Below the pieces are notes generated by a model. The model was given only the letters and a program-made list of their open reading frames with translations. It had not been told where the DNA came from and ran no database searches. A program made the translations under genes and the position numbers. A DNA stretch of 64,000 nucleotides from NCBI RefSeq assembly GCF_963675165.1, contig NC_087392.1, positions 1,255,001-1,319,000 on the forward strand, given 5' to 3'. This DNA comes from Halichondria panicea. Taxonomy: Eukaryota > Porifera > Demospongiae > Suberitida > Halichondriidae. Numbering within the stretch: position 1 is the stretch's first letter; every line of letters begins with the position of its first letter. This document shows, piece after piece, positions 1-64,000 of this stretch.

Positions 1-155
1 GTGATCACTTGGTTGCTGACAAAAGTCCTCCCAGTGGAGCTCCAAGGCCGTTTGACTGTAATTTAGATACAACAGAAACAAAGAAAGCTGTGCAAGTTCA
101 ACAAACACCCTTCAAAGATGGAATTCGAGCAGTCCTTGAGTCATATCTCCCATAA
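1..155 (+). CDS. C-terminal end of a MAT2B / RmlD-like protein (partial)
   Basis: The reading frame open from base 3 to the TAA at 153-155 gives about 50 residues ending in a pattern RPxxxxLD...TPFxxGI...L. This resembles the extreme C-terminus of the methionine adenosyltransferase regulatory subunit beta (MAT2B), an SDR-fold protein related to dTDP-4-dehydrorhamnose reductase that binds MAT2A. The NAD(P)-binding part lies upstream of the window, so the fold cannot be verified here. The frame ends about 410 bp before the next start codon on the same strand. Any RmlD-type protein could share this tail, so the family call is moderate and the exact orthology is inference. Confidence 0.55.
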   Translation, partial: DHLVADKSPPSGAPRPFDCNLDTTETKKAVQVQQTPFKDGIRAVLESYLP

Positions 156-568
156 ACTGTTTTAGAACTTATAGACTTGCTAATTAGTGCTACTTGCTTT
201 GACATTATTGTTGTGCTAATTATAGACTAGCTAATTTGCTACTTGTATAATTATTGCTTTGATATTAGTATTGTGCTAATGCGCTATGCAGTGACAAGGT
301 TTACATTGTTTACAACACTTGATCTGGTCATAATGTGGGGGCGTACACTGCTTTTGAATACCACACTCATGTTCAACAGTCATGCATCACTGCTGAGTAT
401 TTACTATTACAGCATTCTTGCAAGTGGTTTGTGTATCACTGCAATGCGCTAGTTATTCTCTAGCTAATATCCTGTATGTACAGAAGTTTGACTGAGCAAG
501 CTAATTAACAATTCTACCACATCTGAGTCTATTAGATCTAGCTACTTGTATTTTATTAGAGCTGAATT
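156..568. other. intergenic spacer, no gene seen
   Basis: AT-rich sequence between the stop of the MAT2B-like tail and the LMO7-like start. It must hold the 3' UTR of the first gene and the promoter/5' UTR of the second. I see no conserved frame; a 69-codon open frame here has no recognisable content. Confidence 0.6.
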
Positions 569-3500
569 ATGAGCCGACAGGCCCTATCTCCACCTCCAGT
601 ATTCAGTGATGCTGGTACACAAGACAATGCAGTTATTGTGAGAGAAGCACAGGAATGGATTGAGGTAGGTTGTTGTACTTCTAAGCTGTAGTAATACAAC
701 AATGTGGTTTACTTTGTGACCACAAGGCTCTTTGTGCAAAACAACTACACATTGTGTGTACATTATTTATTCTGTAGGAAGTGACTGGAAAGTCCTTCGG
801 AGACTCTTTCAAGGATTCACTCAAGGATGGAGTTCTGTTGTGCGAGTAAGTTGGCTCTAATGTTACACCTCTCAGTGTGTCTCAACTGTGTACACTTGCA
901 GGCTCATGAAGAAAATCAATCCAGGCAGCATTTCTAAAATCAACAAACTCAAATCTCCGATTGCACACTTGGTGAGTGCACATAGTAGCAAGGCTGTCTC
1001 TAGACAAAGCTTTCTAACACAATGACTGTGTGTGGTATATTAATGGGAGTGTCTCTGATTATTCCTTGTTTTGACTGCGTGTTACTTACCTCCTTAGGAC
1101 AACATTCAACAATTCTTGAACGCTTGTCAAGAATTGGGTATGAAGCAATCTCAAATGTTTGATGTAATGGACCTACAATCGTCTCAGATCACGCCCAAAA
1201 AAATTGGGTAATTCATACATTGGTCATGCTTTGTTTAGCGTCTCAATTGATATATTTTTGGTTGTTTACAGTGTAAAGAGAGATGATGCAGACAGGAAAA
1301 TTAGAAGTGTAAGTTATACCCTCGTGTATTGTAATTATTTACAGTTCAAATTAAGTCTTGTAAGTTTACCAGGATGGTATGCTATTTAGTTATATCCTCC
1401 TTTGAAATCCCCCTCTGTATACAATGTGTAGGTGTGTATGACTCTCTATTGGCTGGGCAGAACTGTAGCAGAGATGGAGGAATACAGGGGCCCCCAGTTG
1501 GACCGGAGTGCATTTTCAGCTATTATGCAAGTTGGACAGGTGAGGGAGTAAATCAAGTGTTATAACAACTGTGTCCAGCCCACTTGCATAGCTAAATAAC
1601 AATGCACTCACTTGGCCTTCTATGTACACTGTCACTCATGCTTGTGTACATGGAATGTAGTACTCGGATGACGAAGAGAGCAATGGAAGTCCAACTCCCG
1701 AGTCACCTGACCACTACCAAATTGAGTTGGACAACCACATCTCAAGTCCTGAGCTCCCATCAACCGGCCCAATTGAGAATGGAATGGGACTCACGTTTGA
1801 GCAAGAACAAACTGCTGACCAGTTGCTGGCTGACATACAGAGTGCTGTAGACGAAATGCTTCATGACTTCCAATCTGGATACATTCCCGAAGAGACACCA
1901 GAGGTAAGTATGACTGCACTGTATTATTGGATGGATATTATTGACGTTTAATTGCAGAAGGAATCTGGTAGTCGTGTGGGTATAAGTGTGCACATGATCA
2001 GCCGAAATGGAGGATTTGGTTTCCAGGTAATTGGAGGAGCTGATGCCAACTACCACCCTGAAGTAGAAGTAATACTACCAGGTAAGACAATTTCTTCTGT
2101 TACCTGAATACATAGATTATGGCTATTTTATTTGTAGGGAGTGCAGCAGAGGATGCTGGCATTAAAGCTGGGGACAAAATTGTCAGTGTAAACAAAGAAG
2201 ACATGACTCGCCTGACTCACTCTGAACTAGTGTCAGTCATTAAGAAGGTATGCATGTGTACATGCTACAGGAAATGTAGGCATAACTGATATGTGTCCAA
2301 CTGCATGTTATTCATTGTGTTGTGTATGTGTCCACCCCTCTTCACTGCAGGCTGGCTCAGAGGGGAGTATGCTGATTGGCCTGGTAAGAGAGGGACGTAC
2401 GACAATAACTGAGCATCAGAATCAACCCACAGACACTGTCCCAGGTACTATAGCACTCGCTACCCTGTGTGTGTTCAAACATTCTAATTTTCCTTACCGG
2501 TAGTAATCAGTGTACACATCTCTGTTTGTGCTCATCAGAGAGTCATAGCCTGCTTCCACCCATGACCCTTGGTTAATAGACCATAGCTCATTTGCACTCC
2601 CCTGCTATACTAAGCCACAGGTCGTGAATACCATCATCTCAATTGCCCAAAACACATATTAACCTTGTTTGAAGTGTCTCAACAGATTAGGTACTCCATA
2701 AACTTGTCACGCAAAAGTATGTGGAAATGCTTCCTCTTGGGTAATTTTTGAGATTTGGATCACTATCTGTGTGGTCTAGTGAAACAATGACACTCATGTA
2801 TTCACAGACTAAACAGTGAATGTCACTTGAGAATTTGATCAAAGTATTCAATACCCGTCCCTCCCACTGTATTGGGTTTAGGCATACAATTTCATAGTAC
2901 CACAGCTATGCAACACTGCCCCACCTACAGATATTGATGACCAGCAACTGGTAAACGAAGACCCACCCAATGACGATGATGACAGCGACAACGAAGCGTA
3001 CCCATTGGATATTGATCGCGAGGAAACATCACCTCTCAGAGCACCCCCGACCACATCATATGGCAGTCAACCTTTGCCTACTCTTATTGAGTACCAGGAA
3101 GAAGCAATGTTGGAGCAAATCACAGAGATGATAGAAAAGTCACCGCCCCCACTAGACTCACCCCCCACACATACACACTTCTCACCTGTTGCGATTACCC
3201 CTCCTCCCCCTGGCCCAGTATCTGATGATCGTGAGAGCATCGAAAGAGATCTTCAGGAAATAGTGCTCATGGAAATGGCCGCCACGACAGAACAGCAACG
3301 AGAACACCAAAATGAGGAGACCTCAGATAAAGAATATGATCAACAATATCTGAATATCGATGATGAAATTGAAGAGTTGCTCAGTTTCGGAAGAGATAGC
3401 AAATCTCCAGCTAACGACTTTGAATTGGACTTTGATCTTCCTCCTCCTCTCTCTGTGTCTCCACCTCCTCCTAAACCAACCACTAAGGCCCCAAAACGAC

Positions 3501-5290
3501 AAGTGAAGAAAGGTTCCCCTCCTCCCACTAAAGCAAAACCAAAGAGGCCAGCTTCGTTCGTACAAGCCACCACTTTACTTCCTCAAGACCCTGAGCCAGA
3601 AAGAGCTAGGAGTTCCACTCCCCGATTTACATCGCCACCCCCTCCAATCTCTCCACCTCCACATTCCCCATCTCCAGTTATTTCATATAAACCAATTGCT
3701 GAGGTAACTGTAGCCGCACAATACGTTTCAGAGCCTATACCTACAACTGTTGCAAGTCCCAGGGCAGATACACCACCCATCACTGCTGATACACCCTCCC
3801 CACTACTGTCTCATGTAATTGTTGATGAACAGCCGGCACACTCTCCACCTGTCACTATGAACACTCCCTCTCCACAACTGCCAGAAGTCAATGTACGACC
3901 AAGGCAACCTACGTCTGTTTTTACTGTAACGACTCCCTCCCCACAATTGTCTCCTTTACCTGTTGAAAGTTTCTCTCCGCAACCATCACAAGCTATACCT
4001 GTCATAATTGACACAGAACCATCACAAACTAATCCTATCATTGTTGACATGCCTTCCACTCAACTATCAGAAGTTGACGCCCCCTCCTCCACAAAATCGT
4101 CTGAAGCTAACAAAGTCAATACGTCAACCATACAAGCTATGCCTGCAACCCCAATCTCACAGCCTCTGCAGGTCAAGGAGCTCGGCCCGGTAACCCCTGA
4201 TGATGTGGAGATAGTGGGAAACGTCAAAATACATTGTGTACAGCGTACAAGGTGGACCCCAAAAGGCAGCTCAACTGAAATAGTGAATCCTCCAGAAGAT
4301 CAGAACAAGCAACGTTACCAGCAACATTTCACTCAACTGTGGGCCCAACCAGCTCCCAAACAGATGTCCCCATCAAAACAGACCATTACGCCCATTTCAA
4401 CACGACAAAATGGACATCCTGAGCCGAATCGAGGAAAATCAACAACCCCTAACTCTGGTACTCACTTGCGTACCTCTCCAAGAACATCCCATGACATGAA
4501 CAAGCGATACACGCAGCCAGCAAACATGGCTGGTTGGCAGCATTCTATTGGACGAAACAGAAGTCTATCCACTAGCAATAAGATGTTATCACCACAACAA
4601 CAACAACAACAACAACAGCAAATGCCCATCAAAAAACCCAACTGGAAAAGTCAAGAAGAGCTTCGGAATCATAGGGTTATGCCTCCCTCTAATGGATCGA
4701 CCGAGCAGCAGTGGACCAGGACCACACCAGTTCGTCAACAATCCATGCCCACTCAGCAGCAGCTCAAAACTCAGAGCCTACCTCGTGGGAATAACGACTG
4801 GCGAGTCAATCGTAGCAGTACATGGTCTCGTGGAGGGGGATCACGTTCCATCGATGGTCAGCAATCTGCCTTTGCCATCAAAGCGAAGAGTCCATACGAT
4901 CTATGCTCTCGATGCCACAAGCAGCTAGGAACTGAGACGATCATGTCAATTCCTAACCTCAAGGCCCACTATCATGCATCATGCTTTGTGTGTCGGGTGT
5001 GTAGAGCTCCCCTCGTGAGAAGCCCCCACAACACATCCGTTCTAATTAAAGGGATGCACCCACACTGCAAATACTGTGGCTCATCATCTGACCAAGGTAA
5101 CACATTGCTGACTAATTAGCCAATTTGTTAGTGCATGCATCGCAATTAGTGTGTTTGTTGGTAATCGTAGGTGTTGTAATTAGTTTCTTTACATGCCCAC
5201 GTATACTACCTACTTATATTATTCATGACTGTCTCATGATCTCAGTCTGTTTATTTTATTTTATTAGGTGTGCTTACCACGGAGTGCTAA
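569..5290 (+). CDS. CH-PDZ-LIM protein, LMO7/LIMCH1-like
   Basis: Twelve exons join in phase: 569-664, 778-845, 902-971, 1098-1207, 1272-1308, 1432-1539, 1661-1903, 1958-2081, 2138-2247, 2351-2444, 2931-5096, 5268-5290, giving 1082 aa. A calponin-homology domain occupies about residues 8-140 (motifs DGVLLCELM, VMDLQ). A PDZ domain lies at about 250-335 (GFGFQVIGG, AGIKAGDKIVSVN). A long Pro/Ser/Thr-rich disordered region with a nine-glutamine run follows, then a C-terminal LIM zinc finger at about 1009-1070 (CSRC, HASCFVC, HCKYC). This order is that of LMO7, an actin- and junction-associated scaffold. The 2.1-kb exon carries all of the disordered region and most of the LIM domain. The last exon adds only seven complete codons. 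Domain identities are firm; orthology to LMO7 rather than LIMCH1 is inference. Confidence 0.87.
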
Positions 5291-5740
5291 ATCAAGATGA
5301 TGTTAGGATGACATTGAACCTTTTTACGTACATTTTTTATCTCAGAATAATATAGTTATTTACTTTTTTACTCATTTAGTTAGCGCAACACCTATTGTAC
5401 AGTCATAATTATGTATGTGGTTATAAAACATTTTCTTATACATCTGCTCATCTACACCAGACCTTATATGGGCATAATTATACAACAACTGAGGCCCTAT
5501 CAATATTAGCATTGTTTATAGATCACAAGATGATAAAATCATGAGGATCAGGTGAGTTTTAATAAGAATATCAGAAGGACTCAATAAAAGTACTGCATAG
5601 CATCAAACTTCTACACATTCAAGTTTGTTCACAAACTAGCAAATCAGATATCAAAGAAAAACTCTAAAAGTCAGTTTTAATTAAATAAAGTTTTGAATTC
5701 TAAAGTTGACACATAGTTCAATAGGTGTTTTGTAACACGT
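5291..5740. other. convergent 3' flanks, no gene seen
   Basis: AT-rich stretch between the LMO7-like stop and the thymosin stop on the opposite strand. It presumably holds both 3' UTRs. No conserved reading frame or RNA gene is visible. Confidence 0.6.
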
Positions 5741-6364
<624 letters not shown>

Positions 6365-7096
6365 TTAATGGTTAATGAGATCAAATTCCCTGTTCAATTT
6401 AAGTGTCACTTGTAGTGTGTTTGTATCGCAGACCCATTTTGCCTTGCTTGAATTACTGTCAACTTTATGGGGTAAATGCAGACCAAGACGCCTGCAATAG
6501 AATACAGGTCACTACAAAACATTACATAACAAATTCCTCATACCATTGGGGGGTTCGGCAATCCAGGTATGACTCGGTGATATCTAGATCAATGTCCTTT
6601 GCTTGTGTGGAGGGGAGTTTGATTCTAACCACCTGGTCTTCACAAGAAGCAGTGGTAGGATTCTTGATACCCATACCTAGGAACACATCCTCTGCACCCA
6701 CAGCTTGTCTGAACACCATCTCATACCTGAGTGAACACACAAATTATTTCACATTGCTATGATTAAAGACTTTGCTTACTCAGGTTCTGGCCGAGGGTCA
6801 TCGTAATCATGTTGCTGAGGAGAAACCACTTCTTCACTCCCCCAAATGTCCTTGCTCACAGTCTTTGCTTTGGCTACCCCGGCAGGAGTGGCACTGGACG
6901 TGGGTCCAATTGCCCCAGGGTTTATGTAGGGGCTGGGCCTTGTGTCTATCTCCTGTACGTATGCATAAAAGGGAGGCTGTACGTATGTACATACGTACAT
7001 GGTTTCTGCTGACACTGTACATACATCCTCACTGTCCCCATCCTCTTTTGGAGGCTTCAGCAGATTAGCCAATGCTCCCAGTGAACTTGAATCCAT
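6365..7096 (-). CDS. DNAAF6: dynein axonemal assembly factor 6 (PIH1D3-like)
   Basis: Four minus-strand exons (7096-7025, 6952-6780, 6726-6544, 6491-6365) join in phase to 184 aa. The N-terminal ALANLLKP and DIWGSEE blocks, the EYEMVFRQAVGAEDVFLG block and the closing LxVTLKLNREFDLIN block match the layout of PIH1D3/DNAAF6. This is a cytosolic co-chaperone adaptor needed to preassemble axonemal dynein arms with HSP90/R2TP-type complexes. Only the C-terminal CS-like half of a PIH protein is present, which is normal for this family. The gene implies motile cilia. It is divergent from ABCE1 with 214 bp between the start codons. Confidence 0.9.
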
Positions 7097-7310
7097 TCTT
7101 TAGTCTCTGCTTGGCTCAGTAGCTTCCTAGATCCTACATATAGCATGATTGTTTGAATAATGCCGCCCCTAAATAATGGGCGTGACCCGAAACGCCCATT
7201 ACATTTTGACCTTTGTATCTTCTTCTTCTTCTTTGCAGTATACCAAACCACGTGGCAGGGGTCAAAAGGTCAAAGAGAAAGGCTACTGAGCTTGAGGTAA
7301 TTATAAAGCC
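7097..7310. promoter_or_regulatory. shared divergent promoter, DNAAF6 / ABCE1
   Basis: Only 214 bp separate two start codons on opposite strands, so both promoters and 5' UTRs must fit here. No TATA element is apparent. The content is inferred from position, not from motif matches. Confidence 0.6.
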
Positions 7311-10605
<3,295 letters not shown>

Positions 10606-10987
10606 ACTGTGTTGTTATCTATAAGGACTAATGTTTTATATCACTGATCACGCTTGTTTATAGCCATTCTGTAAAATGTTTATTAATTATTGATACATAA
10701 ATTGTTATACATTCAATGAGCGCATGTCAGGAGTAAGCTAAGCGTACGGTATACATATATATATATATATATATAACTATTATGATGCTACAGAATTCAG
10801 TGACATGCCAAAACTTCCGTCGATGTTGTTTTGCTGGCAGGGAAATACCCGTAACTGGGTGCCCTGTCATTCTTTTGAATGTGTTTTTTACCTAAAATTA
10901 TTAGTAGCTAATCATGACCTTTATCTATATACTCTTGTTATGACACACACAGCACATACAAATATAAATGATAAGAGTTGCAACTAG
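10606..10987. other. convergent 3' flanks with a short TA repeat
   Basis: Spacer between the ABCE1 stop and the CNG stop. It includes a (TA)n run near 10752-10775. No gene seen. Confidence 0.6.
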
Positions 10988-13203
10988 CTATGCTCTAGTT
11001 TTAGCCTCTTTCTCTAGTGCATAAACCCTCCGCTTCAGGGACATCTGAGATGTGTTGTACTCTCCCAATAGTCGTGTGAACCGAATCTGCAGCTGCTCTA
11101 TATTGTACTCCAGCTGTTCCATCTTGCTCTCATGTTTGTCATTGGGAGAAGACGAATCAGTTGGACTCATATCCTGATTGGTAGCTCCTTTCTCCAACGT
11201 TCCATCTTGTACGAGTTTTCGATTCCCCCACTCTTCCAAAAGAGTCTTTGTCTGAGGATACTCTTCAAGTGACTCTAGCAGGTCTAACTTCGAGAGGCAG
11301 AACAAATCCGAATAGCCGACCGAACGTACACTAGCTGTTCGTCTATTGCCATTTTCACTTAAATTCAGGATGCTGATCTCTCCGAAATATCCTCCACCTG
11401 TTAGTGTGGCGTACACTGTTGTGTTATCGTCTCCCACTACTTCCAGAAAGCCGTGTTTGATAATATACATCTCTTTCCCAACGTCACCCTTACGGCAGAC
11501 GTAGTCTCCAGGTGAGAACACTTGAGGCTTTAGTTTCAACACCAGCTCTTCCAGCAAACCAGCTTCAAACTCTTTAAATATCTTGACATGTCTGAGGGTC
11601 TCAAAGTGAACATGAATGGCTATCTCAGCTTGTAGTTTGCTGGGAAGGGATTGTAGAATTTTCTCCTCGTTAAGAGTTTGGTTATTTGTCCACTGATAAT
11701 CGAAACACTTAATAACACGATCTTGCAAGACCTGGCCCACTCGTCGATAACGCATGTACTGTTTCAAATTGTCCAGTTTTTCTTGAAACTCTGCTCGTCT
11801 CATGTTCATGTTAGTAATGATTCCGCCTACCATTCCAACAATCGTAGCAAATATTATCACACCAACTAGAAAATCGAAAATAACAAACACATACTCTGCA
11901 TCTCTAACAGGCCCAGGCAATTCTCCAATGGTAGTCAAAGTAAGCGTAGACCAATAGAGACTGAACAAGTACTGTCGAGAGAGATTAGCATACTCTGTGT
12001 TAATACCGTCCTTGTCCGTAAGGGCTGGATACACCCACGAATCTGAGCCCAATCCTAATCCTTCAGAAATGAGAAAATAGAAGCAGGCGTTCCAATGAAT
12101 AATTATAGAGATGAGGAGAATCAACTGGAACACTCGGAAAAGGTTTGGAAAATTTGTCCGGCTTTCCGTGCGACTGAGGAACTGAAGCAATCTGTGTATC
12201 CTCAACAGACGATTGATTCTGACCACAGTGTGTATTACTCCAATTTCAGGTACGAAATAGAGCAAGTCTGTTGGGAGGATCGATAAAATGTCCAGCACAA
12301 AGTATTTTGATTTGCTATAGCGGCTGAAAAGCAGGTTCAGATTAGTGACCATCAATCCCTGATCCAAGTAACCTGCAGAACGAAACACACATGAGATTGA
12401 AAGTTGGACTGTTTTTCATGATAAAGTGTAATAGCATTTATGATAATTCAACTTACTTGTAGTTCCCTGTACACCCATGTCCATTAAGTAGACGATGTCA
12501 GCACCATAGTCTAGGACCAACCACAAAGGGAAGAGAACATCGTTGAACTGATGATACGTCTCACGGACAATCGTCATGACGACGTCGTATATGACCGCCA
12601 GAGAGACTATACCCATCCATCTGAACAACCGACACAGTTTTAATTTTGATATTTATTAAAGCATAAAACTTACACGTGTAGGTAATTTCCAGTTGGATTC
12701 CACACAATACGTTGTAGGAGCTTCTTCTTATCAAGCAGGCGTCTGCGTCTAGTAGTCAGTGTATATGTGGAAGGAATACTTTGAATCGAGGCACTGTATA
12801 ACTCATCATTGACCGTGGACTTTTGAATCGAGGCACTGTATAACTCATCATTGACCGTGGACTTTTGAGGCACGGGACATTCTGCCATTTTAGTCCACTT
12901 TTTTACAAACTGAGTAGTTTTAACAAGTTTAAAGAATGCTTTAGACTCGGGTACGGGTATGGGTACTGGGCTCTTTGTGCTGGGACTGGGATCTGATTGC
13001 TGTTTGAAGTAGCGATTCATCTGTAGAGCAGGATCAGGATCAGACTGTTTTGTTAAGTAGCTATTCATCTGCAGGGCATCTTGGTTGATAAACACATCAT
13101 CATCAAGTTCATCATCATCATCATTAATATCTAGTTCATCATCTATGATCAGTTGTTCCACCATGCTCACTGACACTGGTGTATCGCAGCTGCCGGTAGA
13201 CAT
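10988..13203 (-). CDS. cyclic-nucleotide-gated cation channel, CNGA-like
   Basis: Three minus-strand exons (13203-12674, 12621-12467, 12372-10988) give 689 aa. After an acidic N-terminus come six membrane segments. S4 is arginine-rich (RINRLLRIHRLL). The pore reads TLTTIGELPGP (about residue 373-383), the CNG type with the cation-binding glutamate and no potassium GYG signature. The C-linker follows, then a cyclic-nucleotide-binding domain with FGEISIL...RRTASV, the phosphate-binding cassette with its key Arg. A terminal helix looks like a coiled coil. The family forms tetrameric Na+/Ca2+ channels opened by cGMP or cAMP at the plasma or ciliary membrane. A 14-residue tandem duplication sits in the cytosolic N-terminus. 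Alpha-type is favoured because the pore Glu is kept; which ligand it prefers cannot be told. Confidence 0.92.
12781..12864 (-). repeat. 42-bp exact tandem duplication inside the CNG coding exon
   Basis: Two adjacent copies with a 42-bp period keep frame and duplicate the peptide KSTVNDELYSASIQ in the N-terminal cytosolic region. The copies look identical, so the event is recent. Confidence 0.9.
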
Positions 13204-13464
13204 TTAACTTGTTTTCTTGTCTCCTGGGTTCAACATATCACCTAAAAAACGTGCTAATTGCTTAAATGAATTGTCAACCTTATCTCTTCATGAGGTTGGG
13301 GAAGTCCACGTGGGTTGCAATAGTCCTAATTGAAGCCCATTTATTTTTAGTTCAAGGTCTATCCATATCCATGCAAATTGATGCCCATCATTGAGTTGAA
13401 GAGATTTCTAGATCTACATTGATACTGCACTGGCCTGATTGTTTCTCCGGATCAAGAGACTGTC
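13204..13464. promoter_or_regulatory. shared divergent promoter, CNG channel / SPCS3
   Basis: 261 bp between opposite start codons. It contains a CACGTG E-box near 13308. Function is inferred from position. Confidence 0.5.
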
Positions 13465-14270
13465 ATGAATACTGCTCTGTCTCGTGTGAATTCTGTATTT
13501 GCCTACAATCTGACCACTTTGGCAGCGCTGGCTGTTTTGGTCTTCCTCTCGACCAACTTCAAGGACAAAACTTTAGAGACCAAAATATCAGTCGCCTCAC
13601 CAAAAGTGTAAGTACTGTTACTATTTTGAATGGTATCAGTATCAAATGCTTTCTCACAGGAGGTTCGACATTGAACGAATGGCGTCTGGTCCGGAGAGGA
13701 AAGACTATGGCGTCGTTAAACTAGACATTGAAGCAATATCCACTCGTTTTAATATAGCAGCATTCTAATAATAGCATTATTGTGTGTATTCATCCCTTAA
13801 CTAGCCGTAAGATCTCACTGACTTGTTTGATTGGAACACTAAGGAGCTGTTTGTCATGGTGATAGCCTACTACGAAACCAGTAAAACAGTGAGTTAGTCA
13901 TGAATATTGTAGATTTATATAGCTCTGATCTAAGCGCTTTGGTCACTGTGTATTTGTGCGTAGGATATCAACCAGATTGTGCTGTGGGATAAGATCATTC
14001 AGAGAGGAGAGCCGGCCAAGATAACACTCAACCAGGCAAAACCAGAGTACCGGTTCTTTGATGATGGAAAAGGACTACTGTGAGTAAAGGCATGCCCCTG
14101 GACTCTGATCTGTTACTTGCGCAATTTTTATCTAATTTTGCAGGGGGAATGAGAATGTGACCCTGCAGCTGAGTTGGAATGTGATCCCCCATGTCGGACG
14201 ATTGCCATTAGTCTATTCCAATACCTATCAAATCAAATTTCCAACTAATTACATCTCTGGTGCAATGTGA
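13465..14270 (+). CDS. SPCS3: signal peptidase complex subunit 3
   Basis: Five exons (13465-13607, 13660-13735, 13811-13888, 13964-14079, 14144-14270) give 179 aa, the family size. An N-terminal membrane anchor follows MNTALSRVNSVFAYN. The lumenal part keeps the DLTDLFDWN, NQIVLWDKII, FFDDGKGL and NVTLQLSWNVIP blocks. SPCS3 (SPC22/23) is a type II ER protein essential for signal peptide cleavage. Exon 2 to exon 3 has no GT donor. The only join that preserves the conserved protein uses the noncanonical intron listed separately. The gene is divergent from the CNG channel and converges on USP12/46, with 126 bp between stop codons. Confidence 0.95.
13736..13810 (+). other. candidate U12-type intron with AT-AA ends
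   Basis: This 75-nt intron starts ATATCC, the minor-spliceosome 5' splice-site core. It has TCCCTTAAC at 13793-13801, one base off the U12 branch-site consensus and about 10 nt from the 3' end. The end is AA directly before GATCTC. Joining 13735 to 13811 restores the conserved protein exactly (…LDIEA + DLTDLFDWN…). AG- or AC-ending alternatives break the frame. Confidence 0.65.
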
Positions 14271-14396
14271 TTAAATCATTATTTTTTTGCTTTAGAAGAA
14301 TTCATACATTATATTACTTATTTTGGAAGAAAAGAAAACATCAAACCACACACACATACAATACGCATGCCATTAAAAACAAAATTGTGCTCTATG

Positions 14397-16618
14397 CTAT
14401 TGATTTGGTTCTGCTGTGTCCCTAGACTGATAGAATAGAATGTAGCCAGACTCGTTGGGGGCTGTTTTCTGAGACTCTGTCAGTCCAAAGAAACTTTCAA
14501 TACTGTGAGGCTCCATCTCCTAGAGGGTAAATACAATTTTAACGAGCCTCCAATACAGCAAATAATTATAGGTAAAGATGTTTGAGTGGTGATTTAACTA
14601 TGGTTTTGGTTGGGGAATATCAGCTGCCATAACTTGAATCCAATTTCAACGATTTTTTGGTTTTCTGAAAGCTTAGAAAGATATCTTTCAAATGGTATCA
14701 TCAGTTCATATTTGGTATTGGCCAATTTTCCCATACCATGGATAATAAATAGCCCATGGTCCAAGGCCGAAAAATGACAAATTATGGCCCTGACAAAATT
14801 TTGGATTTAAACACATCATTTGAAAGGTTTCTTTCTGAGCTTTCAGAAAATCATAAAATTTTTGTCATTGGATCAACGGTACTAAAGTTATGGCTGTTAA
14901 AATATGTTCAAACAACTCCCCTGTTTAATGGCCTCACGGAAGTATACAATGAAGAATTGACTTACCTCCACAATATCATCATCAAAGAGTAGCCAGTAGC
15001 CATGACTCTTGACAATCGTGATGTAATGCCCTCGGTTGGGTCCACTGAGGAAAAAGGAAAGTGAAGTTCAGTGCACGGGAAATTGTTAAGTCACCTTCCA
15101 CAGTGGACTACCACAGCTGTCAAGTCATACATTCTGTACGGGTTCTCAGCATCATCAGACTGTAGGGGGGGGGGTGGGGCGCAGAGTTGATGTAATAGGC
15201 AGACATTGCACAGATCATTACATAGATGAATGGATACAGATGAATGGATACAGCTATACGCAATACATTATCACATACTTGAAGTGACTTTGACTTTTGA
15301 CTAACACATAGCAGACACTTTAGAATACAGTATTGCCATTGACTAGCTGGAGGTAAGACACTCACTGTGTTGAAAAGCTTCAATTCCCAAGGAAAGGTCA
15401 CTCGATAAGACAGCTTGGTGAACCTCTGACTCTGCTCCATAAACTTGAATCTCTTGAGGTGAAGAGCCAGTATCTGGGGTAGCTTCTTCACTCTGAGTCT
15501 CTTGGTGGCCTCCTGCTTGCTGCAGCACTTCTCACAGTAATATTTGGACTCCATAGCCAGCATCTCAGATGAGGAGAAACCTCTACATGTGTGTGTGTGG
15601 GGGGGGGGTGTCACCTGAGTGTATACTGTACACATTAGGTGAAACGCAGTATGAGCTAAGCCTATAGACACATAACGTGTATATCATGCATTGACATACA
15701 CCATCACCTTCATTGTAATGAAGTGTATGTTAACAGTGTGAACACAACACAACTATAGAGTATAGATAGGTAGACTTACTTGAGACAGTGTGTGAGAGAG
15801 GTATTTTGCTCCACGTCAACTGAGAGGTCCAGAAAGTCCTCATCTTTGCTACGCACAGTCTCACAACTCAGACACTTGGTCTCGTTCGTCAGCGTGCCTT
15901 GAAACAACTCATGGATCCAAGTGCACCCTGTAGATTGCCCCGGGCCACTCGTCTTTAGATCAGCTACAAGAGTAGAGCAGTGATCTTATAACGTCTTTTT
16001 GCATACATAATTATGTCATATTTCTTACCATCCAACAGATCTCCTATGGTGTTGAGCAAATAGTTTAGGAATTCGTGGGCATCCTGCTGTTGCATGTTGT
16101 CGAAAGCAACTATATATAAGAGTAGGAAATCTAGTTTATGACATACGTTTAAGTACTAATAGCTTACTATTCTCTTTCTTTACTTTGCTGATAAATTTCT
16201 TGGGGTGGATAACTCCGAATCTGGAACGGGAGGTGGAGATTTGAACAAACAGCTCCGACAATACTGACAATAGTGTGTCCGGCATCTTGACTTCTTCCTC
16301 TGTATCAGGGGGCTTGTAACTGAGCACTTTGTTACGAAACGGTCTACAGAAGTAGAGACTCTGAATGACTGAGTTGGCATAGCATGTGTTGCCAAACTGT
16401 GAGGAAGGATGAGAGGACACAATTGATCGTATTGGGTTAGGGTGTATTTAGTATACTCACATTCGTCAGTCCCATGTACCGCTCCTCATCAGGTAAACTC
16501 TCTGCTGCATGTCTCAGTTGAGATTCATTGCCCCCCTACAAGAGCAAACACAGCCCATACTAAAATGTCAACCAACACTGAACCAGAAGGTAATAAGACA
16601 ACACTAGAATCTTACCAT
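14397..16618 (-). CDS. ubiquitin carboxyl-terminal hydrolase USP12/USP46
   Basis: Nine coding exons on the minus strand (16618-16616, 16535-16461, 16396-16168, 16109-16029, 15963-15780, 15582-15366, 15159-15095, 15044-14966, 14519-14397) join in phase to 351 aa. The catalytic Cys is in FGNTCYANS (residue 31), the His in GPNRGHYI (about 291), and the Asp in the LFDDDIVE block. The zinc ribbon cysteines CLSC and YYCEKC are present. The family deubiquitinates histone H2A and receptors and is activated by WDR48/UAF1. Exon 1 codes only for the start Met. The protein then begins MGGNES, a possible N-myristoylation signal. Vertebrate USP12 and USP46 cannot be told apart at this depth. Confidence 0.94.
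14622..14896. repeat. imperfect foldback element in the last USP12/46 intron
   Basis: The left arm (about 14622-14696) and right arm (about 14815-14896) are reverse complements with mismatches. The shared core is TTTTCTGAAAGC paired with GCTTTCAGAAAA. A 78-codon open frame in the right arm is a by-product. It looks like a MITE-type insertion in an intron. Confidence 0.7.
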
Positions 16619-16843
16619 TGTATTCAGTAATCTTGAGGCCTCTTTGATTCAGTAATACCTGTCTCTATAGTGACTGTACTGTACTGTGGCTAGTCTTCAG
16701 TAAATTTAATCATGTTAAGAAATGGAGATATTTCCTGACTCAGCCTTAATTGTCTAATTAATGCGCACCATAAACATGCCCCTCCCCTCTTTTGCAGCAT
16801 TAGCAACATGCAACGCGGTGTTGCTGCTGCCTAAGATTTTAGC
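16619..16843. promoter_or_regulatory. shared divergent promoter, USP12/46 / VWA3B-like
   Basis: 225 bp between opposite start codons. No specific motif can be assigned with confidence. Confidence 0.5.
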
Positions 16844-19800
16844 ATGGAGGCCAAGCTGCAGGTGTCATCTGAAGACTGGTTGAAGGTTAGGTTAGACTAG
16901 GTGTAGCTGATCAATACAACAGTTTTGTTTTCAGGTTCATGGACTGGATGCAAATGCATTGACCCTTGACCAGCTCTTACCTACTGTTGGATTTCTACAA
17001 AGCAAAAGTAATTTTTATCACCTTATCCTCAAATGTATGTGAACACAATGCAGGTGAAGTAGGCTCCCTTGGCCATGCAGTCTCTTCTCAATACGGAGAT
17101 GGTGTGTTTGTTAGACAAGAGAACTTGTCAGGTCAAGTGTACAATGTAAGAGTCTCCCTATAAATGCAGCCTGCTTTCAATCGAGTGTGGTCGTTTATAC
17201 AGATATGTGGCACCAGTGGAGGGAAGTTGGCGTCCATTGAAGAGGAGTTGAAGGAGGCCATTTGCTTGCTGAAGGCTCGCTATGACTGGATGATCACTGG
17301 AAGGTGAGTGTGTTGGATAGATTTTGTAATTGTCTAATTTCATTGATCTCTCTTGCAGTCGATTGCAGTTCGGAGTTGTGAGTGGTAGACATGCTGTCAT
17401 GGTGATTGACTATTACGGAACTGAGCAAGCTAGATTGAGTTCACTCATTGAAGTTGCAGCCTCTGTGATTAAGGAGCAGTTCATTCACCTGGATCAATTC
17501 AATGTCATAAGGTACAATTATATACAGTCTACTATAATATTATACTAACTTGGACTTTTGCATCAGGAAAATACATATCCTCTCCATTTTACCTTACCCA
17601 TAGCTGTACATCTGGTGTGAGCTGCTGGAGGGAGGGGCTGGTTAGCGTGTCGGACAAGAGCTTAGAGGAGGTGCTGGCATGGCTGGAGCTTACTAAACCA
17701 CAAACACCTCCACTCACGTCCAACGTTCTGCAAGCTCTCTCCAAAGCACTGGAGCACACTGAGGTGAGTTGCTATTAATCTTCCTGTACTAGTAAGAAGT
17801 CATTGACTATCCAATGAATTCTCTCTCTTTATGCAGGCTGATAGTGTGCACCTGCTCAGCTATGGAGAGTCTAGCCTGAGGGCATTTGAGCAACTGTTAG
17901 AGAGGGTGAGACTACTGTGCAATTATTTTAGCCATTGAAATGTTACGTAACAATTATTGTTTATTATTTATTATTTATTATTTATTAGGTGAAACCTTCT
18001 TTAATTCCGGTTAATGTTTCTGTACTTAACTGTGAGAGAGAGGAAAAGTTGGAACAGTACAAATCTATTGCCATTGCCTCTAATGGAAAGTAAGTTTGTT
18101 TTTCAATTTCTGTGATTGTACAAGTACATGTTTTCTCTACTCAAAGGTGCCACTGTTACACTCGACCTCCATCACTGGTCGGCAACAATCCTCTACTGTC
18201 ATCATTCTCCAGCCTGGCATCATCAGGCTCATCAAAACGATCGGGAAGATCGGGAAGTGGGCGTAGTCAAACCAGCAGACCTTCCTCAGCCAATATATGT
18301 AAGCCCCCCCCCCAAGGAACTCGATCACGCTACTAACCATCCCCTCCTCATAGCCTCCTTTCCACAAAGTCTCACTGACGCAGACACACTGGCCATATGG
18401 AAAGAACTGGATTCTGCGAGAACCACACTTGCTCAGATACAAGCCCTTCGCATTGAGATGGGAGGAGCTACTTGCAATTGTAGTCCAGAGCCCCCCAAGC
18501 TCTCGGACACCAGCATAACCTCAGAGCAGTGGCTGGAGGTGTACGGCCTGAAGGCTAAGAAGTTAATGTTTGATCATCTTGTTCAATCATTAGCGTTTAA
18601 GCACTGCAATGGTATTGTTCAAATTCCCCTCCCTCCCAAGCACAAAAGGACTGGCAAGGTGGAGATGGTAAGTGCATTGACTGTGTGACGTTTGAATCGA
18701 TGCTTTAATGATACTGTATGCATGGTGTGTACTTGGCTGTTGCAGGTTTCACATACAAAGGTTGTACATGCTCAATACTGCAAGGAGTTTGTGCACATGA
18801 GGTAAATAATGATCAACACATTGCCATAATTGCTTTTTACACCGGTATATTTGTTTGAATGTGCAGATGGCCAGAAGGAGAGGTAATTCATGTCCAGCTG
18901 AGCAAGTATGCTCACCGGGTGTTTTGTGAGGGTGTAGAGGGAGTGGTGGGAGCATGCAGGAAGCGGCTATCCTGGCTCAAGAAAGGTAGCAGAGAGCTGT
19001 TTGGAACACTCCTGGAAACCAAGATTGTTATAGTCGTGGATACATCCGTTTCCATGGGAAAGAGACTGGACTTGCTTAAGGAGAAACTACAGGAACTGAT
19101 TCAAGTAAATCCCGTCCAAACCACATGCACACACACACACTGTACATGCACATGTATGGACACTAATGTACTGTACTTTATGTTCACCAATATAGCCTTT
19201 AAATTGTTTGGTTTCAGGAACAATTAAGCACTAAAGACCAGTTCACTGTGTTCCACTTCAACTCGAAGGTGTACCCATGGAGAGAGAACCTTGTGGCCTC
19301 TTCTCCCCAGACCTTGACTGCTGTCTCCCAGTGGGTGGATGGTCTAACTGCAGGAGGTAGCACAAACACTCAAGCAGCTCTAGTCAAAGCCATCACAGTG
19401 ACGGGAGCTGAGGCTGTGTACTTGATGACCGATGGCAGACCAGACACGTCCACTGATGTACTCCTCGCTAAAATACAGCAGCTGCCCAGGATCCCAGTAC
19501 ATACGATATCGTTTAACTGTGGCGACTCCAAGGCCAATCACTTCCTGGCCAAACTGGCTACTAACACTGGTGGAAGGTGAGGATTGCATACTAGCTATTA
19601 GCACTTAAGAGGTGGCTTTGATTGAGGTGTCAAGTTATTGTTTTTGTGTGAACTACTTCAAACTCTTCATAGATACCACTACTTGTCTGAAGATGTTCGT
19701 GACCCGGAAGGACCAAAGACTTATCAGGTACTGTACATAATCATGGATATAATTGTGTGGAATTCATGTGATGCTCACTTAGAGTGAGGATATAACTCGG

Positions 19801-22800
19801 CTGGAGGAAGAAATCAATAGTGGATTGGATCAGCTAGAACGAGCCAATCAACTTCTAGCCGAGTGTCAGGTGACCAACAAGCGGTGTGGAAAAAAGAAGA
19901 AACGAACTGCCAAGATTATCCAAAAAACTGTAGAGTCTGATACAGATAGTGGAGACAGTGCAATGGACAAATCACTGATGTCATCGAAAAAGTAAACCCT
20001 TCAAATATAAATTGTATCACAATAAAAAAAAATTATAAATTAATTGTATGTGTCTTTCACAGGTGGCTTACTAAAAACAGTCTCTCTGCTCTCAAGCTGA
20101 CACTCATGGATGCTCTAGGTCCCGCTTCCATTCCCCATACCACCAAACACGTTCCCATTCTACAAAAGGACATCCATTCGAAAGTATTCTCTCAACTGTT
20201 TCCCCTCGCTCACATTTCCAATGGCAATAGTATGACACTAATACATCCGAGTGGAGTGGATCTGATTGGCTACGAAAATCGACTAGACGAACAAACAGAG
20301 GTGTATTGGGCTCGTCTCTCTCGTCTCGCCTGGGCTGCTATCCCTACTGAGAACAGACCCTCTGTTCTACAAGAATGCGGGCTGGAGGAAGGACTAGTTC
20401 CATCGTATCGTGAGCATCAAGCAGTACTAAGGAGGGTTTTGAGCCAACTGAAATTGCCGCGCCTTCAATTCGACTTTGATTTGTTAGAGGGAGAGATACG
20501 ACAAGCTGAATCGTACAAGCAACACTCGCAGTTGCTCCGTGAAGAAGTGAAGAAATCACACAATGACACACGCTCTGTTTCATCGTTTGGAAGCCATGTA
20601 CCGTTGATGGAAAACCCACTATATTGTATATCGAACAACAAAGGACATTGCTCTAAGCCTAGCAAGAGTGCTAAAGTCATCATAAGGTCCAAATTTGATG
20701 GCTACTATTATCCCGGTACTGTAACGAATGAACAGAGTCATAAATCAATCAGAGTAGAATTAGCCGATAAACAAGAGATCTCTACTAACAGTTTGCTAGT
20801 GATACCTGTGGGAGGAGCTAGACCTTGCCCGGTGCTTCAGCGTGGCGATCATGCTCTAGTGAGAGTGAGAGCATCCATTAATGGGCATCACCCTGGACCA
20901 GATGGGCGATGTGACTACTACATTCCAGGCATTGTTCAAGTACCCCCTGAAAACGCTAGGAAAGGGCATGCTCTCCATTCTGTGCTCGTGTTTAATGGTC
21001 AGGTGGTTACTTGTGATAGGCGAGGGATTGTGAAGATTAGCGAGAAACGATATGCCGACACTTGCAAATACATTCGTGAGAAGATGAGAGAGGAATTGGA
21101 ATCAACACAGAGTGAGGAGACTCGGTCTGAAGCTTCATACACGTATTCTGGCATGAGCAGTACTCGTATGCCTACGCCACCTGAATCCGATCAAGGCTCA
21201 GAAATCAGTTCTACCCCTTCAACTGCTCGGATTTCCGTACGATCTAGAGCTTCAAGCATTGCCTCAAGTAAAAAGAGTGCCACGTCAAATGGACCAGATC
21301 TAACTGCACTATTAGAGAGTCAACGTGCTCAAGAGGAGCTCATTCAGCAGTACCGGAGAGAGCTGCTCTCGATGCAAGAGAAACAAACACAAATGGAAGA
21401 ACAGTTAGTGGCACAGCTGAGCAAAGGAGGTGAACAATTTCCAGAGGCTACCCAGCCTGCACACAGTGAACAAAATGTCGAAACACACTCAAAAGAACAA
21501 ACTGAATGTGAAAAGGAACCTTCAGCTGATTTAGATGATTTTCCTGATGAAGATACTTCTGAGAAAGTTGCAGTTATAACTCCTCCAACTAAAAAAACCT
21601 CAACTGTAAGTGAAAAGGAAACTTCAGCCGATTTAAATCTCAATGGACACAGTGATTTAGATGATTTTCCTGATGAAGACACTTCAGAGCAAGTTGCAGT
21701 TGTAATTCCTCCAGCTCAAGAAAGTATTGACAACGTACCATCTGCAGCTATTGGCGACCCTCACACCGCAGTGCTGCATGCTGAGACAGGAATGAACACG
21801 GATACGATGACTGAAGACATAGGTGTTGGAACCGGACCTATGACAGAATCTGTAGCTGTTGGAACGGAATGGAGTCATAGTGAAACGGAAATCAGCGATG
21901 AGCCAGCTGTTAGTGAAGAGTCAGACACAATTGACCATGTGGTTGAATCTCTTGTTGAATCTCCTAGTGAGGAATCGTTTGTGCAACACACTCCAATCTC
22001 AACACCTATCCCTACTCCTCCAATTAGTCGTGCCAACACTCCCAATCACACCCAACACTCCACACCAGCTCCCAGTGGGCACAATACACCCGAACGCTCC
22101 ACATCTCCCACACCCTCACCAGATTATGTCATCACTCCATCATACAGTCACATCTCCACACCCGAACACAAGGAACTCGAAACTTCCCCCAACCAAACTT
22201 CACCAATTCCATCTACTCCTCATATGACGGCTCTACACACATCCATTGAGACTGCCCCTCTAATTAATCAACAGGTGTTGGTTCGTTGGCCGGATGACGG
22301 TTGGTACTATCGCTGTACAGTAGTGGGCGTGGCAGGAGACGGACAGTGGGAGGTGGAGGATGCCAGCGGTGATACTGAAGCTATTCCATCATGTGATATC
22401 ATTACAGACTTGGTGGATTCACAACGACCCCTTGAGGTAAGTCTCTACCTATACATACACACTGCTAGTGCATCACACCCTCACATACACATATACATGC
22501 AGCTTGAAGATGCTGTTGCGTCCCTCCATCCTGACTACTCTTGCAGCTATGCCCCAGGCATAATAGCAGGCATATCCAATGATGGTCTGAGCTTCACTGT
22601 GGAGCTGTACGATGAGAGTCAGACCACCCTCCGTAGACACGAAGTCTACAGACTGGCCAAGAGCAAGCACGTCAGTGATGTGGAGTACATACGTAAAAAA
22701 GAGGCGGAGTGGGTGGGTACTGCTTGTGTGGTTAGGAATGACTCTGACGGTCTCTTCTATCCTGGTAAGAAAATTAATGTACTATTATTTTGTATTTTTT

Positions 22801-23382
22801 GTCATTAGTTAGTTTCTCCTTGTGTGTACAGGTAAGGTGGGGCGACAGATTCCTGGGTCAAGAAGGTATATTGTGCAGTGGGCAGACGACTCCTTCCAGG
22901 AACAAGAAGTGCTTCATATGTATGGGCCTCTGACTCGTAAACGACCCCTCAGGATTGGGGATCATGTGATTGCTCTAGCCGATCCAAGTAAGCAATTATA
23001 CGTACGTAACATACGTAGCAGCATCACTGCTCATTTTTCGTATCTGTCATGAACAGAGGTTGGTGCGTGTATGCCTGGAATGATAGCTGGAACCAAACAA
23101 GCAAAACTAATTGTGGAGTTTTGCGATGGACAACAGTAAGTCAAACTTACTTAATTAAACCGTATTTATCAATTTTCCACTCCCTGCATATATCTATATA
23201 GTGATGCTGTTGATCCTACCCACTGTTTCTGGGTGTCACTAGAGTACCATCGCCAGGCAGTGGAGTATATCTGTTCCCATGCCCCACCCCCTTCTAATGT
23301 GGGCGGAGCTGATGACGATACTGTCACCATAGATACAGATGATGTACTGAATGGAATAACAAGTGACTATTCGCTACAGTGA
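16844..23382 (+). CDS. von Willebrand A domain protein, VWA3B-like
   Basis: Twenty exons, all in phase, give 1741 aa: 16844-16885, 16935-17007, 17054-17145, 17203-17303, 17359-17511, 17604-17763, 17837-17905, 17989-18089, 18147-18298, 18354-18667, 18746-18801, 18867-19104, 19218-19576, 19673-19727, 19783-19991, 20063-22436, 22503-22764, 22832-22987, 23057-23135, 23202-23382. A VWA domain at about 490-650 has the metal-site motif DTSVSMG. The N-terminal third also looks VWA-related (VVSGRHAVMVIDYYG). The 2.4-kb exon holds a conserved helical block, a Tudor-like block (DUF4537 type: KFDGYYYPGTV), a coiled coil, two near-repeats SDLDDFPDEDTSE and a Pro/Thr-rich linker. Further Tudor-like blocks follow. 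VWA3A/VWA3B are poorly understood animal proteins often tied to ciliated cells. Longer than vertebrate VWA3B, mainly through the linker. Orthology is likely, function unknown. Confidence 0.85.
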
Positions 23383-23480
23383 ACACTTTTTTGCTGATTA
23401 TACATGACATTAGTTAAAAAATTATTACAAGAATTCACACAGAGATCATATTAATTTGTTTTAGTTCAGTCATCTAATTG

Positions 23481-25482
23481 TTAATGTTCAAAAAGATGAA
23501 ATACATTTCTGCCTCTTGCTTGTTTCTCCAATTTCTGCATAATAAAAGAAAATTTTGTCATCCAAATACTTATTATTAATTAACATGCAACCTCACCTTG
23601 AGATTCCTAATTATTTGCTCGTAAGCGCTGATATTCTCTGGATTGTTTGCTTCTGCATGAGTGAAGTAGCTGTTCAATGTGACATGAAGGTCCAGTCTCT
23701 GTAGCTGCTTACAAGACCCCAGCAGGTGATTGAGAGCAATGTGTGTGGAGGGGGTGAAGTTCAGGACAAAGGATGTGAGGGAAGAGAAGCCGTTGTCCTG
23801 ACAGAGAAGCTCAGCAACTCTTTTATCGATGCCTTCTCCATGAATGATCTCGAGAAAACACAAACTGGGGCACCCATGAGCTAAAGCAAAAAACGCATTA
23901 ACAATCGAGGTTAGTAAAAAAAGTCTTACCTATTTCAGCTAGTCCCTCGGCAGAGAATGACTTTCCACCGACTGTGAGACTAACCAAGTTAGACCAACCA
24001 ACGGCAATCACTCGGAGGGCATTGTCGTTAAAGCACGCCTGATTGGGACTGCCAAGGACTGGAAGGAGGTGAAGATGTTGGAGGTGCTTGCAGCCATTCG
24101 TTAATGACCAAAGAGCTTCTGCACTCGGTGGAAATTCGTCACTAGAGTAGCTGAGGTACTTCAGGTTGGGGCAGTAGACACTCATCAGCCACAGTATCCT
24201 ACAGTACCGGTATGATATGAATGTATACACCATTGTTACTGTACTGTACCTGTCTGTAATCATAAGATTGCACTCAGTGAAGGAAGTTGAGACTATTCCT
24301 TTACTAGAGTTTATCAAGATGGCCTCTATTGCTTCTTCCAAGCTGCCTCTAGTACGATGGATGTAAGAGGATAAATTCTCATCTTGTTCAGTCATGGAAG
24401 GCATCAGACCTAATAGTAAAACCCTGTATAGCTAGCTATGCACTATAAAATCTCTTAGTAAACAACTGTAGGGATTACGTGTAAGCAATCACATGTACCT
24501 ACCATGTAGAGTTAGTTTCTCTGTGCCTGCACACATCTTTGAGAGTCTCAAAAGTACCTGTAGAAAACCTAATAATTGTGGTTTATGTGCAATACTTATA
24601 TAATACGAACCTGTGGATACAAAACAGTCTCGGCAAAGGTCACATGTTTCCATAGTTGCGGGTGCTTGATGATTGTATGCCATCTCTTGCAGACCCTTGA
24701 TACCGCACATAGCTCTTGCGTAGAGAGGTGGTGACACACCAGCAGTAACGCCTGGCTCATTCTGTCCTCTGAAATCAGTATGCATGTTTACAAGCAAACT
24801 ACTCATAGTGTAAATTGTGCCAATGTAACACAAAATAATGCATCCTTCACAAGCACATAATTATGCATTGATCTCTAACTGGCACAAATACTGTAAAACG
24901 ACAGTCATGTAATTAAACGTACCTTCTATTAGCTTGTCCCAGTACTGCTGGTCTGGCACACTAGATTGCTTCCTTGCTCTTGTTTTACTGGCGGTCTCCT
25001 CTTCACTATTCTCCGGGTGCAGTACTAAATGTGTGTCAGAGTTCCCGTTAGTGTGAACAGTCTGTGCTTGCTGACACTCCTCAATTAGCTGCTTATAGCA
25101 CTGGACCTCCTTCTCCAGTGAGACAATGTAGGAGGTAAGCTGATGCCACTGCTCCAGCAAAGCATCGTTGGAGATGATAGTTGTGTGCCGAGGTTTTGCC
25201 TCAATCGTGGTGGGTCTAGATATGGTTGATTCAGACCTAGGAAGAGATACACTGATGGTTAGAATTCTAGCTAGATAGGCTAATGAATTAGGCCCACCTC
25301 TCAGTTGGCAGCCAAGCTGAGGCACGCCCCCAACTGCTTGGAGATGGTTGGTTTTCAAGGCTGTGTTTGCATGTCTGCAGGATGCAGGCTAGCTCATTCG
25401 CTTTCTGCACAACAGAGCCCAGAGATACGCCGACCAGAGGTTGAGAATCACTTCCAAAGCTCTCACCGCTTTTGTTGTCCAT
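23481..25482 (-). CDS. F-box and leucine-rich-repeat protein (FBXL41-like)
   Basis: Eight exons on the minus strand (25482-25298, 25236-24923, 24768-24611, 24557-24503, 24409-24250, 24198-23930, 23880-23597, 23534-23481) join in phase to 492 aa. A coiled-coil stretch precedes an F-box at about 170-220 (VCHHLSTQELCAVSRVCKRW, HPQLWKHV). Leucine-rich repeats follow (LSKMCAGTEKLTLHG, CPNLKYLSYSSDE, GCKHLQHLHLLP, AHGCPSLCFLEI). Such proteins are substrate receptors of SCF ubiquitin ligases; the substrate is unknown. The repeat layout recalls FBXL41. The last exon depends on a gtgagg donor and a ttatgcag acceptor; without splicing the frame ends six codons after the donor position. An in-frame ATG at 25548 is an alternative start. 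Confidence 0.75.
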
Positions 25483-25572
25483 GTTGCTCTTACTCAATAA
25501 TGAGCCGAGGTCATGATCTCCGGTTCCATGGTGAGAGAAAAACACCACAAGATATACATTTGTAGATCTATA
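25483..25572. promoter_or_regulatory. shared divergent promoter, F-box gene / sirtuin copy 1
   Basis: Only 90 bp separate the chosen start codons. If the upstream ATG of the F-box gene (25548) is used, just 24 bp remain, so the 5' UTRs would overlap the opposite transcription unit. Confidence 0.5.
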
Positions 25573-27400
25573 ATGGCATCAACAATTCGTGAAGAAGACG
25601 AGACTAAGGAGTTTTTTGACTCTCCAGAAGAGCTGAAGACTAAGGTCTCCCAGCTGGCTGACTGGATCAGGCAGAGCAAACACTTCATTGCATTCACTGT
25701 AAGCTAGACTCTCACCACTAGCTCTCGATCTTTGAAGTGGTCTAGTTAGTGTAACTGTTAAAGCTTAGGTAGTCTACACCAATTATTTTATGCAGGGTGC
25801 AGGCATCAGTACCTCAGCTGGAAGTAAGTTCACTGGCGGATCAGTATGGATAGTGTAACTCATGATTCATTCCACAGTTCCTGACTTCCGCAGTGGAATT
25901 CACACTAAATTAGGAACAGGTACAATCTAATCACACGAGTCGACTGTAATACTTCAATAAATTAAGCACTGAATTTTCCAGGTCCTGGCAAATGGGAACT
26001 CCGTGCCAAGGGTGTGGGGAGGGATGCAAAGAAACATAAGACAACTACAACTGTCAAAGCCATTCCTACTCCTACGCACATGTCGATTGTGCAGCTTGTG
26101 AGAGAGGGAATCCTGCATGCTGTTGTCAGTCAGAACTGTGATGGCCTGCACAGGAGAAGTGGACTGATCACCGATAGTAAGTGCATAAACTATTCTCTAT
26201 TGTATATTTGTGTGGTTAATTTCAGAGTTGTATGAGCTTCATGGTAACAGCAATGTCGAGAAATGCTGTAAGTGCAAGAAGGAGTACCTACGAGACTTCA
26301 GAGTAAGAACTGCTGTGGGTGCTAGAAAACATAAAACAGGTGATATGATCTAAAGAGCCCGTATATTGAATTACTATCGAGCATTTTACAGGTCGTAAAT
26401 GTGACAACCCTGCCTGCCGTGGCGACCTAAAGGACACCATAATCAACTTTGGAGAGAACCTTCCTGAAGGTTAGCCAATACTCATCATGCGTCTCATGAC
26501 ACTGTGCAACAAACTTTGTAAATTTTCCTCTCTTTAGTTACATTGGATTGTAGTTTTGAACATGCTAAAAGAGCTGACCTCTGCCTGGCCATGGGCTCCA
26601 GCCTCACTGTCACACCAGCGGCAGACATTCCAGAGGTAAATGGAATTCAATCAGTTCCGTTTATTTCAATCCATTTAATAGACAACAGGCAAGAAAAAAG
26701 GACTGGTGATAGTGAACCTACAGAGGACACCACTGGACCACCTAGCTGCCATGAGGATCAATGGGAAGTGTGATGATGTGATGAAACTGCTCATGAGCAA
26801 GCTGGGGCTGGATATACCCGAGTTTAGGCTCAAGAGGTGACTGAGCATTGTCAAAATGGCCTCATCCTAATCTTTTTGTTGCTGTAGGTGTGTGGTAATA
26901 AAAGCAAACCATAAACACGAGGTACGCTCCTAGTTGATTGAATCTGATATTAAATTTTAATACGATTTCAGGTGTGTGTGGAAGGGAGGGACCAAGAGGA
27001 CCACCCGTTCTCGTTTCTCAAGTCTGTCACATTCAGTGGAGCTGGCCCAGACATCAGATGTGATCAAGAGCCCTACACAGTGCTGACCAGAGCTGGTGCT
27101 GCCCTCCAGGTCAACATGGCCTTCCATTCTCACTATGGGGAGCCTCCTTTGATGTTGAAGTTTAACGTTGCAGGCAGTAAGTTAAAATAATACACACTAA
27201 AACGCATTCTTTTTTGTATCTTCAACTATTTCACACGCAGACATACACACACATTTTCAGATAAAACTGTAACTGCAGATCTCCAGTACAACCCATTTAC
27301 TGGTGTATGGTCAGTTTCAAGGTCGGATGACCCAAAGGATAAAACCTCTCCTGTTCCAATTCAAGACATTACTGACAAACTAACAACTGCTAGTATCTGA
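25573..27400 (+). CDS. sirtuin, SIRT7/SIRT6-like, tandem copy 1
   Basis: Eleven exons (25573-25698, 25796-25823, 25878-25919, 25982-26176, 26226-26339, 26392-26469, 26538-26635, 26682-26836, 26888-26921, 26972-27176, 27261-27400) give 404 aa. The NAD-binding GAGISTSAGIPDFRSG, the SQNCDGLHRRSG and catalytic ELHGN motifs, and a zinc site (CCKC, CDNPAC) are intact. VNLQRTPLD and GKCDDVMKLLM near the core's end match SIRT7 best. About 120 extra residues follow (from CVEGRDQEDHPF), with a pattern suggesting a beta-rich domain not seen in human SIRT7. NAD-dependent lysine deacylation, probably nuclear, is inferred from family. This copy has a shorter exon 9 than the other two and lacks their RIVMTAGKKGDKYE peptide. 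Confidence 0.93.
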
Positions 27401-27580
27401 CTAATTAATTTTTGTTTACTGATTGTTGACTCATTGCTGAGTCAAGCTGCATGCTAAGAGGGGTGGGGCTGGTTAAGCTGAGCTGCTAAAAATAGCTGCT
27501 AGATCTACTGACGTATTCTCCCATGTGGGGGGCATATAAAAGTATTCATCTGCGGTAGAGTTCTCATATTAAACATCAAC

Positions 27581-30539
27581 ATGGCTTCAACGATTCGCAG
27601 TGAGGAGGACACTAAGGAGTTCTTTGACTCTCCAGAAGAGCTGGAGACTAAGGTCTCCCAGCTGGCTGACTGGATCAGGCAGAGCAAACACTTCATTGTG
27701 TTCACTGTAAGACAGCTAGCTTGCTGAGGTCTAGCTAGCTAGCTAGCTAGATTTCTTGGGTGGTGTAGTCATGTATTTTTATATACACGCAACTTTTTTC
27801 TTTCTTGCAGGGAGCAGGAATCAGTACTTCAGCTGGAAGTAAGTTATCGATCGATCTACATCTACCAATTCATATAATTATCTCTCTATTTCAGTTCCAG
27901 ATTTCCGTAGCGGAATAAATACTAAACTGGAAACAGGTACTAGCTATGGGATTATGCTGTTGCATTGATTGATGCCCTTGTGTTTCTCCATGCAGGACCG
28001 GGTGCATGGGAGCTACGAGCTAAAGGCATCGGACGGGACATTAGGAAGCACAAAACAACATCCGTCACCAAGGCAATCCCCACACCAACGCACATGTCGT
28101 TTGTGCAGCTCATGGAGAAGGGAATTCTGCATGCTGTAGTCAGTCAAAACTGTGATGGCCTGCACAGGAGAAGTGGATTACCAACCTCCAGTGAGTCTCA
28201 GTAAACACAGCAATTATCTAATAATTGGTCACCTCTTCCAACAGGGTTGTATGAGCTCCATGGAAACAGTAATGTTGAGAAATGCAACAAATGCAAGAGA
28301 GAATATCTGCGGGATTTTAGGACACGAACAGCCATGGCTGTATACGGCCACAAGACAGGTGAGCTATTCCCGTTAATCAGCTCTTCTAAATTATTGTATA
28401 TATTTATGCTGCAGGTCGCAAGTGTGACGACCCTGCCTGTCGTGGTGACCTTGAAGACACGATTATCAACTTTGGAGAGAGCCTTCCTGTAGGTACGAAT
28501 GTGGGAGCCTGACCAATATCAAGAGTACATAATAGAGAGAGAGTAGTATCGAACATAGACATACTGTGCATCAGATGTGTGTGGAGAGTAACGTGACTCC
28601 CTGTATCTGTCATGTGTGATGTAATCATCAAATACGTCACGCGTACTTAGTTGTTCACAGTGCAAATTCCCAAGCCCATGACAGATACAGGAAGTCACGT
28701 ACAGGAAGTCACGTAGATTACATCACACACACTTAGATAGGTCAGTGTGCAAGCCCATGACAGATACATGAAGTCACGTTACTCTTCGCACGATGCACAG
28801 AATGCCTATACGCTCGATACTGTTCTCTCTCTGTTATATACTTTTGCCAATATCAAGAGTTTATGATAGAGAGAGAGTATCGAACGTAGGCATACTGTGT
28901 ATCAGATGTATGCGGAGAGTAACGTGACTTCCTGTATCTGTCACAAGCTTGGAATTTGCACACTGACCAATCCAAGCGTGGGTGATGTAATCTATCAACC
29001 CTTCCAAGTGTGGGTGATGTAATCTACTTGACATCACCCACACTTGGATTGGTCAGTGTGCAAATTCCAAGCTTGTGACAGATACAGGAAGTCACGTTAC
29101 TCTCCGCATACATCTGATGTACAGTATGCCTACGTTCGATACTCTCTCTCTATCATAAACTCTTGCCAATATTGAATGCCTTTATAACACGTAATATTTT
29201 GTTTGCTACAGTTACTCTAGAGGATAGTTTTGACCACTCAGAGAAAGCCGACATCTGTTTGGCCATGGGCTCGAGCCTCACTGTCACACCAGCTGCTAAC
29301 ATCCCGGAGGTACAAGCACATTTTCTGTGTCCCTTTTCTGTCTGTGCTCTAGAGATTTCTGACTAGTAACTATCTACATCTGCACTCTTACACTCTATAG
29401 AATGTGGGCCAGAGGAATATACTGGTGATAGTGAACCTACAGAGGACACCACTGGACCACCGAGCTGCCATGAGGATCAATGGGAAGTGTGATGATGTGA
29501 TGAAACTGCTCATGAGCAAGCTGGGGCTGGATATACCCGAGTTTAGGCTCAAGAGGTGACTGATCATTGTCTACATATTAAAGAAAAGGGTATATTTTAG
29601 ACCTACATGTATGTCACCATTTATGGAGATACATAATGTGAATACATAGGACAGTGTGTACACATCTCTATTTGCATTTTCCCAATAATCACACAAAACA
29701 ATCACAATCACCACATGGGATAATTGTGTCGATCACCACATGGGATAATTGTGTCAATCACCACATGGGATAATTGTGTCAATCACCACATGGGATAATT
29801 GTGTCAATCACCACATGGGATAATTGTGTTGATTGCCATGCAAGCATGAATCTTCATTAAGATGTACTTTTTTTTGTACAGACGAATTGTAATGACAGCT
29901 GGGAAGAAAGGAGACAAGTATGAGGTATAGTGACGTACAGTGGTTTAGTGGGAAGTGATTGTGTCACTCTCTCCGCATGATTCCAGGTGTGTGTGGAAGG
30001 GAGGGACCAAGAGGACCACCCGTTCTCGTTTCTCAAGTCTGTCACATTCAGTGGAGCTGGCCCGGACATCAGATGTGATCAAGAGCCCTACACAGTGCTG
30101 ACCAGAGCTGGTGCTGCCCTCCAGGTCAACATAGCCTTCCATTCTCACTATGGGGAGCCTCCTTTGATGTTGAAGTTTGATATAACTGGAGGTGAGCATA
30201 CCACCATGATAATAGAGTTCGTTGGTCTAATCTTACCAGAGACAGGTTATATAGTTTCGATCTCCGTATTTATTGTACATTATGCGTTATACCTAAGCTT
30301 CAATGACTATACTATGATGTCTTAGATCCCACTTGAGTGGTTTATATACTTGATGTAGCATGTGTTACTAGCCAATCACTTGATATATATGATCTTGCAC
30401 AAACCTTGCAGACGGATCAGTGACAGTGGATCTCCAGTACAACCCCTTCACTGGGATGTGGGCAGTTTCAAGGTCTGACGAGGTCAAAGGTGAAGTCGAG
30501 GATGTCGCTGAAAACCTAGCCAGTGTCAAAATTCAGTAA
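27581..30539 (+). CDS. sirtuin, SIRT7/SIRT6-like, tandem copy 2
   Basis: Eleven exons (27581-27706, 27811-27838, 27895-27936, 27996-28190, 28245-28358, 28415-28492, 29212-29309, 29401-29555, 29882-29924, 29987-30191, 30412-30539) give 403 aa. Motifs are as in copy 1 (GAGISTSAG, QNCDGLHRRSG, ELHGN, CDDPAC) and no break is seen. The start lies 181 bp after the stop of copy 1, on the same strand. Intron 6 is 719 bp, swollen by two foldback elements; the equivalent introns of copies 1 and 3 are under 75 bp. Intron 8 has a minisatellite. The protein is closer to copy 3 than to copy 1. Confidence 0.93.
28521..28844. repeat. foldback/MITE element 1 in sirtuin copy 2 intron 6
   Basis: The outer ends (AAGAGTACATAATAGAGAG and, at the far end, CTCTCTGTTATATACTTTT) are imperfect reverse complements. 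Inner blocks with CTGTATCTGTCA / TGACAGATACAG also pair. The whole 324 bp can fold on itself. There is no coding content. Confidence 0.8.
28855..29164. repeat. foldback/MITE element 2 in sirtuin copy 2 intron 6
   Basis: A 310-bp near-perfect palindrome: AAGAGTTTATGATAGAGAG at the left is matched by CTCTCTATCATAAACTCTT at the right, with most of the arms paired. It sits 10 bp after element 1 and is related to it. Both are flanked by copies of CCAATAT, a candidate target-site repeat. Confidence 0.85.
29701..29831. repeat. 25-bp minisatellite in sirtuin copy 2 intron 8
   Basis: Five tandem units of about 25 bp with the core CACCACATGGGATAATTGTG. Units differ only by single bases. It is absent from the same intron of copy 3. 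Confidence 0.9.
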
Positions 30540-31238
30540 TCAATTTGTTTGTCATGTAGTGTATTAGCTGTACATGTAGCTTTCTTAATCACTTTTGGAA
30601 AACTTTTTTACTTTAATACACATTATTTTTTCAAGTTGTCCAAGGTTGCATTTACAACAACAACATTATTCAAGGAAACTGAAAGTGAAGCAAACCCGAG
30701 TGTGTAGATCTAGTTTAATTATTGGAGATTGATGACAAATGTGATGGGTATACTGTTACTTTGATAGAGTTGAAAAATGCATTCATTATTGTTAGATTAC
30801 AGGTTGTGGGATTGGGGGACTGCATGTATGCACGTAGGTCTTCTGAATGGAGTCGCTACTCAAATGGCACTGACCATGAGCAGTGTTGCTTTAATTACAA
30901 TGGCTCACCTTTTCTAACCTATCTGGCTATCAGAATCTGCAAAATGTTTGCACAGCATAATTATATAAAGGAAGTGTGTACACAAAGTCACCTGCTAAGC
31001 CCATAGTCATACAGTAACATACACTCTAGTATTATGATATTGATTGTGACCAGGATTCATGCACTCTTGTTGTGACTCACAGCTGCATGCTAAAAAGGGG
31101 TGGAGCTGGTTGTGCAGACTGCAGAGTAGCCTCCTTCACAAGCCGAGGCTAAACTACTGCAGAGCTGCAGCAAGTTTATGTTTATATGTGAGAGAGATTT
31201 ACAGTTCCAAGAGACAGTTCTCATAGTAGGGCATCAAT
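30540..31238. other. spacer between sirtuin copies 2 and 3
   Basis: Holds the 3' UTR of copy 2, a segment related to the 3' part of the CAP-Gly gene (listed separately) and the copy 3 promoter. The sequence just before copy 3 (31080-31120) resembles that before copy 2 (27448-27490), so the promoter was duplicated too. Confidence 0.6.
30760..31010 (-). pseudogene. decayed duplicate of a CAP-Gly gene intron-microexon segment
   Basis: This stretch aligns with 34258-34520, which lies inside the CAP-Gly gene and includes its 20-nt microexon and flanking splice sites. In this duplicate the microexon has gained about 8 bp and a stop codon. The neighbouring exons are missing. It is a by-product of the sirtuin duplication, not a gene. 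Confidence 0.7.
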
Positions 31239-33259
31239 ATGGCTTCAACAATTCGCAGTGAGGAGGACACTAAGGAGTTCTTTGATTCTCCAGAAGAGCT
31301 GGAGACTAAGGTCTCCCAGCTGGCTGACTGGGTCAGGCAGAGCAAACACTTTATTGTATTCACTGTAAGTCAGTAAAACAGCTAGCTTGCTGAGGTCTAG
31401 CTAGCTAGATTTCTTTGGTGGTGGTTTGTACAAAGTCATGTATATACTTTATACATGCATATTTCTTGCAGGGAGCAGGAATCAGTACTTCAGCTGGAAG
31501 TAAGTTATCAATTATTGATCTACATCTACTAATCATCTCTCTATTTCAGTTCCAGATTTCCGTAGTGGAATAAATACTAAACTGGAAACAGGTACTAGCT
31601 ATGGGATTATGCTGTTGCATTGATTGATGCCCTTGTGTTTCTCCATGCAGGGCCAGGTGCATGGGAGCTACAAGCTGCAGGCATCGAATGGGATGTTAGG
31701 AAGCACAAAACAACATCCGTCGCCAAGGCAATCCCCACACCAACGCACATGTCGTTTGTGCAGCTCATGGAGAAGGGAATCCTGCATGCTGTTGTCAGTC
31801 AGAACTGTGATGGCCTGCACAGGAGAAGTGGATTACCAACCTCCAGTGAGTCTCAGTAAACACGGCAATTATTTTATTAATTAATTATTGGACACCTCTT
31901 CCAACAGGGTTGTATGAGCTCCATGGAAACAGTAATGTTGAGAAATGCAACATATGCGAGAGAGAATATCTGCGGGATTTTAGGACATCAACAGGCATGG
32001 GTGGTATGTTCGGCCACAAGACAGGTGAGCTATTCCCGTTAATCATCTCTTCTCAATTATTTATGCTGCAGGTCGTATGTGTGACGACCTTGCCTGTCGT
32101 GGTGACCTTGAAGACACGATTATCAACTTTGGAGAGAGCCTTCCTGTAGGTACAAATGTGGGAGCCTGTGACCATCATTTTTCAATATCGTAACATGTAT
32201 ATTTTGTTTGCTATATACAGTCACTATAAAGGATAGTTTTGACCACTCAAAGAAAGCTGACCTCTGCCTGGCCATGGGCTCGAGCCTCACTGTCACACCA
32301 GCTGCTCTCATCCCACAGGTATAAACACACTGGAAATTTCTGACTAGTAACTATCTACGTCTATAGAATGTGGGCAAGAAGAATTTGCTGGTGATAGTGA
32401 ACCTACAGAGGACACCAATAGACCACCTAGCTGCCCTGAGGATCAATGGGAAGTGTGATGATGTGATGAAACTGCTCATGAGCAAGCTGGGGCTGGATAT
32501 ACCCGAGTTTAGGCTCAAGAGGTGACTGCATGAGCATTGTTTACAGTGAAAGTGCTTGGACCTGCATGTATTATATGTATATGTCACCATTAATACATAG
32601 GTGCATGTGTACATGCATGTATATTCCCAATACAATCACAATCAATATACATGTATATCAACACGTTATAATTATTACAGGAGTGTGAATATGAACTTTT
32701 ATTTTAAGATGTACTTCTTTTGTACAGACGAATTGTAATGACAGCTGGGAAGAAAGGAGACAAGTATGAGGTATAGTGACGTACAGTGGTTTAGTGTGAA
32801 GTGATTGTGTCACTCTCTCCGCATGATTCCAGGTGTGTGTGGAAGGGAGGGACCAAGAGGACCACCCGTTCTCGTTTCTCAAGTCTGTAACATTCAGTGG
32901 AGCTGATCCGGACATCAGATGTGATCAAGAGCCCTACACAGTGCTGACCAGAGCTGGTGCTGCCCTCCAGGTCAACATAGCCTTCCATTCTCACTATGGG
33001 GAGCCTCCTTTGATGTTGAAGTTTGATATAACTGAAGGTGAGCATTGTGATTCCATCATGATAATAGTCGGTTCATTGGTCTATCTTTTGCTACTAGCCA
33101 ATCATTATTTGCACAAACCACCACCTTGCAGACGGATCAGTGACAGTGGATCTCCAGTACAACCCCTTCACTGGGATGTGGGCAGTTTCAAGGTCTGACG
33201 AGGTCAAAGGTGAAGTCAAAGATGTCGCAGAAAAACTAGCCAGTGCCAAAATTCAGTAA
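31239..33259 (+). CDS. sirtuin, SIRT7/SIRT6-like, tandem copy 3
   Basis: Eleven exons (31239-31364, 31472-31499, 31550-31591, 31651-31845, 31908-32024, 32072-32149, 32221-32318, 32367-32521, 32728-32770, 32833-33037, 33132-33259) give 404 aa. Catalytic and zinc motifs are intact (ELHGN, CNIC, CDDLAC). Exon 5 has one extra glycine codon. Several substitutions are non-conservative (RAKGIGRDI in copy 2 is QAAGIEWDV here; IPE becomes IPQ before exon 8), so substrate loops may have diverged. The start is 3658 bp from that of copy 2, the approximate unit length. It converges on the CAP-Gly gene. Confidence 0.93.
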
Positions 33260-33972
33260 TCAAATATTTGTTTGTCATACAGTGTGGCTATTAGTGTACA
33301 TGTAGCTTTCTTAATAACTTTTGAACACTCTTATGTTATATATATTTGGCAACTGTGAATTAAAGTTGAAACAACAATTATTATTGACTTGTAGCCAAGG
33401 TTGGATATGATTTGAAAACATTTACAGCAACAACATTAAATTTACAAGAAACTGAACTGAAAGTGAAACATAACGAGTGTGTAGCTTAATTATTGGAGAT
33501 TGATGACAAGTGTGCTGTAACCTATGATAATGCAATGCATGTGTGAAATCGATCATTAGAGCCCAGCCCAGAATTTGTGACAACGATCAGTTCAACTTTC
33601 CCAGCTCATCTGTGCCGTCTCAGCTCTGTGTGTGCGTGTGAAGGATAATAGTAACTGAGAGTGTACACACACAAATACAAGAGTAGCTAGCTAGCTATAT
33701 AAAAAATAATTATAGTGGGGTTGTATAATTTCAAAGTAATACCGTACAAACTCGATTATAAGCGTATCTTTATTTTAAGCGCATATGCTCAACTACAGGT
33801 TTTTGTACTCCTTTTCTAATTTTGTGAAGGACATTAGGTAGAATCGATTCAGCTATCTATGTGCTAGCTAGCAGCTTGTGTAGTGCATGCATGGTACGCT
33901 AATAAGCCATTTTTTACGGTATGCATTTAGTAGCTGTTTGGTAGTGCTAACAATAATTACGGTATGTCTAGA
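33260..33972. other. convergent spacer, sirtuin copy 3 / CAP-Gly gene
   Basis: No gene seen. The part near 33400-33520 is repeated after sirtuin copy 2 (30630-30740), marking the duplicated unit. TAGC-rich simple sequence is present near 33685. Confidence 0.6.
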
Positions 33973-34830
33973 TCAGCGATTGCTTTCGGGGGGGGGAAAT
34001 GTTTTCTTTTCTGAAAGCCGGTGTGTGTGTGTGTGTGTGTGTACGTGAAGCTCACAGCTAGTTACCTTCCACATGTGCTCTGTTGAGTGCCATTATCTCA
34101 CTTTGATGTCTCTCCACCAACTCCTTGAGAGCTCCTTTCTGTTGCCTTTCCATCTGTAATAACACAAAATGTATTCATTGAGGAAACCTCATAACATGTT
34201 TACCTCAAAACCACATCACCAAACAGTAGCAAATTGAAACTTTATACTAGGCCAGGGAATGCTGTTACTTTGCTAGAGTTGCAAAATGCATTCTCAATAT
34301 ACTGTAAATCAGATTACAGGTTGTGGGATTGGGGGACTGCATGTATACATGTAGGTCTTCTGAATGGAGTCACTATACTCATATGGCACCACGAGCAGTG
34401 TTGCTTAATTACAATGGCTCACCTTTTCTAACCTGTCAGAATCTGCAAAATGTGTGCACAGCATAAGGAAATGTGTTGCTATTAGTGTACACAAAGTCAC
34501 CTGCTAATAAGTGTATCCAAACAAGCCCATACATGCATACATAACAACTGAAAACCTAAAAGCATTATCATTTTAATACACACACAGTTCCATTATTGCA
34601 TGCAGGCACTTCCACTAGTCTAGCAATTAGCATAGCTGGCTAGCCATCTGACTATTGTTCTAGGAAGGGAAATATGACCTTAGTAACCAACTGCCTGTTG
34701 TGGGTTGGGCAGAGTATAGTTAGGTAATAATAATCCTGTTATAGCTCAGACAAGACAACCATGGCACCACTATACTCACATTCTTTTCTCAGAGTATCTA
34801 ATTGAGTTTTGTTTGCCTTTTTCTGCAAAG

Positions 34831-34877
<47 letters not shown>

Positions 34878-37158
34878 GGAATTAAATGCGTGGGCGGGTG
34901 TGTGTACATCAGCTGACTTAGGTAGACCCTGAAAACAACATCACCATAGCTACACCCCATAAACAAACATACTGTTTAGCCTGTGTTGTTCCCTGAGCAC
35001 TGCCAGTACACCAGCCACTGTCACACCCTCCAACTGTAGCAGTCAAAACAACATATGAGTAGGAAACCTCATCAAAAGACAAAGATAAGATTCAAAGCTA
35101 GGCATTGTTGTAGCAAGAATCAAAAACAGTTTATAGAGCCTATGGCACAATAATTATGGATAGAAAAAAATGCATGCAAGAGCTTGTAGATTGAAAGATG
35201 ACAATGAGTATACATGAAACCTACGACGATATTACTAATTTAAAACATAATTATGGGACATAGCTGTAGCTATATATAAGAAAATGTGCAACTCACTGAG
35301 TGCTTGGGGTCTAGTAGCTGAGTCACCACACTGTCTGTCTCCTCTGTCTCAGAATGGTGTGAGGCTGTGTGCTGTGTGAGGGGGTGGGCCAGAGTGGCAG
35401 AGCCTGAGGGCCGATTCTTGTAACACTTGTTTGGTGTGGCAACAACCTCGGGAAATGCCATAGTCGCCTGGTTGTAGCTGGGATTCTTTAGCTCACTCTT
35501 GATCAGCAGGACAGGAGCAGACTCGAGACCACTTGTGTCCACCTTCTTGTTTACCTAGAGTGAGAGCAAGGTCATTATTATTTTGATTAGCAAGAACACA
35601 TAAAACAGTGGTTTAATTGTACACACATGATGCAACATACTTCACATTTCATATCACACGGGCTGAAACACATAGTTACCATAATCCCTGCCTTCCCGTT
35701 GATTGGTGTGTTGGGGCCGTTAGGTGTAGGAGTCTCCACAAAAGCCGTCTCCCCGACAGCCGGTGTTTTGACAGGATCGTCTGATTGGCTAGTATTGCTC
35801 CCCGAGTCGTCATCAGGTGAGGAGCACCCATCAGGAGTATGTTCATCACGTGTGCCGGGTGTTGACGTCTGGGGATACTTGATCACAGGGGTGGGGTCTT
35901 TAGAGGGGGCAGGCTGCTCTGGTACATTGACATCTGAGCAGCTGTTGACTCTCACTTTGCGAGACAATTTATCCTTTTTTGTCGAAGTGCTTTTACCACT
36001 AAATCCTCGCAGATCTCTCTCTGAGCTGGATTTCTTAGAGGGCATCTTTGGTGTTGTATTACCTCCACTCGCCTTACTGATATTGTCTGTGCTTCTGGCC
36101 TTTACCATTCCTCCTGACTTGAATGGAGGAAGTTTCTTTGTCTCTCTCGGCTCCTCTCGACTTACTCCCTTCGTAGCAAACGCTTTGAGGGGCTGACGAC
36201 GGTTGTTCGATGATGATTGAGTGCTGGTTTTGCTGCTGCGTTTTTGTACTGGAGCCGAGAGTCTGTTCACAATCTGCTGCTGCAGGGAGAGAGTGTTCAG
36301 TCCCTTCTGTGTGGCTGTCAGGGAACCTGTTTTAATCTCCCTGTCAACTGACGTGCTTCTGCTGCTGGGGGAACTGTTGGGCCGACTGCGACGTCCAAAA
36401 TCCATTTCAACTTTGTTGATGGGGACAAAAACACCATAGTTTGCATCACAGGTGAAATAACGAATTCCTTTGTAAGTGCCGTTGTTCTTGCCACTGGCAT
36501 TGTTCAGTTCCACTCCACACCACGTTCCCGTCGAGAATTCCGTCTCTCCGATGAATCGAAGGGTCCCATATTTGCTTTTTTTATCGGCAGATGAATAGTA
36601 GAGCACTCTCTTGCCGACATCTCTGAGTGTGGGTTGAACGGATATGTCTTTGTGAGTCCCTGAGCACTCTGAGTCACTGGTATCCGGTGAGACCTCGTCA
36701 ATGTGGTGAGCGAGCTGTGCAATACAACACACAATCAATCTTGTCAATAAATGGATTTTTAATGGATTTCAGAGTAGCTTTATACTCCCACTAATGGCTC
36801 TACAGGGTGTTAATAGACTGCAAAGACTTTGCAGACATCTGATCCCAATTTGCAAGTCCAGCTACAGTCTAGTCCAACAGCACTAGATCTAAGCAAGAGT
36901 ATATACTCTTGATCTAAGGTTACTCTACTTTTGATTAATAGGGCATAGATAGTCTAGTAGAGTAAAAATTTGTGCTGTTTTTGTGCTATAAAATACACAG
37001 AAAAGGACACAAACAAAAACTTCCTACTTCCTACAGCCAGCAAAAATAATAAAATAATATTTGGATATAGGCCTAGCTATGGATTTAGATGCTGAAGCGT
37101 TATGATTCATAGTTACAAACATAGTCTACGTACTTACTGGTAGTGCAAGCTCAGTCAT
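33973..37158 (-). CDS. CAP-Gly domain microtubule-binding protein, CLIP-like
   Basis: Eight minus-strand exons (37158-37138, 36714-35680, 35554-35297, 35033-34973, 34830-34780, 34442-34423, 34153-34066, 34010-33973) join in phase to 523 aa. One CAP-Gly domain lies at about residues 42-112 (GTLRFIGETEFSTGTWCGVEL, GKNNGTYKGIRYF, NYGVFVP). A long basic Ser/Pro-rich region follows, as in microtubule plus-end binders, then a short C-terminal coiled coil (LDTLRKEYSDRLEKMERQQ). The usual GKNDG is GKNNG. CLIP-family proteins bind EEY/F tails of tubulin and EBs. With one CAP-Gly and a short coil it is much smaller than CLIP1. The final 12-codon exon (EKKTFPPPESNR) is less certain because it rests on a C9 run. 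Confidence 0.83.
34423..34442 (-). other. 20-nt microexon of the CAP-Gly gene
   Basis: A ttttgcag acceptor and a gtgagc donor bracket 20 nt. With one base from the preceding exon they encode YSDRLEK and correct the phase between flanking coiled-coil exons. Without it the frame stops. Confidence 0.8.
34831..34871. repeat. (GT)n microsatellite abutting a 3' splice site
   Basis: Read on the minus strand this is (AC)n ending in ACACAG at the acceptor of exon 5 of the CAP-Gly gene. It replaces the usual pyrimidine tract. A shorter (GT)n lies at 34019-34042 in a later intron. Confidence 0.85.
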
Positions 37159-37321
37159 GGTACGATCTCTCCTTGTCTTGCTCTAGCTAGCTCTCTCTTC
37201 AATGCTTCAATCCAATAACTCCACTGCGGTTCAAATTGGCTTGTTGCGGAAATGTAGAATAAATTACCACAAGATCCACCCCCTTTTCTAGCGCTAGCCA
37301 CCTCCAAATGTCTCACCTCCA
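37159..37321. promoter_or_regulatory. shared divergent promoter, CAP-Gly / epimerase-GT8 copy A
   Basis: 163 bp between opposite start codons. Copies B and C of the epimerase-GT8 gene are preceded by different sequence, so only copy A retains this arrangement. Confidence 0.55.
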
Positions 37322-38169
37322 ATGGCTGCTGACTGGCCTCTCCTGACCTTTAAGCTGCTTCTCCTGCTATGTGTGCCTTCCTGTGTCCTAGTGTGCACTC
37401 TCCTGGGCTTGCATTCTACGCAGACTGGTAAGTTTGCCTGGGAAACCACAAGTGTGCCTGCATGCACACACATTGCAATGCAGTGTTGGTTATTGTTATA
37501 ATTTGCCACTGAGCTTCTTCATTCCATTCCCATACACACATAACACAATTGCAGACTTCGTTCGTCCCAAGGTTCACTGCACCCCTATCCCCACGCACAC
37601 ACTCATCACACAGCCCCACTCGCAGCGGGTAGTCCTAGTAACGGGCGCTGCCGGATTTATTGGCTACCATATCAGCCGAGCCCTGGTTGACAACTGGAAG
37701 GCCACTGTAGTCGGTCTAGACCTATTCACAGACTATTACGACCCTCAACTCAAGCATGACCGTGCAAACGAGCTAATCAAGATAGGGGTCACCATTTACC
37801 GGGACGATGTCTGCGACGCTCAACTTTTACTGCATCTGTTTGAGAGATACCAGTTCACAGACGTCATCCACCTTGCAGCTCAAGCAGGGGTCAGGCACTC
37901 ACTCAAGGACCCGGTCAGTTACGTGCACAACAATATCCAGTGCTTTCAAGTTCTACTGGACACCCTGAAGCAATTCAATGTAAGTCACTGATAATAATTA
38001 GTGAGTGTGTGTATTTGAATATACAACAATGTTATTAGTGAGGATCACGTACAAACTGAGATTCCCTGGAAGGAAGCTATATAGTTGACATAAACAGTAA
38101 TTCTAGACGGCTTCAAATGTTAATATACTGCACATAACTGCATGTACACTAATCACACACACACACACG

Positions 38170-38229
<60 letters not shown>

Positions 38230-41200
38230 AAACGTCTCTCGTGTATGCATCCTCCTCTAGTGTCTATGGTCGATCAGCCCCCCTCCCCTTCAGCACTCTC
38301 ACACCTCCAAATCCTCCATCAAGTATCTATGCTGCCTCAAAGCAGACAAATGAACTGTTCTCTAAAACCTATTGCTCTCAATACGGCATCCGATCAATCG
38401 GGCTACGTTTATTCACCGTGTACGGACCCTGGGGAAGACCAGACATGGCTGTGTACAAGTTTACCGACAGCATTATCAACAAAAGACCTATACCAATGTT
38501 TACAGCATCGCAAGCACTAGAGAGAGATTTCACATTTGTTAACGACACAGTGGGTGTGTTTCTGGCGGCCCTAGACCACGCCTCCCAGTGTTGTGGGGAG
38601 GTGTACAATGCTGGTCTCGGAGAGCCAAAGAGTCTGTCCACACTAGTGAGGCTGCTGGAGGAGGAGCTCAACTCAACAGCAGACACAGTGAGTGAAACTG
38701 AATGCTTCATTGCTATTGCTATTAATTGTTGGAATTGATTGCACAAACTTTTCAGGCCTGGCTAATTAATCTCACAAATGATGTGCATTTGCTAAATTAA
38801 CATTCTGTATCAGTGTTTACTTTGTGGGTACGCATTTTCACTCTTTCAATGTATGGCAGGATCCGTCTCCTTTGATGTCATGTGACTTGCATGTGACCTG
38901 GGCGGATATGGAGGAAACAAAGAGAGTCTTGGGGTACACACCTCGCGTCAAATTGAGGGACGGTCTTCGAGAATTCATAGCGTGGTACAAACACTATCAC
39001 TCTCGGAATAAAACCAGTGAAAGATTGAAGTGAGTGTTGTTTGCAGTGACAATCTCTGTAGATTGATCTGTATAGAAACACGAGTAGAAATTACCGTGTG
39101 TGTCCACTTACATGTACGTAATAGTTTTGTAATGTTAATGTATGGTGGTTGTTGATAATAAACTTGTAGGTGTACAGACTACTTAACAATTAATTATAGC
39201 GCTACTACCACTTCAACTCTTTAATGTGTGGGGTTGTGTTTGCAGGGAGTTGTATGGGGAAGGGGAAGTTATTGCTACAATGGCAAAGGGAAACCTGGAG
39301 CAAAGAAACAGAAAGTACAGTGACCGGATCAATGGCCTTAAACAGTGGTTAGAGAGCTGACAGTGCCTATGTCAACTCATGGAGATATTCCTCCAATGTT
39401 CAGGTATTATCAGTATGCAGAAGATCGTGGGATTCCATTACCTGTCCTTACAAAGAAGAGATTCATCTTCTACCCAGGTAAAGTATTTCACCCAGTGCTC
39501 TATTATCACATCATGCAATGTGCTATCATGCTTGTGTAGGTAAGGAGTCACCTGGACACACTGTGATCAAGGCCCCTAGTTACAGAGGCAACCTGAAGGT
39601 ATTCACTCAGTAATTATCCACTTAGCAATGACACTTGAGAACAATTGTTGCAGCTTTTGGAGGAGCGTTGCCTGGCTACAGAGCAGTGTATAGCATTCAC
39701 TAGTTCTGGGGAGTTTAAGAACCGACTGACTCCCATGAATAAGTGGGTGGCTACACCACAAGAGGATGGGATGTATGTGGCAGGTGAGTGAATATGGATG
39801 TGCGGGGGTGGTGTGTGGGTGTGGGGTGTTTATAGGTGTGGTGGGTGAAGTACAAATGGTAATTGCAACTACGTACGTGTACATAATTATATTGAAGACA
39901 GTTACCAGGCCTAGTTGGCTATCTAGCGTTATTTTAGAGACAACCCAGCCTATCAGGAAACTATGGTTGCACATGTTTTTAATTAAGGTGCAATTGTCTT
40001 TGCAATTAATTTCCTTATATAACCTTCAGGAATGTTGAGCAAGTCTAAGGGCCAGGTACTCAGTTGTAGTGTACATTGTAGATGCATTGAAATGTACCTG
40101 TACTTGCTTTTTTTTTACTGTGAATTATTGTGTTGCAGACATAGACTTGTGTGCATCCGACCTACACTTCTGTGGAAAGCACTCGGATTGTGTTTACACA
40201 GGTGAGTGTGGTTGTAGCTACTGGGGTGCTCATTAAACACTTGTCTGTTTGTGTAGGACCTGCCAACTACACTTGTGCATGTCACCATGGCTACCTGAAG
40301 CTGGGGCAAAACTGTGTGGAAAGGTATAAACATTTCTGTGAACTTATTAACTCAATTAGCTGTGTCTTCGATTGCAGGTATGTGCAAGGTGATGTTGGAG
40401 CCACAGAGGAGGAGTGGATCTTGTCAGACCAGTTTGACGGGTTTAACTGGGAGGAGGAGATTCGAGGGAGACCATTTGTATTCTTCCAAGGCCTGGACTC
40501 CCCTGGAGGTGACTACCTGGTTGTAGAGGGGCGAAGTCTGGAGGAATTGAGGGATGTGTGTCTCTCCACTCGACACTGTCTGGCCTTCAACACTAACGGC
40601 ATTCTCAAGGACTCTCTGCGGCCACCTAGTGTGTGGGGCAGGTGGGCAGGGCCTCAATACCCCCAACACGGACTCTATGTCTTAGGTGAGACTATAGCTA
40701 GCTAGGCAAATTCAGTGCATGGAACCATACATAGATAATAGAGCACAGAAATGTCTCTATTATCTATGATGGAACTTACAAAATAGTACACTAATCTCTC
40801 ACTTGCATGTACCGTTGCTATCCGCTTACACGAACACACACACACTCTCTCACGTACTTTTGTATACATTCTCATATTCCTACACAAACGTACATTGTTC
40901 GGAGACATTGTGAGAGATTGCTCACACACCATTCACTCTCTCCCTCTACACAGATATCGACTATTGTAGCTTGAATTTGGAGCAATGTCCCCCTCACTCG
41001 CTCTGCCTGAGGCACTCTCCTGGTAACTACAGCTGTACCTGCACACCTCCCTGGATCCCCACCCATGACCACAGCTGTACTATTGACCTCGTACACATTA
41101 TACTGTCAACTGATTCGGAACAACTCCCCGGACTGATCAGTGTCATCAACTCCACCTTAAACCATACCCAACACTCGGAGCAAATTGTATTTCATATCGT

Positions 41201-42453
41201 ATTCATTGGAGAGCGATTCGTGATTGAATCCTATCTGAGTTGCTATGGCTACAGCGACCACCCACAGATTGACATCACCATATTCAATGCTAGCCTGATA
41301 ACAGAGCCTATTAAGGTGTACTCAAAAATCAGCCACGTTGGACACCTAGCCAGTACCGGAAATTTTGCAAGGTTCTACTTTCATCTCCTCTTTCCGGAGC
41401 TGAGTCGTGCAGTGTACCTGGATGTGGACACGGTTGTGTTAGGGGACATGGCGGAGGTTTGGAGCACGCTACAGACAACAAACACACTCTTGGTGGCTGC
41501 TCCAAGGTTAGCATGATGTTGAGTTGTGTCAGTAGACTTCTTAAACTGTATCTCTAAACAGTGAAATTGTTCCCTTATTGTATTATGTTTTTAAAACTCT
41601 AAAATTGTTCTGTAGAATCTCACCGACATATGGAGATATGTTGTCTGTACATGTCAAGACATTGTTTAGGGAACGGTTGGTTATTTATGGTCTATTTTGA
41701 AAGCTACAATCAAATTATTATTGTTTCACAGATACCAGAGGGAATTCAGATCTGATGATGTTACTTTCAATGCTGGCGTATACGGAGTTAACCTTGACCT
41801 TTGGCGAGAGAATCGTATCCATGACGAAGTAGCGTATTGGATGAACCAGGTATAACAATAATAATTATGTTCATTTGTTATTTTTACCACAATGCCACGT
41901 ACGCCACCCATACACCCACACACATTGTCTAACACCCCCTCCCCCCCACTCACACACAGCAAGCTAAAGCTCCACTGTGGAAGTATGGAACACAGCCAAT
42001 CATGTTGCTAGTGGCTCACAGACAATGGGGACACCTGGACCCACACTGGAATGTTAATGGTGACTCTAGCTATTGCCATAGTATCATTATCAGTGAGTTA
42101 CTGCATGATCTCTGCAGGACTGGGCTGGAACACGAAGATGAGCAGACGCGATGTGGATGAGGCAAAACTACTTCATTGGAGTGGGAAAGGTTCATGAATT
42201 CATTTTTCTTTGCATGCAAATTACTCACTATGCAGCTAAGAGCTAATTACAGTTTAAATAGTGGCTAATTCTGATATGTTGTGTCCATGCAGGAAAACCA
42301 TGGCTACCCAATGGACTATACAAAGATTTGTGGCATGCACACAATCCTCCGTCGTGCAGTGGGCACGGTCAATGCATCACCATGGAGACAGGCATCTATA
42401 CGTGCCGTTGTGACAATGGCCATATAGGAGAACTTTGCAGCCAACAAAACTGA
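37322..42453 (+). CDS. UDP-glucuronate 4-epimerase / GT8 glycosyltransferase fusion, copy A (intact)
   Basis: Sixteen exons, all in phase, give 988 aa: 37322-37427, 37555-37979, 38229-38687, 38860-39029, 39246-39347, 39404-39477, 39540-39598, 39654-39783, 40139-40201, 40257-40323, 40378-40685, 40954-41506, 41732-41849, 41960-42059, 42118-42189, 42293-42453. An N-terminal membrane anchor (about 11-29) is followed by an extended SDR epimerase domain: GAAGFIG at 66-72, ASSSSVYG near 186, IYAASK (Tyr211, Lys215), and VYGPWGRPDMA, typical of UDP-GlcA 4-epimerases. Two modules of apple/PAN-like plus six-cysteine EGF follow (about 421-700). Then a GT8 domain (700-940): YLDVDTVV near 808 with the DxD, NAGVYGVNLDLW, LLHWSGKGKPW. 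A last EGF is at about 945-985. Likely a Golgi type II enzyme making UDP-GalA and transferring a sugar. The transferase's donor and acceptor are inference. Confidence 0.82.
38154..38227. repeat. (CA)n microsatellite at the exon 3 acceptor, copy A
   Basis: The CA run ends ACACAG directly before exon 3 (38229), so the repeat itself serves as the 3' splice-site tract. Confidence 0.9.
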
Positions 42454-42761
42454 CCAATTTATACTGTAGCTGTATTCACAAATTAAAACAAAATTTAATC
42501 ATCAATGAAAGCACCACATGTCTAGCGCCTGGTGAGATGCCTAAGCTACATAACATAAAGCTACTATTTAATAGCTTTTATACATTAATTATTGCTGCAT
42601 GCAGGCAGAATCACAGGTAGCCAGCCTCCTTCAATTCACAAGGCCTCAGTTTAGTGCTGCCTGGAATCGAAGCTAAATCGGAGACTCAAGGAGTGGGTAA
42701 TGATCGGCCTTGTTAAAAACGATCTATGCCAAAAGTTCAAGTCTTGCATGTAGTTGGGCGG

Positions 42762-42854
42762 AGTCCAACCAACGAAGATGAGCGCAGCGTTGGTTTTAGC
42801 CTCGATTCCAGGCCGCAAAGAGAAAGGTGGAATCGAGGCTACGTTGGTTGGATT
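42762..42854. repeat. nested foldback repeat
   Basis: The outer arms CCAACCAACG / CGTTGGTTGG enclose inner arms TAGCCTCGATTCCA / TGGAATCGAGGCTA. An adjacent pair (AGCCAGCCCCG / CGGGGCTGG) runs to about 42920. The same structure occurs at 51647-51739. Confidence 0.8.
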
Positions 42855-43057
42855 CGGCTCGCACAGCCAGCCCCGGATGTTTTCTATTTGAATGCTAGGT
42901 CGATAACTCGGGGCTGGTGCGAGGCTAATTCGTTTTTTTTTTTTTTTTTGAAGTTTTATATAAGCAACTAGCTATCAATGCATGTAAGCTATCAATGCAT
43001 GTATATATATATACATGTAAATAATTATTGTTATTGAGAGTTGCTGCTAGTTCAGCT

Positions 43058-43671
43058 TCAGTTCAGTGGCACTCGGCCCTCTTGGCATGCCAGGTCCATT
43101 GTGTCGATGGATGTTATTGGATGGTGAATGCTTGATCTTGCACCTCTTAGGCACATTGTAGCTGAGTGTAGTAGAGAATAACTCAGTTTGCATCTGATCC
43201 AATGGATTATCTTACTGTATGTCTTGTTTTGTTTCTGAGCTGTCATTGAGGCTATTCTTTTGTAGACTACATTTGCAATTGGGCCCATTCCTCCTGATGT
43301 TGAGAAGACAAGGGGGGAGAAGGATCCATGCTCCACTTCTCTTATACTCCACTTCTCTTATATGTTCATCGTATGCTCTTTTCTTCTCTAGTTCGTTCTT
43401 CTTGTAGCATTGACTGAGGGAGGTATGTCGATGACTCTGCGCGAAAGGGCTGAACACCCTTATGTCAAAAAATGCGCGGTTCCGATCTCTTCCCCAGAAA
43501 TTATCTGCTGCAATATCTAGGCGGGCTCCTTCCTCTCTGTTTGCCGTTCTAAGTCTGAGTTGTTCTCCTGAGAGAGGTTGGAGTGGTGGTTCAGTTCCAA
43601 CGTTGTGGCAAACCTCAGTGAGGAAACCCGCTGTAATGTCCCTCAGTTCGTTGGTTGCAAAATTGAGTTAA
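43058..43671 (-). pseudogene. decayed mobile-element-type ORF
   Basis: Minus-strand frames carry blocks such as ARLDIAADNFWG, FFDIRVFSPFAQ, KKRAYDEHIREVE and SFSPLVFSTSGGMG. I recognise them as recurrent in repetitive ORFs of sponges, cnidarians and molluscs; the DIR context suggests a nuclease-like region. A duplication of about 16 bp near 43345 shifts the frame between the two halves, so this copy is broken. The parent element class is not certain. Confidence 0.55.
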
Positions 43672-44194
43672 GCCTGTGGGTAAAAAATAAATGTGGATAA
43701 GTACAGTGGCTGTGACGTAACATAATGTGAGGACTACTTATTGATTTACACAATAGATTTACCATTGAAAGCACTATCCATTAATACACACTCAAGCAAC
43801 AAGTCCCTCGGATCGGATACACACAAGTCCCTCGGATTGTAAACACATTCAGGCCACATAGTTCTCGGATCAGATACCACGTACTTACTCTGTGACCAAT
43901 TTTTGGCAAATGTCACAACAATACTTCCTTCCAGAGAGAATGGCACTGAACGTCGAACAGACACACCAACACTTTGAAGATGGCTTCACTCAGAGAAACA
44001 AGAGGAGAAATCACCATCACAACACTTCTTTCAGAGAGAGGTGCACTGGTACATGGTCCTGTCAAGCTTCACATCAATCAAGAAAGGGAGTGTCTGGAAA
44101 GCAGATGGACTTGCTCTGGGACTTGCCATAGCCGGTCGGTACGGTACCCACATAAAACACCAGCGTACAGACTAGACTATGGTAGGGTGGTTAT

Positions 44195-44969
44195 TAAACC
44201 ATAGATTGAAAAGGAAGGGGATTGGAAACGACCAGGCCTCCCTGTGTAAATGGTTGAAACACTCCGCGTTATGATTTCGCGATCGCGATTATTTTTGTTT
44301 TGACCGTACTCTGGTTGTATTTCAACTGTTTCTAGCTCTCCTATCCACTAGCGATCACTCAGAGGCTGGGAGGTTACTCTAGAGAAGTAAGTTTACACCA
44401 CTGACAAGCTCTAACTTGTCTAAGTCCGCTGTCTTTACTCTGTTTTTAGTTTTTGTTGAGTATAGCTTGAATTACTCCATGTCAACTTTTCTCTTTCCCT
44501 GCTGCGAAGCCTAAACAGCAAAATACATTGCTTGACTTGGTTATTATGTATCTAAGTGCTATATAGAATGGTTTCATGCCATGGATAAGCTTTACTGTTC
44601 ATAAACGTTTGCAGTATAGTCCTTCAAACTGCTTTAGTATACTTTTAGACACACCACGGGCCTTGACCTCTCACGACTTCATAGTAAGGGCTATTCCTTC
44701 TTTTATAGCATGTATTTAGTGGTTGCGTTGCTTAGTCGACCTTTTAGAGCTATATTCTCTTTACTTTTTAGAATATTCAACATTAAAAGTGATCAATTTC
44801 ACCATTTCTATTTCTTTATGTACAGCACATTGTATGGCAGCCAAGACAGGTAATGAGCATGCTGACTATAAAATAATCCCTTTGTAGTTTTAGCCACGCC
44901 CTATAACGCGGAGTGTTTCACGCAAACATTTTCGTTTCCAATCCCCTTCCTTTTCAATCTATGATTAAA
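44195..44969. mobile_element. 775-bp TIR element, non-autonomous
   Basis: The ends are inverted repeats of about 70 bp sharing ATAGATTGAAAAGGAAGGGG and ACACTCCGCGTTAT. The interior has no transposase-like frame. It looks like a deleted DNA transposon. A duplicate lies at 53081-53855. Confidence 0.75.
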
Positions 44970-46094
44970 CGAAGAGTGACATAATTATTTGCGCGAGTCC
45001 CCACTCGCAGAAAATGCTCATTAAAACACTTGCGAATACATAGAAAAGAATGGACGAGTGCATGATTAATTTCACAGGAATTGAAAACACAAACAAATCT
45101 ACCTGTCACCGGTAGGTATGCAGAATAGCTCACAGTTTAAAGACTAAATCGTTTTGCTTGCCTACTGCTAACTGCAGCAAGATCTGGTGCTCAGTAGGTA
45201 TATATATACAATCTCAGCCTATCTGAGTCTGAGATAGAAAGGGTGCTTGAGTACCATGAGCCCCCCTGGCTGCGCTCCTGCTGACTGGCCTCTCCCGACC
45301 TCCAAGCTGCTTATCCTGCTATGTGTGCCTTCCTGTGTCCTAGTGTGCACTCTCCTGGGCTTGCATTCTACACAGACTGGTAAGTTTGACTGGGAAACCA
45401 CAAGTGTGCCTGCATGCACACACATTGCAATGCAGTGTTGGTTATTGTTATAATTTGCCACTGAGCTTCTCCCATACACATGCATACGTAACAAGAATAT
45501 CCACTGCAGATTTCGTTCGTCCCAAGGTTTACTGCACCCCTATCCCCACGCACACACTCATCACACACCCCCACTCTCAGCGGGTTGTCCTAGTAACGGG
45601 CGCTGCCGGATTTATTGGCTACCACGTCAGCCGAGCCCTGGTTGACAACTGGAAGGCCACTGTAGTCGGTCTAGACCTATTCACAGACTATTACGACCCT
45701 CAACTCAAGCATGACCGTGCAAACGAGCTAATCAAGATAGGGGTCACTATTCACCGGGGCGATGTCTGCGATACTCAACTTTTACTGCATCTGTTTGAGA
45801 GATACCAGTTCACAGACGTCATCCACCTTGCAGCTCAAGCAGGGGTCAGACACTCACTCAAGGACCCGGTCAGTTACGTGCGCAACAATATCCAGTGCTT
45901 TCAAGTTCTACTGGACACCCTGAAGCAATTCAATGTAAGTCACTAGTGAGTGTGTGTATTTTGATATACCAACAGTCTTATTGGTACAAACTGAATTAGT
46001 ACAAACTGAGATTCCCTGGAATGAAGCAATAATAATTATAGTTGGCATAAACATGCAGTAATTCTATACTGATAACTGCATGACTGTACACTAA

Positions 46095-46095
<1 letters not shown>

Positions 46096-46181
<86 letters not shown>
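46096..46181. repeat. (CA)n microsatellite at the exon 3 acceptor, copy B
   Basis: Same position as in copy A; ends ACACAG before exon 3 at 46183. Confidence 0.9.
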
Positions 46182-46183
<2 letters not shown>

Positions 46184-46234
46184 AAACGTCTCTTGTGTAT
46201 GCATCCTCCTCTAGTGTCTATGGTCGATCAGCCC

Positions 46235-47331
46235 CAGGGGCGTAGGCAGGAATTTGAGGAAGGGGGGGCTGAGCTGTAGGGCGAAATTTTTCGGCGACCG
46301 GAAGCCACACCCCTTAATTAATGACTCATTTCCGGGAAGTGAATTCTATATCCTGCCAACAATCAAGGGCTATAGCTAGCTAGCTATAGTTTCAGTCTAC
46401 GTGATGACGCCTGGCAAATTCATCAACAATGTCTTCAACTGATACGTCGATGTCTCTGTGTACATGAAGTAGAGCCAGGGAGGACAAGCGATCGTTCCCC
46501 ATGGTAGATCTGAGAGGGTTTTTTTATCCTTTTAAGTCCACTGAAACTTCTCTCTACAGAACAGGAGGTGACAGGCAGAGTACATAGGCACCAACAGCAA
46601 AACTCTAACTTTTTGTTGTCGGTTTTTTCAGCTGAGGGAAATGCAATGTACAACACCACGTCTTGGTTTGACTGATCTACAGCATGGACTTGTTTTGCTA
46701 TTGGTTGGCTGCTTGACAAACTGTAGAAACAGGCCGTGTATAGTTATAGTTGTACTTATAATATAATTTTATGATGTTACAATGTTATTGTTCTTGTAAA
46801 AACAAATAACAATTAATATGCATGAAACATTGCTAATAATTATTATTTATAGTGCTAACTACATGTGCATGTACAATGTAATAATGATAATGTAGCTGAT
46901 GAGTTACTTTGCTGGCTCTTCATCAGTACTCAGGCTGGCAGTACTAGAGCTTGCCCTTGAGAAGTAGCGGTCCAGTTTCTGTGACATGTCGCTGCTTTCA
47001 ATCAACCTTCTCAATCAACCTCTGTGGTAGATTATTAATCATGCAGTTGCACAGTGCATTGCGCATGTGCAAGAAATAGCCACACCTTGCTTCAATTAAT
47101 AATACTATAGAGCTAGCTAGCTAGCCGTAGCTAGCTAGCTTAGTTGCACTAAAGAATCAAAATTACTAGTATAGTATAGCTAGCTCTTGGACATGCTGTT
47201 TGTCTGCCACTAATCTATACCAGTAATTCCCAGGCTGAAGACTCATCAGAGAAGGTGGGGCTCTTAGTGTAGTTTTTGCAGAGAAAGGGGGGGCTCCAGC
47301 CCCCAAAGCCCCCCCCCTCCCTACGCCCCTG
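46235..47331 (-). mobile_element. hAT-type DNA transposon (degenerate, 1097 bp)
   Basis: The ends are inverted repeats CAGGGGCGTAGGCAGG / CCTCCCTACGCCCCTG. AGCCC is present on both sides (46230-46234 and 47332-47336) and once in copy C, so it is a 5-bp target duplication. On the minus strand near 46500-46590 a fragment LPVTSCSVERSFSGLKRIKK is the hAT C-terminal dimerisation motif. A frameshift follows and most of the transposase is gone. hAT elements usually make 8-bp duplications; 5-bp subtypes are known. Confidence 0.85.
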
Positions 47332-48839
47332 AGCCCCCCTCCCCTTCAGCACTCTCACACCTCCTAATCCTCCATCAAATATCTATGCTGCCTCAAAGCA
47401 GACAAACGAACTGTTTTCCAAAACCTACTGCTCTCAATACGGCATCCAATCAATTGGGCTACGATTTTTCACTGTGTACGGACCCTGGGGAAGACCAGAC
47501 ATGGCTGTGTACAAGTTTACTGACAGCATTATCAACAAAAGACCTATACCAATGTTTACAGCATCGCAAGCACTAGAGAGAGATTTCACATTTGTTGACG
47601 ACATAGTGGGTGTGATTCTGGCAGCCCTAGACCACGCCCCCCAGTGTTGTGGGGAGGTGTACAATGCTGGTCTCGGAGAGCCAGAGAGTCTGTCCACACT
47701 AGTGAGGCTGCTGGAGGAGGAGCTCAATTCAACAGCAGACACAGTGAGTGAAACTGATCAATTCATTGCTTAATTCATTGCACAAGCTTTTCATGCCTGC
47801 ATGGCTAATCACAATCTCGCAAATGTTGTCTCAGATTCTGTATCAGTGTTCACTTTGTGGCTACACTGTATTGCAGGATCCGTCTCCTTTGTTATCATGT
47901 GACATGCATATGACCTGGGCGGACATGGAGGAAACAAAGAGAGTCTTGGGGTACACACCTCGTGTCAAATTGAGGGACGGTCTTCGAGAATTCATAGCGT
48001 GGTACAAACACTATCACTCTCAGAATAAAACCAGTGAAAGATTGAAGTGAGTGTTGTTTTTGCAGTGACAATCTCTGTAGATTGATTTGTATAGAAACAG
48101 GAGTAGATTCTGGTTGAAATTATCGTGTGTGTGCATTTACTTGTACGTAATAGTTATGTAATTGTTAATGTTGATTGTTGATACTAACTTGTAGGTGTAC
48201 AGATTACGTGACAATTAGCGCTATTACCACTTCAACTCTTTAATGTGTGGGGTTGTGTTTGCAGGGAGTTGTATGGGGAAGGGGAAGTTATTGCTACGAT
48301 GGCAAAGGGAAACCTGGAGCAAAGAAACAGAGAGTACAATGACAGAATCAATGGTCTTAAACAAAGGTTAGAGAGCTGACAGTGTCTATAGATATTCCTC
48401 CAATGTTCAGGTATTATCAGTATGCGAAAGATCGTGACATTCCATTACCTGTCCTTACAAAGAAGAGATTCATCTTCTACCCAGGTAAAGTATTTCCACC
48501 CAGTGCTCTATTATCACATCATGCAATGTGCTATCATGCTTGTGTAGGTAAGGAGTCACCTGGACACACTGTGATCAAGGCCCCTAGTTACAGAGGCAAC
48601 CTGAAGGTATTCACTCAGTAATTATCAGTAATTATCCACTTGGCGATGGCATTTGAGAACAATGGTTGCAGCTTTTGGAGGAGCGTTGCCTGGCTACAGA
48701 GCAGTGTATAGCATTCACTAGTTCTGGGGAGTTTAAGAACAGACTGACTCCCATGAATAAGTGGGTGGCTACACCACAAGAGGATGGGATGTATGTGGCA
48801 GGTGAGTGAATGGGTGTTTGCACGCATTGTGTGGGTGTG

Positions 48840-48894
48840 TAGCCTCGAGACCAGGCCGTTCGTTGTCTGAAAGAACGGCCTGGTCTCGAGGCTA
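48840..48894. repeat. 55-bp perfect hairpin in intron 8 of copy B
   Basis: The arms TAGCCTCGAGACCAGGCCG and its complement flank a loop of about 10 nt. It is present at the same place in copy C (63028-63082) and absent from copy A. The arm start resembles the inner foldback at 42801. Confidence 0.85.
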
Positions 48895-51800
48895 TGTGGG
48901 GTGGGGGTGGAAAGGGTGTATAGGTGGGTGAAGCATAAGGGGAATTCTTGCAACTACGTATGTATACATAATTATGGGACAGCTGTAGACTGTACATTGT
49001 TGATGCTTTTTACGTCAATTATTGTGTTGCAGACATAGACTTGTGTGCATCCGACCTACACTTCTGTGGAAAGCACTCGGATTGTGTTTACACAGGTAAG
49101 TGCATGTAGTTGTAGCTACTGGGGTGCTCATTAAACACTTTGTATAGGACCTGCCAACTACACTTGTGCGTGTCACCATGGCTACCTGAAGCTGGGGCAA
49201 AACTGTGTGGAAAGGTATAAACATTACTGTGAACTTATTAACTCAACTAGCTGTGTCTTCGATCGCAGGTATGTGCAAGGTGATGTTGGAGCAACAGAGG
49301 AGGAGTGGATCTTGTCAGATCAGTTTGACGGGTTTAACTGGGAGGAGGAAGTTCGAGGGAGACCATTTGTGTTCTTCCAAGGCTTGGACTCCCCCGGAGG
49401 TGACTACCTGGTTGTAGAGGGGCGAAGTCTGGAGGAATTGAGGGATGTGTGTCTCTCCACTCGACACTGTCTGGCCTTCAACACTAACGGCATTCTCAAG
49501 GACTCTCTGCGGCCACCTAATGTGTGGGGCAGGTGGGCAGGGCCTCAATACCCCCAACACGGACTCTATGTCTTAGGTGAGACTAGCTAGGCAAATTCAG
49601 TGCATGGAACCATACATAGATAATAGAGCACAGAAATGTCTCTATTATCTATGATGGAACTTACAAAATAGTACACTAATCTCTCACTTGCATGTACCGT
49701 TGCTATCCGCTTACACGAACACACACACACTCTCTCACATACTTTTGTATACATTCTCATATTTCTACAAAAACGTACATTGTTCTGAGACATTGTGAGA
49801 GATTGCTCACACACCATTCACTCTCTCCCTCTACACAGATATCGACTATTGTAGCTTGAATTTGGAGCAATGTCCCCCTCACTCGCTCTGCCTGAGGCAC
49901 TCTCCTGGTAACTACAGCTGTACCTGCACACCTCCCTGGATCCCCACCCATGACCACAGCTGTACTATTGACCTCGTACACATTATACTGTCAACTGATT
50001 CGGAACAACTCCCCGGACTGATCAGTGTCATCAACTCCACCTTAAACCATACCCAACACTCGGAGCAAATTGTATTTCATATCGTATTCATTGGAGAGCG
50101 ATTCGTGATTGAATCCTATCTGAGTTGCTATGGCTACAGCGACCACCCACAGATTGACATCACCATATTCAATGCTAGCCTGATAACAGAGCCTATTAAG
50201 GTGTACTCAAAAATCAGCCACGTTGGACACCTAGCCAGTACCGGAAATTTTGCAAGGTTCTACTTTCATCTCCTCTTTCCGGAGCTGAGTCGTGCAGTGT
50301 ACCTGGATGTGGACACGGTTGTGTTAGGGGACATGGCGGAGGTTTGGAGCACGCTACAGACAACAAACACACTCTTGGTGGCTGCTCCAAGGTTAGCATG
50401 ATGTTGAGTTGTGTCAGTAGACTTCTTAAACTGTATCTCTAAACAGTGAAATTGTTCCCTTATTGTATTATGTTTTTAAAACTCTAAAATTGTTCTGTAG
50501 AATCTCACCGACATATGGAGATATGTTGTCTGTACATGTCAAGACATTGTTTAGGGAACGGTTGGTTATTTATGGTCTATTTTGAAAGCTACAATCAAAT
50601 TATTATTGTTTCACAGATACCAGAGGGAATTCAGATCTGATGATGTTACTTTCAATGCTGGCGTATACGGAGTTAACCTTGACCTTTGGCGAGAGAATCG
50701 TATCCATGACGAAGTAGCGTATTGGATGAACCAGGTATAACAATAATAATTATGTTCATTTGTTATTTTTACCACAATGCCACGTACGCCACCCATACAC
50801 CCACACACATTGTCTAACACCCCCTCCCCCCCACTCACACACAGCAAGCTAAAGCTCCACTGTGGAAGTATGGAACACAGCCAATCATGTTGCTAGTGGC
50901 TCACAGACAATGGGGACACCTGGACCCACACTGGAATGTTAATGGTGACTCTAGCTATTGCCATAGTATCATTATCAGTGAGTTACTGCATGATCTCTGC
51001 AGGACTGGGCTGGAACACGAAGATGAGCAGACGCGATGTGGATGAGGCAAAACTACTTCATTGGAGTGGGAAAGGTTCATGAATTCATTTTTCTTTGCAT
51101 GCAAATTACTCACTATGCAGCTAAGAGCTAATTACAGTTTAAATAGTGGCTAATTCTGATATGTTGTGTCCATGCAGGAAAACCATGGCTACCCAATGGA
51201 CTATACAAAGATTTGTGGCATGCACACAATCCTCCGTCGTGCAGTGGGCACGGTCAATGCATCACCATGGAGACAGGCATCTATACGTGCCGTTGTGACA
51301 ATGGCCATATAGGAGAACTTTGCAGCCAACAAAACTGACCAATTTATACTGTAGCTGTATTCACAAATTAAAACAAAATTTAATCATCAATGAAAGCACC
51401 ACATGTCTAGCGCCTGGTGAGATGCCTAAGCTACATAACATAAAGCTACTATTTAATAGCTTTTATACATTAATTATTGCTGCATGCAGGCAGAATCACA
51501 GGTAGCCAGCCTCCTTCAATTCACAAGGCCTCAGTTTAGTGCTGCCTGGAATCGAAGCTAAATCGGAGACTCAAGGAGTGGGTAATGATCGGCCTTGTTA
51601 AAAACGATCTATGCCAAAAGTTCAAGTCTTGCATGTAGTTGGGCGGAGTCCAACCAACGAAGATGAGCGCAGCGTTGGTTTTAGCCTCGATTCCAGGCCG
51701 CAAAGAGAAAGGTGGAATCGAGGCTACGTTGGTTGGATTCGGCTCGCACAGCCAGCCCCGGATGTTTTCTATTTGAATGCTAGGTCGATAACTCGGGGCT

Positions 51801-51943
51801 GGTGCGAGGCTAATTCGTTTTTTTTTTTTTTTTTTGAAGTTTTATATAAGCAACTAGCTATCAATGCATGTAAGCTATCAATGCATGTATATATATATAC
51901 ATGTAAATAATTATTGTTATTGAGAGTTGCTGCTAGTTCAGCT

Positions 51944-52557
51944 TCAGTTCAGTGGCACTCGGCCCTCTTGGCATGCCAGGTCCATTGTGTCGATGGATGT
52001 TATTGGATGGTGAATGCTTGATCTTGCACCTCTTAGGCACATTGTAGCTGAGTGTAGTAGAGAATAACTCAGTTTGCATCTGATCCAATGGATTATCTTA
52101 CTGTATGTCTTGTTTTGTTTCTGAGCTGTCATTGAGGCTATTCTTTTGTAGACTACATTTGCAATTGGGCCCATTCCTCCTGATGTTGAGAAGACAAGGG
52201 GGGAGAAGGATCCATGCTCCACTTCTCTTATACTCCACTTCTCTTATATGTTCATCGTATGCTCTTTTCTTCTCTAGTTCGTTCTTCTTGTAGCATTGAC
52301 TGAGGGAGGTATGTCGATGACTCTGCGCGAAAGGGCTGAACACCCTTATGTCAAAAAATGCGCGGTTCCGATCTCTTCCCCAGAAATTATCTGCTGCAAT
52401 ATCTAGGCGGGCTCCTTCCTCTCTGTTTGCCGTTCTAAGTCTGAGTTGTTCTCCTGAGAGAGGTTGGAGTGGTGGTTCAGTTCCAACGTTGTGGCAAACT
52501 TCAGTGAGGAAACCCGCTGTAATGTCCCTCAGTTCGTTGGTTGCAAAATTGAGTTAA
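51944..52557 (-). pseudogene. decayed mobile-element-type ORF, second copy
   Basis: Duplicate of the fragment at 43058-43671 with the same frame break, so the damage predates the duplication. Confidence 0.55.
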
Positions 52558-53080
52558 GCCTGTGGGTAAAAAATAAATGTGGATAAGTACAGTGGCTGTG
52601 ACGTAACATAATGTGAGGACTACTTATTGATTTACACAATAGATTTACCATTGAAAGCACTATCCATTAATACACACTCAAGCAACAAGTCCCTCGGATC
52701 GGATACACACAAGTCCCTCGGATTGTAAACACATTCAGGCCACATAGTTCTCGGATCAGATACCACGTACTTACTCTGTGACCAATTTTTGGCAAATGTC
52801 ACAACAATACTTCCTTCCAGAGAGAATGGCACTGAACGTCGAACAGACACACCAACACTTTGAAGATGGCTTCACTCAGAGAAACAAGAGGAGAAATCAC
52901 CATCACAACACTTCTTTCAGAGAGAGGTGCACTGGTACATGGTCCTGTCAAGCTTCACATCAATCAAGAAAGGGAGTGTCTGGAAAGCAGATGGACTTGC
53001 TCTGGGACTTGCCATAGCCGGTCGGTACGGTACCCACATAAAACACCAGCGTACAGACTAGACTATGGTAGGGTGGTTAT

Positions 53081-53855
53081 TAAACCATAGATTGAAAAGG
53101 AAGGGGATTGGAAACGACCAGGCCTCCCTGTGTAAATGGTTGAAACACTCCGCGTTATGATTTCGCGATCGCGATTATTTTTGTTTTGACCGTACTCTGG
53201 TTGTATTTCAACTGTTTCTAGCTCTCCTATCCACTAGCGATCACTCAAAGGCTGGGAGGTTACTCTAGAGAAGTAAGTTTACACCACTGACAAGCTCTAA
53301 CTTGTCTAAGTCCGCTGTCTTTACTCTGTTTTTAGTTTTTGTTGAGTATAGCTTGAATTACTCCATGTCAACTTTTCTCTTTCCCTGCTGCGAAGCCTAA
53401 ACAGCAAAATACATTGCTTGACTTGGTTATTATGTATCTAAGTGCTATATAGAATGGTTTCATGCCATGGATAAGCTTTACTGTTCATAAACGTTTGCAG
53501 TATAGTCCTTCAAACTGCTTTAGTATACTTTTAGACACACCACGGGCCTTGACCTCTCACGACTTCATAGTAAGGGCTATTCCTTCTTTTATAGCATGTA
53601 TTTAGTGGTTGCGTTGCTTAGTCGACCTTTTAGAGCTATATTCTCTTTACTTTTTAGAATATTCAACATTAAAAGTGATCAATTTCACCATTTCTATTTC
53701 TTTATGTACAGCACATTGTATGGCAGCCAAGACAGGTAATGAGCATGCTGACTATAAAATAATCCCTTTGTAGTTTTAGCCACGCCCTATAACGCGGAGT
53801 GTTTCACGCAAACATTTTCGTTTCCAATCCCCTTCCTTTTCAATCTATGATTAAA
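53081..53855. mobile_element. 775-bp TIR element, second copy
   Basis: Duplicate of 44195-44969, carried by the tandem duplication rather than by transposition. Confidence 0.75.
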
Positions 53856-54980
53856 CGAAGAGTGACATAATTATTTGCGCGAGTCCCCACTCGCAGAAAA
53901 TGCTCATTAAAACACTTGCGAATACATAGAAAAGAATGGACGAGTGCATGATTAATTTCACAGGAATTGAAAACACAAACAAATCTACCTGTCACCGGTA
54001 GGTATGCAGAATAGCTCACAGTTTAAAGACTAAATCGTTTTGCTTGCCTACTGCTAACTGCAGCAAGATCTGGTGCTCAGTAGGTATATATATACAATCT
54101 CAGCCTATCTGAGTCTGAGATAGAAAGGGTGCTTGAGTACCATGAGCCCCCCTGGCTGCGCTCCTGCTGACTGGCCTCTCCCGACCTCCAAGCTGCTTAT
54201 CCTGCTATGTGTGCCTTCCTGTGTCCTAGTGTGCACTCTCCTGGGCTTGCATTCTACACAGACTGGTAAGTTTGACTGGGAAACCACAAGTGTGCCTGCA
54301 TGCACACACATTGCAATGCAGTGTTGGTTATTGTTATAATTTGCCACTGAGCTTCTCCCATACACATGCATACGTAACAAGAATATCCACTGCAGATTTC
54401 ATTCGTCCCAAGGTTTACTGCACCCCTATCCCCACGCACACACTCATCACACACCCCCACTCTCAGCGGGTTGTCCTTGTAACGGGCGCTGCCGGATTTA
54501 TTGGCTACCACGTCAGCCGAGCCCTGGTTGACAACTGGAAGGCCACTGTAGTCGGTCTAGACCTATTCACAGACTATTACGACCCTCAACTCAAGCATGA
54601 CCGTGCAAACGAGCTAATCAAGATAGGGGTCACTATTCACCGGGGCGATGTCTGCGATACTCAACTTTTACTGCATCTGTTTGAGAGATACCAGTTCACA
54701 GACGTCATCCACCTTGCAGCTCAAGCAGGGGTCAGACACTCACTCAAGGACCCGGTCAGTTACGTGCGCAACAATATCCAGTGCTTTCAAGTTTAACTGG
54801 ACACCCTGAAGCAATTCAATGTAAGTCACTAGTGAGTGTGTGTATTTTGATATACCAACAGTCTTATTGGTACAAACTGAATTAGTACAAACTGAGATTC
54901 CCTGGAATGAAGCAATAATAATTATAGTTGGCATAAACATGCAGTAATTCTATACTGATAACTGCATGACTGTACACTAA

Positions 54981-55596
<616 letters not shown>

Positions 55597-56896
55597 TTTG
55601 ATGCCTGTTGCTAATTCTAAGAACCAAAATTTGAGGTTAATGTTTGTTGTATGCTTGCTTCAGTTTAACCACATAGAAGAACCCACATTCCCCAATCCCA
55701 CTATCAACTACATGTACCACAAAACCTGACCCAGACAATACAGGGTTGTACTTTATACCTAAGCCCCCCTCAGAAGTTTTCTTTTAAAAGCCAACTTGAA
55801 GTATCACAGCAACCAATATCAAGTCCAAGTTAGAAGATAAGTCTTATAATTTATGTCAGCTTGACCTCAACATTTTACAGCTTTACAATAATTATTCAGC
55901 ATGGCCCCAATGTGAATAGATGTACAATAACTATTGGGTGTTATATAGCACTGTAGTTGCATGTGTATGTGACTGAATGCAACAGATGAATGGGGAGAGT
56001 TGGTGCACCATTAAAGACTCTTTAACCCATCATTCTCGGCTCTCCAGGCCGAGCATCTGTGTGCTTTTCTGTTTCTGTCTGTTTCTGTGTTGTGTGTACC
56101 TTTAGTCAATTAAAGAAATCAGATCAGCATGACCACCCCCCAGTAACATACATGTGTACATAGATAACTAATTATGAGTACAGTACTGTAATCTATAAAT
56201 ATAGTAGAATGTGTAATAATGTAAAGTAATACTAAGGATAAAGAAAAGGCACAGCGCTGACAGCATTTTTCTTAAAAAAGCACAGAAAGACACATACATG
56301 TAACAGGTCAAATTCTATCAATTACTACATCTACATGTACATATAATTACCCAAACCCCCCCCCCCTGGCCTCCCTTGAGAGTAGTTAAAACCAGCAGAT
56401 TAGACCCAAAAAACACAATTCATGCAAGTAAAGACTAGATCACAAGAGTTGAAGGTAATAAAGTACAAATAAATAAAACTACATATTAGTATAATAATAG
56501 TTAGAAGCATGAATATAAATAATAGCTAGCTAGCTTACCAGCTTGAAATTAGTTATTCCTGCAACCATTCATGTCTCATAAGTTTAATTTGTAAATGCAT
56601 TATAAGGAAATAGGAGAGGTGGTTACCCAATTCTACGGTCAGATAAGGCAGTTCCTCGCAATTTATTTTTTCGTTTCAACCCCTCCAACACACACGTGCT
56701 CCTCGAGTACGGGGCTGAGTCTGTGGCGTTGGGTCTATGCCCTCTGGCATTGCGCCTTATGTGGCTGGGCCTCTCGTTTCGGGCTCAGTCGAGGAATCTG
56801 GTTTCGATATGAAGTCACTGCCCTTAGTTTATGTGGTCCACTTCTCACAACCCTAGGTTATTTAACTGAAATTTATTTAACTGAAAACCAATTAAT

Positions 56897-57568
56897 TTGA
56901 AGAGACTGAATGGCTACTTGAATATCGGCTATATACATACTGAATTTCAACACTTAAATGTTTTCACAGCCATGAATAAACAAGCTAAAGAATTCCTAAA
57001 AGCCAAATCGGCTCAGTATCAGAAACTTCGCTCAGCTGTCTCTATCCTAGAGGAAAACATTCAAAGGCAAAACCAACTGAAATTAGGAGCGATCCCGGAA
57101 GAATTCATACCGAAACCTAACTTAACCTGCGAAAACGACACTTTCCATCAACAATTTCTATCAGAATACTCCCACATCTTCACAAAATATCTAGAAGCAG
57201 TAATAACCAGCAACAACCAGAGTTTGGCCCAAACAAAGACGGCACTAGAATCTCTTGTGAATGACACAGAACGAGATTTACTTAAATTTGAAATACGTGA
57301 CACAGATATCCAAATACAATACAGAAAATTCCTAAAAGAAAACAAGATCCACGGACACGTCCCCACACCTGAGTTGCAAATCAGACTAAATAAAAAACAT
57401 CGGCCGCCAAGGCTTTCTCTCGGTGCGAAACGCAATACTCGCAGAAAACGGTGTAGAGAAATGTCTCAACACCCAATAGCCCAAAAAATTCCCAAAACAT
57501 CACAAACTCCTTTTTTATGGGAAGGCCCCCAACCGAAACACAACCCACCAGGTGCGTCCACAATCTGA
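56897..57568 (+). CDS. N-terminal ORF of the Penelope-like element
   Basis: 223 aa, rich in Lys, Gln and Glu, with a helical N-terminal half and a basic stretch (KRNTRRKRCREMSQ). It overlaps the reverse-transcriptase frame in a different phase. It may be the N-terminal extension of the same polyprotein, separated by a frame change. Without relatives to align, a distinct ORF1 cannot be excluded. Confidence 0.5.
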   Translation: MKRLNGYLNIGYIHTEFQHLNVFTAMNKQAKEFLKAKSAQYQKLRSAVSILEENIQRQNQLKLGAIPEEFIPKPNLTCENDTFHQQFLSEYSHIFTKYLEAVITSNNQSLAQTKTALESLVNDTERDLLKFEIRDTDIQIQYRKFLKENKIHGHVPTPELQIRLNKKHRPPRLSLGAKRNTRRKRCREMSQHPIAQKIPKTSQTPFLWEGPQPKHNPPGASTI

Positions 57569-59601
57569 GCTCACTCACCCTCACCACTGCCGAATCACAA
57601 TTACTAAATAAAGGCCTAAGCTTCGCACTCACCAAAAACTTATGTAGTACGGAACCCAAATTACAACTGTTACGAGAGTTTAACGAATACTCAAAGTCAC
57701 TTAGAAGAATATACACTAACTCTATATATTATCGCACGCCGAAACCAGTAAAAAGTGGTATACCCACAACGACAGAAAAAGTACATAGACCAATGCGATT
57801 CCTACCAACAACCACATACTCTTCTTTTAATGATACATACAATAGTGGATACAGAAATGTCGAACAATACATTTCCGTCACAAAAGATAATATCAATGAC
57901 CAGTTACACGAAATCTTCAAGCCCAAAACAAATGTCACACTCGCAGAATCTTTAGCACTACAAAAATTCAAAAAACAAAAAAATCGAGTCACCATTAAGC
58001 CAGCAGATAAGAACTTAGGCGTAGTTATAATGGACACCACAGACTACGTCCAACAATGCCTCCTAATCTTACTAGACGATAAGGTATATAAAAGAACCGC
58101 CGAGTATCCCACCACCAAAATCACCAACCAACTCCAAGAAGTTCTGTCAAAATACCATACCACACTCACTAGTACCGATAAGCGGCTAAAACGATTCGTT
58201 CTCCCCAATAAAGACATTTTCCAAATTCCACAATTTTACGGCATTCCGAAAATTCATAAACAATTCAAAAAACTGCCACCAGTCAGACCCATAGTTGCAA
58301 ACTGTAATTCTCCACTAACGCCAGCTAGTAAGCTCTTAGATCATGTGCTTCAACCCCTAGCTCAAACGTACGAAGATTACCTACAAAATTCCGCTTGTTT
58401 GTCACTAATTCTAGAAGACTTACAAATTCCCGACAATGCGCTATTAGTAGCAATTGACGTCGACTCATTGTATCCCTCCATTCCTCAAGAGGAATGTCTG
58501 CAGATAATATACACCGAAATGTTAAGTCATAGGTACACGTTGCTGCTAGACCCAAATCTAATCATCCAACTTCTACAAATATGCGTTAATCACAATTATT
58601 TCGAGTTTGGACCAGTTACATTCCAACAAATACAAGGTACAGCAATGGGAGCCCCGTTCTCACCCACCATCGCTAACATATTCATGTCGGTAATCATCAG
58701 AAGATTTTTAGAAAAACAACCAGCTAAACCTCTCCTGATTAAAAGATACATAGATGACATTTTTATAGTGTGGCAGCATGATGAAAACTCACTAATCAGC
58801 TTCCTATCCGAACTCAATATATCCCACCAAAAATTAAGTTACAAATACTCCTACTCATCTCAACAAGTCTCGTTTCTAGATATGACAATTTACAAAGGTC
58901 CCCACTTCCACAAATCTCGAAAACTAGACACAAAAACCTTCCAAAAACAACAAAATCTCTACCAGTACCTACATTATACATCAAACCATCCGAAACACAT
59001 CTTCAAATCCATCATTACCGGAGAATGTACCAGACTTGTGCGCACAAACACCACCATCCAGGAGTTTCAAACCATGACTCAGCTCCTTAGCATACGCCTT
59101 AAAAAACGAGACTATCCCCAAACCCTCATTGACAAAACCATCAATTCCGTGTCATATGAGAGAAGACCTCAGTTACTTCGGAAAATGAAAAAACCTCCTG
59201 CCAGAGTAAGACCACCCATTTTCAAGTGCCTCTCGCCTCCAAATTTCCAATTACTAAAAAGTGTCACACTACAGCACTACAAAGGCTTACTATTACCCAG
59301 TCCCAGAATAATCAATCTGAAACACCAAAATCTCGGTAAAGAACTCGTTAGGGCCAAAATCAGTTTAAACGAAGAACAAACGTTCAGAACTGAAATAACC
59401 TTTGATCAAGTCCACCAACACACAATTACAAGAAGCGTTCCCACTCTCACACAACACACTCGAATAAGTAAGTGTATGAAACCGAGCTGTGCAACATGTC
59501 AACACCTAGTATGTAATAGATTTTTCAGATCATCGAATCAGAAAAAACGTATCCAATCAGACACCAATTTTCCTGCAATTCAAGATATCTCATATATCTA
59601 A
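57517..59601 (+). CDS. reverse transcriptase of the Penelope-like element
   Basis: 694 aa open frame. RT motifs in order: LLVAIDVDSLYPSIP (A), GTAMGAPFSPTIAN (B), RYIDDIFIVW (C, the YxDD box), then SFLDMTIYK. A cysteine-rich linker (CMKPSCATC) precedes the nuclease, as in some PLE clades. The domain is complete and has no internal stop, so the copy is young. Coding for a retrotransposon, not a host function. Confidence 0.88.
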   Translation: MGRPPTETQPTRCVHNLSSLTLTTAESQLLNKGLSFALTKNLCSTEPKLQLLREFNEYSKSLRRIYTNSIYYRTPKPVKSGIPTTTEKVHRPMRFLPTTTYSSFNDTYNSGYRNVEQYISVTKDNINDQLHEIFKPKTNVTLAESLALQKFKKQKNRVTIKPADKNLGVVIMDTTDYVQQCLLILLDDKVYKRTAEYPTTKITNQLQEVLSKYHTTLTSTDKRLKRFVLPNKDIFQIPQFYGIPKIHKQFKKLPPVRPIVANCNSPLTPASKLLDHVLQPLAQTYEDYLQNSACLSLILEDLQIPDNALLVAIDVDSLYPSIPQEECLQIIYTEMLSHRYTLLLDPNLIIQLLQICVNHNYFEFGPVTFQQIQGTAMGAPFSPTIANIFMSVIIRRFLEKQPAKPLLIKRYIDDIFIVWQHDENSLISFLSELNISHQKLSYKYSYSSQQVSFLDMTIYKGPHFHKSRKLDTKTFQKQQNLYQYLHYTSNHPKHIFKSIITGECTRLVRTNTTIQEFQTMTQLLSIRLKKRDYPQTLIDKTINSVSYERRPQLLRKMKKPPARVRPPIFKCLSPPNFQLLKSVTLQHYKGLLLPSPRIINLKHQNLGKELVRAKISLNEEQTFRTEITFDQVHQHTITRSVPTLTQHTRISKCMKPSCATCQHLVCNRFFRSSNQKKRIQSDTNFPAIQDISYI

Positions 59602-59867
59602 TTACATGCTCACATTGCAAGAAACAGTATGTGGGTTACACCACTCAAACGCTTCGAACTAGAATCAATCATCATCGTAGCAATATTTTCAACAAAGTAA
59701 GAACGTATATAAGCAACCACTTCAACTTTACCGATCACTCTGTCAGAAACCTGAAAGTACAGTGTATTGACGCAACAACGTCCTTCACAGAACTCCAAGC
59801 TTTAGAACACTACTGGATAGCTACACTTAGAACAATTATTCCACATGGACTAAATGTATTATCATAA
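59590..59867 (+). CDS. GIY-YIG endonuclease domain of the Penelope-like element
   Basis: Read in the -1 frame relative to the RT. It shows IYLITCSHCKKQYVGYTTQ, the GIY...YIG pair, then LRTRINHH and a downstream LQALEHYWI helix with the metal-binding Glu. It ends HGLNVLS and stop. The RT frame stops within these bases, so RT and nuclease need a frameshift or the copy has a one-base indel. Confidence 0.75.
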
Positions 59868-60055
59868 TGTATCCACGTGTTTTTAATTAAGTCACATGAC
59901 TTGCAGTAAATACACCTCGATCCATTTAAAAAGATAGCTGTGCAAAATCTAAAACAGATACTGAGATTGCGCATGCGCGTACCGTTCCCCATGTAGGGGA
60001 TTGGGACCTTTACCCACAAGGGTGGGGTCCCAATCCCCCACCCTTGTGGGTAAAG

Positions 60056-60057
<2 letters not shown>

Positions 60058-60133
<76 letters not shown>

Positions 60134-60134
60134 C
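60058..60134. repeat. (CA)n between PLE coding block and right pLTR
   Basis: About 75 bp of CA immediately before the right terminal repeat, matching the junction at the left repeat. Confidence 0.9.
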
Positions 60135-61272
60135 TATCTATTTGATGCCTGTTGCTAATTCTAAGAACCAAAATTTGAGGTTAATGTTTGTTGTATGCTT
60201 GCTTCAGTTTAACCACATAGAAGAACCCACATTCCCCAATCCCACTATCAACTACATGTACCACAAAACCTGACCCAGACAATACAGGGTTGTACTTTAT
60301 ACCTAAGCCCCCCTCAGAAGTTTTCTTTTAAAAGCCAACTTGAAGTATCACAGCAACCAATATCAAGTCCAAGTTAGAAGATAAGTCTTATAATTTATGT
60401 CAGCTTGACCTCAACATTTTACAGCTTTACAATAATTATTCAGCATGGGACCTCAACATTTTACAGCTTTACAATAATTATTCAGCATGGCCCCAATGTG
60501 AATAGATGTACAATAACTATTGGGTGTTATATAGCACTGTAGTTGCATGTGTATGTGACTGAATGCAACAGATGAATGGGGAGAGTTGGTGCACCATTAA
60601 AGACTCTTTAACCCATCATTCTCGGCTCTCCAGGCCGAGCATCTGTGTGCTTTTCTGTTTCTGTCTGTTTCTGTGTTGTGTGTACCTTTAGTCAATTAAA
60701 GAAATCAGATCAGCATGACCACCCCCCAGTAACATACATGTGTACATAGATAACTAATTATGAGTACAGTACTGTAATCTATAAATATAGTAGAATGTGT
60801 AATAATGTAAAGTAATACTAAGGATAAAGAAAAGGCACAGCGCTGACAGCATTTTTCTTAAAAAAGCACAGAAAGACACATACATGTAACAGGTCAAATT
60901 CTATCAATTACTACATCTACATGTACATATAATTACCCAAACCCCCCCCCCCTGGCCTCCCTTGAGAGTAGTTAAAACCAGCAGATTAGACCCAAAAAAC
61001 ACAATTCATGCAAGTAAAGACTAGATCACAAGAGTTGAAGGTAATAAAGTACAAATAAATAAAACTACATATTAGTATAATAATAGTTAGAAGCATGAAT
61101 ATAAATAATAGCTAGCTAGCTTACCAGCTTGAAATTAGTTATTCCTGCAACCATTCATGTCTCATAAGTTTAATTTGTAAATGCATTATAAGGAAATAGG
61201 AGAGGTGGTTACCCAATTCTACGGTCAGATAAGGCAGTTCCTCGCAATTTATTTTTTCGTTTCAACCCCTCC

Positions 61273-61476
<204 letters not shown>

Positions 61477-63027
61477 AAACGTCTCTTGTGTATGCATCCT
61501 CCTCTAGTGTCTATGGTCGATCAGCCCCCCTCCCCTTCAGCACTCTCACACCTCCTAATCCTCCATCAAATATCTATGCTGCCTCAAAGCAGACAAACGA
61601 ACTGTTTTCCAAAACCTACTGCTCTCAATACGGCATCCAATCAATTGGGCTACGATTTTTCACTGTGTACGGACCCTGGGGAAGACCAGACATGGCTGTG
61701 TACAAGTTTACTGACAGCATTATCAACAAAAGACCTATACCAATGTTTACAGCATCGCAAGCACTAGAGAGAGATTTCACATTTGTTGACGACATAGTGG
61801 GTGTGATTCTGGCAGCCCTAGACCACGCCCCCCAGTGTTGTGGGGAGGTGTACAATGCTGGTCTCGGAGAGCCAGAGAGTCTGTCCACACTAGTGAGGCT
61901 GCTGGAGGAGGAGCTCAATTCAACAGCAGACACAGTGAGTGAAACTGATCAATTCATTGCTTAATTCATTGCACAAGCTTTTCATGCCTGCATGGCTAAT
62001 CACAATCTCGCAAATGTTGTCTCAGATTCTGTATCAGTGTTCACTTTGTGGCTACACTGTATTGCAGGATCCGTCTCCTTTGTTATCATGTGACATGCAT
62101 ATGACCTGGGCGGACATGGAGGAAACAAAGAGAGTCTTGGGGTACACACCTCGTGTCAAATTGAGGGACGGTCTTCGAGAATTCATAGCGTGGTACAAGC
62201 ACTATCACTCTCAGAATAAAACCAGTGAAAGATTGAAGTGAGTGTTGTTTTTGCAGTGACAATCTCTGTAGATTGATTTGTATAGAAACAGGAGTAGATT
62301 CTGGTTGAAATTATCGTGTGTGTGCATTTACTTGTACGTAATAGTTATGTAATTGTTAATGTTGATTGTTGATACTAACTTGTAGGTGTACAGATTACGT
62401 GACAATTAGCGCTATTACCACTTCAACTCTTTAATGTGTGGGGTTGTGTTTGCAGGGAGTTGTATGGGGAAGGGGAAGTTATTGCTACGATGGCAAAGGG
62501 AAGGCTGGAGCAAAGAATCAGAGAGTACAATGACAGAATCAATGGTCTTAAACAAAGGTTAGAGAGCTGACAGTGCCTATAGATATTCCTCCAATGTTCA
62601 GGTATTATCAGTATGCGAAAGATCGTGACATTCCATTACCTGTCCTTACAAAGAAGAGATTCATCTTCTACCCAGGTAAAGTATTTTCACCCAGTGCTCT
62701 ATTATCACATCATGCAATGTGCTATCATGCTTGTGTAGGTAAGGAGTCACCTGGACACACTGTGATCAAGGCCCCTAGTTACAGAGGCAACCTGAAGGTA
62801 TTCACTCAGTGTAATTATCCACTTGGCAATGGCATTTGAGAACAATCAAATGGTTGCAGCTTTTGGAGGAGCGTTGCCTGGCTACAGAGCAGTGTATAGC
62901 ATTCACTAGTTCTGGGGAGTTTAAGAACCGACTGACTCCCATGAATAAGTGGGTGGCTACACCACAAGAGGATGGGATGTATGTGGCAGGTGAGTGAATA
63001 GGTGTTTGCACGCATTGTGTGGGTGTG

Positions 63028-63082
63028 TAGCCTCGAGACCAGGCCGTTCGTTGTCTGAAAGAACGGCCTGGTCTCGAGGCTA
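63028..63082. repeat. 55-bp perfect hairpin in intron 8 of copy C
   Basis: Same hairpin and position as in copy B (48840-48894). Confidence 0.85.
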
Positions 63083-63790
63083 TGTGGGGTGGGGGTGGAA
63101 AGGGTGTTTATAGGTGGGTGAAGCATAAGGGGAATTCTTGCAACTACGTATGTGCACATAATTATGGGACAGCTGTAGACTGTACATTGTTGATGCTTTT
63201 TACGTCAATTATTGTGTTGCAGACATAGACTTGTGTGCATCCGACCTACACTTCTGTGGAAAGCACTCGGATTGTGTTTACACAGGTGAGTGTGATTGTA
63301 GCTACTGGGGTGCTCATTAAACACTTTGTATAGGACCTGCCAACTACACTTGTGCGTGTCACCATGGCTACCTGAAGCTGGGGCAAAACTGTGTGGAAAG
63401 GTATAAACATTTCTGTGAATTTATTAACTCAATTAGCTGTGTCTTCGATTGCAGGTATGTGCAAGGTGATGTTGGAGCCACAGAGGAGGAGTGGATCTTG
63501 TCAGACCAGTTTGACGGGTTTAACTGGGAGGAGGTGGTTCGAGGGAGACCATTTGTGTTCTTCCAAGGCCTGGACTCCCCCGGAGGTGACTACCTGGTTG
63601 TAGAGGGGCGAAGTCTGGAGGAATTGAGGGATGTGTGTCTCTCCACTCGACACTGTCTGGCCTTCAACACTAACGGCATTCTCAAGGACTCTCTGCGGCC
63701 ACCTAGTGTGTGGGGCAGGTGGGCAGGGCCTCAATACCCCCAACACGGACTCTATGTCTTAGGTGAGACTATATACACATACCGTAATCG

Positions 63791-63900
63791 TTCTAATTAT
63801 AGAACCAGTAAAAAATAATTGAAACTATACGATTTTATATGGTAGTATATGGGAGTTATAAAAGAGGGCGTCCTAACCGAGGCTGGTTCTATAATTAGAA
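63791..63900. mobile_element. 110-bp MITE-like TIR element in intron 11 of copy C
   Basis: 17-bp perfect inverted ends (TTCTAATTATAGAACCA / TGGTTCTATAATTAGAA), no coding content. Absent from the same intron of copies A and B. Confidence 0.75.
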
Positions 63901-64000
63901 CACTTATGGTAATAAGTGTGTGTTGGTCATTCATTAGTGAGTGTATGGAACTTGCAAGATAGTACTCACTGCTGTGCACATAGCTACTGTTGCTATCTAC

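Follow-up and report, generated by a model that had tools for sequence, protein, structure and literature searches.

A candidate sponge gene joining a UDP-glucuronate 4-epimerase to a GT8 glycosyltransferase

As a rule, one protein makes the sugar donor and another transfers the sugar. In plants, the GAUT/GATL enzymes are GT8 glycosyltransferases, and the Golgi epimerase GAE has a membrane anchor, as does the predicted sponge protein described here. To our knowledge, RHM, GNE and ArnA join donor-making or precursor steps, and none of them couples donor synthesis to sugar transfer. Among the matches listed in a search of the open-access literature (titles and abstract openings), no description of an epimerase–GT8 fusion was found. 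Here we analyze a window of 64,000 nucleotides from the sponge Halichondria panicea (contig NC_087392.1, positions 1,255,001 to 1,319,000), in which one gene copy, copy A, probably encodes one secretory-pathway enzyme, a type II membrane protein whose epimerase and GT8 domains couple UDP-GalA synthesis to transfer.

Copy A occupies window positions 37322-42453. The gene model, drawn by eye, has 16 exons with GT-AG borders and consistent phases, giving an open frame of 988 aa (Table 1); the sixteen phase-consistent exons proposed in an earlier note on this DNA hold. From N to C terminus the domains are a membrane anchor, the SDR epimerase, two spacer modules alternating with EGF-like domains, the GT8 domain, and an EGF-like domain. 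Pfam recovered from the spliced protein both enzymes that the note had named, Epimerase at residues 62-306 (E 8.2e-46) and Glyco_transf_8 at residues 702-940 (E 1.3e-36), as well as EGF_3 in three stretches, and neither spacer module (exons 6-8; exon 11) had a Pfam match. The note's motifs YGPWGRPDMA, DVD (811-813), and HWSGKGKPW (931-939) are all in the protein. A structure prediction of exon 11 alone (mean pLDDT 43.5) was set aside. In a hydrophobicity scan with 19-residue windows, the protein maximum of 2.67 fell at residue 12, and the best value beyond residue 40 was 1.35. The chain therefore has one strong hydrophobic segment, at its N terminus, in keeping with the suggested membrane enzyme; this single anchor would have to serve both halves.

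Table 1. Exons and intron 5 of copy A, and the two other tandem copies, in window coordinates.
Feature	Position	Strand	Content
Exon 1	37322..37427	+	start codon; hydrophobic anchor at N terminus (residues about 8-30)
Exon 2	37555..37979	+	stem, SDR epimerase start (TGAAGFIG, AAQAGVR)
Exon 3	38229..38687	+	catalytic core of epimerase: SSSSVYG 185-191, YAASK 211-215, YGPWGRPDMA
Exon 4	38860..39029	+	C-terminal part of epimerase
Exon 5	39246..39347	+	charged linker; with intron 5 kept, frame runs to TGA 39358-39360
Intron 5	39348..39403	+	56 nt, in-frame TGA inside; its splicing joins both halves
Exon 6	39404..39477	+	linker joined to first spacer module
Exon 7	39540..39598	+	first spacer module
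Exon 8	39654..39783	+	end of first spacer module; without Pfam match
Exon 9	40139..40201	+	EGF-like domain 1, first half
Exon 10	40257..40323	+	EGF-like domain 1, second half
Exon 11	40378..40685	+	second spacer module; without Pfam match
Exon 12	40954..41506	+	EGF-like domain 2; first half of GT8, including DVD (811-813)
Exon 13	41732..41849	+	GT8, FNAGV
Exon 14	41960..42059	+	GT8
Exon 15	42118..42189	+	GT8, HWSGK
Exon 16	42293..42453	+	GKPW, C-terminal EGF-like domain, stop
Tandem copy B	45274..51338	+	all 16 exons; possible start codon 45256
Tandem copy C	54160..64000, on past window end to 65658 (extended coordinates)	+	all 16 exons; possible start codon 54142

Three copies of the gene lie in tandem, of which A is intact and B and C are broken. 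The earlier note did not mention this triplication. The same 16 exons occur in all three, and exon alignments are without gaps, apart from exon 3 of copy B, which is interrupted by an insertion of 1096 bp bearing inverted ends (46236-47331). Copy C has an in-frame stop late in exon 2, and its intron 2 extends to 6.7 kb. Between A and C, some exon ends being placed by us at canonical sites, the gap-free alignments have length changes in 0 of 16 exons versus 13 of 15 introns, intron 5 included. A search of the best candidates found neither the epimerase half nor the GT8 half elsewhere in the genome.

The epimerase half carries the NAD-binding and SDR motifs (TGAAGFIG, residues 65-72; YAASK, residues 211-215). 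Its closest solved relatives are 5u4q (E 7.2e-70), which we take to be a Klebsiella enzyme, and 6zl6/6zla (E 1.8e-41), of which 6zla is presumably the B. cereus UDP-GlcA 4-epimerase BcUGAepi. On alignment, B. cereus T126/S127/S128, Y149, T178, and R185 correspond to S186/S187/S188, Y211, T240, and R247 of the sponge protein. Roles for these B. cereus residues, including the carboxylate pocket, are given in PMC7984243 and PMC12338863; the residue numbering of the 6zla alignment fits the published one. Thr126 is replaced by Ser in the sponge protein, with SSSSVYG found likewise in 46 of 56 bacterial and archaeal relatives, and position 128 (B. cereus numbering) is an epimerase-like Ser, as opposed to the Glu of UXS/UAXS decarboxylases. 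Since the UDP-GlcA carboxylate-binding residues are kept, UDP-GalA production is likely, and this half is likely of the UDP-GlcA 4-epimerase type, as the earlier note had read it from the sequence. Pro85 of BcUGAepi becomes Ala146 here (AAQAGVR), a stretch shared by 5u4q, and we did not take Pro85 as defining for UDP-GlcA 4-epimerases. Ala at position 85 is named for UDP-xylose 4-epimerases in PMC12338863, so Ala146 is either a point against the assignment or a subfamily difference. The NCBIfam GalE model (TIGR01179) scored 127.9 bits, below its cut-off of 262.3, compared with 413.5 for the genome's own GALE.

A scan of genome contigs yielded 56 epimerase relatives, all bacterial or archaeal, and in every one the stop-to-stop frame is at most 427 aa, with no fusion as large as the sponge protein. 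In viral contigs, the epimerase and the GT half each gave four pattern matches, none confirmed, and the linker-to-module stretch gave no pattern match.

The GT8 half matched PF01501 at 126.9 bits (gathering score 24.3), and its DXD is the DVD at 811-813. Solved relatives at E <= 1 were only WbbM, a GT8 (5gvv), and two LgtC entries (best E 3.3e-5); DVD, NAGV, and HxxGxxKPW align with LgtC or WbbM. The Pfam match and these motifs bear out a GT8 domain with catalytic motifs. HWSGKGKPW lines up with HYAGENKPW in bacterial WbbM and with HYCGPAKPW in the galactosyltransferase LgtC, and because it is matched in both, it marks GT8 enzymes in general and is no proof of GalA transfer. We know of no evidence that WbbM, 5gvv, or LgtC is a GalA transferase. 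No GT8 subfamily match was found in Pfam, NCBIfam, or the PDB either, and the earlier reading of this domain as a galacturonosyltransferase is not supported.

The halves meet across intron 5. Inspection bears out the TGA at 39358-39360, which all three copies share; it is bypassed by splicing out 39348-39403 or by skipping of exon 5, exon 4 to exon 6 being also in phase, so that skipping would fuse the halves in frame. Retention of the intron predicts a 424-residue anchored epimerase ending WLES. The donor (G/GTTAGA at 39348) and phase are kept in copies A, B, and C, and the acceptor TTCAG in copies B and C, with an intron length of 56 nt in A versus 44 nt in B and C; two of the three copies being broken, this conservation is weak evidence. 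With a scoring model built from only the 14 other introns, the acceptor ranks lowest among 15 and the donor 12th of 15, and by the gene's own splice model the sites of intron 5 are matched or beaten in score by ~13% of GTs and ~29% of AGs across the window. A phase-compatible join is expected by chance about once in three. The earlier note names no donor for this intron. Other sites were set aside: donor 39345 (ACA/GTGGTT; score -0.10) has no GT in B and C, and 39348 was preferred; acceptor 39420 (score 8.73) is strong but out of phase with donor 39348; and donor 39320 (score 2.53), in phase with acceptor 39420, lacks its GT in B and C. Of the claim that epimerase and GT8 are fused in one gene, a phase-consistent splice path stands, by which a single mRNA would bear both halves.

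Two transcripts, an anchored epimerase that stops at TGA 39358 or just past exon 4 and a GT8 gene with its own promoter and first exon, seem unlikely to us. The TGA is kept in three copies, the intron 5 acceptor is weak, and an in-frame stop directly past the exon 4 donor would end the epimerase at 387 residues, with an AATAAA at 39157 in copy A intron 4; yet this AATAAA is absent from B and C, and from the TGA to 40954 the only AATAAA/ATTAAA in copy A is one ATTAAA (40232, within intron 9). Just 8 nt separate the TGA from the next ATG (39369), which is deleted in B and C. An EGF-bearing GT half needs secretory entry, and among 17 unspliced ATG frames (at least 15 residues, starts 37980-39420) none offers a hydrophobic start of its own: the best 15-residue mean is 1.56 versus 2.65 for the N-terminal anchor. 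A first exon joined by splicing would be missed by this test. Tentatively, one gene might instead give two products, the 424-residue epimerase when intron 5 is kept and the bifunctional enzyme when it is spliced or exon 5 is skipped, so that the cell would balance the amount of donor it makes against the amount consumed on the spot. Each outcome keeps an open frame, exon 4 also joins exon 6 in phase, and weak splice sites favor partial retention, but a retained intron that holds a stop ahead of many further exons may do no more than send the mRNA to decay, and the copies are too similar to reveal selection on the short ending. It is a doubtful extension that such a switch, between anchored epimerase alone and epimerase–GT8, tunes UDP-GalA release against direct handover to a galacturonosyltransferase in the Golgi, as an animal route to galacturonic-acid glycans.

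The GT8 family is catalytically diverse, which favors another possibility, one we hold with less than even confidence: that the protein is fused and its GT8 domain uses a different donor (UDP-Gal, UDP-Glc, UDP-Xyl, or UDP-GlcNAc) or one half is inactive, with no coupling of donor to transfer. That WbbM, 5gvv, and LgtC are the only solved relatives at E <= 1 points the same way; the catalytic motifs kept in both halves argue against it. An artefact of assembly or prediction might be suspected of a model made by eye from sequence alone, and is very improbable for 16 exons that recur in three tandem copies with gap-free alignments (the split exon 3 of B aside). The probabilities behind these wordings overlap with that of the preferred reading, the splice-switch and other-donor explanations being variants of a fused protein.

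In the preferred reading, a single bifunctional enzyme of the Golgi that splicing may switch, the N-terminal anchor would hold the epimerase on the lumenal side, and this NAD-dependent UDP-glucuronate 4-epimerase would there convert UDP-GlcA to UDP-GalA. The charged linker and EGF-containing spacer would carry the GT8 domain, which would pass a sugar, most likely GalA freshly made by the epimerase half, to a glycan acceptor. The direct channeling put forward in the earlier note may then follow. The join would need one transcript from which the 56-nt TGA-bearing intron is removed or exon 5 is skipped. If true, this would be a new enzyme combination for animals. With a naturally fused enzyme, Golgi channeling could readily be tested, and sponges would have a defined source of galacturonic acid. 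A review (PMC10057720) reports GalA-containing saponins, nobiloside and sokodosides, from Erylus sponges. This gene offers a concrete handle on whether animals use UDP-GalA.

Compared with known enzymes, the epimerase half shares the SDR motifs, YxxxK, the SSS pocket, and the T and R positions with UDP-GlcA 4-epimerases (BcUGAepi, 5u4q, plant GAE/UGlcAE). The GT8 half has DVD, NAGV, and HxxGxxKPW in common with LgtC, WbbM, and 5gvv, and differs from them in its weak match, its EGF-like surroundings, and the fused epimerase. Plant RHM (PMC3220709), GNE, and ArnA also combine in one chain two activities of a single pathway. A further locus of the same genome, L001, resembles the sponge fusion in its hydrophobic N terminus and in having GT8 and a second catalytic domain in one chain. 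We take L001 to be a LARGE-like bifunctional glycosyltransferase; its second domain is presumably a glycosyltransferase, whereas that of the fusion is a donor-making enzyme. Our best reading is that the architecture is new and the chemistry known.

Rebuilt from sequence, the gene that we call copy A has 16 exons in consistent phase, as the earlier note had proposed, with GT-AG boundaries at every intron and a product of 988 residues. A Pfam scan of this protein found both halves predicted there, Epimerase at residues 62-306 and Glyco_transf_8 at 702-940, together with EGF-like stretches. The two-domain architecture is well supported at the DNA level, and the gene is intact and unusual. The segments 422-508 and 552-654 matched no Pfam family at E 10, a setting at which the HMMER filters discard most matches above 0.1. 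By eye, these segments appear to be repeats of one module: both carry F-x-F-x-x-G-x-x-SPG, next C-x(5)-C-x-AF, at residues 471 and 613, and next G-x-YV preceding an EGF-like domain. The window spans bases 1255001-1319000 of its contig, in a genome of 131 Mb and 39 contigs.

Whether the halves form one protein turns on the splice of intron 5, which joins exons 1-5 (epimerase) to exon 6 onward (glycosyltransferase, GT). Read-through of exon 5 meets a TGA that removal of a 56-nt intron deletes with phase preserved; 6 of the 15 copy A introns measure 54-62 nt, and the donor (G/GTTAGA) is similar to that of intron 12 (AAG/GTTAGC). The tandem relatives, copies B and C, have the same donor and acceptor around 44 nt, differing from A by a single 12-nt deletion; 44 nt is the shortest among the introns read in copy C. 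The stretch behaves as non-coding, because between A and C introns change length (13 of 15) whereas exons do not (0 of 16, a count that leans on gap-free exon alignments whose ends, where they fell a few bases early, were set to canonical sites). An untranslated gap between two genes also fits this behavior. Counting against the join, a small model built on the other 14 introns gave the acceptor the lowest score of 15 and ranked the donor 12th of 15. Exon 4 is likewise in phase with exon 6, and therefore skipping of exon 5 is a second route to the fusion. Retention of intron 5 would give 424 residues ending in WLES, with the anchor retained, and read-through past the exon 4 donor stops at residue 387 in copy A. 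Just beyond that stop, intron 4 holds an AATAAA, missing in B and C, that is a possible poly(A) site of an epimerase-only transcript.

A GT8 enzyme of this kind with EGF-like domains is expected in the secretory pathway. The sole strong hydrophobic segment is N-terminal, ahead of the epimerase domain (19-residue mean 2.67; runner-up 1.35). Among 17 unspliced ATG frames that start at 37980-39420 and run for at least 15 residues, no comparable segment was found, a test that a spliced-in first exon would escape. Among the best-scoring candidates in the genome, the epimerase half matched pieces of the three copies and a GALE, and the GT half, at E <= 0.001, only pieces of the three copies; weaker GT-half matches elsewhere fall on the EGF stretch. 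A PF01501 family search of the genome yielded one further gene, LARGE-like. Because the GT half showed no hydrophobic start of its own in those unspliced frames, and neither half a further copy among those candidates, one protein is a better reading than two; that both halves share a single protein is probable, with moderate support.

Features of the window
Feature	Position	Description
Families D17-D19	30000-34375	further tandem duplication; 95-98% identical, spacing 2.7-3.5 kb
CAP-Gly open frame	35587-36768 (-)	PF01302, E 5e-24 (part of frame scanned); close upstream of copy A, opposite strand
Copy A	37322-42453	only intact copy
AATAAA	39157-39162	intron 4 of copy A
Intron 5 of copy A	39348-39403	
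TGA	39358-39360	within intron 5
Copy B	45274-51338	exon 3 split by insertion
Insertion in copy B	46236-47331	1096 bp, inverted ends
Copy C	54160 to beyond window end	broken by an in-frame stop (residue 169) towards the end of exon 2
CA/AC run	54982-55594	pure, ~306 units; intron 2 of copy C
CA/AC run	61274-61474	pure, ~100 units; intron 2 of copy C

Copies A, B and C form a tandem triplet, with 16 of 16 exons in both B and C. The start codon of A is absent at the matching position in B and C, where an in-frame ATG 18 nt upstream may substitute; the 5′ flanks of these two copies resemble each other and differ from that of A. The 5′ half of copy B resembles C, whereas its exons 12-16 are identical to those of A. 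This identity therefore points to sequence exchange between copies or recent duplication, and the pattern in B is one that gene conversion or unequal crossing over might leave. Between A and C, dN and dS were 0.034 and 0.113 (epimerase half), 0.022 and 0.041 (GT half), and 0.076 and 0.063 (C-terminal tail); the ratios below 1 in both halves hint weakly at constraint, since C is broken and sub-regions vary. The copy B insertion, whose ends read CAGGGGCGTAG and CTACGCCCCTG, has the appearance of a non-autonomous DNA transposon; inspection by eye also suggests a probable target duplication of 5 bp. Intron 2 of copy C reaches 6.7 kb, and A and B carry short CA runs ahead of the same acceptor.

Elsewhere in the genome, 20 of 77 Peptidase_C1 matches were given with their loci, and one of these, L103, reads CGASYAFASIGALEG, with Ser where the catalytic Cys is expected; its wider motif resembles that of silicatein. 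The host is probably a siliceous sponge. Ser alone is not decisive, because locus L097 (CGSSWAF), of a different-looking protease group, has it too. PMC6233156 describes this replacement in silicateins.

Among the matches listed, we found no description of an epimerase-GT8 fusion in the open-access literature; an annotated homologue may well exist under no name. Excerpts of PMC3220709 (Table 1) already count 10 UGlcAE-like sequences in Metazoa. The GT8 domain looks active, as its DVD, FNAGV and HWSGKGKPW align with matching motifs in LgtC or WbbM. Transfer of GalA by this half is plausible, at about even chances, the fusion being its one tie to GalA.

The solved sequences closest to the epimerase half are 5u4q (E 7.2e-70), named dTDP-glucose 4,6-dehydratase by its depositors, and 6zl6/6zla (E 1.8e-41), which we take to be the Bacillus cereus UDP-GlcA 4-epimerase, BcUGAepi. 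The substrate-carboxylate residues and catalytic Tyr of BcUGAepi are described in excerpts of PMC7984243 and PMC12338863, and these positions are conserved or conservatively changed in the sponge (S186, Thr126 in BcUGAepi; S187, S188, Y211, T240 and R247). The retained pocket, Ser at position 128 and motifs shared with relatives make synthesis of UDP-GalA by the epimerase half likely. A UDP-pentose side activity is conceivable, because excerpts of PMC12338863 (2025) name Ala at position 85 for UDP-xylose 4-epimerases; the sponge epimerase and 5u4q have Ala there, whereas BcUGAepi has Pro. At position 128, UXS and UAXS carry Glu, unlike the sponge enzyme. The comparison covered 56 relatives from bacteria and archaea, with identities of 41-44% for the better ones: 40 contain FTVYGPWGRPDMA and 46 SSSSVYG; all 56, in contrast to the sponge protein, lie in frames of at most 427 aa.
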